Assembly (NCBI RefSeq): GCF_003330725.1
Contig: NZ_CP030840.1
Location: forward strand, 434,001 to 498,000
Direction: 5' to 3'
Source of the DNA: Acidisarcina polymorpha
Lineage (GTDB): Bacteria > Acidobacteriota > Terriglobia > Terriglobales > Acidobacteriaceae
Length of the DNA: 64,000 nt
Shown here piece by piece: positions 1 through 64,000 of this stretch. The notes beneath the pieces are model-generated. The model had not been told where the DNA came from. It searched no databases and saw only the letters and a list, made by a program, of their open reading frames with translations. The stretch's first letter is position 1; each line of letters begins with the position of its first letter. The position numbers were made by a program, and so were the translations under genes.

Positions 1-214
1 CTCCAGCCCCAACGCTCACCATGGTTGGCTGCGTTCAGTTAGCCCACTTGGCCCGCAAAGAGTGACGATGAGACTGCCCGGCCAGATGAAGGTCAAGGCG
101 GTCGAACTTCTTAAGGCGGGTCAGGGTGCTTCGTTCGTGCTTCAGAACCAATTGTTGCAGTTCACGATTCCCTCTTTAAAGAACTATGAAGTGGCAGCGA
201 TTACGGTTGAATAA
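1..214 (+). CDS. C-terminal end of a truncated protein, possibly a glycoside hydrolase
   Basis: An open frame enters from the left edge (codons in register from base 2) and stops with TAA at 212-214, leaving about 70 residues. The last 40 residues read like the final beta-strands of an accessory beta-sandwich domain. The pattern of a leucine/lysine-rich strand, then FTIPSLKNYEVAAITVE at the end, resembles the C-termini of several bacterial glycosidases (beta-galactosidase-like or putative glycoside hydrolase families). Only the tail is visible, so the enzyme class cannot be fixed. It ends 9 bp before a GTG that could start the next gene in the same direction, so the two may be co-transcribed. 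Confidence 0.45.
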   Translation, partial: SSPNAHHGWLRSVSPLGPQRVTMRLPGQMKVKAVELLKAGQGASFVLQNQLLQFTIPSLKNYEVAAITVE

Positions 215-265
215 ACGCAATAGGTGCAAGTCAAGATCGCATTTGGCCGCCTCTCCGCCACTGCG

Positions 266-1153
266 ATGCTTCAGAAATTGCGGGGCGCCAATTTGGAAGT
301 CCACTTAATCGATGGGACGTATGAACTCTTCCGTCATTACCACGCGCTCCCATCGATGCGCGACAGCGAGGGCCATGAAGTTGCGGCTGTCCGCGGCGTC
401 ATCGCGTCCATTCTCGGGATGATCGAGAAAGGCGCGACCCATATCGCAGTCGCAACCGATCACGTCATCGAATCGTTTCGCAATAAACTCTGGGCCGGCT
501 ACAAAACCGGCGAAGGTGTCGAGCCTGATCTCCTGGCGCAGTTTTCGCTCCTCGAAGAGGCCCTCACCGCTCTGGGAGTCGTGGTTTGGCCAATGGTCGA
601 GTTCGAAGCCGACGATGCGTTGGCGGCGGCCGCCTTCACTTCCGAGAAAGACCCTGCCGTTGATCGGGTGCTTATCTGCACACCCGATAAGGACCTCTCC
701 CAGTGCGTCCGAGGAACTCGGGTGGTGCAACTTGATCGCCGCAAAAATATAATTCGCGACGAGGCCGGCGTCATTGCCAAGTTCGGCGTCGGACCGCTCT
801 CAATCCCCGACTACCTGGCGCTCGTGGGAGACGCTGCGGACGGATATCCTGGTTTAGCCGGATGGGGCGCAAAATCCACGAGCAGAGTGCTTGCCAGGTA
901 TCTCCACATCGAGCTCATCCCGGAAAGCTGGCGCGACTGGGGTGTCGACGTTGTGAACCCGTTCGCATTATCTGAGACGCTTCATCGAGAGCGCAAGCAT
1001 GCCCTTTTGTTTCGGGACTTGGCGACGTTGCGCACCGATATTCCTCTTTTCGAATCAGTGGAAGAGCTTCGTTGGCAGGGCGCCACCGCTGCTTTTCCGC
1101 CTCTCGCTGCGCGACTCGACGCTTCTCTGGGCCGTAAAGCTAGTCGGGGCTGA
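266..1153 (+). CDS. 5'-3' exonuclease of the FEN/Pol I N-terminal domain family
   Basis: A stand-alone flap-endonuclease-type exonuclease of about 295 residues with no polymerase domain. Acidic metal ligands of the family are present: D16 in LIDGTYELFR, D65, the E-A-D-D motif (E114, D116, D117), D141 and D143 in PDKDL, and D189 and D192 in VGDAADGYPGLAGWG, which begins the helix-hairpin-helix segment. Known members cleave 5' flaps and single strands in repair or RNA primer removal. Three starts are possible: GTG at 224, ATG at 266 (used here) and TTG at 293, the last placing the first beta-strand right at the N-terminus. None has a clear Shine-Dalgarno. Many acidobacteria carry such separate exonucleases beside a full Pol I, but that cannot be checked here. 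Confidence 0.87.
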   Translation: MLQKLRGANLEVHLIDGTYELFRHYHALPSMRDSEGHEVAAVRGVIASILGMIEKGATHIAVATDHVIESFRNKLWAGYKTGEGVEPDLLAQFSLLEEALTALGVVVWPMVEFEADDALAAAAFTSEKDPAVDRVLICTPDKDLSQCVRGTRVVQLDRRKNIIRDEAGVIAKFGVGPLSIPDYLALVGDAADGYPGLAGWGAKSTSRVLARYLHIELIPESWRDWGVDVVNPFALSETLHRERKHALLFRDLATLRTDIPLFESVEELRWQGATAAFPPLAARLDASLGRKASRG

Positions 1154-1318
1154 ACCAACATCGTCAAACAACGAAAGACACCCGAAGGTGACCAGAAAAA
1201 TCGGGCGCCGACTCTCTCACCAAAGTGAAGATCCTCTGAAGTGAGCATCGTTCGTGACGGCAGGCCGTCAAGCAGCGATCGATGAAGTTTCGTTGAAGAT
1301 ACGGGGATGCCGCGTTTG

Positions 1319-2980
1319 CTACTGCTGAACTCCCTGCAATTTGCTCAAGTAGAGCAACGTCTGCTGGTCACCGGGCTTCAGTTGCAAAACCTTCTTATAG
1401 AAGGCCAACGCCTCCCGGTCTTGTCCGCGCTGCTGAAACATCACGCCCAGATCGAAGTACGCGTTCGAGTCGTTGGGGTTTACCGCAACGGCCTGTTTAT
1501 ACATCGCGATGGCTTCATCAAGGCGGCCCTCTTCGATGTACAGGCTCTCGAGGTCGACGTAAGCAGTGCTGTCCTTAGGAGCCAGTGAGATCACGTGCCG
1601 GTACTGGCTCTCGGCCTCCGCTTGACGCCCTGCCGTCTGTAGCGCTGCTCCATAATTGAGATTCATTAACACGCTTTCTGGCGTGGCCTCAAGCGAATGG
1701 CCGTAAAGCGCAATGGGGTCCTGCCAGTCCTCGACCCGCCTCATTAGCCTCCACGCTGACCACCCCATCCAGATCGCGAGACTGGTGAAAGCAATCTCTC
1801 GCGCTACGGGCCGGGCTGCCGCGGCCGCCGCCGTGATCCCCAACGCGAAACCGATGGATGCTAAATAAACGTAGCGCTCCGCCATGCCCTGGTAGATGTA
1901 AACGAATCCGCAATAAGGTAAGACCGCCACCAGCACTACGCTCAGACCCACAGCCAGCATGGGCGCCTGCCGGCGCAACTGAATCACGACGATCATGAGG
2001 GCGAACAACGCCACCCACGCTGCTACGGCTCCGCCTGTCAGCGCGGCATGCGGAACAACAGTGGAGCGCTCGACGCTCATGTGCACCGGCAGTACGATCA
2101 GCTGGATATAGCGCCAGAAAACTTCGCCTGCACTCCAAGGGTGGTGCGGTCCCCCGCCCGCGCGAGTGCCCACCACCAGGCGGCAGGCAACATAGACTGC
2201 GTCCGCCAGCAGTGCGAACCCCACTAGCAAGGCCCAGCGCCGGGGGCGCCGGTCTGCTTCGAGCAGAGCATATCCCAAGGCCAGGAACGCCACCAGCAGC
2301 ACTCCCTGCTCATGAGAGAGATTTGCCAACAGAGCTGCTCCCGTAAATGCCGCCAACCAACCCCAGCCGCCCGAGCGCAGATACCCCAGCGCCAGCAGGA
2401 GAGCGAGCAGAAGAAACGCCGTACTCAGCGGATATAACTGCCCGCTGACCCACGCCACCGCTTCGCTGTTCACCGGCAGTCCCAGCCATACCAACGTTGC
2501 CAGCGCAGCGACGGGTACGCCTGCCTTCAGTCGGCGCAGCAGCACGAAAAGCAGCACGCCATTTATCCAGTGAAGCAGCAGACTGGTGAAATGAAATCCG
2601 GCGGGCCCGGCGCCAAACACGTGCCGCTCCAGTGCCAATGCGATCCAGAACCCCGGGCGATAGCTCGAGCCGCCGTTCTCCAGGAACCCGGAACCTAATT
2701 GCGAGGGCCTTAGCAGATACTTTGACCAAACCGCGCGCCAGGACTCGAGAGCGGGGTTGTTCGCGACCTGGTCTAGATCATCGTAGAGGAACGGTGCGCC
2801 GAAGACGCCGTGGTACAGGATCCCGATCCATACTGCCGACACAATGCAAAATAGCGTGCCCGAACGCCGCGTGACCCAGGCGCGCCAACCGCTCTCAAGC
2901 TGGGCGCCGCCTCTTCTGCGATTTTTACCCACCTCACCCTCGAGTGCCGGGCGGAGGGCTGCTGAAGCCCTCCCGTCCAA
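1319..2980 (-). CDS. TMTC-like polytopic membrane protein with C-terminal TPRs (putative O-mannosyltransferase)
   Basis: 553 residues. A short basic cytoplasmic N-terminus is followed by about ten membrane helices, then three or so TPR units from about residue 430 to the end. Right after the first helix comes FLYDDLDQVANNPAL, with paired aspartates in the first periplasmic loop. This is the usual catalytic position of GT-C glycosyltransferases and matches TMTC-type O-mannosyltransferases, which use polyprenyl-phosphate-linked mannose. The TPRs look canonical (alternating small and aromatic residues, Pro at unit ends). Mannosyltransferase activity is inferred from architecture only. The gene stands alone, facing the exonuclease gene across about 165 bp. 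Confidence 0.78.
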   Translation of the reverse strand: MDGRASAALRPALEGEVGKNRRRGGAQLESGWRAWVTRRSGTLFCIVSAVWIGILYHGVFGAPFLYDDLDQVANNPALESWRAVWSKYLLRPSQLGSGFLENGGSSYRPGFWIALALERHVFGAGPAGFHFTSLLLHWINGVLLFVLLRRLKAGVPVAALATLVWLGLPVNSEAVAWVSGQLYPLSTAFLLLALLLALGYLRSGGWGWLAAFTGAALLANLSHEQGVLLVAFLALGYALLEADRRPRRWALLVGFALLADAVYVACRLVVGTRAGGGPHHPWSAGEVFWRYIQLIVLPVHMSVERSTVVPHAALTGGAVAAWVALFALMIVVIQLRRQAPMLAVGLSVVLVAVLPYCGFVYIYQGMAERYVYLASIGFALGITAAAAAARPVAREIAFTSLAIWMGWSAWRLMRRVEDWQDPIALYGHSLEATPESVLMNLNYGAALQTAGRQAEAESQYRHVISLAPKDSTAYVDLESLYIEEGRLDEAIAMYKQAVAVNPNDSNAYFDLGVMFQQRGQDREALAFYKKVLQLKPGDQQTLLYLSKLQGVQQ

Positions 2981-3172
2981 GCATGACGAAATACGCTTTG
3001 CCGACGGCTAGACTTCTATCGACCCATCGTTACCGGAATGACCCTCATGTGATTGTAATGACGACGAGATGGACAGGCGAACCGTTCATCTATCTCGATT
3101 CGCCGCAGGGACCACCCAGGCTTGTGTCCTGACCCGTTAGCTTTCGTCCGCAGTCGCCGACCGGCATTCAGT

Positions 3173-3928
3173 CTACTGCGATCCCAGTGCCGTGAGGAGC
3201 TGTTCATAGCTGCCGTTTTTCTCCGCCCAGCGCAGAGGCTTCACCCGTTCCACAAGGATTTCGCCCTTAGGCGTGTTGCCTGATTCCAAAATCTGCATGA
3301 CCTCGGTGATGAACTCGTCCAAGGGCATGGCCCGCGGGTCGTTCGCCTGATGAGAGCCGGTCAAATCGGTTTGCACGTACGGAGGAGTGAGTTCCAGCAC
3401 TTCCACGTTGGTGTTGCGAAGTTGAAAGCGAACTGCCTCCAGCCAGGCATGCAGGAACGCCTTGGTTCCGGAATAGGTTGGAAATGCAGCCATGGGAACG
3501 TGCGCAAGGCCAGAGGTCGTCGCCATCAGTGTCGCCTTCGGCTGCGCTTTCAGCGTGGGGAGCAAAGCGGCGGTCAAGCGCACGACGCTGCTGATGTTGG
3601 TAGTGAGCGTGGCTTCCGCTGTTGCTACATCGACCTTCTCGGCGGTGTAGTCTTCGGCCCGCATGATACCGGCGTTGTTAATGAGCACGTTCAGCTCGGG
3701 AAATTGCCTCTGCACCTGCGCTGCAAACTGCTCAATCGAGCCCTTATCGTCAACGTCCAGCTGAAGACCAATCATGCCAGGATTCGCAGCCGTGACCTGG
3801 TCCAGCAGTTGCTGACGCCGCCCGGCGATGATGACCTTGTTCTGACGCGCGTGCAGAGCCTCCGCCAGCGCCTTTCCAATGCCGCTGGTGCCACCGGTGA
3901 TGAGAATGGTATTGCCTGTGATGTTCAT
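3173..3928 (-). CDS. short-chain dehydrogenase/reductase (DltE-like)
   Basis: Classical SDR of 251 residues. It has the nucleotide-binding TGGTSGIG at residues 11-18, NNAG near 85, Ser139, and the catalytic pair Tyr152/Lys156 in TYSGTKAF. The sequence most resembles the DltE-type subgroup of SDRs found beside HxlR regulators. The start at 3928 is preferred over an upstream in-frame codon at 3982 because AGGAG lies 7 bp before it and because translation from 3982 would cross the divergent promoter. The gene is transcribed away from an HxlR regulator gene, suggesting it is that regulator's target. The substrate is unknown. Confidence 0.88.
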   Translation of the reverse strand: MNITGNTILITGGTSGIGKALAEALHARQNKVIIAGRRQQLLDQVTAANPGMIGLQLDVDDKGSIEQFAAQVQRQFPELNVLINNAGIMRAEDYTAEKVDVATAEATLTTNISSVVRLTAALLPTLKAQPKATLMATTSGLAHVPMAAFPTYSGTKAFLHAWLEAVRFQLRNTNVEVLELTPPYVQTDLTGSHQANDPRAMPLDEFITEVMQILESGNTPKGEILVERVKPLRWAEKNGSYEQLLTALGSQ

Positions 3929-3972
3929 AGCTACTCCTAAGAAGCAGCCTATCTCGCTCGCTCTCCTTTGGA

Positions 3973-3999
3973 AAGTAGGCACTTTTTGGAACTATACTT
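3973..3999. promoter_or_regulatory. candidate HxlR operator between divergent genes
   Basis: The 88-bp space between the SDR and HxlR starts contains AAGTA at 3973-3977 and its inverted copy TACTT at 3995-3999, centre to centre 22 bp. The region between is AT-rich. HxlR proteins bind as dimers to GTA-N-TAC-like palindromes, so this fits an autoregulatory operator. It is a pattern match only. Confidence 0.35.
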
Positions 4000-4016
4000 A
4001 CCCCCAGGAAACCATC

Positions 4017-4442
4017 ATGAATGCTCCAGCGAAAAAGAAGAAGATTCAGAGGCAATCTCGATATCCCGAAACCACGCCGGAGGTAGACAGGATCGTACGG
4101 GAGATCATCGGCCGTCTTGCCGACAAGTGGACCATGCTCATTCTCGAAAATCTCGAGGAGTACGGACGAGCTCGATTTACTGTTCTTAGCCAGCGCATTG
4201 GTGATGTAAGCCAGAAGATGCTGACAAAGACCCTGCGCCAGATGGAAAGCGACGGCCTGGTAAAGAGAACGGTTTTTCCCGTGGTCCCGCCACGAGTCGA
4301 ATATGAGTTGACCGAACTTGGAGAAGGTCTAACCGCTGCCTTCTGCGGCGTCTGGATTTGGGCTGAGGCCAATCACGACAAGATCGAGGCTGCCCGGGTC
4401 GCGTTCCAGAAAGTGAAGCAGGAGAATACGAGCGGCCTATGA
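4017..4442 (+). CDS. HxlR-family winged-helix transcriptional regulator
   Basis: 141 residues with the HxlR fold. A basic N-terminal tail (MNAPAKKKKI) is followed by the IIGRLADKWTMLILENL helix, an R-F-x-x-L-x-x-I stretch, the recognition helix VSQKMLTKTLRQMESDGLVKR and the beta-wing VPPRVEYELTELGEGL. The redox-sensing N-terminal cysteine of YodB/HypR relatives is absent. The only Cys lies near residue 109, so thiol sensing through the usual residue is unlikely. The ATG at 4017 follows an AGGA about 10 bp upstream. It is divergent to the SDR at 3173-3928, the standard layout of HxlR regulators and their target oxidoreductase. Confidence 0.9.
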   Translation: MNAPAKKKKIQRQSRYPETTPEVDRIVREIIGRLADKWTMLILENLEEYGRARFTVLSQRIGDVSQKMLTKTLRQMESDGLVKRTVFPVVPPRVEYELTELGEGLTAAFCGVWIWAEANHDKIEAARVAFQKVKQENTSGL

Positions 4443-4707
4443 CGAATCACGGGATCAGGCCTGGTCACTACTAACTGACTGACTTACCATGCGGTCGGCC
4501 GCGCATTCCCGGCAGGTTGGAACACGTTCCGGCACGACCCCTGTAGGATTGCCGCGAATCGTTCAAGTAACTCGGAACCTTCGTCCCCGTTGCATCGACG
4601 ACGATAAGCGTCTGATCGAAAGCGTACCCAGCCTCGAGCGCGGGACTGCGGCGCGAAATGCAGCCAGCGAGTCCGTCAATTAGACGCCCTGATTGAGGGC
4701 CGCAGAT
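4443..4707. other. intergenic, no supported gene
   Basis: I see no ORF with a plausible ribosome site or recognisable protein between the HxlR gene and the zinc-ribbon gene. A 64-residue frame at 4489-4683 has no SD and no domain character. Confidence 0.5.
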
Positions 4708-4908
4708 CTATCCCGTCTTGGCGAACCAGTAGTACCGCCGCCAGCAATTCACGCAGCGGACCGGCCGCAACGCAAACAGACCGAACAGCCTATCAAGAGA
4801 CTCGGGCTCTGCAGGCTGAAACCGGATCGAGCTACAGAGCGGACACTGCCGGTGCATCCAAAGTAGCCTCGGAAGCGGGCCAGGCCAGTTCAGACGAGCA
4901 GTGTTCAT
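4708..4908 (-). CDS. small zinc-ribbon protein
   Basis: 66 residues. Two CxxC knuckles, CPLC near residue 18 and CVNC near residue 52, are separated by a linker with LDRLFGLFALRPVRC, and an aromatic tail WRRYYWF follows. The spacing and the tail are what a zinc ribbon needs. A GAGGA lies about 7 bp before the ATG at 4908, so this is very probably a real gene although tiny. It lies 30 bp downstream of the GH130 gene on the same strand and may be the last gene of that operon. Function is unknown. I have the impression that similar miniproteins recur in acidobacteria, but I cannot verify it here. Confidence 0.68.
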   Translation of the reverse strand: MNTARLNWPGPLPRLLWMHRQCPLCSSIRFQPAEPESLDRLFGLFALRPVRCVNCWRRYYWFAKTG

Positions 4909-4938
4909 GGATTATCCTCACGATCGGAATGAAGGCAA

Positions 4939-5964
4939 CTAAGAGACGTTGAGGAGTCCCGTACTGGAGTTTTGATCCAGCCACAAGAGAAGCCGTCGAA
5001 TGCTGCCCGTGGCCAGCGCCATGCAAGAGTCGGCCGCGCCGTAATAAAGATGAATGGTATCCCCGTCCGCGCCGATCGTCTGCCCGCATGGGAAGACCAC
5101 ACCGCTGACATCTCCGCTACATTCGTAGGGCGCTTCTGGACCGAATATCCAGGAGTCGCCTCGCTGCAGGCATACTTCCGGCTTCTCCAGGTCGAAGAGC
5201 GCAAGGCCTAGTCGGTAGATACTCCCGGACGCGGTCTGGCGAACCCCATGATAGAGGACCAGCCAGCCTTTTGCCGTCTCAATCGGCGGAGAGGAGAGCC
5301 CAATCTTGTTGGCGTCCCACCAACCCCCGCGTCGCGCTTCGAGCATAATTCTATGTCCGCCCCAATGGCGCAGGTCGGGGGAGTACGAGATCCACATGTG
5401 GGCGCCCAAGGTCGTCACTGGACGATGAATCATTGCCCACAGACCTCCGATCCGCCTTGGCAGCAGCGCGGCGTCTTTGTCTTCCGGCTGCATGATGACG
5501 CCGTAGCGCTCAAAGGTCCTGAAGTCTTTCGTCATGGCCAGAGACACGCCGGGGCCGCCTCGTGAGAATGAGGTGTACGCGATCGCATACTGCTGCAACT
5601 CGGGCACATAAGTGATGCGAGGATCTTCAATGCCCCATATTTCTTCCGGATATTCACGATCGGGGGTCAAGGTCGGTGGCGAATCGATACGCCATCCATC
5701 GACTCCATCGGCTGAGCGGGCGGCGCAGAGATGCGACAGACCACGCCGGTCCTCGACGCGGCAGAGCAGTAGAGTATCGCCGTCATCAAGGCGAACGGCC
5801 GCGGCGTTGAAGACGCTGTTGATCGGGTAGGGCCAGTCTTTGCGGCTGAGGATGGGATTGGCGGGGTTACGGGTGAAGAGAGGTTCTTCGGAGTACGTTT
5901 CCGACGTGCTAAGTTCACTTGGTGCGCGCTCCGGTTCTAAGACCGGAGCAAGGATTGAACTCAA
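4939..5964 (-). CDS. GH130-family glycoside phosphorylase (mannoside phosphorylase-like)
   Basis: 341 residues with the five-bladed propeller hallmarks of GH130: NPILSRKDWPYPINSVFNAA near residue 35, GIEDPR near 113, the KDAALLPRRIGGLWAMIHRP segment near 165 with the phosphate-binding basic residues, and the YHGV and YYGAAD strands. Known members phosphorolyse or synthesise beta-mannosides (mannosyl-glucose, beta-1,2- or beta-1,4-mannobiose), or hydrolyse them. No signal peptide, so cytoplasmic. The start is TTG at 5964, whose TTGA overlaps the upstream stop by 4 bp, implying translational coupling to the glycosyltransferase. Substrate specificity cannot be read from sequence alone. Confidence 0.87.
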   Translation of the reverse strand: MSSILAPVLEPERAPSELSTSETYSEEPLFTRNPANPILSRKDWPYPINSVFNAAAVRLDDGDTLLLCRVEDRRGLSHLCAARSADGVDGWRIDSPPTLTPDREYPEEIWGIEDPRITYVPELQQYAIAYTSFSRGGPGVSLAMTKDFRTFERYGVIMQPEDKDAALLPRRIGGLWAMIHRPVTTLGAHMWISYSPDLRHWGGHRIMLEARRGGWWDANKIGLSSPPIETAKGWLVLYHGVRQTASGSIYRLGLALFDLEKPEVCLQRGDSWIFGPEAPYECSGDVSGVVFPCGQTIGADGDTIHLYYGAADSCMALATGSIRRLLLWLDQNSSTGLLNVS

Positions 5965-8465
5965 CTGGACACGCTCATTTCGTGGACCATGGTATCTACA
6001 GTGGGCGCTTCTAGACTCTGCATGTCAAGCAGCGCCATCAGGAAGGAGAGCGTCGACTCCGCTCCCTGGTTTTCGTTGACCCGGTCTGGATGCAGCCCGT
6101 CCCTGCACCCGCCGGTTGCAGGGTCATACAGCGGAATTCCGAGATCGTTCGCGCCCAGAAACCAGCGAAAGGCCGACCATGCCTCGTCAAGCCAGTGCCT
6201 TTCGGCAGTGACACGATAAGCAAGCAGACACGCGGCAATGGTGGCGCATGCCTCGACCGGCTGCTGATCGAACCGGGCCTTCTCCCCGCCCTCCGCAAAA
6301 AAACCCATTGAACCGATGGGCACGAAGATGTCGCTGTCTCCGCGGTGCTGTTCGGCAACCAGCCATCTCAAAGATTCGCAGCCCATCTCCACCATCCTCT
6401 GGTTCTTGCTCTGGTGTCCAGCAAGCAGAAGCGCCTGCGAGAGCCTGGCATTCGAGTAGGAGAGGCTTGTCTCAAACCACTTCCAGCCCGGCGAGCTTGC
6501 CCGCATGTAGATATCAAGCAACCGGTTTGCGAGCAGATTACGCGCTCCCTGGACAACTCTGTCCCCCGGGAACCAGTCAAGATACGCCTGCATACCCAGG
6601 ATTGAGAACGCCCACGCGCGCGGACTGCTGAAGGTGGAAGCAGCGGGAAATGCTTTCTCGAACAGTCTTCCCGCAGCGCCTCGCAGTCCCGCATCTTTCG
6701 TGTTGCCGAGGACCGTCCCCAAAGCCCACATGGCTCGCCCATGACTATCTTCGGACCCGGACGGTTCCAGCCATTTCCGGTCATAACTCAGGAAGTTCCT
6801 GAATCGGCCTGTTTTATCGTTGAAAGCATGCCAAAGGAATGTCAGATAGCGGCGCGATAAGCCTGCGTGGCTCGATCCATTTAGGAGTACCGCGACAATC
6901 AAAGCGCGGGCGTTGTCATCAGTCGTATACCCTTCCAGGCAGTTAGGCAAAGAAAAGATTGCATGCTGCAGAATACCGGTATCATCGGTCATGCTCAGCA
7001 GATGGTGGGTATTCAGTCGAGCCAGGGTGGCTGATTCCTCCAGCGTTGCGGCATCCTCTCTGGTAGCTCGCGGCCGTAACATCCGCTCTGCCCGTGCGCG
7101 TTGAAAGCTCGCCATATACGCCCGGGCCGTCTCCGGCCAGGTGGTGGCGCGAGCGTAAAGATAGGCGCGTTTCCGCATGGCGTGGCGGTCAGCGTCGTTA
7201 TCCAGAAGTGCTGTCGCGGCCGCAGCGATAGCAGCCGGATCGTCAAATGGAACAATGATCCCGCGACCGTCAGCGAGCAATTCCTTGGCATGCCAGTAGG
7301 GCGTCGAGATAATAGCTTTGCCGGCACCGATTGCAATGGCCAGCGTGCCCGAGACCACTTGCGCTTCCTGCCGGTAGGGAGTGATATAGATGTCGGCCGC
7401 ACCCACGTGCTCGACCAATTCCTCGGTGCTCACAAAACGGTTGTTGAAGATCACGTTCGGCCCGACTCCAAGCTCCTCCGCCAGCGCCCTCAATGAATCT
7501 CGATACCGCTCGCCCTCTCGCCGTTTGATGTGAGGGTGGGTGGCGCCGGAGATGATGTAAACCAGATCAGGATGGATCGCCAGGATCGCCGGCAGCGCGT
7601 TAATCACGTTTTCGACGCCCTTGTTCGGGGAGAGCAGTCCGAATGTCAACACCACCGACTTGCCCTCGGTTCCGAACTGGTCCTTAAAGTAATTCGGATC
7701 CATAAAGGGAAGATCGGGCACCCCGTGCGGGATTACGTCCACTTTGCCCCGCGGAATCCCATAGACCTCTTGCAGAAGATCGGCAGCGTGTTCGCTCATT
7801 ACAATGAGCCGATCGGAGAGTTGGGCGATCTCCTCGAGCACCGCGCGTTGGTCCCAATCAGGCTCGCGCAGCACGGTGTGAAGGGTCGTCACTAATGGCA
7901 TCTTCAGCCTTCGCAGCAACGTGAGAATATGCTTTCCGGCCGGTCCTCCGAAGATTCCATACTCATGCTGCAGGCAGACTAGATCGTTTCCGTTGAAATT
8001 GAGAAAGTCGGCGGCGCGTTGATACGAGGAGCATTCCTCCTGTTCGAGTTCGAGTCTCACCGCCTCGGGGTATTCATAGCTCGATTCGGGATCGTTGACC
8101 GGGATCGCAAACATTCGGCCGACCCCATACTCAGCACCCATTGCCGTGCACAGGTCGGTGGTAAAGGTGGCGATACCGCACTGGCGGGGCAGGTAGTTCC
8201 CTATGAACGCGATGCGTGTCGGCAGCGAAAGTCCGAGAGGTCTCGGCTCTTCCACCGCTTGTTTCTGGACGGGAAATAGGGCTCTTGATGCATCTTCGTC
8301 GAACACCAACGCTGGGAGTGAGATTATCTTCCTGCTTTCCGCGCATCTATGACTGACAAAACACTGGGAAGTGGCCGAATTTGCGGGCCCGTCGGGCAAC
8401 GGTCGCCGAAGCTCCGTTAAGCTCCTCACCCACTCTCTCAGAAACATACAGGCAATACTGGTCAT
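5961..8465 (-). CDS. GT4-type glycosyltransferase fused to a C-terminal helical domain
   Basis: 834 residues in two modules. Residues about 80-450 are a GT-B fold GT4 enzyme: IAFIGNYLPRQCGIATFTTDL loop, HEYGIFGG, LTFGLLSPNKGVENVI, and the donor-site EAQVVSGTLAIAIGAGKAII stretch. Residues about 480-830 form a helix-rich region with repeated W/L patterns (LLSMTDDTGILQHAIF, GYTTDDNARALI, GRAMWALG) that looks like an alpha/alpha-barrel, as in six-hairpin glycosidases. Such GT4-barrel fusions are found beside GH130 genes, as here with a 4-bp overlap. Together they suggest synthesis or turnover of a mannose-containing glycan (inference). The first 80 residues lack domain character and the true start may be further in. 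Confidence 0.82.
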   Translation of the reverse strand: MTSIACMFLREWVRSLTELRRPLPDGPANSATSQCFVSHRCAESRKIISLPALVFDEDASRALFPVQKQAVEEPRPLGLSLPTRIAFIGNYLPRQCGIATFTTDLCTAMGAEYGVGRMFAIPVNDPESSYEYPEAVRLELEQEECSSYQRAADFLNFNGNDLVCLQHEYGIFGGPAGKHILTLLRRLKMPLVTTLHTVLREPDWDQRAVLEEIAQLSDRLIVMSEHAADLLQEVYGIPRGKVDVIPHGVPDLPFMDPNYFKDQFGTEGKSVVLTFGLLSPNKGVENVINALPAILAIHPDLVYIISGATHPHIKRREGERYRDSLRALAEELGVGPNVIFNNRFVSTEELVEHVGAADIYITPYRQEAQVVSGTLAIAIGAGKAIISTPYWHAKELLADGRGIIVPFDDPAAIAAAATALLDNDADRHAMRKRAYLYARATTWPETARAYMASFQRARAERMLRPRATREDAATLEESATLARLNTHHLLSMTDDTGILQHAIFSLPNCLEGYTTDDNARALIVAVLLNGSSHAGLSRRYLTFLWHAFNDKTGRFRNFLSYDRKWLEPSGSEDSHGRAMWALGTVLGNTKDAGLRGAAGRLFEKAFPAASTFSSPRAWAFSILGMQAYLDWFPGDRVVQGARNLLANRLLDIYMRASSPGWKWFETSLSYSNARLSQALLLAGHQSKNQRMVEMGCESLRWLVAEQHRGDSDIFVPIGSMGFFAEGGEKARFDQQPVEACATIAACLLAYRVTAERHWLDEAWSAFRWFLGANDLGIPLYDPATGGCRDGLHPDRVNENQGAESTLSFLMALLDMQSLEAPTVDTMVHEMSVSS

Positions 8466-8850
8466 TTGTGCTCAGTCACTCCGTTGGCCCGGTATCAGAG
8501 ACCACTTGCACATCCAGCGGAGACGGCGCGATGTAGATTTCGGGCGCACCACATGCTTCATCTCCAGCGGCACTGATCGAAGTGGAGAAATACCCTCCTC
8601 TCCGTCCAGCAATTCGAGTCTTGGCGTGGGTCAACCCTCCAAGAAATGAGCAATATTGCACTGTATTCCCTTTTCTTAAGTGCAAAACTCATAATGGTAA
8701 AGGGTGATATCGCTCTGGTGAAAAGCCCTTAGTTCCTCTGGATTGGTCTCCATGGGTAGTCCAGATGCACCATCTTTTCGCGGTCGCCAGGATTGAGAAC
8801 CAGTCAAACCCGAAGGCGCACCGCCTCAGGGAACGAGAAAGAACCGCGAG
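8466..8850. other. 385-bp divergent intergenic region
   Basis: Lies between the divergent glycosyltransferase and Crp/Fnr genes. The stretch 8640-8700 is AT-rich and would suit promoters. I found no convincing protein or structured RNA. Short frames on both strands lack ribosome sites. Confidence 0.4.
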
Positions 8851-9612
8851 ATGGCAAGCGCTAGTCCCGAGATCTTCGACGCCGTAGCCTTTCTGACCGA
8901 AGCAGGTCTGGGTCGACGAATCGTCCGGCTGAAGCCCAAGAACAAGTTCTTCTCCCAGGGCAATGCCGCCGACTCCATCTTCTATCTCCAAAAAGGACGC
9001 GCGAAACTTACCGTCGTCTCACAGAAGGGCAAAGAGGCGACAATTACCTTGCTCGCTCCGGGCGACTTCGTCGGGGAAGAATCTTTGGCCAACATGGGAG
9101 GTACGCGCATCGCTACGGCGATTGCCATCACCGCATGCACCGCGCTCAAAATAGATCGGTTGGAAATGGTTCGCGTGATGCATGACGAACCGTCCTTGTC
9201 AGATCTCTTCCTCAAATTCCTGCTCGCGCGCAGCATGAGAACTCAGGAGGATTTGATTGATCAGCTGTTTAATTCAAGTGAAAAACGACTCGCAAGGATT
9301 CTCTTGCTGATGGCGGAGTTTGGCAAACCGGGAGAGCCTGAGACACTGATTCCTCAGGTGACCCAGGAAACGCTTGCGGAGATGATCGGCACCACTCGGT
9401 CCCGGGTCAGCTTCTTTATGAACCGTTTCCGTAAATTGGGATTTGTCGAATACAACGGCCGCATCCGCGTCCACAAATCACTGTTAAACGTGATTCTCCA
9501 TGACAAGATGCCCGACGACAACGCGGAGAAGCCATCCATCTTTGATGCCCAGTTGCATCTTCGCAATAAAGCCCTAGCCAAGGGCTCCTTAGCTAAAGTT
9601 TCTAAGTTGTGA
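8851..9612 (+). CDS. Crp/Fnr-family transcriptional regulator
   Basis: 253 residues. The N-terminal cyclic-nucleotide-binding-type beta-roll covers roughly residues 20-130 (SIFYLQKGRAKLTVVSQKGKEATITLLAPGDFVGEESL). A dimerisation helix follows, then a Crp-type winged helix from about 165, with TQETLAEMIGTTRSRVSFFMNRF as the helix-turn-helix and FVEYNGRIRVHKSLL as the wing. The [4Fe-4S] cysteine cluster of Fnr is absent, so it is not an oxygen-labile Fnr. The residues that bind cAMP in Crp are not obviously conserved, so the ligand is unknown. A C-terminal tail of about 40 residues extends past the DNA-binding domain. It is divergent to the glycosyltransferase operon and could regulate it. Confidence 0.9.
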   Translation: MASASPEIFDAVAFLTEAGLGRRIVRLKPKNKFFSQGNAADSIFYLQKGRAKLTVVSQKGKEATITLLAPGDFVGEESLANMGGTRIATAIAITACTALKIDRLEMVRVMHDEPSLSDLFLKFLLARSMRTQEDLIDQLFNSSEKRLARILLLMAEFGKPGEPETLIPQVTQETLAEMIGTTRSRVSFFMNRFRKLGFVEYNGRIRVHKSLLNVILHDKMPDDNAEKPSIFDAQLHLRNKALAKGSLAKVSKL

Positions 9613-9690
9613 GCCAAAGAGGACAGAACTGATCCCGATCACAGGCTACACTTCATCAGAATGCCCCTTCAAGAACTGAAGAGAGTAGTC

Positions 9691-10146
9691 ATGACAGCCA
9701 AGGTACGAGCTAAGATACTGGTGGTCGACGATGAATACACCCTCAATACAACCCTGGTGCAAATCCTGGAGCATCTTGGCCACCATGTACGGTCGGCGAG
9801 GAATGGAGCCTGCGCTCTTGCTGAGATCCATTCGGCAGTGCCAGGAATTTTGATCTCCGACTTGAACATGCCCGACATCCCGGGACCTGAACTCCTTTCG
9901 GTGATTCGACGCCGGTTTCCATCCATTCAGGTCATCGCCATGAGCGGCGGCTCCTATTTCGATGACGCCCTTCCGGACGGTGTCGCTGCTGACGCGTTTT
10001 ACCGGAAAGGAACGGGTCTCGGACCGCTGTTGCAGATGGTTCATGCGATGGCAAACTCGGAGTCTCCGAAAGCCTCTCGCAGGAGCAGCGCCTCGGCTCC
10101 GCTCTATTCTCCCGCGAGTCTCGAAGGCTCGGTAAAGCAGTGGTAG
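9691..10146 (+). CDS. single-domain response regulator (CheY-like receiver)
   Basis: 151 residues, receiver domain only: acidic pair D13/D14 in LVVDDEY, phosphoacceptor D57 in ISDLNMPD, Ser in AMSGGSY, and K106 in FYRKG. All phosphorylation residues are present, unlike the LuxR-type regulator at 30011. A Ser/Ala-rich tail of about 35 residues follows. The ATG at 9691 is chosen over one at 9661 because a purine-rich GAAGAGAG precedes it and the receiver begins immediately. It follows the Crp gene by about 80 bp on the same strand. No kinase gene is adjacent. Confidence 0.85.
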   Translation: MTAKVRAKILVVDDEYTLNTTLVQILEHLGHHVRSARNGACALAEIHSAVPGILISDLNMPDIPGPELLSVIRRRFPSIQVIAMSGGSYFDDALPDGVAADAFYRKGTGLGPLLQMVHAMANSESPKASRRSSASAPLYSPASLEGSVKQW

Positions 10147-10350
10147 CTTACCTGCCACGGATGGCTTCGGGCCTTTAGGACTGTCGACGTTCTTATCCAC
10201 CCCTCACTCCTGCTCACAGGAGCTTGTTCTGGCAGCCTATGGCCGTAAGTTGCCTAAATGCCCAGGCTGAGCTAAAGCGGTTCAGGACAAGAAGTCAAGA
10301 TTGAGGAACCACGCGCAAGAGCACAAGAACTAACTGGCTGCGGCTCCCGG

Positions 10351-10533
10351 CTAGTCCTCGCTGCACTTCTTGATAGGCTTGGCCTGCGACAACATGGAAT
10401 GGAGCAGAGCGGCAGAAAAAAAAGCAGTCTGACCGTCATCAAAGGCAACCACCACCCCATTGCCGACCTTATCGATCGCTTCGAGCTGAGCTCGGGTTTC
10501 CATACCGACGAGGTGCATGGATCTGTATTGCAT
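10351..10533 (-). CDS. small conserved-looking protein of unknown function
   Basis: 60 residues with a coherent amphipathic pattern, AIDKVGNGVVVAFDDGQTAFFSAALLHSML, suggesting a small beta-barrel followed by a helix. A GAGGAG lies 7 bp before the ATG at 10533, which is the main reason to accept it. No membrane segment, cysteine motif or signal peptide. It is flanked by a long non-coding stretch upstream. Function unknown. Confidence 0.6.
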   Translation of the reverse strand: MQYRSMHLVGMETRAQLEAIDKVGNGVVVAFDDGQTAFFSAALLHSMLSQAKPIKKCSED

Positions 10534-11138
10534 TCGAAACTCCTCATTTCGTTCCCGGGACGCAACTCGCGCTCGCTAAGGAGAAAGATAGGCCCCTAAA
10601 CTTGATAAGAGGCCAAGTCCGTTTCTCTTGCGTCTCTTATAGGCAATGCAAAAGTCTCTGCATAGAGAAGAATGTATTTATCTTTACGCGAACTATTCCC
10701 AGTAGGGTTGACTTACTCATCTAACTACATACTTTCAGCGCCTTGAGACCTAGGCGGTTCGATCGTAAAGTTAGTCCATTGAGTATTGGATCCTACGGGG
10801 CGCCGGAGTCCCAATTGGAAGACGTAGAGTGCCGCTACCCGCAGGGTAGCGGCACCCAAATGTAACCTTCTCCCTGTTACCTTCCAGCAAAGTCTATCGG
10901 ATCTAAGGCTGATCCTGAGGTATTCTGATGCCCAGCCATTAACCTTAAAGTAACTTAGCAATTACCTACGTTTCCATTAGAGTTACCCAGGTAAGGGCTA
11001 GAAGTACTACCGACTTAGGGTTCCATTTACCTCGGCGAGGATGACCACTTAGCCCAGATCGTTAGCATCAGTATGGACACCTGCGGTCGTGAGGGAGGAT
11101 CACTTCAGTACCAGTCGAAACATCTCACGGATGAATCT
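10534..11138. other. 605-bp intergenic region with repeated TTACCT motifs and a perfect hairpin
   Basis: No credible gene on either strand. The region is less GC-rich than its neighbours. It contains TTACCT at 10877, 10962 and 11027, TAACCTT at 10863 and 10940, a palindrome TTACC-CA-GGTAA at 10983-10994, and a long hairpin listed separately. It may hold an unrecognised RNA or a regulatory array. It matches none of 6S, tmRNA, SRP or RNase P RNA as far as I can tell. Confidence 0.45.
10829..10855. repeat. perfect 12-bp inverted repeat with 3-nt loop
   Basis: Arms 10829-10840 and 10844-10855 (GTGCCGCTACCC and its exact complement) around a GCA loop. No T-run follows on either strand, so it is not a standard intrinsic terminator. 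It could be a REP-like element or part of an RNA. Confidence 0.7.
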
Positions 11139-11627
11139 TCAATCCACTCCTGGGATGGTGGGAAGATTCTCTTCGTCGACTAACGGACCCAGCGTCGCCC
11201 GAATCACGCTCGCGTACTTCTCCGGCAAGACCGTCTTCTGCATGCCGTACCCGACAATGACGTGCGAGGTTTCGCCGGAGGCCAGCAGTTTCCCCGCGAC
11301 TGGAGTTCCGTCAATCGTCTCCGCGCGATAGACTTCGTAGGAAAATTTAAGCATCGAGGTCCGCATCGCCGTCACTCTGGTTTCGATGACGATGAGGTCG
11401 TCATATTGAGCGGGGGCCTTGTATCGACAGATCGCCTCGACCACCGGGAGCATGCAGTCGTCCGCAACCTCCATTTGCTTGTAGTCGAAGCCGAGCTGGC
11501 GAAGAAATTCGACCCGGCCAATTTCAAACCAGACCAGGTAATTGGCGTAATAAACGACCCCCATCTGGTCAGTCTCCGCATAACGGACGCGGACAGTAGT
11601 GCGGAAAGGCGCAGTTCCATCGGTCAT
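11139..11627 (-). CDS. ybgC: acyl-CoA thioesterase, YbgC/4HBT hot-dog family
   Basis: 162 residues with the 4-hydroxybenzoyl-CoA-thioesterase signature VRYAETDQMGVVYYANYLVWFEIGR. It includes the catalytic Asp (D in ETDQMG) and the following Tyr-rich turn. Known YbgC-type enzymes hydrolyse short-chain acyl-CoAs and associate with the Tol-Pal envelope system, though no tol genes are visible here. The C-terminal 30 residues extend past the hot-dog fold. It lies downstream of rseP on the same strand but behind a terminator-like hairpin. Confidence 0.88.
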   Translation of the reverse strand: MTDGTAPFRTTVRVRYAETDQMGVVYYANYLVWFEIGRVEFLRQLGFDYKQMEVADDCMLPVVEAICRYKAPAQYDDLIVIETRVTAMRTSMLKFSYEVYRAETIDGTPVAGKLLASGETSHVIVGYGMQKTVLPEKYASVIRATLGPLVDEENLPTIPGVD

Positions 11628-11668
11628 GTTGAACTCGGGACGGAGAATTTTGTGCAGAAAGAAGATTC

Positions 11669-11696
11669 ATGCCCGGGCGCCACAGGGCGCCGGGCA
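11669..11696 (-). terminator. terminator-like hairpin after rseP
   Basis: Arms ATGCCCG and CGGGCAT, continued by GCGCC/GGCGC with one bulged G and a 4-nt ACAG loop. Read on the minus strand it is followed by a pyrimidine-rich tract (11656-11668). It lies between the rseP stop and the ybgC start. Confidence 0.55.
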
Positions 11697-11704
11697 TAAA
11701 GACC

Positions 11705-13099
11705 TTAAGGCTTCAGCTTCGAGAAGATAGGCAACTTGGTGACATCGTTGAACATGACAAATGCAGCAAAAAGAATCAGCACGACAAAGGCAACCTGGTA
11801 GACGCGCTCTTTAAATTCCTGGTTGAGATCGCGCCGCAGGATGCCCTCAATCAAGAGCAGAACAATCATGCCGCCATCCAGGATCGGGATCGGCAGCAAA
11901 TTGAAGATGCCAAGGTTGAGGCTGATCAAGGCCATCAGGCCGATAATCGGCTGCCAGCCGGGCATGGAAATGGCCTCGCCCGTCTGACGCGCGATTCCGA
12001 TCGGCCCGCTGAGGTTCTGGACTGCCGAGCGCCGGGTAAAGAGCTTGTGCAGCACCTCTACGATCAACCCCGAATACTGCAAATTGGTCTTGGCGGAGCG
12101 CCGCGCTGCTTCGGGCAGCGAAAGTTGTTCGACGGTGTAAGGCGGAGGCGCGGGCAAAAATCCCAGCCGGTAGGTGTTGTGTCCGGTACCGTCGTCGGCA
12201 AGCGCCGGCTGCACCGGGATATGCAAGGTCTCACTTCCCCTTTGGATCAAGAGGTCGACTGACCTGCCGGCGGTCTGTTGAAGATAAGCAAGCATCGACC
12301 CGACATACGTAAACCGATGCCCATCCACCGAGGCAATCACGTCATCGGCTTTGAGCCCTGCCTTGGCTGCCGGCATGGAAGGCTCAACCGCTTGCACCTT
12401 CAGCGGATGCCCCTGCACTTGCGGCAGCAACCCGAGCGTCTTCGAATCGAACTCGTCGCTCGTTCCCGTATTCTGGACGGTAATGCTGGTCTGGATGACC
12501 TTCCCATCGCGCTCGACTGCCACTGGAACCGTGGTGTTCGCGTCCAGTCCGGCGCGAATGTCCAGCTGCTCCCAGGTGGGATTCTGCTCGGCATCGAAGC
12601 GAACGATGCGATCGCCGGGCAGTATTCCGGCCTTAGACGCCGGTGAGTTCGGAGCGACCATCTCAACAACCACGGCCTGCGAATAGAATGTAGGCACTTC
12701 GTTGTGCATCATGTACAAGCCAGTCATCAGCAGAAAGGCCAGTACGAAATTCGAGAATGGACCAGACAAGCCGATCAGGATGCGCTGCCAACGTGGATGC
12801 GCCGAGAAATCGCCGGGATCAGGCGCGGTGGCGGCAGCATCCCCGGAAGTTGAAGTCGGAACTCCATCGCCGGCAGTCTCGCCTGACATCTTGACATAGC
12901 CGCCTAGCGGAACCAGGCTGATGCGGTAGTCGGTGTCGCCGCGCCGGAATCCGAATAGCCGCTTGCCAAAGCCGATCGAGAAGACTTCGACGCGTACACC
13001 AAAAGCTTTCGCCGTTATGAAATGACCGAACTCATGCACCAGCACCATGATGCCGAGCACGACTAAGGTGGAGAGAGTGGCGGTAATTGCGAAGGGCAT
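11705..13099 (-). CDS. rseP: RIP metalloprotease RseP (site-2 protease)
   Basis: 464 residues. The zinc motif HEFGH (H22, E23, H26) lies in the first membrane helix, and the C-terminal NLLPIPILDGG motif supplies the third ligand. Two PDZ-like regions sit between (about residues 145-215 and 225-300: SPASKAGILPGDRIV, MPAAKAGLKADDVIASVDG). In known systems RseP cleaves anti-sigma factors and signal-peptide remnants in the inner membrane. It is the last gene of the cdsA-dxr-rseP run. The N-terminus starts directly with the first helix, as expected. Confidence 0.95.
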   Translation of the reverse strand: MPFAITATLSTLVVLGIMVLVHEFGHFITAKAFGVRVEVFSIGFGKRLFGFRRGDTDYRISLVPLGGYVKMSGETAGDGVPTSTSGDAAATAPDPGDFSAHPRWQRILIGLSGPFSNFVLAFLLMTGLYMMHNEVPTFYSQAVVVEMVAPNSPASKAGILPGDRIVRFDAEQNPTWEQLDIRAGLDANTTVPVAVERDGKVIQTSITVQNTGTSDEFDSKTLGLLPQVQGHPLKVQAVEPSMPAAKAGLKADDVIASVDGHRFTYVGSMLAYLQQTAGRSVDLLIQRGSETLHIPVQPALADDGTGHNTYRLGFLPAPPPYTVEQLSLPEAARRSAKTNLQYSGLIVEVLHKLFTRRSAVQNLSGPIGIARQTGEAISMPGWQPIIGLMALISLNLGIFNLLPIPILDGGMIVLLLIEGILRRDLNQEFKERVYQVAFVVLILFAAFVMFNDVTKLPIFSKLKP

Positions 13100-13180
13100 T
13101 CTTAGAAGACCTTAACTGCTTTTTTAACAATGAATTTGTGCAACCAGAGGGTCGCTGCCGCGTTTATCTCGAAGCCGCGT

Positions 13181-14386
13181 TTATCCCGAAGATGTCCGGC
13201 TTGCCCCCGTGAGCGAAAGGTCGGAGAGCTTCGCGTGAGCAGTCTGGCGGGCCGCCTGATCAAGCATTAGCACGTCCTGGATCGTCTCCGGATGGGACTC
13301 GGGAGTCGCCTGAAGCACTGCCTCTATTGTACGCGGGATGTCCAGGAAGTGAATATCGCCAGCCAGAAAGGCCTCGACCGCGACTTCATCGGCGGAGTTC
13401 AGCGCAATGCAGTGCGCGCCTCCCTTGGCGGCCGCCTCATAGGCGAGCCGTAGACACGGAAAACGCTCCAGATCCGGCTGTTCAAAATCGAGTTGCCCCA
13501 GCCTGGTCATGTCAAACCCCAGACCCTCGGCTTCACCCGTATCGATGCGCTCCGGGTAAGTCATTGCATACAGAATCGGCAGCCGCATGTCCGTCACCGA
13601 GATCTGCGCCAGGATGCTTCCGTCAATGAACTCCACCAAAGAGTGCACCGTAGACTGCGGATGAATGGTTACCTTGACCTCAGCCGCCGGAAGATCAAAG
13701 AGGCGGCAGGCTTCGATCACCTCGAGTCCCTTGTTCAGCATGGTGGCTGAGTCGATTGTGATCCGCCGTCCCATGTTCCACGTTGGATGCTTCAGCGCCT
13801 GTTCGACGGTGATGTCGGCGAACTGGGCCAGCGGCAGTTTGCGAAATGGGCCCCCTGAAGCCGTCAACCAGATACGGCGAACCTCCGTCCGGCTTCCACC
13901 CCGCATACATTGATGAATGGCATTGTGTTCGGAATCAATGGGAAGCAGAGCGGTCTGATGAAGGCGGGCTTCGCGGATGAGAATCTCGCCGGCAGCGACC
14001 ATGGCCTCTTTATTGGCAAGGCCGACTGGCTTCCCTGCTTGAACGGCGGCGAAGGTTGCTTCGAGGCCCGCCACTCCCACAATGGCCGAGACTACGAAAT
14101 CGACCTGCGGCAGGGTGGCGACCCGGACCGTTCCATCCGTTCCCCAAACCACCTCGACCCCAGTGATGCCGGCGAATTTAAGCCTGGCGAGAAGCTGGCT
14201 CGCTAGTTCCTCGGTGGCGACCGAAACCAGCCTCGGACGCCATCGCCTGCACTGTTCGAAGATGGCATCAAGGTTGCGGCCTGCAGCCAGCGAGGCGACT
14301 GCGAATCGTTCGGGATAACTGGCAATGATGGAAAGAGTGCTTTGTCCGATGGAACCGGTGGAACCGAGGATGGCGATCTGCTTCAA
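13181..14386 (-). CDS. dxr: 1-deoxy-D-xylulose 5-phosphate reductoisomerase
   Basis: 401 residues, the usual length. The NADPH-binding GSTGSIGQST begins at residue 8. Metal/substrate motifs DSEHNAIHQC, TASGGPFR, HPTWNMGRRITIDSATMLNKGLE and HPQSTVHSLVEF are intact. It catalyses the first committed step of the MEP pathway, making 2-C-methyl-D-erythritol 4-phosphate in the cytoplasm. It sits between cdsA (28 bp upstream) and rseP (about 80 bp downstream), a conserved bacterial gene order. The last ten residues are Ser/Thr-rich and variable. Confidence 0.97.
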   Translation of the reverse strand: MKQIAILGSTGSIGQSTLSIIASYPERFAVASLAAGRNLDAIFEQCRRWRPRLVSVATEELASQLLARLKFAGITGVEVVWGTDGTVRVATLPQVDFVVSAIVGVAGLEATFAAVQAGKPVGLANKEAMVAAGEILIREARLHQTALLPIDSEHNAIHQCMRGGSRTEVRRIWLTASGGPFRKLPLAQFADITVEQALKHPTWNMGRRITIDSATMLNKGLEVIEACRLFDLPAAEVKVTIHPQSTVHSLVEFIDGSILAQISVTDMRLPILYAMTYPERIDTGEAEGLGFDMTRLGQLDFEQPDLERFPCLRLAYEAAAKGGAHCIALNSADEVAVEAFLAGDIHFLDIPRTIEAVLQATPESHPETIQDVLMLDQAARQTAHAKLSDLSLTGASRTSSG

Positions 14387-14414
14387 GACGTTTCGTAGTC
14401 GCGCCGAGCCAAGT

Positions 14415-15239
14415 CTAAAACCACTGCTGGACTAGCTGAGCGTACCACAGCGCCGGGGCGGCCAGCAGCAGCGCATCGATTCGGTCGAGAATGCCGCCGT
14501 GTCCGGGCAGCAGCGTTCCGGAATCCTTCACCCCGGCACCGCGCTTGATAGCGGACTCGGCAAGGTCGCCAACTTGCGCGGCCACATTGAGAATCAGCGC
14601 CAGCAACAGCCAATGCAGCAGCGAGCCCGGATAGGCCACCAGCTCGATCCCGCGTCTCGCCAGAAAAGCTGCGAAGGCCACCAGACCCGCGGTCACCAGC
14701 AGGCCGCCGGCCACTGAAGCGATCGCGCCCTCCCACGTCTTGTTGGGGCTAAGTCGCGGCGCAAGCTTCCTGCGCCCCAGGCTCTTGCCGACATAGAGCG
14801 CCGCAATGTCTCCCGACCAGACCACCAGCAGCAAGAGCAGCAACAGCGACGGACCGTTTTCCTGGGCGCTGAGCAGGGGGATCGTGGTCAGCGTAAATCC
14901 GATATAGATCAAGCCGAAGACGGCGGTCGCCGTGTCCCGTAGTACCCGATCGAGCGGCGATCGGAAGGCGCAAAAAATAAAAAGAATGAGGGCCAGTCCG
15001 CCGATCGCCGGGCCAATCAGGTCGGCGTTCCGAAAGGCGCAAAAAAACAATGTCGCGATCGATAACAGGGTAAGGACCCGGGGCGGCCGGGCATCGCTGG
15101 TATCAGCGATTCCGAGATACTCCCATGCGGTCAGGCACGCCACCCCCGCGGACACCACCGTAATCAACCAGAAAGGCGCCCTTAGAACCAGCAGCAGGAC
15201 TATGGGGATAAGCACCACTGCCGTGAGTATTCTTTTCAT
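14415..15239 (-). CDS. cdsA: phosphatidate cytidylyltransferase
   Basis: 274 residues with about eight membrane helices. The C-terminal CDP-alcohol synthase signature is complete: SAIKRGAGVKDSGTLLPGHGG followed by ILDRIDALLLAAP. Known role is conversion of phosphatidic acid and CTP to CDP-diacylglycerol in the inner membrane, feeding all phospholipids. It heads the cdsA-dxr-rseP run. In most bacteria uppS precedes it directly, but here a gene on the opposite strand intervenes. ATG at 15239 begins with the first hydrophobic segment. Confidence 0.95.
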   Translation of the reverse strand: MKRILTAVVLIPIVLLLVLRAPFWLITVVSAGVACLTAWEYLGIADTSDARPPRVLTLLSIATLFFCAFRNADLIGPAIGGLALILFIFCAFRSPLDRVLRDTATAVFGLIYIGFTLTTIPLLSAQENGPSLLLLLLLVVWSGDIAALYVGKSLGRRKLAPRLSPNKTWEGAIASVAGGLLVTAGLVAFAAFLARRGIELVAYPGSLLHWLLLALILNVAAQVGDLAESAIKRGAGVKDSGTLLPGHGGILDRIDALLLAAPALWYAQLVQQWF

Positions 15240-15360
15240 CGCTTTAAGGAGAATACACGGCTCAAATCGACTCCGAAGCGCCGGCTTAAACTAACGCCCT
15301 CTCCGTATCGGCGTCTTGTGGCGTCTAATAAGTAGCCGGGTTTATTAGAAAAGGAAAAAT

Positions 15361-16308
15361 ATGAGTCTTCAGAACCGAATTTCCAACTTGTTGATGGCTG
15401 CCTGCCTGATCGCGGCCCCACTTCTTCACGCGCAGTCGGGTGTCCAGGCCCAGACGGTCGTGACTGTCATGCCGAAGAACGGAAAGCAGCCGGCCTCACT
15501 GACCGCCCAACAGCTCAAGGCTACCGTAGGGGACAAGCCGGCGCAGGTGAGCGATTTCGTGCCGCTCCGCGGCGAACGCTCTGGACTCCAGATCGTGATA
15601 CTGATCGACAGCTCGGCCCGCAGCTCGTTGAGTCTTCAATTCAGCAGTCTGAAAAGCTTTATCCAGAAGCTCCCTGAAGGCGCTCAAGTAGGCGTCGCCT
15701 ACATGCAGAACGGCCGTGCCGCGATGGCGCAGAACATTACCCCGGACCGTGCCCTAGCTGCCAACTCCCTGCGGCTGACCTCCGGCGTTCCCGGCGAGAC
15801 CGGTAGCCCGTACTTCTGCCTCTCCGACCTGGTGAAGAACTGGCCATCCGGCAGCACTCCTGACCGTCGTGAAGTCCTGATGATCACCGACGGCGTCGAT
15901 CTCTACTATGGGCGCCGCTACGATCCCAACGACCCTTACGTGCAATCGGCGGTCACCGATGCTCAGCGGGCAGGGGTCATCGTCCACTCCATCTTCTATC
16001 GCGACACGGGCCGTTTCGACGGCGGGGAGTGGACCGAATCCGGTGCGCAAAATTACCTCCTTCAGGTGTCGGACGGCACCGGAGGGCACGCCTACTGGCA
16101 GGGTTTCGGTAATCCGGTCTCTTTCGACCCGTTTCTCGACGACCTGCACACCCGTTTGGAAAACCAATATGAACTTGGGCTGCTTGCCCGGCCAAAAAAC
16201 AAGACCGAGCTCCAGCCGCTGAAACTGAAGGTCTCGGCTTCCGGTGTCAAGGTGGATGCCGCAAAGATGATCCTCATCCCAGGAAGTGAATCCTCCGCTT
16301 CCCGATAA
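15361..16308 (+). CDS. secreted VWFA-domain protein (acidobacterial type)
   Basis: 315 residues. Signal peptide 1 to about 25 (LLMAACLIAAPLLHAQ), then a von Willebrand factor A domain with IVILIDSSARSS near residue 78. The MIDAS motif is DxSxR rather than the usual DxSxS, so metal binding may be altered. A second acidic turn is ITDGVD near 178. The type matches the VWFA-related domain frequent in Acidobacteria. AGGAAAA lies just before the ATG at 15361. It is inserted on the opposite strand between uppS and cdsA, which normally adjoin. Probably a periplasmic or surface binding protein; partner unknown. Confidence 0.85.
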   Translation: MSLQNRISNLLMAACLIAAPLLHAQSGVQAQTVVTVMPKNGKQPASLTAQQLKATVGDKPAQVSDFVPLRGERSGLQIVILIDSSARSSLSLQFSSLKSFIQKLPEGAQVGVAYMQNGRAAMAQNITPDRALAANSLRLTSGVPGETGSPYFCLSDLVKNWPSGSTPDRREVLMITDGVDLYYGRRYDPNDPYVQSAVTDAQRAGVIVHSIFYRDTGRFDGGEWTESGAQNYLLQVSDGTGGHAYWQGFGNPVSFDPFLDDLHTRLENQYELGLLARPKNKTELQPLKLKVSASGVKVDAAKMILIPGSESSASR

Positions 16309-16317
16309 ACGATGTCC

Positions 16318-16349
16318 CCGGGCATTCATATTGCGGCTTGAGTGCCCGG
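16318..16349. terminator. possible hairpin between convergent genes
   Basis: CCGGGCA at 16318-16324 pairs with TGCCCGG at 16343-16349 in the gap between the VWFA and uppS stops. There is no clear T-run, so terminator function is only plausible. Confidence 0.3.
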
Positions 16350-16448
16350 TCCGGAACCGTTCGCATCGCAACAATGAGCCTGCAAGAAGGCGCGAATGAA
16401 GCTATTGTCAGCATGTTTACTTGAGGCGACGTTGGGGTTCTGGATCTG

Positions 16449-17318
16449 CTAGCGGGGAACCAGGACCGTGTTCGCCGGCAGGCTTGAAATATCGTCAGAC
16501 TCGGTGCCGTCCCCCAGGCCGCCATAGCGGCGTTCGCGGCGCTGGTAGTCTTCGATTGCCTCTAACAGGTGAATACCGCGGAAATCTGGCCAGAGCCGAT
16601 CGGTTACAAATATCTCTGAGTACGCAATCTGCCACAACAGAAAGTTTGAAACGCGCATCTCTCCGGAAGTCCGAACCACCAGATCAGGGTCAGGCATGTC
16701 GGCCGTGTAAAGACGGCGCTGGATCTCTTCTTCGCCGATCTCCCCAATCTTCAGCTTGCCCTCGCGCACCTCGGCGCAGATCGAACGCACCGCATCTACC
16801 AACTCCGAGCGGGCACCGTAATTCAGCGCCAGCGTCAGCACTGTGCCGGTGTTTCTTGCAGTGGCTTCTTCCGCCCAGTGCATCTTCTCCTGCACTTCGG
16901 ACGGCAGTTCCTGGGTGCGGCCGATATAACGGATGCGGACGTTATTGTCGTTCATGCGCTGCACATTATTGCCCAGATACGCGCGCAACAGGCGCATGAG
17001 GAAGCTGACTTCAGCCTTAGGGCGGCGCAGGTTATTTTCCAGTGAAAACGCGTAGAGGGTCAGGTAGGGAAGGTCAATTCGAGATGCAGTCTCGACGACA
17101 AACTGCACGGCTTCCGCGCCCTGCTGGTGTCCCAGAAAACGCTTCAGCATCCGTTTGCCAGCCCATCGTCCGTTGCCGTCCATGATGATGGCGACATGGC
17201 GGGGCAAACGATCTGCGTTCAGACGGCGGTAAACAGCCTGCTCGTCGGCAGGCAGCTCATGGACACGGCTTGGCGACGATAATGGCAAAACACTCGCTCG
17301 TAAGGACGAACGTAGCAC
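16449..17318 (-). CDS. uppS: isoprenyl transferase (undecaprenyl diphosphate synthase)
   Basis: 289 residues. The cis-prenyltransferase signature HVAIIMDGNGRWA begins at residue 41 with catalytic Asp47. Conserved downstream blocks are GHQQGAEAV, TLYAFSLENNLRRPKAEV, LNYGARSELVDA and DLVVRTSGEMRVSNFLLWQIAYSE. It makes the C55 lipid carrier for peptidoglycan and O-antigen. The N-terminus is about 20 residues longer than usual and a downstream start is possible. The C-terminal tail after RRERRYGGL is also extended. The gene follows an XRE regulator by 51 bp on the same strand. Confidence 0.95.
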   Translation of the reverse strand: MLRSSLRASVLPLSSPSRVHELPADEQAVYRRLNADRLPRHVAIIMDGNGRWAGKRMLKRFLGHQQGAEAVQFVVETASRIDLPYLTLYAFSLENNLRRPKAEVSFLMRLLRAYLGNNVQRMNDNNVRIRYIGRTQELPSEVQEKMHWAEEATARNTGTVLTLALNYGARSELVDAVRSICAEVREGKLKIGEIGEEEIQRRLYTADMPDPDLVVRTSGEMRVSNFLLWQIAYSEIFVTDRLWPDFRGIHLLEAIEDYQRRERRYGGLGDGTESDDISSLPANTVLVPR

Positions 17319-17369
17319 ATGGCTACATCAGCCGCAAACCATACCGTCGAACCGCTGTCTCGGACAGCG

Positions 17370-17915
17370 TTAGGCCGACTTTCGCCGGCCCATTGCCATG
17401 TCCCTCACCTGGTTGAGAAAAATAGAGCGCTGGAGCCCGTCCAGATGCGCAACGTAGGGCGCTATTTCGGCCAGAAAAGGATCGGCAAGAATCGTGGCCG
17501 TCTCATCGTGCCGGCGGCTGCGCGCGTCGTGGACGAGATGGCAGATGTCCACCTCGAGCGCATGCGCCAGCCGTTCCAGCGAGGAAAGAGTCGGGGTCGC
17601 CTTGCCGTTCTCGATCTTCGAGATATAGGTGCGCGGCACCTGCATCCGTCCGGCCAGTTGACGCTGGCTTAGATTGCGCTCATGCCGCAGGTCGCGGACG
17701 GCACGAGCCACTTGCAAGCCGCCGTCGTCCGAGGACCGCCCGGCGGAAGAGACCAGCGCGGGTACCAGCGCTTCAGGTTCATCGACTTCTAGAGGTTTGT
17801 GGCAGCGCCTGCACAGCGCGTTTGCGGTCATGAACTGCACCAGGCTGCAGTGCTCGCAACGAAGGACCGCGCGTGCCTCAGTGGTGGCTACGGGGTTGGC
17901 GACGATTGTTGCCAT
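17370..17915 (-). CDS. XRE-family regulator with N-terminal zinc ribbon
   Basis: 181 residues. Four cysteines (C20, C23, C35, C38) in CEHC and CRRC form a probable zinc ribbon. A Cro/C1-type helix-turn-helix spans about residues 68-125 (LRHERNLSQRQLAGRMQVPRTYISKIENGKATPTLSSLERLA). A C-terminal helical region ends in MGRRKSA. ATG at 17915 is chosen over GTG at 17981, which would add 22 residues without domain character; neither has a clear SD. It sits just upstream of uppS on the same strand and may be co-transcribed. Target genes unknown. Confidence 0.82.
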   Translation of the reverse strand: MATIVANPVATTEARAVLRCEHCSLVQFMTANALCRRCHKPLEVDEPEALVPALVSSAGRSSDDGGLQVARAVRDLRHERNLSQRQLAGRMQVPRTYISKIENGKATPTLSSLERLAHALEVDICHLVHDARSRRHDETATILADPFLAEIAPYVAHLDGLQRSIFLNQVRDMAMGRRKSA

Positions 17916-18106
17916 AGATTGTGTACGGAGGCCAGAGCGGGCGCCCGTAAGTGCGGCATCGCATTGTATGCGAGTCCTCACTTAACTTCCTTAGAGTGCG
18001 GGTGGAGTATCTGAGTTGTCAAGTGGAAAGTATGAGTCTTCCGTAAAATAACCTAAGACTCCCTAAAGAAAAGGGCAAATGCCCGGAAAAGGCGGAACCG
18101 AAAGAG

Positions 18107-18733
18107 ATGGACGGAAAATTTGAGTCACCCTTCACCCGCGAGGCAGCCTGGCAGTTGGTCCTCGACTACACTGACTCACCGAGCCTCCGGAAACACGCGC
18201 TCTCTGTCGAAACCTGTGTGCGCGCCTATGGCGTTCGCGAGGCTGATGCGCGCAGCCTGGTTGGCAGCGAACGTGATTCGCTCATCGAGAAATACGCCAT
18301 CACCGGAGTGCTTCACGATTTCGATTACGAACGCTTCCCTTCCCTCGACGATCATCCCTTTGCCGGAAACAAGATCCTCGCTGAACTCGGCTGGCCTGAA
18401 GAGATTCGCACCGCCATTCTTTCCCATGCCAGCTACTCGGGCGTCCCACGCAACTCTCATCTCGAAAAGTCTCTCTTCGCGTGCGATGAACTCGCAGGCT
18501 TCCTTACCGCCTGCTCCCTGGTCAAACCCACAAAATCAATTTTCGATGTGGATGTGGCTGGAGTCCGCAAAAAGATGAAGGACAAAGCTTTCGCGCGCGG
18601 GGTGCATCGCGAAGACATTCTTAACGGAGCAGCGGAGCTGGGCGTCGATCTCGACCAGCACATCGCCTTCTGCCTGGAAGCGATGCAGAAAAATGCTGAT
18701 GAGTTGGGGCTAGCAGGAGTGCAACCTAGCTAG
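18107..18733 (+). CDS. HD-domain hydrolase
   Basis: 208 residues. A metal-dependent HD phosphohydrolase fold: H in LRKHALSVETCV (residue about 30), the HD doublet in GVLHDFDYERFPSLDDHPF near residue 70, a further His in ILSHASYSG near 110, and an Asp in FACDELAGFL. This family includes nucleotidases and related phosphohydrolases; the substrate is not predictable. A short purine-rich stretch precedes the ATG. The gene stands alone, with its 3' end facing a small membrane protein. Confidence 0.85.
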   Translation: MDGKFESPFTREAAWQLVLDYTDSPSLRKHALSVETCVRAYGVREADARSLVGSERDSLIEKYAITGVLHDFDYERFPSLDDHPFAGNKILAELGWPEEIRTAILSHASYSGVPRNSHLEKSLFACDELAGFLTACSLVKPTKSIFDVDVAGVRKKMKDKAFARGVHREDILNGAAELGVDLDQHIAFCLEAMQKNADELGLAGVQPS

Positions 18734-18779
18734 CCTGTGAGCTGTCCAGGCACACTCAACCGCTCGTACCGTTGGCACC

Positions 18780-19163
18780 TCAAAAGTGCACGACAAGAGC
18801 GAAGTAGAGCGCAATCAGGCTCACTGCTGCCACAATCAGCAGCTCAGTCCGCAACTTCTCTTCAGGGTCAGCGCTATTCCGTTCGGGACGTACCGGGTCG
18901 TGGCGCACCATCAGCGTCTCTCCAGGAGAGTACCTGGTTCGCGTCTTGAAGCAACCAGTGTGCATGCGGTCATACACCCAGTAGGTGAAGCGGACCGAGT
19001 AAAGATCAGCATGAGGACGATCCTCGTCCCACATTCCGGACAGATTCAGGCAATCGGCAACCGTTGCCTTCGTCTCCGGCCAGGAGTCGCGCTCGCTGCC
19101 CTGATGCGCCCAGGGATTCACAAACGGATTGTGCAAGAACTGCGAAAGCCTTCCAGAGGACAT
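18780..19163 (-). CDS. small protein with C-terminal membrane anchor (DUF3592-like)
   Basis: 127 residues. The central part, YSVRFTYWVYDRMHTGCFKTRTRYSPGETLMVRHDPVRPERN, follows the pattern of DUF3592-type domains (beta-strands, then pG..v.VryDP.dP). It is followed by a single C-terminal helix (LLIVAAVSLIALYFALVV). ATG at 19163 is preferred because GAGGTG lies 8 bp upstream; longer in-frame starts at 19190 and 19355 exist without ribosome sites. The family resemblance is weak. Probably inner-membrane anchored, with the soluble domain N-terminal. Confidence 0.55.
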   Translation of the reverse strand: MSSGRLSQFLHNPFVNPWAHQGSERDSWPETKATVADCLNLSGMWDEDRPHADLYSVRFTYWVYDRMHTGCFKTRTRYSPGETLMVRHDPVRPERNSADPEEKLRTELLIVAAVSLIALYFALVVHF

Positions 19164-19307
19164 CAGTCCCACCTCGGATGACCATTCCATTATCACACCG
19201 GCGGGCCCCTGACAACATAAGGCATTCATAAACGCCGGGCTGCGGGTGCAGAGTAAGTGCGGCTCGCAAGCGAACGGCATGATCGAAATGCTATTCTCCA
19301 TGTTCCT

Positions 19308-21065
19308 ATGAGCCTCGATCCAAAAGCAGCGAGTTCCAGCCCAGAAGAACCTCATACAACGCCATTGCCGCCCAAGCTGCTGAAAAATGTCCTTGCTTCC
19401 CGCTTAGACATCGCGAGCCCGCGTTCGCGAAAGAATGCCGCCTCGATGGCGGCGCTCTGCTCCTCGATGGCTGAGGAAGCCAAGCTCATTCAGCAAGGCG
19501 GCGGCCAGAAGGCCGTGGAGGCGCAGCATGCCAAAGGCCGCCTCACCGCGCGCGAACGGGTGGAACTGCTGCTCGACCCAGGCACGACTTTCTTCGAACT
19601 CGCGCTGTTCGCAGCTTACGGTATGTATGAAGAATGGGGAGGAGCGCCCGCAGCCGGGACGCTGACCGGCCTAGGCCGCGTCGCGGGACGCTTGGTCATG
19701 GTCATCGCCAACGATGCCACGGTGAAGGCAGGAGCCTTCTTCCCGATGACCGCGAAGAAGGTCATCCGCGCGCAGACGATAGCGATGGAGAATCGCATCC
19801 CTACGATTTACCTGGTCGACTCGGCGGGTGTCTTCCTGCCGCTCCAGGAAGACGTCTTCCCCGATCAGGATGACTTTGGGCGCATCTTCCGCAACAACGC
19901 GGTGATGTCGGCAATGGGCGTCCCTCAGGTCACCGCGATCATGGGCATGTGCGTCGCCGGCGGCGCGTATCTGCCGGTGATGACTGACACCGTTCTGATG
20001 ACTGAAGGCAGCGGACTTTTTCTCGCCGGCCCGGCGCTGGTGCAGGCCGCAATCGGCCAAAAATATACAGCCGAGGAGCTCGGCGGGGCGGCCATGCACG
20101 CCGAAATCTCCGGCACTGTCGACTTCAAGGAGCCCAACGACCATCTCTGCCTGGCGCGGCTGCGTTCTCTGATCAGCCGGCTCGGCCATCCGCCTTCCGC
20201 CCCATTCGACCGGGCCGACTTCGTGGAGCAGCGCGACGCGCCGCTCTTTCCTGCCCAGGATCTTGATTCGCTGATGAATCCAGAGGCAGCGACGAATGCC
20301 TACGACATGCACGAAATCATCGCGCGCATCGTCGACCGCAGCGAGTTCGATGAATATCGCCCCGACTACGGCCGCACTGTCCTGTGCGGATACGGGCGGA
20401 TCGGGGGCCATTCGATCGGCATCGTCGCTAACCAGAAGGAACACCAGCCGCATACCGCACCTAACGGTGAGAAACGCACCGAATTTGGCGGCGTCATCTA
20501 TGCCGAGAGTGCCGAGAAGGCGGCTCGCTTCATCATGGATTGCAATCAGAACCTGATCCCGCTGATCTTTCTCCACGATGTGAACGGCTTCATGGTCGGC
20601 CGCGATGCCGAGTGGAGCGGCATCATTCGCGCCGGAGCCAAGATGGTCTCCGCGGTCGCGAACTCAACCGTTCCCAAGATCACCATCATTGTTGGCGGAT
20701 CGTACGGCGCCGGCCACTACGCGATGTGCGGCAAGGCTTACGATCCACGCTTCATCTTTGCCTGGCCGACAGCCAAATACGCGGTCATGAGCGGGGCCTC
20801 CGCCGCCAACACTCTGGTCGAGATCAAGATACGGCAACTCGAACGCGACGGCAAAAAACTTAGCGATCCCGAGAAACAAGAGCTCCTGGAGTCGATCAAG
20901 GCCACCTACGAAGCCCAGACAGACTGCCGCTACGCCGCTGCCCGCCTGTGGGTCGATGCCATCATCGAACCAGTCGAAACCCGGACTGCGCTGCTGCTGG
21001 CGCTAGAGGCGGTGGCGCTAAATCCTGATGTGGCCAAGTTCAATCCGGGTGTGATTCAGACCTGA
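19308..21065 (+). CDS. acyl-CoA carboxylase carboxyltransferase (beta) subunit, methylcrotonyl-CoA-type
   Basis: 585 residues with the tandem crotonase-like carboxyltransferase halves. The N-terminal half contains KGRLTARERVELLLDPGT and IPTIYLVDSAGVFLPLQEDVFPD. The C-terminal half contains FGGVIYAESAEKAARFI, PLIFLHDVNGFMVG and the KITIIVGGSYGAGHYAMCGKAYDPRF oxyanion region. Length and motifs fit the methylcrotonyl- or geranyl-CoA carboxylase beta subunit more than propionyl-CoA carboxylase (inference). No biotin-carrying alpha subunit is in the window. The nearby HMG-CoA lyase and enoyl-CoA hydratase support leucine catabolism. ATG at 19308 lies inside a longer frame opening at 19257. Confidence 0.87.
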   Translation: MSLDPKAASSSPEEPHTTPLPPKLLKNVLASRLDIASPRSRKNAASMAALCSSMAEEAKLIQQGGGQKAVEAQHAKGRLTARERVELLLDPGTTFFELALFAAYGMYEEWGGAPAAGTLTGLGRVAGRLVMVIANDATVKAGAFFPMTAKKVIRAQTIAMENRIPTIYLVDSAGVFLPLQEDVFPDQDDFGRIFRNNAVMSAMGVPQVTAIMGMCVAGGAYLPVMTDTVLMTEGSGLFLAGPALVQAAIGQKYTAEELGGAAMHAEISGTVDFKEPNDHLCLARLRSLISRLGHPPSAPFDRADFVEQRDAPLFPAQDLDSLMNPEAATNAYDMHEIIARIVDRSEFDEYRPDYGRTVLCGYGRIGGHSIGIVANQKEHQPHTAPNGEKRTEFGGVIYAESAEKAARFIMDCNQNLIPLIFLHDVNGFMVGRDAEWSGIIRAGAKMVSAVANSTVPKITIIVGGSYGAGHYAMCGKAYDPRFIFAWPTAKYAVMSGASAANTLVEIKIRQLERDGKKLSDPEKQELLESIKATYEAQTDCRYAAARLWVDAIIEPVETRTALLLALEAVALNPDVAKFNPGVIQT

Positions 21066-21181
21066 GAGCGCATGATCTTGGCTTAGCCGCCTCTATACCC
21101 AGCCTATATACCCAACAGCATGGCTTAGGCTCATCGCAAAAGCCCGGAATCATCCGATGGAACAAGGGCGCTGGCTCAAGT

Positions 21182-21619
21182 TCAATCATTCAGCATCAGG
21201 TTAAGGGATTGCGCCAGCGTTCTTTGCTGCGTATCAAAGCTGTAGAATCGGTCTACCCTGAGTTCCAACGCGGTGGAAACATGCAGCAGATCGCCGGTTC
21301 GCGTACCAAGCCGCGCCGTCGTCTCCAGCGCCAGTTTGCGTGCGCGTCCAAAGGCGTCTAGCGGCAAAGCGACCACGTCGAAGACGCCCGCCTTCAGGTC
21401 CTTATCAAACGCCTTCAAGGCCAGGTGAATCTGGGCAGCGGAAGCCTGCTTGCGAAAAAGCCGCAATCGAAGTGCGTTCACGACTTCCAGTTCGCCGAAA
21501 GTGCTGGTGAGAAGAGTGTCCGATATTGAAGCCAATCGCAGGGCCTCTCCGGCAGCGACGGAATGAACGTCGAGACTATAGAGCGAAACCATGAAGCTTG
21601 CGTCCAGATAAATCTTCAA
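21182..21619 (-). CDS. PIN-domain toxin (VapC-like)
   Basis: 145 residues with PIN-domain acidic residues: D6 in IYLDASFMVSL, E43 in FGELEVVNAL, D110 in RTGDLLHVSTAL and D129 in SFDTQQRTLA. Known VapC toxins are ribonucleases, often of tRNA or rRNA. The start is TTG at 21619, whose TTGA overlaps the antitoxin stop by 4 bp, typical of toxin-antitoxin coupling. Located between leucine-degradation-type genes, on the opposite strand. Confidence 0.87.
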   Translation of the reverse strand: MKIYLDASFMVSLYSLDVHSVAAGEALRLASISDTLLTSTFGELEVVNALRLRLFRKQASAAQIHLALKAFDKDLKAGVFDVVALPLDAFGRARKLALETTARLGTRTGDLLHVSTALELRVDRFYSFDTQQRTLAQSLNLMLND

Positions 21620-21867
21620 TAGCGATCACGGTCCTCACGAATCAACTCCGCCCCGCTCACTTCTTGGACCCTATCGCCGTAGATCGAGTGCAACCTGGCC
21701 AAGAAGTCGGGCAATTCCGGCCGAGCATGCGGCTTCTCCGGCACGAGCCGCGCGATCACCTTACGGCGCTTGGTGATATGAATCTCTTCGCCTTGGCTCA
21801 GGAGCCGTTCAATCTTTGGGAAGTCATAGCGGAGGTCGCGAACGGATGCGCTCTTCATGTGATACAT
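21616..21867 (-). CDS. Phd/YefM-like antitoxin
   Basis: 83 residues. The N-terminal half, SASVRDLRYDFPKIERLLSQGEEIHITKRRKVIARLVPEK, has the Phd/YefM layout (short strand, L-R-x-x-F helix, turn, ITKR strand, V-A-R-L-V-P) and would bind DNA as a dimer. The C-terminal part would bind the toxin. The start could be ATG at 21867 or 21858, with no strong SD for either. It overlaps the PIN gene by 4 bp, forming a bicistronic toxin-antitoxin unit. Confidence 0.82.
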   Translation of the reverse strand: MYHMKSASVRDLRYDFPKIERLLSQGEEIHITKRRKVIARLVPEKPHARPELPDFLARLHSIYGDRVQEVSGAELIREDRDRY

Positions 21868-21963
21868 TCTAGCATCACAAACGAGACCATTCCATCTGCG
21901 ATGCCCGACTTTGGTTCCCTACTGGTTATTCCCGCAATCACTCCACCGACGTAAGCTCAAACT

Positions 21964-22362
21964 ATGGCCGCTACCGCATCGACCCTCCCCAAACGTAAGC
22001 CCTCAGCGAGGCGAAAGAGCCGCAAGAAACAATCCCCGGGCTGGATCGCATGGTGGCCGCTCCTGGTTGGCATCGCCGTGACCCCCATTGCCGTCAAGGC
22101 GGCCACGCTCATGGCCTTGACCGGCCCTGATGCCCTGCGCCTGCTCTACCCGTGGATGCTGGTCCCCAAGCTGCATTTCCTCGCACTCTCCGATTCGCTC
22201 GGCGATACGCTCTCACAAGCCATGATGTACCTGCAGTTCCCGCTCTATGGAGTCTTTGCGATGTTCATCCATCGCTCCAAAGGAGCCGCCGCAGCGATCC
22301 TGTGGTTGACGCTGCTCCACCTCATGGCGGTAGGATTGATCTTTGTCGCGGCGCATTCCTGA
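21964..22362 (+). CDS. small membrane protein, unknown function
   Basis: 132 residues. A very basic N-terminus (KRKPSARRKSRKKQ) is followed by three hydrophobic helices at about 30-52, 78-100 and 110-130. This suggests a cytoplasmic N-terminus by the positive-inside rule. No motif recognised. It lies just before the HMG-CoA lyase gene on the same strand (33-bp gap) and may be co-transcribed. Confidence 0.65.
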   Translation: MAATASTLPKRKPSARRKSRKKQSPGWIAWWPLLVGIAVTPIAVKAATLMALTGPDALRLLYPWMLVPKLHFLALSDSLGDTLSQAMMYLQFPLYGVFAMFIHRSKGAAAAILWLTLLHLMAVGLIFVAAHS

Positions 22363-22395
22363 GCGTACTCGCTCCAACGGCAGCATCGAAGTTCC

Positions 22396-23295
22396 ATGAG
22401 AAAGCACAGAACCCCCGCCTTAAAGCTGATCGAATGCCCCCGTGACGCCTGGCAAGCTCTCCCCAGGCCCATTCCCGCCGAAGTCAAGGCCGATTACCTG
22501 CGCCTCTTGATCGCCGCCGGACTGAAGCACATCGACGCCGTCTCTTTCGTATCGGCGGCGGCGGTTCCGCAGATGGCCGACTCCGAACAGGTCTTGAAGT
22601 ACCTCGATGCGGCGGTTCCCGATATGCCCGAGGACGTAGAGATCATCGCCATCGTTGTCAACGAAAAGGGCGCAGAGCGAGCCATCGCTACTGCCGCGGT
22701 GCAAACCCTCGGCTTCCCCTATTCCATCTCGCCCGAGTTCCTGAAGCGCAACCAGAACCAGACGCCGGAGGAATGCCTCGATGTGTTGGAGGCAATCGGC
22801 CAACTCGCCTTTAAAGCCGGCCTGGATATTGTCGCTTACGTATCGATGGCCTTCGGAAACCCCTATGGCGACGCCTATGACACCGAAGAAGTCATCGCCG
22901 CCTGCGATCTGCTTGTCGATATGGGGATTACTCAGATTTCTCTTGCGGATACGGTCGGCCTGGCGACACCGCGCCAGATTGAAGATCTCTCAACCGATGT
23001 GCTGGCGGTCCACGATGACATCGAGATTGGCTTGCATCTTCACGCCCATCCAAATGATGTTGCGCTCAAGGTAGCAGCGGCGTATCGTGCGGGCATAAGG
23101 CGAATGGACATGGCCGTTGGCGGCCTGGGCGGTTGTCCTTTTGCACAAGATGCATTGGTCGGCAACTTGGCCACTGAGTTGGCCATCGCGGAGCTGAAAC
23201 GGTTGGGCGCCGAACTTCCGGCGCTTGCGCCCCTCGATGGGATCATCGCCGCCAATCAGGCCATTGCAGACAAGTTCGGAGCAGCAATTCAGTAA
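22396..23295 (+). CDS. hydroxymethylglutaryl-CoA lyase-like enzyme
   Basis: 299 residues, TIM-barrel DRE-type aldolase. ECPRDAWQ at residues 13-20 supplies the metal-binding Asp17. H214 and H216 in GLHLHAHPND are the metal-binding histidines, where the family usually has H-x-H followed by D or T. GGLGGCPFA around C247 is the HMG-CoA lyase active-site loop. The known reaction splits HMG-CoA into acetoacetate and acetyl-CoA, the last step of leucine degradation. The entry motif ECPRDAW is unusual (normally VGPRDGLQ). It is followed by an enoyl-CoA hydratase gene 40 bp downstream. Confidence 0.87.
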   Translation: MRKHRTPALKLIECPRDAWQALPRPIPAEVKADYLRLLIAAGLKHIDAVSFVSAAAVPQMADSEQVLKYLDAAVPDMPEDVEIIAIVVNEKGAERAIATAAVQTLGFPYSISPEFLKRNQNQTPEECLDVLEAIGQLAFKAGLDIVAYVSMAFGNPYGDAYDTEEVIAACDLLVDMGITQISLADTVGLATPRQIEDLSTDVLAVHDDIEIGLHLHAHPNDVALKVAAAYRAGIRRMDMAVGGLGGCPFAQDALVGNLATELAIAELKRLGAELPALAPLDGIIAANQAIADKFGAAIQ

Positions 23296-23335
23296 CGGCA
23301 CAAGGCAGCGGCCTTATCGGGGGCGAGAGAGAACG

Positions 23336-24154
23336 ATGAGCAAGTACACCACCATCCAAATCTGCGACGACAGCAACGTCAGGACCATCAAGATGAATCG
23401 TCCGGAAAGGCGCAATGCGCTGAATGCGACGATGATCGCCGAACTCATTATTGCGCTCGAACACGCTGCCGACGGACCTTGCGGCGCCCTCATTCTCACC
23501 GGAGCGGGGAAGTGTTTCTGCGCCGGGCTGGACCTCGAAGAGCTTCGGCAAATGGAATCTCGAACCATCGAAGAACATCTTTCCGACGCTGAACAGTTCG
23601 CCAAGCTCATGAGGCTGCTGTACGACTTTCCCAAACCGACCATCGCCGCAGTGAACGGCCCCGCGATCGCCGGGGGCACAGGGTTAGCCACGGTTTGCGA
23701 CTTCACCTACGCCTCTTCCGATGCGACCTTTGGCTATACCGAGGTCCGGATCGGATTTGTGCCCGCCATTGTGTCTTCCTTCCTGCTTCGTCAGTTAGGC
23801 GAGAAGCAGGCCCGCGATCTGTTGCTCTCCGGCAGAATTTTCGACGCCAAAGAAGCGCACCAGCTTGGACTCGTCACACGGATCATCGTCCATCCCCAGA
23901 TTCTGTTGCGGGAAGCGTTTAATCAGGGTCTTTGCCTGCTCAAGAACAGCCCTGAAGCGATGCGCTGGACCAAAGGATTGCTTGGCGAGCATGTCCGCGA
24001 CAGCCTTGATCTGGAGACCGCACGGGCTGCTCAGTGGAATGCCCGCGCGAAGCAAAATGACGATTTCCGCGAGGGCATCCATGCTTTTCTGGAGAAGCGG
24101 GCGCCGCTCTGGCCTTCTCTTCACAAGAAGACCTCGAAGTATCAGCCTGTCTGA
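23336..24154 (+). CDS. enoyl-CoA hydratase/isomerase (possible methylglutaconyl-CoA hydratase)
   Basis: 272 residues, crotonase fold. It contains KMNRPERRNALNATMIAELI, oxyanion-hole segment KCFCAGLDLEEL, and the second site AAVNGPAIAGGTGLATVCDFTYAS followed by FGYTEVRIGFVPA with the usual glutamates. In leucine degradation the equivalent enzyme hydrates 3-methylglutaconyl-CoA to HMG-CoA, the substrate of the lyase encoded next to it. That role is inferred from position. ATG at 23336 is preferred, with a purine-rich GCGAGAGAGA before it; the longer frame from 23225 overlaps the lyase. Confidence 0.9.
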   Translation: MSKYTTIQICDDSNVRTIKMNRPERRNALNATMIAELIIALEHAADGPCGALILTGAGKCFCAGLDLEELRQMESRTIEEHLSDAEQFAKLMRLLYDFPKPTIAAVNGPAIAGGTGLATVCDFTYASSDATFGYTEVRIGFVPAIVSSFLLRQLGEKQARDLLLSGRIFDAKEAHQLGLVTRIIVHPQILLREAFNQGLCLLKNSPEAMRWTKGLLGEHVRDSLDLETARAAQWNARAKQNDDFREGIHAFLEKRAPLWPSLHKKTSKYQPV

Positions 24155-24322
24155 GAACAGCCGGCAAGCATCCGCATTGCTCTTTCTGCTGAACTCCCGA
24201 CGCGGCTCGTAGTCTGAAGGTAACGTGGCGATCGCTTTCCCCTCCGAGATTCCCACAAAGACTGAAGCTCGCTCCTCGCGCAAAAAGGATCGTGGTTTCC
24301 CTCGCCCGCATCAGAACGGGAT

Positions 24323-25345
24323 ATGTCTACTGCATCCACCAACGCAAGCAAAGCTGGCTCCCTCAGCGAAGCGAATCTGACGACTCGTCCACTCGGTGAC
24401 TCCAATCTCCATCTGACCCGCATCGGGTTCGGCGCCTGGGCAACCGGCGGAGGTAACTGGGAATTCGCCTGGGGTGCGCAAGACGATAACGAATCAGTCA
24501 GGACCATAGAACATGCCCTGGATCTCGGCATCAACTGGATCGATACCGCGGCAATTTACGGCCTCGGACACTCGGAAGAGATCGTCGCCAAAGCCCTCAA
24601 GCACGTCGTCAAGAAGCCCTACGTCTTCACGAAATGTTCCATGCGATGGACAGAGGACCGGCAAATCTACCGAAGCTTGAAGCCCGGGTCGATCCAAGAG
24701 GAGATCGAAGCCTCGCTGCGCCGGCTGCGCGTCGATACCATCGATTTGTACCAGATCCACTGGCCCAATCCCGATGACGAGATCGAGGAAGGCTGGGAGG
24801 CGATGGCCAAACTGCAGCAGCAGGGCAAGGTCCGCTATCTCGGGGTCTCAAACTTCAACGTGGATCAAATCAAGCGCGTCCAGAAGATCGCCCCCGTAAC
24901 CTCGCTTCAGCCCCCATATTCGCTGCTGAACCGGAGTGTTGAGGCGGAGATTCTCCCTTATTGCCTGGCGCAAAACATCGGAGTCATCAACTATTCGCCG
25001 ATGGCTTCAGGGCTTCTCAGCGGGAAAATGACTGCCAAGCGGATCCAGCAGATGCCGCAGGACGACTGGCGTAAACGCAGCCCCAACTTCAACGAGCCTA
25101 AGTTATCTCAGAATTTGAAACTGGTTGAGCGTTTAAAGGAAATCGGACAGGAATACGGAGTTGAACCCGGTGCTGTGGCTGTAGCATGGACGCTACAGAA
25201 TCCCGCCATCACGGCTGCAATTGTGGGCGCCCGGCGTCCCGATCAGGTCGACGGCACCCTTGCCGCTGCCGCTCTGGTACTCAAACGGGAAGAAATTGCG
25301 AAGATCGGGGAGTTTATTAATACAACCCAGGGAGCGCGCCAGTAA
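24323..25345 (+). CDS. aldo/keto reductase
   Basis: 340 residues, AKR (alpha/beta)8 barrel. Tetrad: Asp in NWIDTAAIYG, Tyr in the same motif, Lys in YVFTKCSMRW, His in LYQIHWPNPDD. The NADPH-binding end includes SNFNVDQI, YSPMASGLLSGK and AIVGARRPDQV. The type resembles the YghZ/GutM-like group acting on small aldehydes or sugars. The first 20 residues are a low-complexity Ser/Thr extension, so the start may be slightly downstream. It ends at a good intrinsic terminator. Confidence 0.9.
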   Translation: MSTASTNASKAGSLSEANLTTRPLGDSNLHLTRIGFGAWATGGGNWEFAWGAQDDNESVRTIEHALDLGINWIDTAAIYGLGHSEEIVAKALKHVVKKPYVFTKCSMRWTEDRQIYRSLKPGSIQEEIEASLRRLRVDTIDLYQIHWPNPDDEIEEGWEAMAKLQQQGKVRYLGVSNFNVDQIKRVQKIAPVTSLQPPYSLLNRSVEAEILPYCLAQNIGVINYSPMASGLLSGKMTAKRIQQMPQDDWRKRSPNFNEPKLSQNLKLVERLKEIGQEYGVEPGAVAVAWTLQNPAITAAIVGARRPDQVDGTLAAAALVLKREEIAKIGEFINTTQGARQ

Positions 25346-25405
25346 TCTAAATAACAGAGAAGTGCGGTACAACGATTCGAAAATCAGCACTCTCGCTCCG
25401 CACAT

Positions 25406-25434
25406 GGGACGCTTTCAACGGCGTCCCGTTTTTT
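25406..25434 (+). terminator. intrinsic terminator after the aldo/keto reductase
   Basis: GGGACGC (25406-25412) pairs with GCGTCCC (25421-25427) across an 8-nt loop and is followed by a run of six T. Standard Rho-independent form on the plus strand. Confidence 0.8.
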
Positions 25435-25468
25435 CGCTGTGCGTTTAGACTTGCGGTTCTCCGGTTAC

Positions 25469-25993
25469 CTACATTGCGTCGAGAAACTTCGGGAACAGTA
25501 GCGCGGAATGTTCTTGAAAGGTCGAGGTCATTCTCGCCAACATCGCAGTATAGGCGACTGTGGCACGATGAGCGCTGATTCGCGCGGCAACGGATGATTG
25601 CGAGAAAACGTGTTGCGCCAGAGCGATTAGGACACATATGCGAATTTGAAAGGCATCGCTGCGGATGCTCTCCAGCACCTCTTCAGGTATGGCGCCGCGG
25701 TCCGCGTGTTCCGACGCATAGTCCGCTAGTTGAACCAAAACCGGAGCATTGCTGTACATAGCCCACAAACCCTTAGCTCCAGAAATCCGGTCCCATATGT
25801 CTTCGGGAGTAGCGCTGACCTGGTCACTATACAAATATCGCTTGGTAACATCCTCGAAACCCCAATCGTTCGGCCGAAGCTTAACCACGAGTTGGTCCCA
25901 TGTCTCGGCGCGGCGTTTCGATTGACGACTTCTCCAATAACCAGCATAGGCGAGCATGAGAGCGGTAATCAATACCTGGATAAGTGGCAACAT
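25469..25993 (-). CDS. single-pass membrane protein, unknown function
   Basis: 174 residues from ATG 25993. One N-terminal membrane helix (LIQVLITALMLAYAGYW), then a basic stretch and a soluble domain with no motif I recognise (WDQLVVKLRPNDWGFEDV, ISGAKGLWAMYSNAPVLVQLADYASEH). A start at 26047 would add 18 residues and overlap the upstream gene by 41 bp. It is downstream of the polytopic protein at 26007 on the same strand. Role unknown. Confidence 0.62.
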   Translation of the reverse strand: MLPLIQVLITALMLAYAGYWRSRQSKRRAETWDQLVVKLRPNDWGFEDVTKRYLYSDQVSATPEDIWDRISGAKGLWAMYSNAPVLVQLADYASEHADRGAIPEEVLESIRSDAFQIRICVLIALAQHVFSQSSVAARISAHRATVAYTAMLARMTSTFQEHSALLFPKFLDAM

Positions 25994-26006
25994 ATGGTAA
26001 CTTTGG

Positions 26007-26786
26007 TTACTTTCTGGATAAGCGAGCAGCTGCAGCGCGATTTTCACCTGCTACTTCCGCTATTGATATCAGAAAACTAGCCATTTTGGGATTAAATTCG
26101 CGTCTTGCGACCTCTTTTTTCGCCAGGACGTAACTCCAGTAACCTAACGCTACACACCAGCCGACGATTCTCATCTGTTCAAGCAGGTGGTAGCGGTATT
26201 CGTCCCTACCCGTGAAGTGGTGGGTGAGCTCGACGACCAGAATAATTGCAGAATACCCGGCAAACCCAGTTGCGATTTGAAGCACATGGTTTTTCCATCC
26301 GATGCCCAGCATCTGTGAAAATCCCATAATGGAGACGAAGATCACTAAACGCAGGATTGCAAAGGTGAAATTCATCCGTAGAAAATATCTTCCCCACCGA
26401 TTCAGCGACTCCGGGCTTGAATGCGCCGTCAGTAAGATGGCGCCCAGTACCCCGATAACGACAATAAAGCCAAAAAGGATCAGGGCGGATCTCGGCAGCG
26501 ACTTTTTTACTGGACTGACGACGTTGGTTGCAACTTCGAGCAAGATTCCGAGTTGAAGCAGAAACTCCGGCACCGCGTTAGCAAAATAAATGACGAAGTA
26601 GGTTTTCTCGGAGACATGTCGGAAAGACAGCATGATCAACAGGTCCGACAACGATGAATAGAGAATGTACGCTGTAAAAAGAGGAAACGAACGGTCAAAA
26701 CGTCGACGGGCCAATATTAGAAAAAGCGCGAGTTGGCCGAGATCGCTGAACAACAAAAGAGCTACGTCGATGCTGGTTAGATCCAT
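26007..26786 (-). CDS. polytopic membrane protein (about seven helices), unknown function
   Basis: 259 residues with about seven hydrophobic segments, the first at residues 5-27 and the last near 215-233, and a soluble tail of about 25 residues. No transporter, kinase or protease motif recognised. Co-oriented with the protein at 25469, whose start it almost abuts, and with the tandem-repeat secreted protein upstream (27111). The three could form a unit. Confidence 0.65.
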   Translation of the reverse strand: MDLTSIDVALLLFSDLGQLALFLILARRRFDRSFPLFTAYILYSSLSDLLIMLSFRHVSEKTYFVIYFANAVPEFLLQLGILLEVATNVVSPVKKSLPRSALILFGFIVVIGVLGAILLTAHSSPESLNRWGRYFLRMNFTFAILRLVIFVSIMGFSQMLGIGWKNHVLQIATGFAGYSAIILVVELTHHFTGRDEYRYHLLEQMRIVGWCVALGYWSYVLAKKEVARREFNPKMASFLISIAEVAGENRAAAARLSRK

Positions 26787-26898
26787 TCATTGCTCCAGCC
26801 GAAGCTGTGGGGGTGGCGTGGTAACCCCTCCCAGCGAACAGAATACACGGCTTATCTAATTGGAACGCCGCTCCAAACCCGACCCGTCTACTGGAAGA

Positions 26899-27145
26899 TT
26901 ACGCTTGTAACGGCAGGCCCGTTCCCCCAATCACACCGATGCTACGCGTTGGAACCTTCGGCGCTGGGAGGCCAGGGCCGGCTACTTCGATCACACCGAC
27001 GCTGCGTGTCGGAACCTTCGGAGCAGGCAGGCCAGGGCCCGTTCCCCCAATCACACCGATGCTACGCGTTGGAACCTTCGGCGCTGGGAGGCCAGGGCCG
27101 GCTACTTCGATCACACCGACGCTGCGTGTCGGAACCTTCGGAGCA
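26899..27145 (-). pseudogene. out-of-frame remnant of the tandem-repeat protein (3 complete units)
   Basis: In the minus-strand frame ending with TAA at 26899-26901, three full repeat units and the tail GGTGLPLQA are readable, together with a fourth, partial APKVPTRS unit at about 27112-27145. This is in another frame from the upstream protein. It looks like the ancestral C-terminus of the repeat protein, displaced by an insertion at the 27145/27146 junction. It has no start codon or ribosome site of its own. Confidence 0.5.
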
Positions 27146-27575
27146 ACGGCAGGCCCGTTCCCCCAATCACACCGATGCTACGCGTTGGAACCTTCGGCGC
27201 TGGGAGGCCAGGGCCGGCTACTTCGATCACACCGACGCTGCGTGTTGGAACCTTCGGAGCGGGCAGGCCAGGGCCGGCTACTTCCACACCCATGCTGCGC
27301 GTCGGAACCTTCGGGGCAGGCAGGCCAGGGCCAGCGACTTCGATCACGCCCATGCTACGCGTCGGCACCTTTGGCGCGGGAAGGCCGGGGCCAGCTATTT
27401 CGATCACACTCATGCTGCGCGTTGGAACCTTCGGCGCGGGCAAACCAGGGCCGGCTACTTCCACACCGATGCTACGCGTCGGAACCTTCGGCGCTGGAAG
27501 GCCAGGGCCGGCTACTTCGATCACACCCATGCTGCGTGTCGGCACCTTGGGAGCAGGCAGGCCGGGGCCGGCTAT
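26916..27575. repeat. tandem array of about eleven 57-60-bp units
   Basis: About eleven copies of a 57-60-bp unit encoding APKVPTRS on the minus strand. The segments 26916-27025 and 27036-27145 are identical (110 bp, 120-bp offset). The first 101 bp (26909-27009) recur exactly at 27145-27245, an offset of 236 bp, which is not a multiple of three. Three unit lengths lack one codon. Units are contiguous with no unique spacers. Confidence 0.95.
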
Positions 27576-27689
27576 CTGGGGTATAGGCCGGGGAGTAAAG
27601 TGCGTCTCAGAAGCATCCTTAGGAGAGTTAAACAGCAGAAACGCGCTGACTACGGCAAAAACGCTCGAGCGAACAGTCTTGATCGGCAT
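27111..27689 (-). CDS. secreted tandem-repeat protein, unknown function
   Basis: 192 residues from ATG 27689, preceded by GAGGAG at 7 bp spacing, the strongest ribosome site in this region. A probable signal peptide (IKTVRSSVFAVVSAFLLF, residues 3-20) is followed by seven in-frame units of about 20 residues with the core GPGLPAPKVPTRS. Residues after the core vary between MGV, IGV, VGV and MSV. Pro, Gly and Arg are rich and there is no Cys. The frame then shifts out of repeat register and ends at TGA 27111 with the tail LLRRFRHAASV. Each unit ends in a basic P-T-R, a pattern that could be cut by a trypsin-like protease, though this is speculation. Not a family I can name. Confidence 0.72.
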   Translation of the reverse strand: MPIKTVRSSVFAVVSAFLLFNSPKDASETHFTPRPIPQIAGPGLPAPKVPTRSMGVIEVAGPGLPAPKVPTRSIGVEVAGPGLPAPKVPTRSMSVIEIAGPGLPAPKVPTRSMGVIEVAGPGLPAPKVPTRSMGVEVAGPGLPAPKVPTRSVGVIEVAGPGLPAPKVPTRSIGVIGGTGLPLLRRFRHAASV

Positions 27690-28144
27690 GGGAATCTCCT
27701 CAGGTGATATTGTTGAACTTAGTGGCAAATAGGGATGGTTGCAGCGATGTTACCTGACTAATTAGGGAACCGACGCCTTAGGGAACCGACGCCGGTCTAG
27801 CGCATACGTCGGGCAGTGCCGGCAGCCAAGCAGCAGGAAAGTGGAATCGCTATAGCCGAGAGAGGCCGCAACGCCTTCGTTTTTCAGGGATCGTGGCCAA
27901 GGTGGCACGGATCTTCAGTCGTTAATGGTAATCTCGTGTTATCAACATGCATGACTCTAGTACTTCTGACAAGAGCCAAATAGACCAATCTTGTAATACT
28001 GTATTCCGACTTATATCTACGAAAATTACACATTTCCTCTAACCGGTCTATCCTGGTACTTTGAATTTTCTCTTTATGGAACTTCTCGCGCTGCTCCATA
28101 AGGGATATCCGTGGGGCGCCCGCTTGAGGTAATCGGAAAACCTC
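27690..28144. other. 455-bp divergent intergenic region
   Basis: Lies between the repeat protein and the ATP-grasp-like gene. It is AT-richer than average around 27955-28070 and probably holds promoters for both. It contains a perfect 16-bp direct repeat, listed separately. Confidence 0.4.
27762..27793. repeat. 16-bp perfect tandem repeat
   Basis: TTAGGGAACCGACGCC occurs twice back to back at 27762-27777 and 27778-27793, upstream of the repeat-protein promoter side. Possible regulator site or slippage product. Confidence 0.75.
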
Positions 28145-29380
28145 GTGATCCGGAAATTCCGCCAGGATTTCAATCGTCAATATCGACCCGAACTCTACTC
28201 CAACCTCTTGGCCTCGTTGGAAAGAGCAACTGGTGGGCCAATCGAGTTTCGCGTGGCCGAAAGTCCCTGTTTTTTTTCGATGGAATTGATGGAACACATC
28301 GCTGCGATCGGCAGTGAACTCACCCGCAGGCTGGTGGATGATCCTGATTATCTCTGGCGCTCCCGAGCTGCCATTCCAGACGCTTACCGGATGCCGGAGC
28401 AGTCGGAGCATCCGCACTTTATGACTGCGGATTTTGGCCTGGTGCGCACCCCTCAGGGGGAACTCGAACCGAGGCTCGTCGAACTCCAGGCATTTCCCTC
28501 CATCTTTGCCTATCAATGCCTTCTGGCCGAGGCCTATCGCGAAACCTATGCACTCGATGACGGCCTCGATCCGTTCTTGGGCGGCCACACGGAAAACAGC
28601 TTCTGGAGGCTTTTTTCTCGTGTCATTCTTGGCGACCATGATCCTGAAAACGTCGTCCTCAGCGAGGTGGATCCGCTCCACCAAAAGACGCTGCCTGATT
28701 TTCGGCTCACAGCCGACCGTCTCGGCATTTCCATCGTTGATATTTCGGAACTGGTGAAAATCGAGCAGGCTGGAGGGCCGCCGAAACTTTTCCGCCGCGA
28801 TGGGCATCGCCTGGTGCCCGTGCATCGGATTTATAATCGGGCGATCGTCGATGAACTCGTTCGAAGGAACATTCAACTCCCGTTCGACTATCGCGAGCCA
28901 ATCGACGTGGAGTGGGCGGGCCATCCGAACTGGTACTTTCATATCAGCAAATTCTCGCTCCCTTTTCTCCACCATCCCGCGGTTCCTCCTGCCGTCTTTC
29001 TCAATGAATGGCTCGAAGGTAGGGAGCGGGATCGTCTACCCGCCGATCGCGATCTCTTGATCTTGAAACCGCTCTTCTCCTTTGCTGGAAAAGGAATCCA
29101 GTTCGCCCCTTCGGACGAAGATCTGCTCAGCATTCCTGAGCCGGAACGCGGGGGGTACCTACTCCAGGAGAGGGTCCAGTTTGAGCCAGTCATCGACACC
29201 CCTTTCGGCATGACTCAAGCCGAAATCCGAATTCTTTACCTATGGCCCGATGGGGGAGACTTGGATCCGGTTCTATCGTTGATTCGGCTCGGCCGCGGCA
29301 AGATGATGGGCGTAGACCATAACCGGGATCAACAATGGGTCGGAGGATCAGCCGCCTTTTGTCCGCCGCGTGCATCCTGA
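28145..29380 (+). CDS. ATP-grasp-like protein of unknown function
   Basis: 411 residues. The C-terminal half has ATP-grasp-like features: DLLILKPLFSFAGKGIQF (lysine and glycine-rich loop), GGYLLQERVQFEPVID, and FGMTQAEIRILYLW near the end. EVDPLHQKTLPDF, earlier, is acidic and unusual. No signal peptide. It begins with GTG at 28145; an in-frame stop at 28130 rules out an upstream start, and GGAAAA is the only ribosome-site candidate. The substrate is unknown and the fold assignment is tentative. The opposite-strand frame here (27884-28975) is a shadow. Confidence 0.62.
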   Translation: MIRKFRQDFNRQYRPELYSNLLASLERATGGPIEFRVAESPCFFSMELMEHIAAIGSELTRRLVDDPDYLWRSRAAIPDAYRMPEQSEHPHFMTADFGLVRTPQGELEPRLVELQAFPSIFAYQCLLAEAYRETYALDDGLDPFLGGHTENSFWRLFSRVILGDHDPENVVLSEVDPLHQKTLPDFRLTADRLGISIVDISELVKIEQAGGPPKLFRRDGHRLVPVHRIYNRAIVDELVRRNIQLPFDYREPIDVEWAGHPNWYFHISKFSLPFLHHPAVPPAVFLNEWLEGRERDRLPADRDLLILKPLFSFAGKGIQFAPSDEDLLSIPEPERGGYLLQERVQFEPVIDTPFGMTQAEIRILYLWPDGGDLDPVLSLIRLGRGKMMGVDHNRDQQWVGGSAAFCPPRAS

Positions 29381-29609
29381 CGACGCAAACAGTAGCAACC
29401 CTACTCAGCTAAGTCTTTGGGAATTTCTCCGCAGGAGGTACGGCTCGAACACCAGACAGCAGTTATACGGAAAGTGTCTCTCAGGCTTCTACAAACCTGA
29501 TGGGTGGATGCAGATTGCTTTCCCAATGATAGCCGAATCAATTAATTTTGGTGGCCTTGGTCCACTACATGTAAACTTAGGTAACTCGTGATCAACGAGA
29601 AAGACAGTT
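29381..29609. other. intergenic, no supported gene
   Basis: A 73-residue frame (29370-29591) starting with GTG overlaps the end of the ATP-grasp-like gene but has no ribosome site or recognisable pattern. Nothing else seen. Confidence 0.45.
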
Positions 29610-29993
29610 ATGGTAGTAGAAGAGGTCACTTGCTGGATGCTCACCAAAATGGGACCAGAGATAGAACTCGTATCCCTTCCGGAAAATCCAGGAGCGGTGG
29701 AAGTGCGTTGTGCGGTGCGATTTCCCTTGTGTCTGCCGATCCAGGTAATTACCGCCAAAGGGGCTTACGACGCAATCACCGAAAATATCTCAGCCAGTGG
29801 TGTGTTGTTTCAGTCACGCGAAGATCTAGGCGTCGATAGCCGAGTAGAGTTTCTCCTCAAAATGCCTGCCAGCGTGATTGGCGCCGAAGATGACGTGACC
29901 CTTCACTGTGTTGGTAGAGTCGTACGTTCTTATTTGGAACAAGAGCACTATCATGCCGCTGCTGTAATTGACGATTACCGTTTTAGCCACTAA
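29610..29993 (+). CDS. PilZ-domain protein
   Basis: 127 residues with a PilZ-type beta-barrel: RCAVRFPLCLPIQVITAKGAYDAITENISASGVLFQSRE and VEFLLKMP. The [ND]xSxxG motif that contacts cyclic-di-GMP is present as NISASG. The RxxxR element lies before it, with R33 and R37 in RCAVR as the best candidates, so cyclic-di-GMP binding is plausible but unproven. ATG at 29610 is used; an ATG at 29649 is an alternative. The next gene, a LuxR-type regulator, starts 17 bp downstream. Confidence 0.78.
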   Translation: MVVEEVTCWMLTKMGPEIELVSLPENPGAVEVRCAVRFPLCLPIQVITAKGAYDAITENISASGVLFQSREDLGVDSRVEFLLKMPASVIGAEDDVTLHCVGRVVRSYLEQEHYHAAAVIDDYRFSH

Positions 29994-30010
29994 CGCTGTC
30001 TGGCGAGTTT

Positions 30011-30778
30011 ATGGTAACGACCAATACCGAATTCTTCGAGGAGATTCCATCGGAGGACGGCCTTGCGGCTGCCACCCAGAGTCTTCCATTGATCCGTGTC
30101 ATTCTCGCCGACTCTCAGGCGATCTACCGCGTCGGCATCCGCAAGATCTTCGCGTTAGAGGACGATATTCGCGTCGTCGCTCAGGTGGATACGCTCGAGA
30201 GCCTTCATGCCGCAGTCCAGAGATTTCCTTCGGATATTGTGCTGCTCGAAGGCAGCCTCCTAACAGGCAAGACCGATGCCATTCCGGACCTCATGCGGCT
30301 CGCTCCGCAAGCGAAGGTCATCGTTCAGGCCCTGGCGGCGGATGAATCGAATACAGTCGAGTTATACCGGCGAGGGGTGCGAGGCATCATTCCCCGCTCC
30401 ATTTCTCCCGACCTGCTGGTGAAATGTGTTCGCAAGATCGCCCAGGGCGAGACCTGGATCGACAACCAGTCGGTCAATTGGGTGATCGAGGCGTACCGCT
30501 CCAATGCCGCCGCAATTACCAATCCTCGCACTCAGCCCCGGCTCTCTCCGAAGGAACTCTCGATCATCCATTGCATCACGGAAGGAAAGAGAAACAAGGA
30601 GATTGCTTTTCAGATTGGAACCACCGAACAGGTCATCAAGAATTATTTACGCAAGATCTACGACAAGCTCGGAGTCTCCGATCGACTCGAACTCGCGCTC
30701 TACTGTCTCCATCATCACTTGATACCAGATGGCGCCTCTTCGGCAGCGAAGCCGGCCGACAAGCTGGGAAAGATCTAA
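30011..30778 (+). CDS. LuxR-type response regulator with a degenerate receiver
   Basis: 255 residues. The N-terminal receiver-like domain keeps one acid (D34 in ILADSQ), but the phosphoacceptor aspartate is replaced by E80 (DIVLLEGSLL) and the conserved Lys appears as R129 (GIIPRS). A C-terminal NarL/LuxR helix-turn-helix spans about 177-237 (LSPKELSIIHCITEGKRNKEIAFQIGTTEQVIKNYLRKIYDKLGV). Loss of Asp, and of the Lys that closes the pocket, suggests phosphorylation-independent action, with Glu mimicking the phosphorylated state. No kinase gene is adjacent. It follows the PilZ gene closely. Confidence 0.87.
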   Translation: MVTTNTEFFEEIPSEDGLAAATQSLPLIRVILADSQAIYRVGIRKIFALEDDIRVVAQVDTLESLHAAVQRFPSDIVLLEGSLLTGKTDAIPDLMRLAPQAKVIVQALAADESNTVELYRRGVRGIIPRSISPDLLVKCVRKIAQGETWIDNQSVNWVIEAYRSNAAAITNPRTQPRLSPKELSIIHCITEGKRNKEIAFQIGTTEQVIKNYLRKIYDKLGVSDRLELALYCLHHHLIPDGASSAAKPADKLGKI

Positions 30779-30824
30779 CCGGTCACGCCGTAAGGCGCTG
30801 TATGGTTTGTCCCGCTCTGAATAT

Positions 30825-31298
30825 CTAAGCCGCGATCCCTTGTCGAATCTCTTCCAGCAGTTCTATCAAGCACCGAAGTTTTTCTTCTGTCATGTGGCCC
30901 AGCATCGACTTTGCCGAGGCATCGACGACCGGATCCAATTGGGCCAGGACCTCCAGACCGGCCGAAGTAATTCGCGAGTAGACCACCCGCCGGTCCCGGT
31001 CATTGCGATGGCGCTCGATAAGCGCTTCGCGCTCCAGGCGCTCGAGCAAACGGGTGATATCCGGATCGCGGCTGACCATCCGTTCTCCAATCTCACTACA
31101 TCGAAGACCCGGCTCGCCGGCGCCTCGTAAGATTCTCAACACGTTGTACTGCGGCGCAGTCAACCCGCGCGGCTTAAGAATTTGCTGGATCAGGTGCAGC
31201 ATAAGGCCGGAGGTCCGGTGGATGTTTAGGATCGTCTCTTGTTCCAGACCAGAAAACGGCTTGTTCTGCTTAATTTCTTCCTGGAGTCTGGCTCCCAT
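30825..31298 (-). CDS. MarR-family transcriptional regulator
   Basis: 157 residues, winged helix of MarR type. A long N-terminal dimerisation helix is followed by LTAPQYNVLRILRGAGEPGLRCSEIGERMVSRDPDITRLLERLEREALIERHRNDRDRRVVYSRITSAGLEVL. The wing basic residues (RNDRDRRVVYSRIT) are intact. No redox-sensing cysteine of the OhrR type is obvious. It lies downstream of yceI on the same strand (94-bp gap), so the pair may be co-regulated. Ligand unknown. Confidence 0.9.
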   Translation of the reverse strand: MGARLQEEIKQNKPFSGLEQETILNIHRTSGLMLHLIQQILKPRGLTAPQYNVLRILRGAGEPGLRCSEIGERMVSRDPDITRLLERLEREALIERHRNDRDRRVVYSRITSAGLEVLAQLDPVVDASAKSMLGHMTEEKLRCLIELLEEIRQGIAA

Positions 31299-31392
31299 CC
31301 TCTACCCTCGATTGAATCGCCCTACGGAGCAGGCAGAACCCGCTCCGGCGATCTCATACGGCACGCTTTTGATTCAGATTGGAACGTGTTGG

Positions 31393-32001
31393 TTATTGCT
31401 TGACGATCTCGACGTCCAGTTCGACTTTGATGTCGTCGCCAACTACGGAGTCCCCTGACTTCAGGCTGCCGCTCCAAATGAGTCCGAAGTCCTGGCGGTG
31501 AATCGACGTAGTCGCTGAGAATGCAATGCGTGTCTTGCCCTGAGGATCAACCTGTTCTTTGCTTGGCCCGTCGAGGTCAAGAGTGACGCTTTTGGTGACG
31601 CCATGCATGGTCAAATCGCCAATCAATTGCTTCTTGCCGCCGTCATCGGTCAGTTTCTTGCTCACGAAGTTCATCGTCGGGTATTTGGCTGCGTCGAAGA
31701 AGTCGGGACTCTTCAGATGATCATCACGCTTCGAGTTGCCGGTGTCGACGGTGGTCACGTCGATGGTCGCATTGACGCTGGATTTGCCCGGGTCTTTTTC
31801 ATCAAGGTTGACCGTGCCCGTCACTCCGCCGAATCGACCGTGGACGTTGGAAATTCCCATATGCTTGACGGTGAAATCCGCTTCGCTGTGAGCGGGATCG
31901 ATCTTCCAGGTCGAGGTTTGTGCCTGCGCGATAGCGGTTCCCGCTACCATCCCAACGATAACTAAAAACTTCGATAAACCAGCCTTACTGAAAACCTTCA
32001 T
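31393..32001 (-). CDS. YceI-family periplasmic protein
   Basis: 202 residues. Signal peptide 1 to about 25 (FLVIVGMVAGTAIAQAQ), then the lipocalin-like YceI barrel: TWKIDPAHSEADFTVKHMGISNVHGRFGGVTGTVNLDEKDPGKSS, GDLTMHGVTKSVTLDL and FGLIWSGSLKSGDSVVGDDIKVELDVEIVKQ. Known members bind isoprenoid (polyprenyl) lipids. It is divergent to the MFS transporter and upstream of a MarR regulator on the same strand. Confidence 0.92.
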   Translation of the reverse strand: MKVFSKAGLSKFLVIVGMVAGTAIAQAQTSTWKIDPAHSEADFTVKHMGISNVHGRFGGVTGTVNLDEKDPGKSSVNATIDVTTVDTGNSKRDDHLKSPDFFDAAKYPTMNFVSKKLTDDGGKKQLIGDLTMHGVTKSVTLDLDGPSKEQVDPQGKTRIAFSATTSIHRQDFGLIWSGSLKSGDSVVGDDIKVELDVEIVKQ

Positions 32002-32157
32002 CGTTCCAGCCTCCCGCCCCTTGTCTGGTAAGCAACAGGGTGCTTCCTAAAGATGAACCACAGAGATAATCGTTGCAACAATTATTTGCATATTCGCGCG
32101 ATATTCCTGGTCCTGTGCGTCTCTGGTATGCTTCGACGCATCCCATAGCAATCTTTC

Positions 32158-33387
32158 ATGAAATGGCATAACTACTTTCGCTCCATCAGCAGCGCCCAGC
32201 GCCACGCCTTCTTCGCCTGCTTGCTCGGTTGGACGATGGATGCGTTCGACTTCTTCATCCTGGTCTTTTGCGTTTCCGCGATCGCCAGGGACTTTCATGC
32301 CCGTGTGCCGGCGGTCACCCAGGCAATTTTTCTCACTTTAGCGTTTCGTCCAGTTGGCGCTTTGCTCTTCGGTGCGCTTGCGGACCGCTATGGGCGGCGT
32401 CCTGCCTTGATGATCAACATCGGCTGCTTCTCGGTTCTGGAACTGGCCTGCGCCTTTGCTCCGTCTCTCCATGTTTTGCTCATTCTGCGAGCGCTGTTTG
32501 GGGTCGCCATGGGCGGCGAATGGGGAGTAGGAGCGGCCCTCGCCTTGGAGAGTCTGCCGAAGGAGAGCCGCGGTTTCTTCTCCGGTCTGTTGCAGGAGGG
32601 ATATGCTTTGGGCTATCTTCTCGCTGCTCTCGCCTACACTTTGCTCTTCCACTTCATCGGATGGCGCGGCATGTTCATCGTAGGGGCGGCGCCGGCCGTG
32701 CTGGTCGCCTATATCGGCTTGAAGGTGGAAGAATCCCCGGTCTGGGTGGAAGGACGGATTCGACAGGCCGCCGCCACGGTTCGGCCCACCTTCGGCGCCA
32801 ACCTCCGGCGTTACGGGCTCACGTTCCTGTTTCTCATTTTGCTGATGACCGGCTTCAATGGCTTCTCCCATGGAACTCAGGACTTGTACCCCACTTTCCT
32901 GGAGCATGACCATCTGCTCTCACCGGCCGCAACCGGCAGCATCGCCATCGTCTACACCATAGGCATGATCCTTGGCGGGATTACGGTCGGCACACTTTCA
33001 GAGCGGTTTGGCCGCAAACCTGCAATCATCGGCGCCGTTCTGCTTTCGATTCCCATCATCCCCCTGTTTGCGCTCTCCCATCCCCTGTGGCTTCTCATTC
33101 CAGGAGCATTTCTCATGCAGTTTATGGTCCAGGGAGCCTGGGGAGTGATCCCTGCCTACCTGAGTGAACTCTCACCCGAACCCGTGCGCGCCACCTTTCC
33201 AGGCCTGGCCTACCAATTGGGCAACTTGATCACGTCGCGCAACTCGGTCTTGCAGGCTGAGGCTGCGGTTCGCTTCGGCGGATACCGAAAGGTCCTTGCC
33301 CTGACCGTGCTGATCGGCGCGGTCTATCTGGCGCTGGTTACCTCGTTCGGACGGGAATCTCGAGGGGCCGATCTGTCCGCCAGCTGA
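32158..33387 (+). CDS. MFS transporter (sugar acid / sialate / aromatic acid type)
   Basis: 409 residues with twelve helices. The first inter-helix motif, GALADRYGRRPALM, is of MFS type A, and GCFSVLELACAF and GAALALESLPKESRGFFSGLLQEGYALG are further landmarks. Closest in feel to the NanT/ShiA/aromatic acid:H+ symporter group (inference). No regulator lies next to it in the same direction, but the YceI and MarR genes lie on the other side of the divergent promoter region. Substrate unknown. Confidence 0.87.
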   Translation: MKWHNYFRSISSAQRHAFFACLLGWTMDAFDFFILVFCVSAIARDFHARVPAVTQAIFLTLAFRPVGALLFGALADRYGRRPALMINIGCFSVLELACAFAPSLHVLLILRALFGVAMGGEWGVGAALALESLPKESRGFFSGLLQEGYALGYLLAALAYTLLFHFIGWRGMFIVGAAPAVLVAYIGLKVEESPVWVEGRIRQAAATVRPTFGANLRRYGLTFLFLILLMTGFNGFSHGTQDLYPTFLEHDHLLSPAATGSIAIVYTIGMILGGITVGTLSERFGRKPAIIGAVLLSIPIIPLFALSHPLWLLIPGAFLMQFMVQGAWGVIPAYLSELSPEPVRATFPGLAYQLGNLITSRNSVLQAEAAVRFGGYRKVLALTVLIGAVYLALVTSFGRESRGADLSAS

Positions 33388-33581
33388 AATGCTTCGGAGC
33401 TTGTCGGCCGGTTCCGATACGAATGTGTCGGCTCACAGCCCCCTTCGTTCTTGCGTCCAAAGGATGGTCGAGGTGAAGTAAGGAAGATCGACGGGGCCCG
33501 CACGCCGGAGAACCTCGATGTCGCTTCCGATAAACAGTGCTACTCTGACTCCGCTGGGGACCTATTCAGGATGCTGCTGTC

Positions 33582-35267
33582 ATGACACGAGCATGGAAAA
33601 GGTGGATGCGCCTCCGCATAGTTTTCCTTGCCCTTGCTGGTTCTCTGACTGCGACTGGACAGGATTCTGGCTCTGGAATCCAACTTTTTGCGATGGGACA
33701 AAGTCCCCTACCAGTACAGGGGGAACAAAAGCCGCACACCGTCCAAGGGACAGTCGTCAACAGCGTGACGGGAGAACCGATTTACCGGGCTCTGGTGCAG
33801 GTTGGAGGAGAGTTCGCGACGCTGACCGACCACGAAGGTCATTTCGAGTTTAACGATGTCACCTCGCCCGCAATTCCAGCCTGGGCGATGAAACCCGGAT
33901 ACTTTGCCGAAAACCGCTTTCAACGCTCGTCTCCGGGGGCTCAGTCGAACAACGATCCCGTAGTGGTAAAGTTAGTGCCCGAGGCGGTGATCTCAGGCAC
34001 CGTTACCGGCCAGGATGGCAGCCCGCTCGAAGGCATCCATGTTCAATTGAAGACTCTGACCGTCTCGAACGGACTGAACCGCTGGGTGCAGCGTCAGGGA
34101 ACCACGACCAACTCCGAGGGCCGGTTTCGCTTCTACGAACTCCCTGCCGGTAAATACGCGCTTTCTACCGGTTTTCATCTGGACGGTCTACCCGACTCCC
34201 AAACCGCCGTCGCCTACGTGCCGGCGCAATATCCGGAGGCTGGTGGCGCGACCGAGGCATCCGCGATCGTCGTCGCTCCGGGAGATCATCGCGAAGCCAC
34301 CCTCAGCCCCAACGTGGAAAAACTCTATCCGGTTACCGGAACAGTCAGCGGATACGGGGAGAGTCGAAACGTCAGCTTCCATATCGAAACCGCGAGCGGT
34401 GAAGAAATTACTCCCATAGTCCGTTTCTTCGCGCATACCGGGGAGTTCCGTTTGATGCTTCCCGGCGGCGCATACATGGTGACGGCAACCGCCTACCAGC
34501 AAGGGATGAGAGGTCGCGGACAACTTGAATCGACGCGGGCGATCACCGTACCAGAAGGTCCGGTTAGCGGCGTCGGCTTTACCCTGGAGCCAGCTGCAAA
34601 TATCCCCGTCGATATCGAACTGACGACCGTCAATCAACCCGCGGAGGGCTCCGTACAACAGCCTCCTTCCCCGAACATCGCACTCGTCAATGTCGATCCG
34701 CATTCTCCGTACTCGATGCTCTTCGCGGCGCCGCTTCACCATGGCGATTCCTACGAAGTTCCCGGCGGGCCGGGGCCGCGCCAGTTTGAAAGCGTACCGC
34801 CAGGACGCTATACGCTGTTCTCGACGCCGGATGGCGGTTGGTATGTGGCATCGGCCTACTGCGGGAGCGTCGATCTGACCCGGGAAGAACTGGTCGTCAC
34901 CGGAGGAGCGGCGGGATGTTCGATCCGGATCGTGCTGCGGAATGATTCCGGATCCGTCCATGTATCTGTGCGAGATCCGCGCGCCGATAACGGTCAGCCT
35001 CAATCAGGCGCGGCGGTCTACCTGTTGCCGCTCGGAGACTTCATCCGCCAGGAAGTCCAGATTCCATCGAATGCTCTCTCTGCGGACTCTACGATGACCG
35101 GAGTCGCTCCAGGCCGTTATCTAGCCGTGGCCCTGGATCATCCTCAAGAGTTGGCCTATCACGACCTGGAGGCGCTCCGCCGCTATGCCCCACTTGGCCA
35201 GGAGGTGACCGTAACTCCGAACGGAAAGGCCGATGTTGAAGTCAATCTGGTGAATGGCGAGCCATGA
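33582..35267 (+). CDS. secreted carboxypeptidase-regulatory-like domain protein
   Basis: 561 residues. Signal peptide 1 to about 28, then several CarboxypepD_reg-like beta-sandwich domains, visible as VQGTVVNSVTGEPIYRALVQVGGEFATLTDHEGHFEFNDV, ISGTVTGQDGSPLEGIHVQLKT and later repeats with GTVSGYGE and VSVRDPRADNG. Such domains occur at the N-terminus of TonB-dependent receptors and in secreted proteins. No TonB barrel is present here. Overlaps the next gene by 4 bp (ATGA), so the two are translationally coupled. Confidence 0.82.
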   Translation: MTRAWKRWMRLRIVFLALAGSLTATGQDSGSGIQLFAMGQSPLPVQGEQKPHTVQGTVVNSVTGEPIYRALVQVGGEFATLTDHEGHFEFNDVTSPAIPAWAMKPGYFAENRFQRSSPGAQSNNDPVVVKLVPEAVISGTVTGQDGSPLEGIHVQLKTLTVSNGLNRWVQRQGTTTNSEGRFRFYELPAGKYALSTGFHLDGLPDSQTAVAYVPAQYPEAGGATEASAIVVAPGDHREATLSPNVEKLYPVTGTVSGYGESRNVSFHIETASGEEITPIVRFFAHTGEFRLMLPGGAYMVTATAYQQGMRGRGQLESTRAITVPEGPVSGVGFTLEPAANIPVDIELTTVNQPAEGSVQQPPSPNIALVNVDPHSPYSMLFAAPLHHGDSYEVPGGPGPRQFESVPPGRYTLFSTPDGGWYVASAYCGSVDLTREELVVTGGAAGCSIRIVLRNDSGSVHVSVRDPRADNGQPQSGAAVYLLPLGDFIRQEVQIPSNALSADSTMTGVAPGRYLAVALDHPQELAYHDLEALRRYAPLGQEVTVTPNGKADVEVNLVNGEP

Positions 35268-36991
35268 TTGCCACTCCCCGCAAATGGGTGAAGCTCTTCC
35301 CGGGCTGCTTACATCTTTCTCGCGTTCTCAGCGAAATGGCCGTGGCCTTTACAGTAATTGCGTTAATCGCAATGCCGCCCGGCATTGCGCAGCAGCCACC
35401 AACGGCCCCTGCCAGGGCGACGAACCGCCCCGCCGCCAGCGGCTACCGGATCACTGGGAAAGTCGTCGATGCACACTCCGGCGCGCCGCTCAGCCGGTGT
35501 TCCGTCCAGATCGCCGACGTCAAGGAACGCACTCAGTCGCGCACCCTGATCTCCGGGGACGATGGCAGCTTCGCCTTCAACGACGTGCCTCCCGGAAAGT
35601 ATTCGCTCACCGCTCAACGCCGCGGTTACCTCACCCAAGCCTATGAAGAGCACGACGATTTTTCGACTGCCATCGCCGTCGGCCCTAGTCTCGAACCGGA
35701 GAACCTGGTCTTCCAGCTGACTGCCGAAGCCGTGTTGGCCGGCACCATTGTCGACGAAGCAGGAGATCCGGTCCGGGGAGCGCAGATCCGGCTCTTCGAA
35801 GATCAGGACAATAGCGGCAGGCGCAGCACCGTGCAGCGGCAGGCAGTGATGAGCGACGACCGCGGCGCTTATGAAATTGCCGGAATCAAACCGGGCGCCT
35901 ATTTCCTGGTGGTGACCGCGCGACCCTGGTATGCGCAGCGGCTTCAACGAACAACGAGCGGCGCTCAGGAGGACCAAGCTAACAGCGAGGCTAGCGAGTC
36001 TCAGGCGTTGGATGTGGCATATCCCACCACTTTCTACCCCGGCGTGACCGATGAGGATTCAGCAACGCCTATTCCGGTCAAAGGTGGCGAACGGCTTGAG
36101 GCGAACCTGACTCTGTCGCCTCAACAAGCCTTGCGGCTGCGAGTGAATCTTCCATCAGGGGAAAGCCGGCGCGGCACCTCCGTGATGCTCTCCCAGTCTC
36201 TCTTCGGGCAGGTAGAACCCTCCCCCACGCAAATGACTTTTGGCCCTGACGGAACCGTGGAAGTCGACGGCATTCTGCCCGGACACTACGATGTCGCAGT
36301 AAGCCGGTTTGGGGGTGAGGGGCAGCGGGCTTCAGACCCTAAGCACTTTGAAGCGGATGTGAGCGGGGGAGCCACCGAGCTCGCTGAAGACACCGGGATC
36401 GGAGAAGTCAGCCTCACCGGCAAGGTCGCCTCCGGCACCGGCAAGTTGCCATCGCCAGCAGGAATATCATTCCGGTCCTCGCATGGACACCGTCAGGAAT
36501 TCGCCGCCTTGAGTGATGCTGGAGAGTTCACCATCTCCCTCCAGCCGGGAACTTACGAAGTCATCGGTAATGTCACCGGCATGTATATCGCTGGACTCAC
36601 CGCCAACGGAGCCTCCCTCACCGGCCGTATGCTGACCCTGAAAGCCGGCGACACCCCGAAACTCACGATCATCGCCGGGAGCGGCGAAGGCGAGGTCGAA
36701 GGGGTCGCCCTTCGCAGCGGCAAACCGGCAAGTGCGGTCTTAGTGCTGCTTGCTCCCCTCGACCCCAAGAACAACGAGATTCTCTTTCGCCGCGATCAGT
36801 CCGACTCGGATGGCACATTCGATTTACAAAATGTCGTTCCCGGGCACTACCGTCTTTTGGCGATCGAAAAAGGCTGGGAGCTCGAATGGGCGAATCCCGC
36901 CGTCCTCGAAGCTTTCTGGGCAAAGAGTGTTCCCGTCGAGGTCAAGCCCGGCGATCACCTGAAGCAGCCGGTCGAGGTGCAGTCTCGCTGA
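35264..36991 (+). CDS. secreted carboxypeptidase-regulatory-like domain protein
   Basis: 575 residues, an analogue of the upstream protein. An N-terminal hydrophobic region (about 25-48, AVAFTVIALIAMPPGIAQ) may be a signal peptide or anchor. It is followed by repeated CarboxypepD_reg-like units: YRITGKVVDAHSGAPLSRCSVQI, EAVLAGTIVDEAGDPVRGAQIRLFED, VSLTGKVASGTGKLPSPAG, and VEGVALRSGKPASAVLVLL near the end. The pair probably forms periplasmic or outer-membrane beta-rich proteins. No catalytic residues recognised. A good terminator follows. Confidence 0.82.
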   Translation: MIATPRKWVKLFPGCLHLSRVLSEMAVAFTVIALIAMPPGIAQQPPTAPARATNRPAASGYRITGKVVDAHSGAPLSRCSVQIADVKERTQSRTLISGDDGSFAFNDVPPGKYSLTAQRRGYLTQAYEEHDDFSTAIAVGPSLEPENLVFQLTAEAVLAGTIVDEAGDPVRGAQIRLFEDQDNSGRRSTVQRQAVMSDDRGAYEIAGIKPGAYFLVVTARPWYAQRLQRTTSGAQEDQANSEASESQALDVAYPTTFYPGVTDEDSATPIPVKGGERLEANLTLSPQQALRLRVNLPSGESRRGTSVMLSQSLFGQVEPSPTQMTFGPDGTVEVDGILPGHYDVAVSRFGGEGQRASDPKHFEADVSGGATELAEDTGIGEVSLTGKVASGTGKLPSPAGISFRSSHGHRQEFAALSDAGEFTISLQPGTYEVIGNVTGMYIAGLTANGASLTGRMLTLKAGDTPKLTIIAGSGEGEVEGVALRSGKPASAVLVLLAPLDPKNNEILFRRDQSDSDGTFDLQNVVPGHYRLLAIEKGWELEWANPAVLEAFWAKSVPVEVKPGDHLKQPVEVQSR

Positions 36992-37055
36992 TCAGCGACG
37001 TGCTCGAGTGCCGATCAGAGGTAGCGTCACCTCATCGAGTCAATACCAAACAAAA

Positions 37056-37086
37056 AGCCATCCTCCTTAGCGAGGGTGGCTTTTTT
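37056..37086 (+). terminator. intrinsic terminator after the coupled pair
   Basis: AGCCATCCTC (37056-37065) pairs with GAGGGTGGCT (37072-37081) with one G-T pair, a 6-nt loop and a six-T tract. Rho-independent form on the plus strand. Confidence 0.85.
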
Positions 37087-37128
37087 AGCCTTGCTAGAAA
37101 GCGGCTGATGAAATCAGCCTGACTCGGT

Positions 37129-37755
37129 CTAGCTCTGCTCCACCTGGCGCGCCGCTGCGTCGATCGCCTCAACGATCTTCCGAACTTGCTCTTCGCTGAG
37201 TGATCCCTGCGAAGTCTTCAGCCGCAGCGCCATTCTGAAGTTCTCCACCGCCCGCATGATCTGCGGAGCGCGACCCCGGCCAAAAGCAGCACCGGCCTGG
37301 TCCATTCTCTCGAAGAGACCATCCACTGCGGCCTTGTTCGTCTCAAGCGCCGCTGTCCCTTCAGGCGTGATGGTATGCAGCTTCTTCGTGCCTTCGCCAG
37401 TGGTTACGGTGACGTAGCCCAACTCCTCGAGCAGCGTTAGGGTTGGATAGACGACTCCGGGACTGGGCGCGTACGAACCGCCAAGCCGCTCCTCAATGGC
37501 CTTGATAATGTCGTAGCCATAGCGAGGCTTGTCGGCAATCAGCTTCAGGATCACAAAACGCAGGTCCCCGTTGTCGAAGACTCTTCCGCGAAACCGGCCG
37601 CCGAAGTGTCTCCCGCCAAAATCGGCGCCAGCTTCGCTGTGCCGTCCACGAAAATGTTTATCACCGCAATGACGTCCGCGACCGAATCCGGACCCTGATC
37701 CACAATGCCGGCTGCGTGCTTCCTCTACTTCTCTTGCAAATACCTCTTCAAACAT
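37129..37755 (-). CDS. PadR-family transcriptional regulator with His/Gly/Arg-rich N-terminus
   Basis: 208 residues. The first 60 are unusually rich in Gly, Arg, His and include two Cys (RHCGSGSGFGRGRHCGDKHFRGRH), possibly metal-binding. Then the PadR winged helix: NGDLRFVILKLIADKPRYGYDIIKAIEERLGGSYAPSPGVVYPTLTLLEELGYV. A C-terminal helix (SEEQVRKIVEAIDAAARQVE) fits dimerisation. Autoregulation is plausible given the repeats just upstream (37780-37807). The His/Cys tail could sense metal or redox state (inference). Confidence 0.87.
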   Translation of the reverse strand: MFEEVFAREVEEARSRHCGSGSGFGRGRHCGDKHFRGRHSEAGADFGGRHFGGRFRGRVFDNGDLRFVILKLIADKPRYGYDIIKAIEERLGGSYAPSPGVVYPTLTLLEELGYVTVTTGEGTKKLHTITPEGTAALETNKAAVDGLFERMDQAGAAFGRGRAPQIMRAVENFRMALRLKTSQGSLSEEQVRKIVEAIDAAARQVEQS

Positions 37756-37779
37756 GTTGTATCCTTTCGTTTCGATATG

Positions 37780-37807
37780 TCTAAAGATATATCTAAATAC
37801 AGTCTAA
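37780..37807. promoter_or_regulatory. candidate PadR operator: three TCTAA repeats
   Basis: TCTAAA at 37780 and 37792 and TCTAAG at 37803 are spaced 12 and 11 bp apart, about one helical turn, with palindromic GATATATC at 37786-37793 between. Located just upstream of the PadR gene on the minus strand, also in the gap before the TPR gene. Likely operator for one or both (inference). Confidence 0.45.
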
Positions 37808-37951
37808 GTCAATAAACTTCGAAAATGCTGCAGAATGCTCCAACTTCCGCCACGATGCTCTTTGAAATGAGACTTTGCTGATGCAGAATTCACACCTCCA
37901 GCCCGCATCCGACTAGAGGAGACTGTAGATCTGGAGCGTGTCCGATATAGA

Positions 37952-39178
37952 GTGAAAGTGATGCCGTTCTTGAAGTCGCAACTCGTGCTCACTCCGGAAG
38001 AGCGTTCGCAAAAACGAAAGGTAGTACTCAGGGATACAATCGCGCTACTCACTTTGCTGGTGGTCACTGCGGCGCTGTTCACAGGGACCGTCTTCCTGTT
38101 TCGCTCCTTCACGAATTTGCGCTCCCGTTTAGCCAAGCGCTGGCTTGCCCGAGGCGAAGCAGCCCTGCACAATGGCCATCCCGAGCTGGCAGTGGAAGAC
38201 TTGCGGTCGGCTCTCGCGTATTCTCCCGGTCAGCGAACCATTGAGGTTGAGCTGGCAGAGGCGCTGGCGGGAGCCGGGCGGACGCAAGAGGCAACGTCCT
38301 ACTTCAATACTCTCTGGGAGGCTGAGCCAGGCAGCGGAATCATCAATCTCCAGCTCGCCAGACTCGCGGCCCGTCAAAATAATCAAGATGAGGCGCTGGA
38401 ACACTACCGCGCCTCGATCTACGGGACCTGGGAAGGCGATGGAACGACAAGGCGCCGCGAGGTCCGCCTTGAGTTGATCGACTATCTCATCGGCATGCGG
38501 CGCGACGAGCAAGCACGCAGTGAATTGCTGATTGCCGTCGGCAACGCTCCAGATGATATTCCCACACGGCTCGAGATCGCTGCGCTCATGGAGAAGGCAG
38601 GCGACCCCGCCAGCGCTTCTCAGATCTATAAAAAAATCTTGCAGCACGGCGCTCCCAATCTGGCTGCTCTCGAAGGCGCCGGAAGGACCGCATTCGCTTT
38701 AGGAAACTATGCTCAGGCGCGCGATTATCTGGAAAAAGCGCTCAACCACCCGGCGATCGCGACCCAATCGGCTCAAGCTCGCCAGGACCTGCGCGATTTG
38801 CTAGAGGAGGCGGTGCAAATCCTGCTGCTTTACCCATCCCCATCACTAAGCACCCGCGCTCAGGCGGAGAGAGTGCTACGTGACCGTAACCTCGTCTTCG
38901 ACAGACTCGGCGCTTGCGGTGTGTCACTTCCCGGGAAGCCCGGGGGGCAGATCACCGGCCCCCTCATCGGTCCGGTGATGGATAAATGGACACAATTACC
39001 GAACTGGGCGAATCTCACCGTTGCCCGTTTGCAAAAAGACGAAGCCCTTCGTCAGCAAGTACTCGATCTGGTTTATGAAACCGTCAACGCGGCGGATAGG
39101 GACTGTCCTACACCTACTGCGGAGAATGCCTTGCTAAGCCGAATCGCTAAGAATCCCGGAGCAGTGGAAGCCCAATAA
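37952..39178 (+). CDS. membrane-anchored TPR protein
   Basis: 408 residues. A hydrophobic segment at about 29-50 (IALLTLLVVTAALFTGTVFLF) anchors the N-terminus. TPR-like helical repeats follow from about 65 (LARGEAALHNGHPELAVEDLRSALAYSPG, and again ALEHYRASIYG, ARDYLEKALNHPAI). It starts with GTG at 37952; ATG at 37961 (three codons later) is an alternative. The ClC gene begins directly after its stop, so the two are co-transcribed. Partners unknown. Confidence 0.78.
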   Translation: MKVMPFLKSQLVLTPEERSQKRKVVLRDTIALLTLLVVTAALFTGTVFLFRSFTNLRSRLAKRWLARGEAALHNGHPELAVEDLRSALAYSPGQRTIEVELAEALAGAGRTQEATSYFNTLWEAEPGSGIINLQLARLAARQNNQDEALEHYRASIYGTWEGDGTTRRREVRLELIDYLIGMRRDEQARSELLIAVGNAPDDIPTRLEIAALMEKAGDPASASQIYKKILQHGAPNLAALEGAGRTAFALGNYAQARDYLEKALNHPAIATQSAQARQDLRDLLEEAVQILLLYPSPSLSTRAQAERVLRDRNLVFDRLGACGVSLPGKPGGQITGPLIGPVMDKWTQLPNWANLTVARLQKDEALRQQVLDLVYETVNAADRDCPTPTAENALLSRIAKNPGAVEAQ

Positions 39179-40972
39179 ATGCCGAATCCTGAAGCTCCGC
39201 CCATGGCTGAAAAAACTATCGCGGAAGATCTGGCGCCGCCCCCGGCGGAGGACCGTCCAGCTCCTCGCCTGCATCTCGCAAAACTCGCGCCCAATCGCGA
39301 AGATCGACTATTTCTGGTGCTCTCGATCTTCATCGGAGTCATCTCCGGCCTGCTGGTGGTCTGTTTCCGGGTCGTGATTGAGTGGATCAAGATTCTCGGT
39401 CTCGGATCGGCTCCCCATGCCGGCCAATACCGCCTGCTGTACATTCCCGCGATCGCCGGTATCATCGTCGGCGCCATGGTGCAGTGGATCTTTCCCCAAG
39501 CCCGCGGCAGCGGCGTCAACCAGACAAAAGCGGCCCTCTACATCTACAACGGCTATATCTCCTTCAAGACGATGATCGGCAAGTTCCTCACCGCCGCTAT
39601 CGCCATTGGCGGAGGCCACTCGCTTGGTCCCGAAGACCCGTCGCTGCAGATCGGCGCCGGGGTCGCCTCGATCGTGAGCCGGCATCTCAATCTCTCCCGC
39701 GAGCGGCTCCGGCTCTTTGCCCCGATTGGCGCCGCCGCCGGGCTCGCTGCCGCGTTTAACGCGCCCATCTCAGCCATCCTGTTCGTCATTGAAGAGGTCA
39801 TCGGCAAGTGGAGCGCGGCCGTTCTCGGCTCGATTGTGCTCTCGGCAATCTCTAGCGTCGTGGTGATGCGTCAGTTCTGGGGTTCGGAGCCGATGTTCCG
39901 CATTCCCTCCGTCACTCTTCGCGACCCGCGCGAGTTGATTGCTTACGCCGTGCTCGGCGTCTTCGGCGGGGTTGCGTCGCTCATCCTCTCGAAGGCCTTG
40001 GGGTGGCTCCGGCCCCGGCTACGCAATCTCCCCAGGCAAAGCCATATCTTCCAACCCGCCATCGCGGGTCTGCTGGTTGGACTGATCGGTTTCTACGGGT
40101 TTCCTCAGGTCATGGGGCCAGGATATGAGGTCATCGACCAGGCTGCGCATGGACAATTCACCTGGACGTTCCTCCTGATCCTGGCCATGCTGAAAATACT
40201 GGCGACTACGCTTTCCTTTTCCAGCGGAACACCGGGCGGTATGTTCGCGCCGACGCTCTTCATCGGGGCCATGCTCGGCGCTTCGGTCGGCACCTTTGAA
40301 AAGCTTGTCTTTCATCAGCTCACTGGCGGCATCGGCTCCTACGCTCTGGTGGGGATGGGAGTGCTCTTCGCCGGGTTCATCCGGGCCCCGTTGACCTCGG
40401 TCTTCATGGTGCTCGAGGTGAGCGGCAACTACTCCATCATTCTTCCCGTGATTCTGGCGAACACGATCGCATACCTCTTGTCGCGAGTCTTGACGCCGGT
40501 ACCCATCTTCGAAGTCTTCACTCACCAGGACGGCCTCGATCTGCCATCCATGGAGGAGCAGCGCGAGGAAAGCGCCCGGCACATTGAAGATGCTCTGCGG
40601 CCCGTCGATGTGCCGGTGGTGAGCGCCTCCGACACGCTGGCCAGAGCAGCGGCAAAGTTGCGGGAACGAACCGGGGAGTCCCCAACGCGCGAGCCCAGCG
40701 TCCTTCTGGTGAAGTTCGACGATGGTTCCTGGTATGTGCTTCGCGTCAGCGAGCTGGACGAGGCGCTGGCCACGCTGCGCGAAGACACCGCCGTCAAGGA
40801 TGTTCTCCGCCCGGAACGGGCGCCGGTCCTCTTTCCCGATCTGCCGCTCGACAGCACTTTGCCGCACTTCGCGCGCTGGCCGCTCTTGCCGGTGCGCAAC
40901 CGCGCTGTAAAAGGGCTCCTGGAGGGCCTGGTGACCTCGGAGGATGTGTTGAAGACCTACCAGCAGGGGTAA
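39179..40972 (+). CDS. ClC-family chloride channel/antiporter with C-terminal regulatory domain
   Basis: 597 residues. About ten ClC helices: GSGVN at 110-114 (usually GSGIP), GPEDP around E152 (usually GxEGP, so Asp153 replaces Gly), and the GGMFAPTLF motif (GxFxP). The proton-glutamate analogue and central Tyr were not checked in detail. The C-terminal 120 residues have a CBS-like pattern (SASDTLARAAAKLRER, ILPVRNRAVKGLLEGLVTSEDVLKTYQQ). Starts immediately after the TPR gene's TAA. Transport versus channel mode is unknown. Confidence 0.87.
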   Translation: MPNPEAPPMAEKTIAEDLAPPPAEDRPAPRLHLAKLAPNREDRLFLVLSIFIGVISGLLVVCFRVVIEWIKILGLGSAPHAGQYRLLYIPAIAGIIVGAMVQWIFPQARGSGVNQTKAALYIYNGYISFKTMIGKFLTAAIAIGGGHSLGPEDPSLQIGAGVASIVSRHLNLSRERLRLFAPIGAAAGLAAAFNAPISAILFVIEEVIGKWSAAVLGSIVLSAISSVVVMRQFWGSEPMFRIPSVTLRDPRELIAYAVLGVFGGVASLILSKALGWLRPRLRNLPRQSHIFQPAIAGLLVGLIGFYGFPQVMGPGYEVIDQAAHGQFTWTFLLILAMLKILATTLSFSSGTPGGMFAPTLFIGAMLGASVGTFEKLVFHQLTGGIGSYALVGMGVLFAGFIRAPLTSVFMVLEVSGNYSIILPVILANTIAYLLSRVLTPVPIFEVFTHQDGLDLPSMEEQREESARHIEDALRPVDVPVVSASDTLARAAAKLRERTGESPTREPSVLLVKFDDGSWYVLRVSELDEALATLREDTAVKDVLRPERAPVLFPDLPLDSTLPHFARWPLLPVRNRAVKGLLEGLVTSEDVLKTYQQG

Positions 40973-41082
40973 CCGGCTCCACGGCGCGAGAATGCCTCAA
41001 TCCCCTGCGACAAGGGCAGGCACGAGGACGGCCTCTTGTGCCCCCTTTGCAAGTAAGGCCCGTCCTTAGTTCGCAGCTCTTT

Positions 41083-44000
41083 CTACTTCTGCATTGGCAT
41101 GACCGTGACGGTGAGGGTTCCGCTCGCCGTCTCCTGCCCGGTTGCTTGATCGACGCCGGTGACCGCGAAAATGTAAGTTCCCGCCGTCGTATTCTCGGTC
41201 ATGATCTGGTTGAGGTGGACTCCGCATCCGACGCTCATCCCCACCCCAAGAAACAGCAGCAGGCCGAGCATCGTTCTCCAGCTCCGACGCCGGGCTGGAA
41301 TGCCGAAGAAGACTAGGCTGGCCAGTACAGCGCCCCCGCCGACGTACCAGCGGCTACGATCTGGCGGGGCTTCGCCTGGATGCTGCAACGCATAAGTCAG
41401 CGCAGTGGTGGCGACCGTTCCAGTGATGGTCGCAGCGGTTGGGCCAGTAATCGTGACCGAACCAGCAGACAGTGTCAAGGTAGGTGGAGCAAGAGCGCCG
41501 GCTGGGCTAGAGACCATAGCCGCCGTCAGGTTTACTTGACCGGTGAAGCCGTTGACCGGGGTCACTGCGATCGTCGATACGTTCCCGGTTGTCTGGCCCG
41601 GCATCTGTATCGTCACGTTGGTTGCCGCCACCGTGAATTGCGAGTTTCCCCGGGTGGGCGCGTTCCATGTGACCACTGTCGTACCGGTGGATCCGGTGTA
41701 ATTCGAATCGCCCGCGTAGGTGGCGGTCAGGGTATTAGCCCCTGAAACCAGCGACGAGGCATTCACGTTCAGGGTGAATGCGCCCACTGGCAACCCCGTC
41801 TTTGCGTCGGTCGAGGTGACCAAGGTTGCGGTGCCCAGGGTCGCCCCACTGGTGCTGTCCGTCAGCGTGACCGCTCCAGTCGGCGCTCCCGGATTGGTCG
41901 CAGCCGGCGGAGCTACTTCGCCCGTGATCACGGTTGTGCCGCTCACGAGCGCGGCGGGCGTCGCCGTCATCGTCAAAGTGCTCGCCGTCTTGACTAGCAG
42001 GGTAATCGTTGTCGTCGCCGATGCTCCGGTGTAGTTAGTGTCGCCCGCATAAGTCGCGGTGACCAGATTCGCTCCAGCTGCAAGCGAGCTGGCGTTTACG
42101 GTCGTAGTGAACGCAGCGATGGAGGCCCCGGTCTTCGGATCCTTGCCCGCGACCAGGGTCGCCGAGCCTAAGGTCGTGCCGGTAGTCGTATCGGTTAACG
42201 TGATGCTTCCCGACGGGGATGCGCCCAGGTTCGGGATCGTGGGTGTAACTGTTCCCGTCACCGTCGATGTCCCGCTCAAGAGCGATGCTGGCGTTGCCGA
42301 AAGCGTCATCCCGGTCGCCGCCTGGGTGATCGCGAAGTGGACCGGGGCAGACGTTGTGCTCGGGTTAAAGCTGTTATCGCCAAGATAAGAGGCTGTAATG
42401 GAGTGGCTGCCTGCCGGCCAATAGTAGGTCGGAATTTCCGCGAATCCATCGTTGTTGAGGTTGTTCGAACGGGTGGTCAAGGCCGCCTGGCCATCTTCGA
42501 AGTTGACGGTGCCGGTCGCAATTCCAACTTTGGAAAGCCCCTGCGGCGTCGCATCGACGGCTACATAGGTTCCGTAGGGGTAGGTAGCCGGGCCCGTCAC
42601 CGGATGGATCCCGGACTGATCGCGGGTGTACGCAGCCAGGCTCAATGTACTGTCTTCCTTAGAAACGGTCACTTCTACCGGCGCCGACTGACTTGCCGCA
42701 TAAGTAAGATCGCCGGCGTAGCGGGCATAGAGGTTGAATGTCCCGCCAGGCGTATCAGGTGCGGGATAGACAAAGGTCCCGTTGGCTCCCAATGCGCCAG
42801 CGAAGCCGACATCGTCCCCATAGGTGCCGTTCAGCGGGTCGACGTTCGAGATCACTCCTGCGCGGCCAGAGGGAATACCGCTGGCAGAGCTCACCGTCAC
42901 CTCATAGGTGACCGAGGTTCCATGCTTGATGGTAAAAGGGCCTGCGCTGCCATTCACGGTCAACACGGTGGTTGTGGGCGTGTAGGAGGCGTCTTTCCAA
43001 CTGGCGACCAGCGCGCTGGCATCGACGCTGCCAAGTCCAGTTGCGAAATCGTAACCAGCAGCGGCGTTGTATCCGCTCAGGAAGCCGTTTGTCCCGCATT
43101 GCGGACTGCCATTGCTACAAACCACCGCATTGTTTCCGCTCTTGATGTCGTGGAAGACCGAGTTGTAAAGACTGCTCTGGTTCGCCAGATTGTAAAGCGG
43201 GTAGTTGGCTTGGCCGAGCCGGTTCGACTGACTTTGGCTGACCAGCGCCAGGATGCCGGCAAAGGCCGAGGCGGCCGCTGAGGTTCCTCCGATGCCTTGA
43301 ATGTTGGCCGAATTGCCGCTATTAGTCGCACAGTCTGCAACCGGATTTCCAGAAGCATCGTAGTCATTCCCGCAGACTGCCCAGGTCGCGCCATACTCGC
43401 CGCTACCCGCCATCATTGCCACGTCAGGCACATCGCGCACCGTGTCGTGGGGGATGTTCAGGTTGCCGGCGGTCGCCTGCCAGTCCGGCTTGCCATAGCC
43501 ATGCGGGGCGTTGCCCGTGCAGGTCGCGCTGCTGGAAGCGCCGTTTTCGCACGTGCTCGGGCCTCCGCCACCCGCGAACAGATTGGTGAAGCCGTTGCTG
43601 TCGAGGAACGGCGTATTGCCGGCCGCCAAACCGTTTCCGCCCAACGCCACGGAATTGTTCCACGGAAGCTCGGGAATATATTTCAGCGCCGCGCCTTTGG
43701 CGCCGACATACGTGCTCAGGTTTCCGGGCAAGGCGTCAAAGTCGGTCCCGCCAACCGCGATGTTGTAAGCCGTCGAGGCCAACCCGTTTACCGCCGTCCC
43801 ATCATGCGCGGTTGCGTCATTGGCAGCGGCATCACAGCCGGCCGATCCAGAATCGCCTGCGCCGACCACCACCGTAACCCCCTGCATCGCGGCCAGCGCC
43901 CACGCATTCTGAATGAACGAATTGCCGCTCGCCGCGAGCTCGGCCTCGCAACTGCTGAATCCCACCTGCACGATATCGGCAATATTGTCGTTGAGGGCGC

Positions 44001-45045
44001 GATTAATGGCCAGCAGCATGCCGCTAACGAGGACCGTGTCTTTAGCGGTATACAACATCAACTTTGCGTTCGGCGCCAGCGCGCCCGCCACTTCGAGGTC
44101 GAGCAACGCCTGCTGGGTGTGTCCGGTAGTCACGGAATCGACTCCCGGGTCGTTCCCGTCGATCACTACCGTTGGTGTATTCTGCGGCAGTCCGAAGAAG
44201 GAGCGATAGGTATCCACGTCAGCGGTATTAATGTTGGCATCGCTTACCTCGGCGATCGTGACTCCGGCGCCCGTGTAAGGTTGCGTACCTTGGTAGTTGG
44301 CATTCAGCGCATTCGGCGTGTCGTAAATCGTGGCTGCATCGCTCGGACCCAGGTACAGTAAATTGCCGCCCGCAGTCGTCGAGACTGCTGGTTTGGCGAG
44401 GTGGGTGGCGCGGTCATAGGTAGCCGGAATCGGTGAGGTAAGCTCCGCCGCCGGGAAAAAGTCGTTCAAGCCAGTGACGCCGCCGATCACTCCGGCCAGC
44501 GCTGCCGGGATTTGCGGATCGGAGATGTTGGCCAGATGCTCGCGGCCATTCACTTGGAAGCGACGCAGACTGGTATGAAAAGCCGTCTGCACCTGCCCGA
44601 CATTGCCAGAGAACTCGATCGCGGTACGCGAGGCCGCGGGAGGGCTCACGGTGAACCCGTGCGCTTCGAGCCAGGCGGTCAAGGTCTTGACGTCCGATGC
44701 CGATGCGCCAAAACGCTCCGCATACTGCGCCGGCGTCAACCACCTGTGATAGTTCTGCGAATTCCGGTCGTGGAGTTCGGAGAGCAGCTGCTGAAAATCC
44801 GCCTCCTGAGCGGCGCTCCTCTTCAAGACCAGCATCAGCCGGGCGGCTGGCAAAGAGGGGTCCGCGGGACCACTGTCGAGCGCGCTTTTCGCAGCCGGAT
44901 GAACGTTTCCCTTTAACGTCACCAGCACCGATTCATCTACCGGCTCCTGGATCGAAGAGACGGCGCCAAAGCTTCCAACTGTAAAGACAAGGAGGCATAC
45001 GAAGATGGCGAGGCATCTGCGGGACGTAACACCACTGGATTTCAT
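41083..45045 (-). CDS. S53 (sedolisin/pro-kumamolisin) family protein with Ig-like repeats
   Basis: 1320 residues. Signal peptide (residues 8-28); propeptide with the Pro-kumamolisin layout about 35-205 (RNSQNYHRWLTPAQYAERFG); S53 catalytic domain about 220-660 with the oxyanion Asp D398 in VVGAGDSGSAGCD and the Ser S589 in GIGGTSAAAS; D316 is the sedolisin Asp. The expected Glu four residues before D316 is Gln312, so activity is in doubt. Then three or four Ig-like (Big_3-type) repeats about 690-1200 with TATYAGDTNYTG-type ends, and a hydrophobic segment near 1238-1255. Probably a surface-attached protein or inactive scaffold. The longest gene in the window; frames on the opposite strand are shadows. 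Confidence 0.87.
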   Translation of the reverse strand: MKSSGVTSRRCLAIFVCLLVFTVGSFGAVSSIQEPVDESVLVTLKGNVHPAAKSALDSGPADPSLPAARLMLVLKRSAAQEADFQQLLSELHDRNSQNYHRWLTPAQYAERFGASASDVKTLTAWLEAHGFTVSPPAASRTAIEFSGNVGQVQTAFHTSLRRFQVNGREHLANISDPQIPAALAGVIGGVTGLNDFFPAAELTSPIPATYDRATHLAKPAVSTTAGGNLLYLGPSDAATIYDTPNALNANYQGTQPYTGAGVTIAEVSDANINTADVDTYRSFFGLPQNTPTVVIDGNDPGVDSVTTGHTQQALLDLEVAGALAPNAKLMLYTAKDTVLVSGMLLAINRALNDNIADIVQVGFSSCEAELAASGNSFIQNAWALAAMQGVTVVVGAGDSGSAGCDAAANDATAHDGTAVNGLASTAYNIAVGGTDFDALPGNLSTYVGAKGAALKYIPELPWNNSVALGGNGLAAGNTPFLDSNGFTNLFAGGGGPSTCENGASSSATCTGNAPHGYGKPDWQATAGNLNIPHDTVRDVPDVAMMAGSGEYGATWAVCGNDYDASGNPVADCATNSGNSANIQGIGGTSAAASAFAGILALVSQSQSNRLGQANYPLYNLANQSSLYNSVFHDIKSGNNAVVCSNGSPQCGTNGFLSGYNAAAGYDFATGLGSVDASALVASWKDASYTPTTTVLTVNGSAGPFTIKHGTSVTYEVTVSSASGIPSGRAGVISNVDPLNGTYGDDVGFAGALGANGTFVYPAPDTPGGTFNLYARYAGDLTYAASQSAPVEVTVSKEDSTLSLAAYTRDQSGIHPVTGPATYPYGTYVAVDATPQGLSKVGIATGTVNFEDGQAALTTRSNNLNNDGFAEIPTYYWPAGSHSITASYLGDNSFNPSTTSAPVHFAITQAATGMTLSATPASLLSGTSTVTGTVTPTIPNLGASPSGSITLTDTTTGTTLGSATLVAGKDPKTGASIAAFTTTVNASSLAAGANLVTATYAGDTNYTGASATTTITLLVKTASTLTMTATPAALVSGTTVITGEVAPPAATNPGAPTGAVTLTDSTSGATLGTATLVTSTDAKTGLPVGAFTLNVNASSLVSGANTLTATYAGDSNYTGSTGTTVVTWNAPTRGNSQFTVAATNVTIQMPGQTTGNVSTIAVTPVNGFTGQVNLTAAMVSSPAGALAPPTLTLSAGSVTITGPTAATITGTVATTALTYALQHPGEAPPDRSRWYVGGGAVLASLVFFGIPARRRSWRTMLGLLLFLGVGMSVGCGVHLNQIMTENTTAGTYIFAVTGVDQATGQETASGTLTVTVMPMQK

Positions 45046-45583
45046 TACCGGGCCCTCAACTTAGACAACGAGAAAGTACATACGACTCGAGCAGAGATCC
45101 CTTGGGAAGACTACTTCGGCCTTCGTTCCAGGGAATGACATCAAAACAACAGGTACCAACCGGGGCAAGCTCCGTCTGCCTTTTGCCTCATGCCGGCTTA
45201 CGCCGGGACTTCCGACAAACGCGTGATCCGAAAACCTAGCTTCCGGCCGGAGGGCACAACGTAGCAAAATAAAACTCTACGCCGCACTTCCGTTATACGG
45301 CCCATATTACCGCAAGGCGAGTAACCATGGTTACCACATTCGACAACAGCCTCCATTCGGCTCATCGGCAAAACGAAACAGATCTACACCAGGACGAGAG
45401 TGCCGCTGCGAAGGGCTGCTCCTCGTTCAGTCTCCTCAACCCCCTTTTTCGCCAAAGTTGCGATTGCTTCGACCTCCCGCGTAGCGACAAATCTAAGCTC
45501 ACGCTAGACTTGGATCAGCTCACGCCAGATTTGGATCATAGGCACTGCCGACTAGATCTTCGCCAACTCCGTCTACGCAAGAG
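45046..45583. other. 538-bp intergenic region
   Basis: Between the S53-like gene (minus) and the polytopic membrane protein (plus), so it holds promoters for both. An 86-codon frame at 45327-45587 lacks domain character. A 21-bp imperfect tandem repeat is listed separately. Confidence 0.45.
45496..45537. repeat. 21-bp tandem repeat (19/21 identical)
   Basis: The unit at 45496-45516 recurs at 45517-45537 with two substitutions. It lies in the promoter region of the membrane protein at 45584. A short slippage repeat or tandem binding site. Confidence 0.7.
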
Positions 45584-47209
45584 ATGACTGCGCATGGATT
45601 CTTTCGGGACCGCACGGCTGTCCCTAACTCGCGCCGAGCTCCGGACTGTGAGGCGAAACTGAGAACTCCCGTCACCTCCACGAAGCTGACGGGAGCAGGC
45701 TCGACGACTCCCCTTTGGCGGCTGGCCCTCTTGACTGCCGCAGCCCTGTTCATCCACGGGTATCATTTGGGAGTCGATGATTCCGGCATTTATCTTCCTG
45801 CGGTCAAGAGAATCATTGACCCGCGCCTTTATCCCTTTGGCGCCGATTTCTTCGAGGCCCATGCCAGGCTCTCGCAGTTTGCTGCGGTGATTGGATGGTC
45901 GGCCCGCGTCACCCACCTGACTGCCGATTTCACGATCTTCCTTTGGTATACGGGCACCGTCTTTGCTTTCCTGCTTGCCTGTTGGCAGCTGGCATCGGTC
46001 TGCTTCGACTCTCCACACGCTCGCTGGTCGGCGCTTCTCTCGATGACGGGACTGCTGACCCTTCCCGCCGCAGGTACCGCGCTGGTACTGATGGATCCCT
46101 TCCTCACCGCGCGTTCCGCATCCACGCCGCTTACTATCTTTGCCCTCACGGCATGCTTGTCTCGACGACCGGGGCTGGCCTTCTTCTGGATCATCCTCGC
46201 CACCCTGGTCCATCCCCTGATGGCGGTTTACACAGCCGCCTTGCTTGCAATACTGCTGTTGTCTTCGCGCCGGACCGCGGCGGAGCAGGGCGACTCCTCC
46301 GCAAGAAAACAAGCGGTTCTGGTTGGCAGCTTGGCCCCGCAAAGCTTCAACTTCGCCCCGGTTTCTCCTGAATATAGAAGAGTTTTAGATATGCGCTCCT
46401 TCCTCTTTCTCTCGCGTTGGCGATGGTTTGAGTGGGCCGGGCTGGCAGTACCGATGCTCTTTCTTTTCTGGACCAGCCGAAATCCGCCACGCGGAGCGAC
46501 CAGCGCGTACGGGAGGCTGGCGCAGGCCGCGACGATCCTGGGAGTGGTCTCGACTCTCACCGGATGTGTATTCTCCGCCAGCAGCTCCTTCGACAACTTC
46601 GCTCGTCTCCAACCCCTGCGCACCTTTCAGCTGATCTACATCGTGTTTTTCATCCTGCTGGGCGGAGTTCTCGGCGAGTATGTTCTCGAACGCCGCTACT
46701 GGCTCTGGATCGGCACGTTCGCTGCTCTCTGGATCGGCATGTTTCTGCTCCAGCGAAGCGCCTACCCGAACAGCCGTCACCTGGAGTGGCCCGGGGCGAC
46801 ACCGGCCAATCCCTGGGTAGCCGCATTCCTCTGGGTGCGCTCGAATACACCTCTCGATGCGGTCTTTGCGCTCGATCCAGACTACATCGCGCTCCCCGGG
46901 GAAGACAGCCATGTCTTCCGCGCCATTGCCGAGCGCTCCGCCCTGACCGATGTCTATAAAGACGCCGGCGTCGTCTCACTCTTTCCCCAATTGGCGCCCG
47001 AGTGGTCTCGCGAGCAGCAGGCCCAGCAAGGCTGGAAGCAATTTCAGCTTGTCGACTTTCAAAGGCTAGCCGAGCAGTATCCGGTCACGTGGGTCATCGT
47101 GCAAGGCCTGCCGGCAGGGGGCCTCGTATGTCCCTACCGCAACGCAGCAGTGGCCGTCTGCCGCATTCCAGGAGCTGCCGGGTTGGGAGTACGTTTTCCT
47201 CCGTCCTGA
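45584..47209 (+). CDS. polytopic membrane protein (DUF6798-like)
   Basis: 541 residues with roughly ten membrane helices. The first periplasmic loop has the acidic pair DDSGIYLPAVKRIIDPRLYPFGADFF, reminiscent of GT-C folds. A soluble C-terminal part of about 140 residues is rich in Trp and Tyr (HLEWPGATPANPWVAAFLWVRSNTP). The pattern recalls the DUF6798 family, as far as I can judge. Its substrate is unknown. The first 40 residues may not be translated, since several later starts are possible. Confidence 0.65.
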   Translation: MTAHGFFRDRTAVPNSRRAPDCEAKLRTPVTSTKLTGAGSTTPLWRLALLTAAALFIHGYHLGVDDSGIYLPAVKRIIDPRLYPFGADFFEAHARLSQFAAVIGWSARVTHLTADFTIFLWYTGTVFAFLLACWQLASVCFDSPHARWSALLSMTGLLTLPAAGTALVLMDPFLTARSASTPLTIFALTACLSRRPGLAFFWIILATLVHPLMAVYTAALLAILLLSSRRTAAEQGDSSARKQAVLVGSLAPQSFNFAPVSPEYRRVLDMRSFLFLSRWRWFEWAGLAVPMLFLFWTSRNPPRGATSAYGRLAQAATILGVVSTLTGCVFSASSSFDNFARLQPLRTFQLIYIVFFILLGGVLGEYVLERRYWLWIGTFAALWIGMFLLQRSAYPNSRHLEWPGATPANPWVAAFLWVRSNTPLDAVFALDPDYIALPGEDSHVFRAIAERSALTDVYKDAGVVSLFPQLAPEWSREQQAQQGWKQFQLVDFQRLAEQYPVTWVIVQGLPAGGLVCPYRNAAVAVCRIPGAAGLGVRFPPS

Positions 47210-47477
47210 TTTCGAATCGCAAGCTACGGAGGAGCAGAATAAGGGCGAGAAAGGGTGTTTCCGGCAGGGCCGAGATGAGCAGGCGTCGAAGGTCGCTGCG
47301 CGAAATCCGTTGGTGGCCTTCTGCTTCCTCGCGTCGGCGCTCAGCAGGGTCGCGGAGCAGCTACAGGCATCCCTCAACCAGCTGGTCGCTAGCCAGGGTG
47401 GCGCGGGATCGGAGGCCGGGCATCTCTGCATTACACCCTGAGGCCGTGCTGCGTGCTTGCTAACGCCCGGAAGAGCG

Positions 47478-48926
47478 TCATTCCGGAAAAAACTGGGCCA
47501 CTTGTTCCCGGCTCGGCGGACGGGTCGCTGCGCTGACCACTACCAGACACAACAGCGAGACCACCAGGGCCGGGAAGATGGCGTCTCTCGCGGCCAGCCA
47601 GGCGGGCAAGTGATGATGCACCAGCGGCAAATCCCAGCAGACCGTAACCACCGTTCCCGCTGCGATCGCTGACACCGCTCCATGCCCATTGGCCCGCCGC
47701 GAATAGAAGGCCGCCAGAATTACCGGCGTGAGCGCCGCGGAGTAGATCGTGTATGCATAAAGCGTCTTCTTCAAGACCGACTCGGTATGCAGCGATTGAT
47801 AGAGCGCCCAGCAGCCTAGCAGCACCACCATTAATCGCGAGATGGCCAGGATTCTTTTGTTCGAAGCCTTCGGGGCGAGATACCGGATAAAGATGTCGTT
47901 CACCAGATTTGTTGCCGGAGAGAAAAGGAAATTGTTCGCCGTCGACAGGATCTTGGCAAAGATCGCGCCCATCAACAAGGCTCCTATCAGGCTCAGGATG
48001 GGGCTGCCGTTGAGTCCGTGAAGCGCTGTCCAGGCGAGAATTTCGCGCGGGTGATCATGGACCTCGCCGGTCGGAAAGAGCACCGACCCGACCACCGCCA
48101 GCGCGACAATGATCGTCTCCAACACCACCGTCCCGATAATCCAGAAGACGACCGCATTGCGGGCAGCGCTCTCCGAACGGGCCGAAAAGAACTTCTGATA
48201 CATCGCCTGGTTGCCGAGCATCAGCAGGCAGGTTGGCAAAAACAATTCCAGTCCTTGAATCAAGGTGAAATCACCCAGCACCTGAAAATGCGTTGGCGGC
48301 AGGGACTGAGTGATATGGGGCCAGCCTCCGGCATGGTGAATCAGGATCGGCAGCGCGATCAGCATCGTCACCGTGGTCAGCGAGCCGATCGCCACATCCA
48401 TGTATGCCACAGAAGACATCCCAGCGATGGCAGTAAAGAGAATGACGAAGGCGGCAATGATGTACTTTCCCAGATCTGCTGTAATCACGGTGGGAAAGAT
48501 CAGGTGAAGGATGTCGCCGCCGCCGGTAAGTTGGTAGCTGGTGATCGCTGTATAAGCGAACAGTACTGCGATCACTCCCAAAAGCCGCGCGGTCTGGTTG
48601 TAGCGCGCCTCCAGCAGATCAGGAATGGTGAACTGCGCGAACTTCCGCGCACGAGGCGCGATGAAATAAATCAGCAGCAGTCCCGCCCATCCTCCCCCTC
48701 CCTGCCACAACGCGGCAAATCCGTGCCGGTAAGCGTTCTCCGCGCCGCCCAACAGCGAGCCCGAGCCGATCCAGGATGACAGCAGAGTGAAGACCAGGAC
48801 GAACGTCGGCAGCGAGCGGCCAGCGACGAGGTAGTCCGCTTTGGTTTTGACTTTGCCGATTCGTGCAAGCGAAACCGTCAACAGGGTAAGAACGATGATG
48901 CCGAGGACAATGGCGTGGAGGGTCAT
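47478..48926 (-). CDS. sodium:solute symporter (SSS family)
   Basis: 482 residues with about thirteen helices and the LeuT-fold features of the family: KADYLVAGRSLPTFVLVFTLLSSWIGSGSLLGGAENAY, PDLLEARYNQTARLLGVI, AGMSSVAYMDVAIGSLTTV and ILSTANNFLFSPATNLVNDIF, where Ser and Asn residues line the Na+ site. Substrate class (sugar, amino acid, carboxylate) cannot be told apart here. It stands alone, with about 270 bp of non-coding DNA downstream. Confidence 0.9.
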   Translation of the reverse strand: MTLHAIVLGIIVLTLLTVSLARIGKVKTKADYLVAGRSLPTFVLVFTLLSSWIGSGSLLGGAENAYRHGFAALWQGGGGWAGLLLIYFIAPRARKFAQFTIPDLLEARYNQTARLLGVIAVLFAYTAITSYQLTGGGDILHLIFPTVITADLGKYIIAAFVILFTAIAGMSSVAYMDVAIGSLTTVTMLIALPILIHHAGGWPHITQSLPPTHFQVLGDFTLIQGLELFLPTCLLMLGNQAMYQKFFSARSESAARNAVVFWIIGTVVLETIIVALAVVGSVLFPTGEVHDHPREILAWTALHGLNGSPILSLIGALLMGAIFAKILSTANNFLFSPATNLVNDIFIRYLAPKASNKRILAISRLMVVLLGCWALYQSLHTESVLKKTLYAYTIYSAALTPVILAAFYSRRANGHGAVSAIAAGTVVTVCWDLPLVHHHLPAWLAARDAIFPALVVSLLCLVVVSAATRPPSREQVAQFFPE

Positions 48927-48997
48927 TTGTCGCAGTGTACGGGAGGAAAACGGATCGCGAAACTGCGATCGGTCAATCGAGCGGTTCTCGCTTGGTT

Positions 48998-49303
48998 CTA
49001 GCTGACTCGGCGAATGGCGGAAAGGACGTCTTCCGCCGTCAGCCCTTGAACGCGAATGACCTTCGCTCGGGACTTCTCTCCCGCTAAGATGTTCACCTGT
49101 GAGCGGGCCACGCCGAGAAGCTCAGCGAAGAATTCAACCATCGCCTGATTGGCGCGCCCATCGAGCGGAGGAGCGTTCAAGGCAACCTTGAGTACCGAGA
49201 CCTCCCCGATGCCCATCACACCTGTGATTGCGGTTTTCTTCGCTCGAGGCTGCACCCGGACGCAAAAGGTTGCGCCAGCTGGTGTGTCCCGGACCGCGAT
49301 CAC
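48998..49303 (-). CDS. yggU: DUF167/YggU-family protein
   Basis: 101 residues with the YggU core: FCVRVQPRAKKTAITGV, LKVALNAPPLDGRANQAMVEFFAELLGV, QVNILAGEKSRAKVIRVQGL. Conserved small protein of unknown function. Starts with GTG at 49303 whose GTGA overlaps the yggS stop by 4 bp. This yggS-yggU order is widespread. Confidence 0.9.
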   Translation of the reverse strand: MIAVRDTPAGATFCVRVQPRAKKTAITGVMGIGEVSVLKVALNAPPLDGRANQAMVEFFAELLGVARSQVNILAGEKSRAKVIRVQGLTAEDVLSAIRRVS

Positions 49304-50019
49304 GGTTCTTCCGGCTTCGCCGGATACGGACGTTTGCCGAAGAGCGCAGTTCCGACGCGAATGCAGGTCGATCCTTCTTCGATGGCGACCGCAAAATCTC
49401 CCGACATGCCCATCGATAATTCAGAGAAGTCGAGCCCCGTCCACCGGGCGGCAAGCTGGTCGCGAAGATGTCGCAGCTGAACAAAATACGGGCGAGCGCA
49501 TTCCGGGTCCTCCGACCATGGGGGCACGGTCATCAGGCCACCCAATCGGAGATTCGCAAATTCCGGCAGCCTTTCGAGCAGTCGGACCAGTTCCAGCGAT
49601 TCGGGTTCGAGGCCCGTCTTCGACTCTTCGCGGCTTAGCTTGATTTCAAGCAGCACCGGCAGCGTGCGGCCCAGGCGCTTGGCTGCTTCGTCCAAACGCT
49701 GCGCCAAGCGAATGGAGTCAAGCGAGTCAACCCCCGAAAATATCTCGGCAGCTTTGGCGGACTTGTTCGACTGCAGCTGTCCAATCAGACGAACTGCAAT
49801 CTTGGCATCAGCTAACTCCGCCGACTTCTGCTGAAACTCCTGCACCCGGTTCTCGCCAAACAGCGCGACCCCGGCTTCTATCGCTTCCCGAATCGCACTC
49901 GCAGGATGGGTTTTTGAAACCGCCATTAGCGCGACCTCGCCACGCGGACGCCCGGCCCGCCGGCAGGCGGCAGCGATTTTCTCTTCCACACGGCCTAAAT
50001 TGTCGCGAAAGTTGCTCAC
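49300..50019 (-). CDS. yggS: YggS-family pyridoxal-phosphate homeostasis protein
   Basis: 239 residues. The PLP-binding Lys lies in VALMAVSKTHPASAI near residue 35, with FGENRVQEFQQKSAEL, RLIGQLQSNKSAKAAEIF, LLEIKLSREESKTGLEP and LSMGMSGDFAVAIEEGSTCIRVGTALFG. A stand-alone Ala-racemase-like fold III barrel without racemase activity; known members buffer PLP and affect amino-acid pools. It is coupled to the yggU gene downstream. Confidence 0.93.
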   Translation of the reverse strand: MSNFRDNLGRVEEKIAAACRRAGRPRGEVALMAVSKTHPASAIREAIEAGVALFGENRVQEFQQKSAELADAKIAVRLIGQLQSNKSAKAAEIFSGVDSLDSIRLAQRLDEAAKRLGRTLPVLLEIKLSREESKTGLEPESLELVRLLERLPEFANLRLGGLMTVPPWSEDPECARPYFVQLRHLRDQLAARWTGLDFSELSMGMSGDFAVAIEEGSTCIRVGTALFGKRPYPAKPEEP

Positions 50020-50083
50020 TCCATCAAGATTAGAGCAAAGTGTGAACGAACGGTTCCCAAGGCGTCAATACACCAGACTGGGC

Positions 50084-50527
50084 TCACTTGGGCCCATAAT
50101 AAACTTCTTGTTTGCAGCGCTGATTGCCATCATCCTGCCAGGTGGTGTTGTCTTCGAAACGTGCGCTTTTGAGATAAACAATCTCACCCAGCCGGTGAAT
50201 ATCAACTTTCTCCATATCCAGGCTCCATTCGCTCTTCGTCACCACGCCCGGATCCGCCCCCGCAGTGAAGGTCAGTCCCTGTTCGTAGGGCACCTGATTT
50301 CCTTCAGGTCCGGTCACGATGAGCCCGAATTTCGCCCGCACAATCTTTTTTGGGGTGTCATTGGTGAACGCGAGCTCGACCATCGGTGTGGACATGCCGT
50401 GTTCATGCTTGTACGGCATCGACAGATGAGAATAGCTGATGGGACATGGCTGTGGAGTCGCAGCGCGGGCCGATGGAACGCCAACAATCAAGACGGTAAA
50501 TACCAGGTATAGATGCCTGCAACTCAT
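50084..50527 (-). CDS. secreted protein of unknown function
   Basis: 147 residues. Signal peptide 1 to about 22 (LYLVFTVLIVGVPSARA). The mature part has an immunoglobulin-like pattern of strands (PMVELAFTNDTPKKIVRAKFGLIVTGPEGNQ, SEWSLDMEKVDIHRLGEIVYLKSARFEDNTTW) and two Cys, possibly bonded. Not identified with a named family. It lies between the yggS and trxB genes, same strand as both. Confidence 0.6.
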   Translation of the reverse strand: MSCRHLYLVFTVLIVGVPSARAATPQPCPISYSHLSMPYKHEHGMSTPMVELAFTNDTPKKIVRAKFGLIVTGPEGNQVPYEQGLTFTAGADPGVVTKSEWSLDMEKVDIHRLGEIVYLKSARFEDNTTWQDDGNQRCKQEVYYGPK

Positions 50528-50614
50528 CGGCGAATCCTCCGTGGATCAGTCTATACGGGAAGAAACGGCTCGAATCGACCTAATTCAGACCAAGGCGATT
50601 ACAAACGACATGGC

Positions 50615-51550
50615 TCAGCGTCCATGTTCCTCAAGATATTTTTCCACCTCAAGCGCCGCCATGCATCCCGAACCCGCGGCAGTGATCGCCTGCCGGTAGC
50701 GCCGGTCCTGAACGTCGCCACAAGAAAACACCCCTGGCACACGGGTGAAGACGTTGTCGTGCGTGCGGACATAGCCATCTTCATCGAGGTCGATCTGGCC
50801 GGCGAACATCTTGGCATTCGGCTCATGGCCGATACCCAGGAACATACCGCTCAGCGGCAAAATCGACTGCTCGCTGGTTGCCACATTGCGCAGACGCAGC
50901 CCGGTAACTTCCTTTTGTTCAACCCCGAGCACTTCCTCAACGGCCGTATTGGTGAGAAATTTTATCTTGTCATGGCCAATCGCCCGCTCCAGCATGATTT
51001 TGCTGGCGCGAAAGCTCTCCCGGCGATGGATCAGCGTTACCTTGGAGGCGAAGCGGGTGAGGAAGAGCGCCTCTTCCATCGCCGAATCGCCGCCGCCAAC
51101 GACGGCAATTTCCTTGTCCATAAAGAAAAAGCCATCACACGTGGCGCAGGAACTGACGCCATGGCCAATCAAAGCTTGTTCAGAGGGCAGGCCGAGCCAG
51201 CGCGCTGAAGCGCCACTGGCGATTATCAGCGTACGGGTGTGGATCGTCGAAGCGCCGAGGTTCAACGCGAAAGGGCGCTTTGACAAGTCGACTGATACCA
51301 GATGGTTCATAGCAAAGTCGGTGCCGAAGCGGGCGGCCTGAAGTTTCATATTTTCAATGAGTTGTGGGCCCTGGATGCCCTCCGGCCAACCCGGGAAATT
51401 TTCCACCAGGGTGGTGATCGAGAGCTGGCCCCCCGGCTCATGACCCTCTAGAACCAGCGGCTTCAAGTTGGCGCGGGCAGAATAGATCGCGGCGGTGAGT
51501 CCGGCGCAGCCGGAGCCGAGGATGACGGTATCGCGTACGGTTTCTGACAT
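50615..51550 (-). CDS. trxB: thioredoxin-disulfide reductase
   Basis: 311 residues. FAD motif GSGCAGLTAAIYSARA near 12, the redox CATC (C135, C138), NADPH motif GGGDSAMEEALFL, and FAD-binding SCGDVQDRRYRQAITAAGSGCMAALEVEKYL. Length and motifs match TrxB throughout. Reduces thioredoxin with NADPH in the cytoplasm. No thioredoxin gene adjoins it. Confidence 0.95.
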   Translation of the reverse strand: MSETVRDTVILGSGCAGLTAAIYSARANLKPLVLEGHEPGGQLSITTLVENFPGWPEGIQGPQLIENMKLQAARFGTDFAMNHLVSVDLSKRPFALNLGASTIHTRTLIIASGASARWLGLPSEQALIGHGVSSCATCDGFFFMDKEIAVVGGGDSAMEEALFLTRFASKVTLIHRRESFRASKIMLERAIGHDKIKFLTNTAVEEVLGVEQKEVTGLRLRNVATSEQSILPLSGMFLGIGHEPNAKMFAGQIDLDEDGYVRTHDNVFTRVPGVFSCGDVQDRRYRQAITAAGSGCMAALEVEKYLEEHGR

Positions 51551-51658
51551 GATTTTAGCTTCTCTTTGATTCTAATGGACGGTGCTGGATTCAGGAGCGG
51601 CTCACCTCCTCCAGCCCGAGAGAATCCAAATACTGCACAGTCAGACTAAACTTGGACC

Positions 51659-51859
51659 ATGGCGAATTTGACATTGGTATACGGTATGAGGTTGCTCCCG
51701 GCTGAGGAGGTCGCCGAAGTTGGCGAAGCTCCGGTGGTGTTAAAGAACGGCAACGCGGCCCGAGTTACGATGCACATTCTAGAGGGCTCGCGCGAAGAAA
51801 TTGAAGCCCAGCTCCGGCAAAGCATCGATGCGTTCTTTGATTTTTATCCGGAAATCTGA
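51659..51859 (+). CDS. small acidic protein, unknown function
   Basis: 66 residues. N-terminal half beta-rich (LTLVYGMRLLPAEEVAEVGEAPVVLKNGNAARVTMHIL), C-terminal half a charged helix (SREEIEAQLRQSIDAFFDFYP). Good alternation and length for a real protein, no domain known to me. ATG at 51659, divergent to trxB. Confidence 0.58.
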   Translation: MANLTLVYGMRLLPAEEVAEVGEAPVVLKNGNAARVTMHILEGSREEIEAQLRQSIDAFFDFYPEI

Positions 51860-52035
51860 CCCAATTTCGGGCGTGGGCTATGTCCTAGCGCAGCAGCTAC
51901 AGGATTCCACGTAAGCAACATAGCTTGTGTTCCATAACAGGACACCTCTAGCTCCTGCGCCCGCTCTGGAACTCGGTGGTCTTACTTGCTGCTTTTTCCA
52001 TTCGTCGTGGGCAGCACTCATGGCGGAATGGAAGC

Positions 52036-54333
52036 ATGTTCTTCCGTTCACAGACAATCTCGTGGCTTCTCTGCTTTTTGATTTCGGGGCTGTGTTCCCC
52101 GCGCGCAGCCGCCGGCGGACCGCGATGGGTTGCAGGTGGATCCTATTTCGACCCGACGGTTGTCGGCCGTCCCGTGGTTTGGACGAGGGGCATTCTTCGC
52201 TACTACACCGACCTGGGCGATTTAAGTGCTACCGTTAGCCAGGCGCAAGCTAATGCCATGGTCTCCGCTGCGGCAGCTCTATGGAGCGGCATACCGACAG
52301 CGGCGCTCGCAATCGAGGCTGCCGGAAGCCTGGCGGAGGATGTGAACGGGAGCAATTTTCTCAACGGTCCGGGCGGTCTGGCCATGCCGTCCGATGTGCA
52401 AAGCAGCGCCATTGGAGTTCCGCTCGCCATCATCTATGACGCTGATGGAGCAGTGCTCGACGCTCTCCAAGGCGAAGGTGCGAGCGACCCGAATTCATGC
52501 AACTTGAACGGTGTAACAACGCTTGTGGATAATTTTTCCACCAACGCTACGATTGCCCACGCATTGATCCTTATAAATGGACGCTGCGCCTCCGATCAAG
52601 CTCACATCGCTTTGTTGCAATACGAGCTTCTACGCGGCTTTGGACGCATACTTGGTCTCGATTGGTCCCAGGCCAACGATCAGATGTTTCCAGGCAGTAC
52701 AACCCCCGACGGGCTGCTCGGATGGCCGCTAATGCATCCGGTGGAAAAACTGTGCAATTCGAATGGAAATCCATGCATGACAGGCACAATTGCACCCCGG
52801 ACGGATGATATCGCCGCCCTCAATCGGCTTTATCCCGTTACGGAAGGAAATATAGGAAATTTCCCGGGCAAGCTCGTAACTGCGGCTGCGACGATCTCTA
52901 TTCAGGGGACGATCCACTTTCGCAACGGCCAAGGGATGCAAGGCGTCAATGTCGTTGCTCGTCCCCTAGTTTCCGGAACCGACGTTCCAGACATGCGTTA
53001 CCCGGCGTCGGCGGTAAGCGGTCATCTATTTAATGGCAACGCGGGAAACTCCATCACCGGGAGATCAGACGGCTTGGGTAGGCCACTTAGAGTATTTGGC
53101 ACAGACGCTGCGACACTTGAAGGATGGTACGACCTCAGTGGCATTCCGCTGCCCCCAGGTAACAGTCGGGCCGACTATCAGATCTCCTTCGAACCGGTAA
53201 ATCCACTCTACACCGGCTCTGAATCGGTCGGACCCTACGCTCTTGGACAAGTCGCGCCCTCCGGCACCATGACTACCGTGATCCTGCGCGAACTTACGGC
53301 CGGATCAGCTGTCATCCAGAACGAAACCATCGCCGACTCGGCAGAAGACTCTAACTCGGGCGGGGATGGCGTCGAATTTTCGCCCATCGAGGTCCCGATC
53401 ACCGGCGAATGGCTGGCACGGATCAGCGGCTACGCTCATCAGAGCTGGCTGCGCTGGCATGTAAGGGGTGGGCGGCAGTTGACGGTCGAGGCACAGCCGC
53501 TGCAGGAGGAAGGTTTGGAGACGGCCGACAAAGCACGCATCGTCGCTGGGGTTTGGAACGGTGACGATGCCGTGGGAGTCTCGCCCGACGTGAGCACTCC
53601 AGACCCATTCAATGCTGTAGTTACGGGACTTACGACCCTCAGTTTCGAAAGCGGCAACGATGGTGAAATTCGCATCGCTCTGGCGGATCAACGGGGCGAT
53701 GGGCGGCCCGACTACTTGTATCGGGGCCGTATGCTCTATGCGGATGCCATCACGCCTCGACGGGTCGGAATCCGCGGCGGGCCCATCGTCATCGACGGCG
53801 TCGGTTTTCGTCCCGGGAGCATTGTCACTGTGGGCGGAATTGCGGCGCAAGTCACCAGCATCGCTCCGATGGAGATCAGCGCCATTGCACCTGCCTCGTC
53901 CGGAGGCCAGACCGGAAATGTAGACGTCACGGTTACAGATCCAGTAACGCGAGGGTGGGCGACGATTGAAGCAGCCTCCGGCACGAGTTTGAGTTATGAA
54001 GCGGCCATGAGCGACCAAATCAGCATCGTTACAGCGCCAGCCAACGCAGTCCCCGTCGGAGTGCCATTAGCTTTCACGGTGAAGACTCTCGCCGCCAATG
54101 GAGTCGCTCCCGCCCCCGGAATATCTGTAGCCTACACAGTTACACAAGGAGATGCATCCCTCGGATGCGGCCAAACCACTTGCACCGTCATCACCCGGGG
54201 CGATGGCCTCGCCACCATGACAGTGGCCGCGAGTTCGACGGCACAAGGCTGCCGTGACGGCGTCATTAACCAACAGCTCTCACGTGGAAGCGCTGTTTTC
54301 TGGGGCAACGTTTCCAGCGATCGCTCCGGTTAG
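52036..54333 (+). CDS. secreted IPT/TIG-domain protein with degenerate metzincin-like site, cut by a frameshift
   Basis: 765 residues to the frameshift-caused stop at 54333. Signal peptide 1 to about 27 (ISWLLCFLISGLCSPRAAA). A matrixin-like part ends in RGFGRILGLDWS (52633-52668), which lines up with HEFGHALGLDHS of metzincins but has Arg, Gly, Arg and Trp where His, Glu, His and His would be, so no catalysis is expected. Then regulatory-like beta domains and an IPT/TIG-type domain (IVTVGGIAAQVTSIAPMEISAIAPASSG). ATG 52036 follows GGAAG and starts the signal peptide; 51976 is an alternative. The sequence continues in the next frame from 54248. Confidence 0.75.
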   Translation: MFFRSQTISWLLCFLISGLCSPRAAAGGPRWVAGGSYFDPTVVGRPVVWTRGILRYYTDLGDLSATVSQAQANAMVSAAAALWSGIPTAALAIEAAGSLAEDVNGSNFLNGPGGLAMPSDVQSSAIGVPLAIIYDADGAVLDALQGEGASDPNSCNLNGVTTLVDNFSTNATIAHALILINGRCASDQAHIALLQYELLRGFGRILGLDWSQANDQMFPGSTTPDGLLGWPLMHPVEKLCNSNGNPCMTGTIAPRTDDIAALNRLYPVTEGNIGNFPGKLVTAAATISIQGTIHFRNGQGMQGVNVVARPLVSGTDVPDMRYPASAVSGHLFNGNAGNSITGRSDGLGRPLRVFGTDAATLEGWYDLSGIPLPPGNSRADYQISFEPVNPLYTGSESVGPYALGQVAPSGTMTTVILRELTAGSAVIQNETIADSAEDSNSGGDGVEFSPIEVPITGEWLARISGYAHQSWLRWHVRGGRQLTVEAQPLQEEGLETADKARIVAGVWNGDDAVGVSPDVSTPDPFNAVVTGLTTLSFESGNDGEIRIALADQRGDGRPDYLYRGRMLYADAITPRRVGIRGGPIVIDGVGFRPGSIVTVGGIAAQVTSIAPMEISAIAPASSGGQTGNVDVTVTDPVTRGWATIEAASGTSLSYEAAMSDQISIVTAPANAVPVGVPLAFTVKTLAANGVAPAPGISVAYTVTQGDASLGCGQTTCTVITRGDGLATMTVAASSTAQGCRDGVINQQLSRGSAVFWGNVSSDRSG

Positions 54334-54967
54334 CGGAACATTACATCTCGCCGCCGGAGCCGTCTTCGACTGGAATCCGCAGGTAATTGTATTGAGCAAT
54401 GGAGAGCCATTTCCGGGGCAACCGGTCACTTGGACGGCTGGCGCTGGCACGGCATTGTCTTCCACCAGGACTTCGAGCGGTCCGGGTGGAATTACCTGGA
54501 CGCAATCCACCGTCGGCCCGCTTCCGCTGGCCGGGAACGCCAGCATCAGTGCCTGCATCGCGAGCGGAACTGAGCTTGGCCGCGCATGCGTCGCTTTCAC
54601 CATCGCCAGCTCGGATCCAGCCTCGGCGGGTTTGACCGCACTGAGCGGCACAAACCAGGTCCTGTCGACCAGCGATTCCCCTGCTCCGCTCGTGCTGAAG
54701 GTCGTAGACGCTTTGGCAAACCCGGTTGCAGGAGCTTTCGTCACTTTCTACGAGACCCTCCGGCAGTGGAGGCCCCCTTGTCCCAGCCAGGGCACCTGTC
54801 CATTCTCTCCTTTAGTGCAGCAACAGACCGTCCAAGCGATCTCCGACGCAGATGGGTTGGTCAATGTGAACCCCCTTACCGATGGGGTCATAGCAACTCA
54901 TTTAGAAGTGTTGGCGGTCACTGGAATCAACGGCTCGGTGCTGGCGACTATCGATCGTCATCCTTGA
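54254..54967 (+). CDS. 3' part of the TIG-domain protein, displaced by a +1 frameshift
   Basis: The frame from about 54248 continues the Ig-like pattern of the upstream protein without break: AAVTASLTNSSHVEALF, GQPVTWTAGAGTAL, GAFVTFYETL. Reading through 54241-54250, one extra G at 54247/54248 (within CAAGGCTGCC) changes register; removing it would join both parts into a protein of about 977 residues. The listed start at 54254 is a conventional ORF start, not a natural initiation site. Authentic mutation or sequencing error cannot be told apart here. Confidence 0.68.
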   Translation: MTASLTNSSHVEALFSGATFPAIAPVSGTLHLAAGAVFDWNPQVIVLSNGEPFPGQPVTWTAGAGTALSSTRTSSGPGGITWTQSTVGPLPLAGNASISACIASGTELGRACVAFTIASSDPASAGLTALSGTNQVLSTSDSPAPLVLKVVDALANPVAGAFVTFYETLRQWRPPCPSQGTCPFSPLVQQQTVQAISDADGLVNVNPLTDGVIATHLEVLAVTGINGSVLATIDRHP

Positions 54968-55203
54968 GCACACTAACTACCGGGAGCTACCTGCTGCCTG
55001 GTAATGTACTTTTCCCGCATCATGCTATGTCGGCGATCAATTTGGTTCGGTAGCGAGAATGGCGCGTTCACTGCGCTTGGGTAATGTTTCCTATGATCCA
55101 AGACTAAAGACCGATTTCCATCGCAGCAAAGTACCTTTCCCCGGCAAGGATCCCGCACTTGTGAATCCCGGTAGGCTTAAGCACGAAGCACCTGGAGCTT
55201 TCC

Positions 55204-55947
55204 ATGTCTGAACCACTTGCTTATGTGATTCTCGGCGCCTATGGCGGCATCGGCAGCGAACTCGCGCGCCAACTGGCCCAAAAAGGCGCGAAATTACTGC
55301 TGGTTGGCCGGGATGAGGCTCGGCTTGCCGCGCTAACGTCGGAGCTTGGAGCATCCTATGCTGTTGCCGAAGCCACAAGCTCTGCTCAGATCGAGGCTTC
55401 TATCGCCCAGGCAGTCGAGAGCTTCGGCAGCGTTTACGGCGTAGCGAATTGCTTCGGCTCGCTGCTACTCAAACCAGCCCATCTCACTTCCGACGAAGAA
55501 CTCGAGTCGACTTTAGCCATCAATCTCAAGAGCGCCTTCGCCGTGACCCGCGCCACCGGCCGGCTCTTGAAGACAGGGGGAAGCGTCGTGTTTGTCTCGA
55601 GCGCCGCTGCGAGGCTGGGGATGGCCAACCATGAAGCCATCGCTGCTGCGAAGGCGGGCATCCAAGGCCTCGCTCTCGCCGCCGCCGCCAGCTATGCGCC
55701 GCGTAATCTTCGATTCAACTGTGTCGCCCCCGGTCTCACCCGAACGCCACTCACCGAGCGCATTACCGGCAATGAAACTGTGGCCAAGGGATCGCTTGCC
55801 ATGCACGCCCTGGGGCGGTTTGGCGAGCCAGCCGATGTCGCCTCGGCCATCGAATGGCTCCTTGACCCGCGCCAGCATTGGATTACGGGTCAAATTCTTG
55901 GCGTCGATGGAGGTTTGGCCACTGTCCGCGCACGTGGCGGCGCTTAA
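55204..55947 (+). CDS. atypical SDR-family protein lacking the catalytic Tyr
   Basis: 247 residues with the SDR layout: GAYGGIGSELA at 11-21 (usually TGxxxGIG), NCFGSLLL in place of NNAG, Ser132/133, Lys150 and APGLTRTPLTERI. At the Tyr position, four before Lys150, lies Ile146 (NHEAIAAAKAG), so the normal proton donor is missing. A VDGG end is present. Substrate and activity unknown; other sugar- or polyketide-linked SDRs share the NHEAIAAAK block as I recall it. ATG 55204. Confidence 0.85.
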   Translation: MSEPLAYVILGAYGGIGSELARQLAQKGAKLLLVGRDEARLAALTSELGASYAVAEATSSAQIEASIAQAVESFGSVYGVANCFGSLLLKPAHLTSDEELESTLAINLKSAFAVTRATGRLLKTGGSVVFVSSAAARLGMANHEAIAAAKAGIQGLALAAAASYAPRNLRFNCVAPGLTRTPLTERITGNETVAKGSLAMHALGRFGEPADVASAIEWLLDPRQHWITGQILGVDGGLATVRARGGA

Positions 55948-56037
55948 TGGCCTCGGTGCGAGAGAGGGTAGAATGTCTTTGGCTCCGGAGAGCGGCCACA
56001 GAATGCTCGTCATCGAGTCGTTCATCGTCATGAGCGA

Positions 56038-56610
56038 ATGGCGGGCAAAAGGTCGCCCACTCCAGATGTCCGTCGCGCAGCCACTTCGCCAGGAGAGTGG
56101 GAGCTGAAAACGTTGCTACTTCCCCATCGATCGATCGCGGGCCGCCTGCTTCATCTTCTCCGCCAAGGCCTTACAGCGCAAAAACTCGCCCTCAGTATCG
56201 CCCTTGGCGTCGGCCTGAGCTGCTTTCCCATCTTCGGCACCACTACTATCCTGTGCACTATCGTCGCTGTTGCATTCGGGCTAAACCTGCCCGCCATCCA
56301 AGTGGGCAACTATTTGGCTCTGCCGCTTCAACTCGGGCTTTTTATCCCGTTCCTTCGATTGGGCGAACGCGTCGTTCATGCTTCCCGGATGCCACTCTCA
56401 CCACAGCAACTTCTTCAGCTGGCAAAGACCTCGCCGACGCAGACAGCGCAGATTTTGCTCAGCGGTCAATGGCATGCGATTTTAGGATGGCTGATCGTTG
56501 CTCCGCCCATGACGTTGCTGCTCGCCGTGCTACTGCGTCCGCTAATGCGGCGACTGCTGGCGCGGGCTGACCGGCCTCCACTTGCCGCCACAATCACAAT
56601 CCAGCGCTAG
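56038..56610 (+). CDS. DUF2062-family membrane protein
   Basis: About 190 residues. The DUF2062 core, LLRQGLTAQKLALSIALGVGLSCFPIFGTTTILCTIVAVAFGLNLPAIQVGNYLALPLQLGLFIPFLRLGE, has three or so membrane helices, with the G-F-P-x-x-G-type motif. The upstream 24 residues from ATG 56038 lack domain character, and the real start may be near 56100, where AGGAG precedes TTG/CTG-type codons. The 3' end overlaps the convergent nuclease gene by 17 bp. Confidence 0.75.
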   Translation: MAGKRSPTPDVRRAATSPGEWELKTLLLPHRSIAGRLLHLLRQGLTAQKLALSIALGVGLSCFPIFGTTTILCTIVAVAFGLNLPAIQVGNYLALPLQLGLFIPFLRLGERVVHASRMPLSPQQLLQLAKTSPTQTAQILLSGQWHAILGWLIVAPPMTLLLAVLLRPLMRRLLARADRPPLAATITIQR

Positions 56611-57571
56611 GCTTCCCACTTGCCGGGGTTGTGCCCGGCCGCTCCGGAACAGGCTTTCCGCTCTCTATCCATGCGGTGTAGTACAGATTTCTCAGCTCGC
56701 TCGCAGCGGCCGCCAACCTCTCCGCGGTAAACTGCTTCGACTCCACGGTGCCTGGGCCATCGAACCCGCCTAGCTTCTCCAACTGGTACGTGCGCTGAAC
56801 AAGCGATGCGGAGCGTCGCAGATACGCAACATAGTCGTCGAATACGTCGCCGACTAGCAGCGGCGGTGTCATCAGCGGGGCGACGTCCGCAGCCTTCAGG
56901 TTTGTCGCCACGAATGCCGTTTCGAACTTCGAGTGGATGCCGTGGGCCGTCGTGTAGCCACTAGGATTCTCTTTATCTACCCAACCGTCATAGTTCACCG
57001 TGACATGCAATGGCTGTGAACCATCCCCGACATAGTGTCCCAGCCAGCCGGCGTAGAACACAATTGCCTGCTCCACCGGCTTCGTGTCTTTACGCGCTGC
57101 CGACTGCTCGCGATATTCTCGCATCGCCGCCTTCAGCCGCTGATAGACCTCAGTGGTGACGTAGGGCTGCAGTCCAACCCTTTCCGGCCGCAATTGCTGC
57201 GCCAGATCGGGGTGCATGAGGCCTTGCGCGTATAAATCCGCGATGAACTCGAAACGACGGCGCGGCAGCCGACCCACCATATCCGCCAACTCGAGGTCGA
57301 TGAAATGCTCGGGCGCTTGCGAGTTGCTTAACTCTGGCTCTCCCATTGAGCGCCACCGGTCAGGCTCAGGCCCGAGGTATTCGACTTCATCGATCGCCGC
57401 AGCGGTTTGCAGAAAGGCGGGCACCCCGGCAGGAAGCTTTTCCGCCGCCAACCGATTGATCATGCGGTGCCCGTCACTCCCCCACCCGAAGCAGGCCGGC
57501 ATAGGCAGCAGCAACAAGACGGCGAAGAAGCCTGCGGAAGCACGGAGAATTTTAGGCAAAATGGGCGACAT
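56594..57571 (-). CDS. S1/P1-type nuclease (zinc-dependent, secreted)
   Basis: 325 residues from ATG 57571. Signal peptide (residues 12-28), then mature protein starting with WGSDGHR, where the N-terminal Trp and H35 are zinc ligands of the phospholipase C/P1 nuclease family. Further ligands appear in PEHFIDLE, YAGWLGHYVGDGSQPLHVTVNYDG and GIHSKFET. Known P1/S1 nucleases cut single-stranded DNA and RNA in the periplasm or medium. A start at 57670 would put the signal peptide 33 residues in, so the inner ATG is preferred. Overlaps DUF2062 by 17 bp tail to tail. Confidence 0.88.
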   Translation of the reverse strand: MSPILPKILRASAGFFAVLLLLPMPACFGWGSDGHRMINRLAAEKLPAGVPAFLQTAAAIDEVEYLGPEPDRWRSMGEPELSNSQAPEHFIDLELADMVGRLPRRRFEFIADLYAQGLMHPDLAQQLRPERVGLQPYVTTEVYQRLKAAMREYREQSAARKDTKPVEQAIVFYAGWLGHYVGDGSQPLHVTVNYDGWVDKENPSGYTTAHGIHSKFETAFVATNLKAADVAPLMTPPLLVGDVFDDYVAYLRRSASLVQRTYQLEKLGGFDGPGTVESKQFTAERLAAAASELRNLYYTAWIESGKPVPERPGTTPASGKPSAGL

Positions 57572-57810
57572 ATACCCGGCAGTATACGCGTCCCACTTTT
57601 CAACAATTTGAGCGAAACGCTCCGGGTGCTCGTGGCCATAGGGGGCCTGTGTCGGTCGCCTTGCTAGCACGCGCGCAGGGCCGTTCGCGCGGCCGGCGCG
57701 ACTACTTCGTTCAATTGGCTGCGTCGATCGAAAATGCCTAAGATTCAGACTGCTTTAAATTAACAATTCCCCTGTAAATACGCGGGTTTCCTTGATATCA
57801 TTAATGGGCT

Positions 57811-58872
57811 ATGACAACGAAAAAAGAACTCCTCACTCAACCCATTCAGCACATCGATATCAAGCAGCACAACGTCGTTGCTCTGGTCGATGCCATGCAG
57901 CATATGGCGTTCAGCTCCCGTGATCTCTACCGGGCAGCCTCGATCTACGAGCGCATGTTGCGAGATACCGACTGCGGGGTCATCCTCTGCCTCGCCGGCT
58001 CGATGGTCTCTGCGGGGTTGAAGCAGGTCTTCATCGATTTGCTACGCAACAACATGGTCGACGCCATCGTCTCGACGGGCGCAAACATTGTCGATCAGGA
58101 CTTTTTCGAAGCCTTAGGATACCGCCATTGGATCGCCGACGACCTTTATAAGTCCGGCACTCAGGATAACGAGCTCCGTGAACTCATGATCGATCGCATC
58201 TACGACACCATGATCAATGAGGAAGAATTGCGCGACTGCGACGCGATCACCGGAGAGATTGCCGACTCGCTCGACCCCCGCCCCTACAGCTCTCGTGAAT
58301 TCATTCGCGCCATGGGCGCTTATCTCGAAAGTCATGGCAAGACTCCAGAAAAGGGTGGCGTCGATTCGATCACCTACGCGGCCTATCAGCTTGACGTGCC
58401 GATCTTCTGCCCTGCCTTCAGCGATTGCTCCGCCGGGTTCGGTCTGGTCATGCATCAGCATAAGCGCGGCGACAAGCCGAAGATCTCGATCGACTCTGCC
58501 AAGGACTTCTACGAAATCACACAACTCAAGATTGCCAATCGCACTACCGGCCTCTTCATGCTCGGCGGCGGCGTCCCGAAGAACTTTGCTCAAGATATCG
58601 TGGTCGCGGCCGAGATCCTGACCGAGGATGCTCCCATGCACAAATATGCGATTCAGGTTACGGTCGCCGACGTCCGCGATGGCGCTCTTTCCTCGAGCAC
58701 CCTGAAAGAGGCGAGCTCGTGGGGGAAAGTCGATACGACTTACGAACAAATGGTCTACAGCGAGGCTACCCTCGCGGTGCCGTTGATCGCAGGATATGCC
58801 TATCATAAGAAGGCCTATGAAGCCCGGAAGTCTCGTCACTGGGCGAGGTTGCTCGAGCCGGTCACTGCTTAG
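57811..58872 (+). CDS. deoxyhypusine synthase-like protein
   Basis: 353 residues with the deoxyhypusine synthase fold: LAGSMVSAGLKQVFIDLLRNNMVDAIVSTGANIVDQDFFE, GVDSITYAAYQLDVPIFCPAFSDCSAGFGL, LGGGVPKNFAQD, and the catalytic Lys306 in KEASSWGKVDTTYEQ. Eukaryal and archaeal enzymes modify eIF5A; bacteria lack eIF5A, and bacterial relatives usually make homospermidine or act in polyamine metabolism (knowledge). Which applies here is open. It stands alone, facing the DegT gene. No clear SD before the ATG. Confidence 0.88.
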   Translation: MTTKKELLTQPIQHIDIKQHNVVALVDAMQHMAFSSRDLYRAASIYERMLRDTDCGVILCLAGSMVSAGLKQVFIDLLRNNMVDAIVSTGANIVDQDFFEALGYRHWIADDLYKSGTQDNELRELMIDRIYDTMINEEELRDCDAITGEIADSLDPRPYSSREFIRAMGAYLESHGKTPEKGGVDSITYAAYQLDVPIFCPAFSDCSAGFGLVMHQHKRGDKPKISIDSAKDFYEITQLKIANRTTGLFMLGGGVPKNFAQDIVVAAEILTEDAPMHKYAIQVTVADVRDGALSSSTLKEASSWGKVDTTYEQMVYSEATLAVPLIAGYAYHKKAYEARKSRHWARLLEPVTA

Positions 58873-58926
58873 TCCCAATACAAAACTCATCTATGGAAGA
58901 GGCCCTAGGAAATACTTCGGTCTCTT

Positions 58927-60048
58927 TCATGGATGGAGTGCCCCTAGCAAATTTTCCGCCACCTCCATTACTTGCGCCTTCGTCAGATGATTAAAAAACG
59001 GCAGAGCCAATGTGCGCTCAGCCTCTGATTCCGTCACGGGCAAGTGAAGCTTTTCCAAGAGGATCGAGCGGTACGAGGGTTGCAGGTGGATCGGCGCGAA
59101 GTACCTCCCACATCCAATCCCATTCGCTACGAGAGAATTCCTTATCACATCGCGTTGCGCAGCGCTGAATCTTGCGTTCAGGCGCACCACATACACAAAC
59201 CAGCTGATGATTCGGTCGGGCAAAGAAAGCGGCGGCAACGTTAGCTCGGAGGATCCTCGGAGGAGGACGTCATACTCCTCCGCCACTGCGGCTCGTCGCT
59301 CAAGGATCTTGTCGATGCGTTTCAACTGCGAGAGTCCTAGCGCGCAGTTCATCTCCGAAATCCTGTAGTTATAACCGAGATCGGAGTGTTCAAACCAGCT
59401 ATCTCCTTTGCGTCTGCCTTGGTTTCTCAAGGAGCGAATGCTGGCGGCAACGTCTCCATCCCGCGCCACCACCATCCCACCTTCGCCGGTGGTGATCTGT
59501 TTATTCGGATAAAAGGCAAAGGTCCCGGCATCGCCAAATGTTCCTAAACGACGACCCTTATATTCGGCTCCGATGGCTTCGCAAGCATCTTCGATGACCA
59601 GGAGCCCATGTCTCTTCGCCAGCTGCATCAAGGAATCCATCTCGGCAGGGACACCGAAGGTGTGTACGATCAGCAAAGCCCGGGTACGCGCGGTAATGGA
59701 TGATTCGACACGCTCGGGATCGAGATTCAGCGTACTCGCATCGATGTCAACGAAGACCGGTTGGGCGCCCACATAGCGGATCGCATTCGCAGCCGCGATA
59801 AAGGTGAAGGACGGTACGATCACCTCATCCCCAGTGCCAACCCCCAGCGCCAGCAACGCGAGATGCAGCCCAGCGGTGCCCGAACTCACGGCCACCGCGT
59901 GGGTTATCCCGAGATATTCGGCAACCGCCTGCTCAAAGCTTCCCAGCATGGGGCCGAGACTCAGCCGGGAGCTCCGCAAGACACTCACGACGCCGGCAAT
60001 ATCGTCTTCGTCGATGTCGGGAGAGGAAAGCGGAATTCGCATCTCCAT
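58927..60048 (-). CDS. DegT/DnrJ/EryC1/StrS-family aminotransferase
   Basis: 373 residues. PLP Lys183 in FYPNKQITTGEGG; IEDACEAIGAEYKGRRLGTFGDAGTF, SSGTAGLHLALLALGV and NYRISEMNCALGLSQL are typical. It transfers an amino group to a keto-sugar nucleotide at C4 or similar positions. The start is ATG 60048, which shares a base with the neuC-like stop (TGATG); an upstream in-frame codon at 60087 would overlap it. Last gene of the four-gene sugar operon. Confidence 0.92.
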   Translation of the reverse strand: MEMRIPLSSPDIDEDDIAGVVSVLRSSRLSLGPMLGSFEQAVAEYLGITHAVAVSSGTAGLHLALLALGVGTGDEVIVPSFTFIAAANAIRYVGAQPVFVDIDASTLNLDPERVESSITARTRALLIVHTFGVPAEMDSLMQLAKRHGLLVIEDACEAIGAEYKGRRLGTFGDAGTFAFYPNKQITTGEGGMVVARDGDVAASIRSLRNQGRRKGDSWFEHSDLGYNYRISEMNCALGLSQLKRIDKILERRAAVAEEYDVLLRGSSELTLPPLSLPDRIISWFVYVVRLNARFSAAQRDVIRNSLVANGIGCGRYFAPIHLQPSYRSILLEKLHLPVTESEAERTLALPFFNHLTKAQVMEVAENLLGALHP

Positions 60049-61205
60049 CAATGAGAAATCTCTGTAGCCCGCTTGATCAGAAGACACCGATCGAGTGGCA
60101 CAGTGGTGAGCACATCGACGATCCTCTGCGAGGCATGGCCGTCGCCATACGGGTTTTCCATGCCAGCCAGTAATTCCTTGAATTCAGGGCTCCGCGCCCG
60201 CTGAATCGCGGCAACGATGTCCTCCGAATTCGACGCAACATCGATGACATTCTGGGCGCGTTCGCGACCCTTCTGGCGTATTCCGACATTGACCGTCGGC
60301 AGCCGGAACGAAGCTGTCTCCATAATTCCGCTACTGGAGTTACCAAGTAATAATTCAACCTGCGCAAGCAGACTCCAGTAGGTTAGGGCATCGAGGTTGG
60401 TGAAGATGCGACTGTGGCTACGACTTGCGGCGAACGCTCGCGAGCGCTGGATCAGGGTGCGGCTGCCAGCGTCGGCGTTCGGATAACAAAACAGGACGTG
60501 CCCCTCGATCGCGGCTAAAGCCCCAAACAACGCATCAGACTCCGCGGTTGTCTGTTGCAGCAAGGTAACGGGATGATACGCCACCAGCAGTGTATCCCCA
60601 CCCAGTCGGATGTCCAGGCGAGATTCAAGTTCTTGCTTGGAATACAGCTTGCGCTCTATCAAGTGATCGAGTGAAGGAGCGCCGGCCCGATGCACGCGCC
60701 ACGGCTCTTCGCCCATCGCAATCACCCGCTCTCGCGCCATTTCAGTGGATGTGAAATGCACATGGCTCATCTTGGTCAATGCATTGCGCACCGCATCGTC
60801 GATAGCGCCTTCGCTTACCTCGCCGCCCTCAATGTGGGCGATTGGAATCCGTAAGGCCAGCGCTACCGAAGCGGGCGCCAGCATCTCATAGCGGTCGGCA
60901 ATAATTAGCAGGATGTCCGGACGCATGCTGCCCAAGAGGTCGGCAAAGCTCAGCGTGGCGAGCCCGATCGTCTTCGCCATGCCGACATCGGTATCCGAAC
61001 TAAGCAGACATTCGATGCGGCCATCGATCGGAAAACCGTCTCTCTCGATCTCCTGGACAGTCAAGCCGAATTCCGGGGAGAGATGGGCCCCAAAGACAAT
61101 CAACTTCAGTTGCACATCGGCATGTTCGGCAAGTGCCCGGAGCGGCCAATAAAGATGGCTGTAGTCGGCGCGAGAGGAGGTTACGACCGCAATCGTCCTG
61201 CTCAT
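60048..61205 (-). CDS. UDP-N-acetylglucosamine 2-epimerase (hydrolysing, NeuC/LegG-like)
   Basis: 385 residues, GT-B-like fold of the WecB/NeuC superfamily. VTSSRADYSHLYWPLRALAEH near the N-terminus is typical of NeuC-type hydrolysing enzymes; also LLIIADRYEMLAPASVALALRIPIAHIEGGEVSEGAIDDAVRNALTKMSHVHF and GNSSSGIMETASFRLPTVNVGIRQKGRERAQNVIDV. It releases an N-acetylated sugar from UDP in nonulosonic acid pathways (known role). Starts with ATG 61205 overlapping the dehydratase stop by 4 bp (ATGA). Confidence 0.92.
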   Translation of the reverse strand: MSRTIAVVTSSRADYSHLYWPLRALAEHADVQLKLIVFGAHLSPEFGLTVQEIERDGFPIDGRIECLLSSDTDVGMAKTIGLATLSFADLLGSMRPDILLIIADRYEMLAPASVALALRIPIAHIEGGEVSEGAIDDAVRNALTKMSHVHFTSTEMARERVIAMGEEPWRVHRAGAPSLDHLIERKLYSKQELESRLDIRLGGDTLLVAYHPVTLLQQTTAESDALFGALAAIEGHVLFCYPNADAGSRTLIQRSRAFAASRSHSRIFTNLDALTYWSLLAQVELLLGNSSSGIMETASFRLPTVNVGIRQKGRERAQNVIDVASNSEDIVAAIQRARSPEFKELLAGMENPYGDGHASQRIVDVLTTVPLDRCLLIKRATEISH

Positions 61206-62338
61206 CGCGCGCCCATCCTAGATACTTTAGATCCCGTAATATCCGGCTGGTAACCTGGCACCAGATTCTGAACTGCTTTAATCATGTCCGGGTAATCGTA
61301 TTTAAAAATTGCCTCTTCGAGTTGCTTTATCGTCTGAATCACGAACTCTGACGAAGGAAGGAAGCCATCCACAACCCGCATCCCTCCGAAGAGTTCGGGA
61401 GCGACCCGCTCCTCCTGCGCTATCAATTCTTCGTGCAACTTATCTCCGCGCCGCAGACCAATGTAGCGGATATTCGCGGCCGGACCTCCGATGTATTTTG
61501 CCAGATCGACAACCCGTATGCATTCGCCGCAATCAGCGATATAGATCTTCCCCGAATCCGGGCTCGAAGCTGCATTCAAGATCGCCACTTCTGCCTCGGA
61601 TTGCGTGAGAAAGTAACGGGAGGCCTCGGCATCGGTAACGGTAAGCGCACAACCAGGCCCGGCTTGCTTCTGCCCGGATTGCTCCTGCCTGGCTTGCTCC
61701 TGCGTGGCTTGCTCCTGAAAGACGAGAGCAACGCTGCCTGAGGAGCCAAGAACGTTGCCCAATCGGACCACATTCATCCTCAGCGATTCGGTTGCATGCG
61801 AAAGAACGACTAGCTCCGCGAGCCGCTTGGAAGCGCCCATAATACCTCGCGGCCTGACCGCCTTATCGGTGGAAAGTAGAATGAGGCTGGCGACCTCAGC
61901 CTCCTGTGCAGCCTTGACGAGCTTGTAAGTGCCGATAGAATTGTTCGCGATCGCGCTGAAGGGATTGCTCTCCATCAAAGGCACATGTTTGTAGGCGGCG
62001 GTATGGAGAATGAGGTCGATCTGATATCGGTGAAATAGATGTTCGAGCAGGCGCTCATCGCTAACGTTGCCGGTCACCGGAATTACCTCAACATCGCGAA
62101 GCAGCGAAGAGCTGGAAACACTTCGAAAGCTCTGATGGAGCGCACTTTCGGAGACGTCAAGAAGCGCCAGTAGTTCGGGCTGCCCAAGCAACGCCGCCTG
62201 CGCCAGACCGGACCCGATTGATCCTCCCGCACCAGTAATCAAAACACGTCGTCCGCCGACAGCCAAAGCAGCAAGCGCCTCATCGACAGCTACCGGAACT
62301 CTGCCGAGAAAATCCGCCCACTCCGGTCCTGCCTTCAC
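61202..62338 (-). CDS. NDP-sugar 4,6-dehydratase-like protein (FlaA1/CapD family, short form)
   Basis: 378 residues from GTG 62338. Nucleotide-binding LITGAGGSIGS near 34, catalytic-region STDKAVRPRGIMGASKRLAE with the Met and Lys typical of this family (Tyr absent), VVRLGNVLGSSGSV and RYFLTQSEAE. Between GSSGSV and the TVT strand a repeat insertion lengthens the loop by about 15 residues. The start is uncertain: TTG 62410, ATG 62395 and GTG 62338 are all in frame; the last leaves a normal short N-terminus and a 7-bp gap after the amidase. Probably makes the 4-keto sugar used by the aminotransferase. Confidence 0.83.
   Translation of the reverse strand: MKAGPEWADFLGRVPVAVDEALAALAVGGRRVLITGAGGSIGSGLAQAALLGQPELLALLDVSESALHQSFRSVSSSSLLRDVEVIPVTGNVSDERLLEHLFHRYQIDLILHTAAYKHVPLMESNPFSAIANNSIGTYKLVKAAQEAEVASLILLSTDKAVRPRGIMGASKRLAELVVLSHATESLRMNVVRLGNVLGSSGSVALVFQEQATQEQARQEQSGQKQAGPGCALTVTDAEASRYFLTQSEAEVAILNAASSPDSGKIYIADCGECIRVVDLAKYIGGPAANIRYIGLRRGDKLHEELIAQEERVAPELFGGMRVVDGFLPSSEFVIQTIKQLEEAIFKYDYPDMIKAVQNLVPGYQPDITGSKVSRMGAR
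61661..61720 (-). repeat. four 15-bp direct repeats inside the dehydratase gene
   Basis: Units GGCTTGCTTCTGCCC, GGATTGCTCCTGCCT, GGCTTGCTCCTGCGT and GGCTTGCTCCTGAAA (plus-strand order) encode a Gln/Ala/Glu-rich stretch, QEQAT QEQAR QEQSG QKQAG. The period keeps frame, so slippage would alter loop length, not break the protein. Confidence 0.9.
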
Positions 62339-62345
62339 CGAGGTG

Positions 62346-63764
62346 CTAACCAACCAGCACCGCCATCGGAGGAGCCACGTACCCGAAGTCCTCATCGAGG
62401 AGAGTTGCAATTTTTAAGACTGACTCATCTTCATAGGGACGGGCTGCCACCTGAACGCCGATCGGAAGCCCGTCTCCCGACCGGCCAACCGGCACGGAAG
62501 CCGCCGGAGCGCCTAGCAAATTGAACCACTGTGTAAAGCGCATTGCGTTGAAATACTCCAATCGCCGGCCCTCGACGATCCACTCCCGTTCCCCATGCCG
62601 GAACGCAGGAATGCTCGAGACCGGAGTGATCAGCGCGGCATATGGAGCTAACTCCTCCAGTAACTTCGACCGGACAACATCGCTATCTGTCCAAGCCTCC
62701 AGTAACTCGTCCCCGCTGAGGATGGGTTCGCTCCGGGCGGCTTCCAGGAAGTAGCGAAAGGTGCTGCTCAGTTGCTCTTCCCTTCCCCGAATCAGCGGCT
62801 CCAGCAGCATTCGCCCGCAGCGAATGAAGAATGCCCACCACAGCCGGCGCGCTGCTTCGAGTGAAGCCGAATGGAAGGTCTCGACGGCAAACCCCCTCGA
62901 CTTCAGAGCCCTAGCCGCGGAACGCACGGCCGCGCGAGTCTCCTCGGTCACCGGGACCAGGCCATCATCCTCAAGCACCGCGATCGGTTTAGTCCGAAGT
63001 TCTGCATCTGCCATCTTTCGAAAGACAAGCGGTGTGCCTGCCGGATCGAGAACGTCTCTGCCCGACAATACCTCGAAGAAGAAGCTAACGTCGGTCATCG
63101 TCCTCGCCATCGGCCCGACCGAGCCGAGCAGAGAGAATGGGCCCCCGCCAGGAGGAAGATGTCCCCGGCTTGGCAAGCGTCCCGGAGTCGGCTTGAACGA
63201 ACAGATGCCGGTGAAGTGGGCAGGTAGGCGCACCGAGCCGCCGCTATCGCTGCCGATACCCCCGGCCGATAGACCGGACGCAATGGCAGCCGCTTCCCCG
63301 CCGCTCGAGCCTCCAGCCGAATGAGCAAGGTTCCAGGGATTCGCCGTCTTCCCGTAGAGCAGGTTGTCGGTCTCGTAGGCCATCAGGAATTCAGAGCAAT
63401 TGGTCGTTCCTAAAATCGTTGCACCGGCGGCTTTCATGCGTTGCACGACCACCGCGTCCTCGGTTGCGACCGAACCCTGGTTGAGCAAGCTCCCCAACTC
63501 ACATCGATAGCCTGAGGTCGCAATCGAGGCCTTCACGGTCATCGGCAATCCCAGCAGAGGAGTGGCGGCGCCGGCAATTCGGCTGTCCGCATCCTTTGCG
63601 GCCAGCAGGAGTCGTTCAGGGTCAAAGTGGGAAAAAGCATGGAGCGAAGGATCCAGACGCTCAATCTCGCGAATGTGCTCCCCGGCGAGCTCCACTGCCG
63701 AAAGACTGCGCTGGCGCAACATTCGGAGAAGTTCTAAAGCAGGCTTAATTGTTAGTTCGCTCAA
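62346..63764 (-). CDS. amidase-signature-family enzyme
   Basis: 472 residues with the amidase signature: K78 in TVKASI, S153/S154 in AHSAGGSSGGEAAA, and the nucleophile S177 in GSDSGGSVRLPA, the Ser-cis-Ser-Lys triad. Cytoplasmic, no signal peptide. It begins the sugar operon (dehydratase follows 7 bp after the stop). An amidase here is unusual; it might act on an N-acyl sugar or on an unrelated small amide. It is not GatA, since no gatC/gatB partner lies next to it. Confidence 0.92.
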   Translation of the reverse strand: MSELTIKPALELLRMLRQRSLSAVELAGEHIREIERLDPSLHAFSHFDPERLLLAAKDADSRIAGAATPLLGLPMTVKASIATSGYRCELGSLLNQGSVATEDAVVVQRMKAAGATILGTTNCSEFLMAYETDNLLYGKTANPWNLAHSAGGSSGGEAAAIASGLSAGGIGSDSGGSVRLPAHFTGICSFKPTPGRLPSRGHLPPGGGPFSLLGSVGPMARTMTDVSFFFEVLSGRDVLDPAGTPLVFRKMADAELRTKPIAVLEDDGLVPVTEETRAAVRSAARALKSRGFAVETFHSASLEAARRLWWAFFIRCGRMLLEPLIRGREEQLSSTFRYFLEAARSEPILSGDELLEAWTDSDVVRSKLLEELAPYAALITPVSSIPAFRHGEREWIVEGRRLEYFNAMRFTQWFNLLGAPAASVPVGRSGDGLPIGVQVAARPYEDESVLKIATLLDEDFGYVAPPMAVLVG

Positions 63765-63921
63765 AAGTTCCTTCTAGGCCGCTGGCGCTTCGCTTGTGAC
63801 TGCTGTCATTCGACATTTACATTACAAGGGTACAAGCCGGCGGGATTTGTCGGAATACGTCCAACAAGATGCAGCCACGAAATCTGCAGTGCGATCGCAG
63901 GGGCGAAAGAAAGCTTATCCG

Positions 63922-64000
63922 ATGACAGCAGTACGCAAAACCTGGCTGCGAGTGAAGGCCAGCGCTGTTTCCGATTTGATCGCGCTTCGATTTTCAGAGT
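63922..64000 (+). CDS. start of a gene running off the right edge
   Basis: An ATG at 63922 opens a frame of 26 codons (MTAVRKTWLRVKASAVSDLI...) to the edge. It lies on the opposite strand from the amidase, beyond a 157-bp gap. Too short to identify. Confidence 0.35.
   Translation, partial: MTAVRKTWLRVKASAVSDLIALRFSE

Follow-up and report, generated by a model that had tools for sequence, protein, structure and literature searches.

Tandem-repeat genes for secreted proline-rich peptides upstream of seven-helix membrane protein genes in Acidobacteriaceae: a candidate peptide-receptor module

An array of short proline-rich units, a seven-helix transmembrane (7TM) protein and a third protein are encoded one after another on the same strand in Acidisarcina polymorpha SBC82. 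Our main reading, to which we give a probability of about 0.5, is that of a multi-copy secreted peptide ligand, its cognate 7TM sensor and a membrane-anchored helical-bundle partner. The pairing of peptide and 7TM protein looks like an undescribed system of peptide signal and receptor. Sequence searches give no homologue of the repeat ORF, and yet it is no orphan, as it belongs to a positional family recognised through the neighbouring 7TM gene. The computation establishes the linkage and order of the genes, the secretion-type N-terminus, the repeats, purifying selection, divergence between species, the predicted 7TM topology and the pattern of variability along the 7TM protein.

The window, that is, the whole stretch of 64,000 nucleotides analysed, covers positions 434001-498000 of the 7,112,011-bp chromosome contig; the other contigs of this genome have 62,450, 108,812, 196,405 and 121,048 bp. 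SBC82, whose genome is described in PMC6252331, is a tundra-soil acidobacterium of the family Acidobacteriaceae. The array and its partner genes have the following features.

27696..27701, minus strand: ribosome-binding site GAGGAG, read directly
27111..27689, minus strand: precursor ORF as assembled (ATG at 27689, stop at 27111), 192 residues, secretion-type N-terminus and seven units
27145..27245, minus strand: inner copy of a 101-bp exact repeat, with the frame broken at its end (27145/27144)
26899..27144, minus strand: array continued in another frame, with a partial core, three full cores, the C-terminus GGTGLPLQA and TAA, from the sequence
26909..27009, minus strand: copy of the 101-bp exact repeat close to the 3' end of the gene
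26007..26786, minus strand: 7TM protein of 259 residues, regular partner of the array, predicted N-out/C-in with seven transmembrane helices and a C-terminal helix, from homology and a model
25469..25993, minus strand: third gene, one N-terminal transmembrane helix and a helical bundle; start codon of the relatives at 25993, longer GTG frame from 26047

The precursor has a K/R-containing start, then the hydrophobic stretch SSVFAVVSAFLLF, then seven units of 19-20 residues each with the core GPGLPAPKVPTRS. The in-frame cores start on the minus strand at 27569, 27509, 27452, 27392, 27332, 27275 and 27215; the intact out-of-frame cores start at 27099, 27039 and 26979. All ten cores read GPGLPAPKVPTRS. 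A sequence-only reading of this DNA had already described the GAGGAG site, the seven in-frame copies, and three further full units plus a partial one in another frame up to TAA at 26899, and all of this is correct. Its probable signal peptide agrees with the expected charge and hydrophobicity, but the strict [AVSG]xA site was not found in the N-terminus of the window precursor. The units were also called near-identical, which is true of the protein. At the DNA level, however, all seven in-frame cores are different: 11 of 39 columns are variable, ten of them third positions and one a leucine first position, and every change is synonymous. Thus the peptide and not the DNA is conserved among the cores, which fixes strand and frame and argues for a coding function. 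The plus-strand reading (a 305-aa ORF at 26790-27707) was rejected, since it is in the minus frame that the differences between cores occupy third codon positions and leave the protein unchanged. The array is far beyond chance: its TRF scores are 765-811, and none of 154 scans elsewhere in the window (both strands of 77 stretches, each of 800 nt) reached its protein-repeat score. Recent or ongoing expansion, as proposed before, applies to units 7-10 only, where exact repeats occur; units 1-7 are alike in protein but not in DNA. A 16-bp sequence is present in two exact copies at 27762-27793, upstream of the precursor gene. No tRNA was found in the window, and no Rfam family in its positions 20000-35000.

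Searches with the repeat protein itself yielded no convincing homologue in 99 genomes of relatives, three of which gave matches at E <= 0.01. The matches in one of these (G099) are CRISPR arrays (L004, L007, L008), false in translated searches; the match in another (G039) is in a different frame and overlaps a glycoside-hydrolase-like ORF; the third is in G088 (E 0.00998). With the first 75 residues as a query against 398 genomes of the family, 82 other genomes matched at E 5e-4 to 0.1; these matches are scattered, in many cases have internal stops, and were taken as chance. A pattern search of public genome contigs gave 596 matches and no relative of the repeat protein. The sequence-only reading had proposed a Pfam search of the full translation; no Pfam, NCBIfam or PADLOC family fits it, the best Pfam match (E 0.061) being below the cut-off. 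That reading overlooked the partner genes and the family, which are found from the 7TM side.

We compared 114 loci with a 7TM gene: the window, eight of 13 loci of a first set, and loci L063-L167 (25 profile-found loci and 80 stretches). From the first 13 loci the copy of the window (L033), a duplicate (L045) and weak matches (L039-L041) were left out. The 114 loci were picked by rank of the 7TM match and by sufficient upstream DNA, so that the set is biased to strong 7TM relatives, and two of them (L038 and L107) are one locus. In 67 of the 114 loci the 800 nt that precede the 7TM gene contain a tandem-repeat ORF on the same strand. None was observed downstream of the 7TM gene (0 of 113 loci), nor in the 154 scans of the window outside the array. 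At 34 further loci a short single-copy secreted proline-rich ORF is found upstream (35 were called, and that of L136 was rejected). In three loci (L080, L112, L167) the peptide was recognised by eye only. Ten of the 114 have no peptide, including L160 with 106 nt upstream, L136 where the sequence ends 594 nt upstream, and L090 with a gap of N. For L036 and L095 the wrong frame was picked; these two were kept in the array, single-copy, codon-change and two-frame counts and left out of the cleavage test.

Examples of arrays are GPMTPAPTPPGPTFA in 19 copies (L134), GPTLPMPNPKDIHFVAEN in 16 (L106) and FGPGGGMPSPIGQTGLIA in 12 (L089); other units are IPMSPFPTKTAA (L142) and AKGIIGSLPRPAGTLQ (L044), and a single-copy peptide is MNKSIRNLALTAAVLFSTAAPMFANMTGGNPHPQVASVALSLGDYASIVISVFGL (L108). 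The commonest 6-mer has from 2 to 19 copies per array. All 87 precursors with an identifiable start (53 arrays and 34 single-copy ORFs) have K/R before a hydrophobic stretch, and 76 of the 87, the window's not among them, contain the strict [AVSG]xA motif. About 15-50 residues are left after the signal peptide in single-copy members. Proline makes up 24% and charged residues 6% of 95 pooled peptides. Twenty further stretches, mostly extra modules of the same genomes, have a peptide in 19 cases and the third gene in all 20; one of them (L201) repeats L079. Among named public contigs, from genomes partly the same as above, arrays were found upstream in 23 of 30 usable loci, with two more truncated. 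They include those of the isolate Occallatibacter savannae AB23 and of a Terracidiphilus MAG.

Cleavage between the units at AxA or dibasic sites is not supported. Signal-peptidase-like sites are not in excess in the units (32 of 58 against a shuffled mean of 33.1), and a dibasic pair occurs in none of 65 arrays. Hence the chain may stay uncut.

Several members of the family deserve mention. Two plasmid modules of the SBC82 genome itself (L196 on C5 and L197 on C2) have the single-copy peptides VGGGAPRPVKG and VGGTNPRPGRG, each with a third gene. In L087, L072, L198 and L206 two tandem near-copies of a single-copy peptide gene precede one 7TM gene, which is a possible step between the single-copy state and an array. 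Two modules of one genome (L202 and L203 of G329) have nearly the same two-copy peptide QVMGGSNPRP and are an exception to the rule of one peptide per module. In L210 (G140) the array unit, NPWGSVAEGPAGTVR, contains less proline than those of other family members.

The 7TM gene starts 112 nt after the last stop of the array (TAA) on the same strand, and no terminator-like site was found between them on the minus strand. A profile of eight 7TM relatives (A1) matches 221 of 398 genomes of the family at E <= 1e-20, of which 128 match at E <= 1e-38 and the rest have more distant 7TM proteins. In a phylum-wide sample 34 of 396 genomes contain a match at E <= 1e-15, and all 34 belong to the same family, Acidobacteriaceae. 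Two 7TM matches per locus, that is, tandem 7TM genes, were observed in L036, L042, L065, L073 and others. A distant weak branch of 7TM proteins (L185-L195) has the third gene in none of 11 loci; a short secreted peptide is present upstream in eight of the 11, in all eight cases with two cysteines, e.g. ending SAMPIPMCDPDDPNACGMR, and in L193 and L194 this two-cysteine peptide takes the form of two tandem genes.

AF2 modelled the 7TM protein of the window from 105 rows (pLDDT 91.8, pTM 0.84) as seven long helices followed by a helix at the C-terminus (233-258). The family-average charges of loops 1, 3, 5 and the C-terminus are +2.95, +2.5, +0.88 and +1.32, whereas the N-terminus and loops 2, 4 and 6 are near neutral (-0.04 to +0.64); the positive loops and C-terminus thus predict the N-out/C-in orientation. 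Helix columns have an entropy of 2.68 bits in the outer halves and 2.01 bits in the inner ones (permutation p 1e-4); the outer half is the more variable in six of seven helices, and helix 4 is opposite. The outer loops have 3.1-3.4 bits and the inner loops 1.4-2.2 bits; the short N-terminus, at 1.95, is not variable. A receptor whose ligands change while its output stays constant would be expected to show this pattern, although the pattern falls short of proof. Conservation of the inner side occurs in transporters too.

Foldseek with this model gave no PDB match at E <= 0.001; the best matches are GPCRs and a proteorhodopsin (E 0.055-0.063). Among the matches listed by VIA-align, all 50 are GPCRs or proteins with a GPCR-like part (LYCHOS), with Z 12.9-11.3, rmsd 3.3-5.2 and 180-215 residues (for the top one, Z 12.9, rmsd 4.2 and 198 aligned residues); at Z under about 13 helical bundles may match by common arrangement alone. 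The modelled likeness to GPCRs may therefore be one of arrangement only. In a Pfam scan of 105 members of the 7TM family a GPCR model was touched by one only (viral BILF1, E 0.0032), and the 7TM profile against PDB chains gave one match at E <= 1, a phosphodiesterase, and no GPCR. There is no conserved lysine of helix 7 among the columns conserved in at least 75% within 196-222. No Pfam or NCBIfam model was matched by more than two of the 105 members, no histidine kinase or regulator Pfam domain was found in these members or in the third protein, and the viral structure library contained nothing similar to the model at E <= 0.001.

In 101 of 113 loci the 7TM gene is followed by a homologue of the third gene, encoded in the same direction, at most 101 nt from the 7TM domain in 75 of these 101 and up to 1.3 kb further on in the others. 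The model of the window protein (pLDDT 86.6) has one N-terminal membrane helix and a helical bundle. Its matches in the PDB, namely FAT, catenin, fumarase and designed bundles (Z <= 8.9), were set aside as uninformative.

The wider neighbourhood is conserved in part of the loci. Occurrence was counted in short flanks of 113 loci.

24323..25345, plus strand: aldo/keto reductase, convergent, marks the orthologous locus; 39 of 113 loci
28145..29380, plus strand: ATP-grasp-like gene, divergent to the array; 23 of 113 loci
29610..29993, plus strand: PilZ-domain protein; 14 of 113 loci
30011..30778, plus strand: LuxR-type response regulator; 8 of 113 loci

Thus, in part of the loci, an orthologous chromosomal place has retained these neighbours while its peptide was exchanged. 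The product of 28145-29380 is presumably ATP-grasp-like, as judged from motifs (the KPLFSFAGKGIQ stretch); it has no significant Pfam or NCBIfam match. Its homologues, 42-62% identical, are present in 12 of 60 other genomes searched. The LuxR-type regulator adjoins the PilZ gene and the ATP-grasp-like gene. Its receiver motif DIVLLEG has Glu in place of the expected phosphorylated Asp, and the relative in L047 also has LLEG.

The peptides vary widely between species, and close species can have the same peptide outright. Within arrays the unit is under purifying selection: the codon differences between copies in 67 arrays are 1049 synonymous against 151 non-synonymous. Third positions account for 1083 of 1320 base differences, and the synonymous share is 87%, where random single changes would give 28%. 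The repeat finder demands protein identity, which biases this share upward; the comparison of the window cores is free of this bias. In 48 of 95 rows a peptide 5-mer is common to the row and its nearest relative by 7TM, compared with a mean of 4.9 and a maximum of 16 after shuffling. However, when the nearest 7TM protein is less than 55% identical, a 5-mer is common to 3 of 26 only, which is chance level (shuffled mean 1.4, maximum 6). Since linked genes diverge together even without interaction, the sharing of 5-mers falls short of proving that peptide and 7TM protein are matched. The multi- or single-copy state follows the 7TM tree, with 16 changes among three labels (shuffled mean 35.0, none of 200 shufflings as low); L080, L112, L167 and L136 were relabelled by hand for this count. 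Several different modules per genome occur, some of them on plasmids. Paralogous modules pair consistently, 7TM with peptide: the two modules of G017 have their sisters in G127 both in the 7TM tree (support 98 and 99) and in peptide sequence, the paired peptides being GPGDPNPLGH/GPGDPSPIGH and LPRPAGTLQ/IPRPAGTL.

The frame break in the window array calls for separate comment. The exact 101-bp repeat at 26909-27009 and 27145-27245 had been noted before and is confirmed; the offset of 236 is 2 mod 3, the match can be extended on neither side, and the frame is lost at 27145/27144. There are further exact matches within the array, of 94 bp at offset 116 and of 110 bp at offset 120. The gap between the in-frame stop and the 7TM gene, 324-327 nt, is the largest among 102 called precursors (the next is 289), and TAA at 26899 therefore looks like the old end of the gene. 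The history suggested by the sequence-only reading, a recent inward duplication of the 3' end that truncated the protein and left the downstream array as a relic, is a fair reading of this. Exact repeats of 101, 94 and 110 bp are what a recent duplication leaves, and the out-of-frame cores are undamaged. On the other hand, the assembly combines 454 reads, 549 nt long on average, with MinION reads, joined by npScarf and polished by Pilon (PMC6252331), and the average 454 read is shorter than the 659-bp array. Sequences end at most 800 nt upstream of the 7TM gene in 17 loci, and 14 of these are arrays, so arrays often break assemblies. The commonest 7-mer occurs in two frames in three of the 67 arrays, and the two others (L035 and L159) contain runs of N, so that the window array is alone in changing frame between its units without such a run. 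Given the 454/MinION hybrid assembly, the undamaged out-of-frame units and the rarity of two-frame units, a mis-join is no less likely than a real truncation and is, in our judgement, somewhat the better bet; the real duplication is a serious contender at somewhat less than even odds. Either the array has been shortened to seven units or the assembly is in error, and the conclusion about the family stands in both cases. Seven units would still suit a normal member, as other arrays have 2-19 copies.

For the module as a whole, we infer binding, processing, signalling and output along the following lines. The repeat ORF would be the ligand gene, encoding an exported protein in which one short proline-rich peptide is repeated many times. 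Either after release or as part of the chain, this peptide would bind the variable outer half of the 7TM helix bundle, and the conserved inner half would pass the state on to the third protein, a membrane-anchored helical bundle. Copy number might raise dose or valency, with a single copy kept in some lineages. As lineages, and paralogous modules within a genome, have peptides of their own, the system would report kin or density. In a broader and tentative form, which we hold to be distinctly less probable than not, the Acidobacteriaceae would possess a bacterial counterpart of eukaryotic peptide-hormone systems: multi-copy prepropeptides that are secreted, rich in proline and quick to change from species to species, dedicated 7TM receptors of GPCR-like architecture and a membrane-anchored helical-bundle transducer, often as several private channels per genome, some on plasmids.

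Other functions of the same genes were weighed against the ligand-sensor reading. Structural proteins are typically repetitive chains rich in Pro, Gly or Ala, and the proline-rich chain (24% of the 95 pooled peptides) could be an extracellular or periplasmic structural, spacer or matrix protein which the 7TM and third proteins anchor, export or assemble. Such a protein might have a place in the saccular chambers of A. polymorpha, which have fibrillar envelopes; the authors of PMC9693552 report the chamber envelope as cellulose. Single-copy members, with their 15-50 residues or so, are short for a fibre, and a spacer would need composition only, whereas the sequence here varies between species and yet is selected within arrays. 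We regard a structural role as unlikely. The earlier suggestion of a peptide precursor or a surface spacer thus shifts towards the former, in view of the regular secreted proline-rich partner upstream of 7TM genes, and the spacer is now less favoured. Somewhat less likely again is a toxin-immunity pair, in which the peptide would act on close kin as a bacteriocin and the 7TM protein would protect the producer. Arms races would explain the variability and the pairing by type, and also the presence of several different modules per genome, some of them plasmid-borne. However, immunity would presumably need neither the third gene nor a conserved inner half of the 7TM protein. The peptides, proline-rich and with few charges (6%), are unlike most membrane-active bacteriocins, and the four window proteins matched no family of PADLOC-DB, which covers phage defence and not bacteriocins.

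The ATP-grasp-like gene at 28145-29380 raises one more possibility, namely that an enzyme encoded nearby modifies the units as core peptides, as in RiPPs, where multi-core precursors are known. This gene is divergent to the array here and recurs at 23 of 113 loci, and arrays adjoin it also in L047 and L053. Against this, a chain exported by a signal peptide would be out of reach of a cytoplasmic enzyme; the gene is absent from the short flanks at 90 of 113 loci; and no repeat was detected near the ATP-grasp homologues of relatives at 9 of 11 loci scanned (L056 lies outside the scan). A RiPP-like role is accordingly improbable, more so than the structural and the toxin-immunity readings.

Searches of an open-access library listed no earlier account of such a module. 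No Pfam or NCBIfam family, and for the window proteins no PADLOC-DB family, fits the three module genes; the matches that do occur stay below threshold and concern no more than two members. The module occurs widely among the Acidobacteriaceae, a family common in soils, whose cell-cell communication is, to our knowledge, little known. About 100 loci with predicted peptides provide candidate ligand-receptor pairs, and synthetic peptides would allow a direct test of peptide signalling in this family. Should the 7TM proteins prove to be peptide receptors, a GPCR-like receptor architecture with peptide ligands would exist in bacteria. The case also illustrates why such genes escape notice: the peptide is found via its neighbour and not by similarity, and the arrays break genome assemblies.

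Several known systems resemble the module in part. In the autoinducing peptide systems of Gram-positive bacteria (Agr, ComX, RRNPP) the gene for a secreted peptide lies beside the sensor gene; both evolve fast and pair by type. Here, too, the peptide gene adjoins the gene for the 7TM protein, the presumed sensor, and pairs with it by type. However, no kinase domain is recognised in this 7TM protein, many of the peptides are multi-copy, and no dedicated protease or exporter is among the three module genes. Bacterial multi-core RiPP precursors likewise have several core peptides per chain; here, in contrast, export is by a signal peptide and no consistent modifying enzyme occurs in the short flanks examined. 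Microbial rhodopsins share the seven helices and the N-out orientation predicted here, and 4kly and 4hyj are among the Foldseek matches; the 7TM family differs from them in having no conserved helix-7 lysine and hence no retinal site. The likeness to GPCRs consists in a predicted N-out/C-in 7TM bundle with a C-terminal helix (helix 8), a variable outer side and a conserved inner side. Unlike a true GPCR family, however, the 7TM proteins have no sequence relation that could be found, and arrangement alone may be shared.

The alpha-factor of yeast acts through the 7TM receptor Ste2, and the gene for this receptor is not next door to the precursor gene. Fungal Kex2-processed repeat proteins (KEPs), including the yeast alpha-mating factor, are described in PMC7329392 as having a signal peptide and tandem near-identical short peptides, highly diverse between species. 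They are eukaryotic and cut at Kex2 sites, whereas the present precursors are bacterial, have a dibasic pair in 0 of 65 arrays, and have no known sequence relation to them. The present precursors are similar in having a secretion-type N-terminus followed by tandem short repeats that are diverse between species. By analogy, the fungal repeat precursors are the nearest counterpart of the module in architecture.
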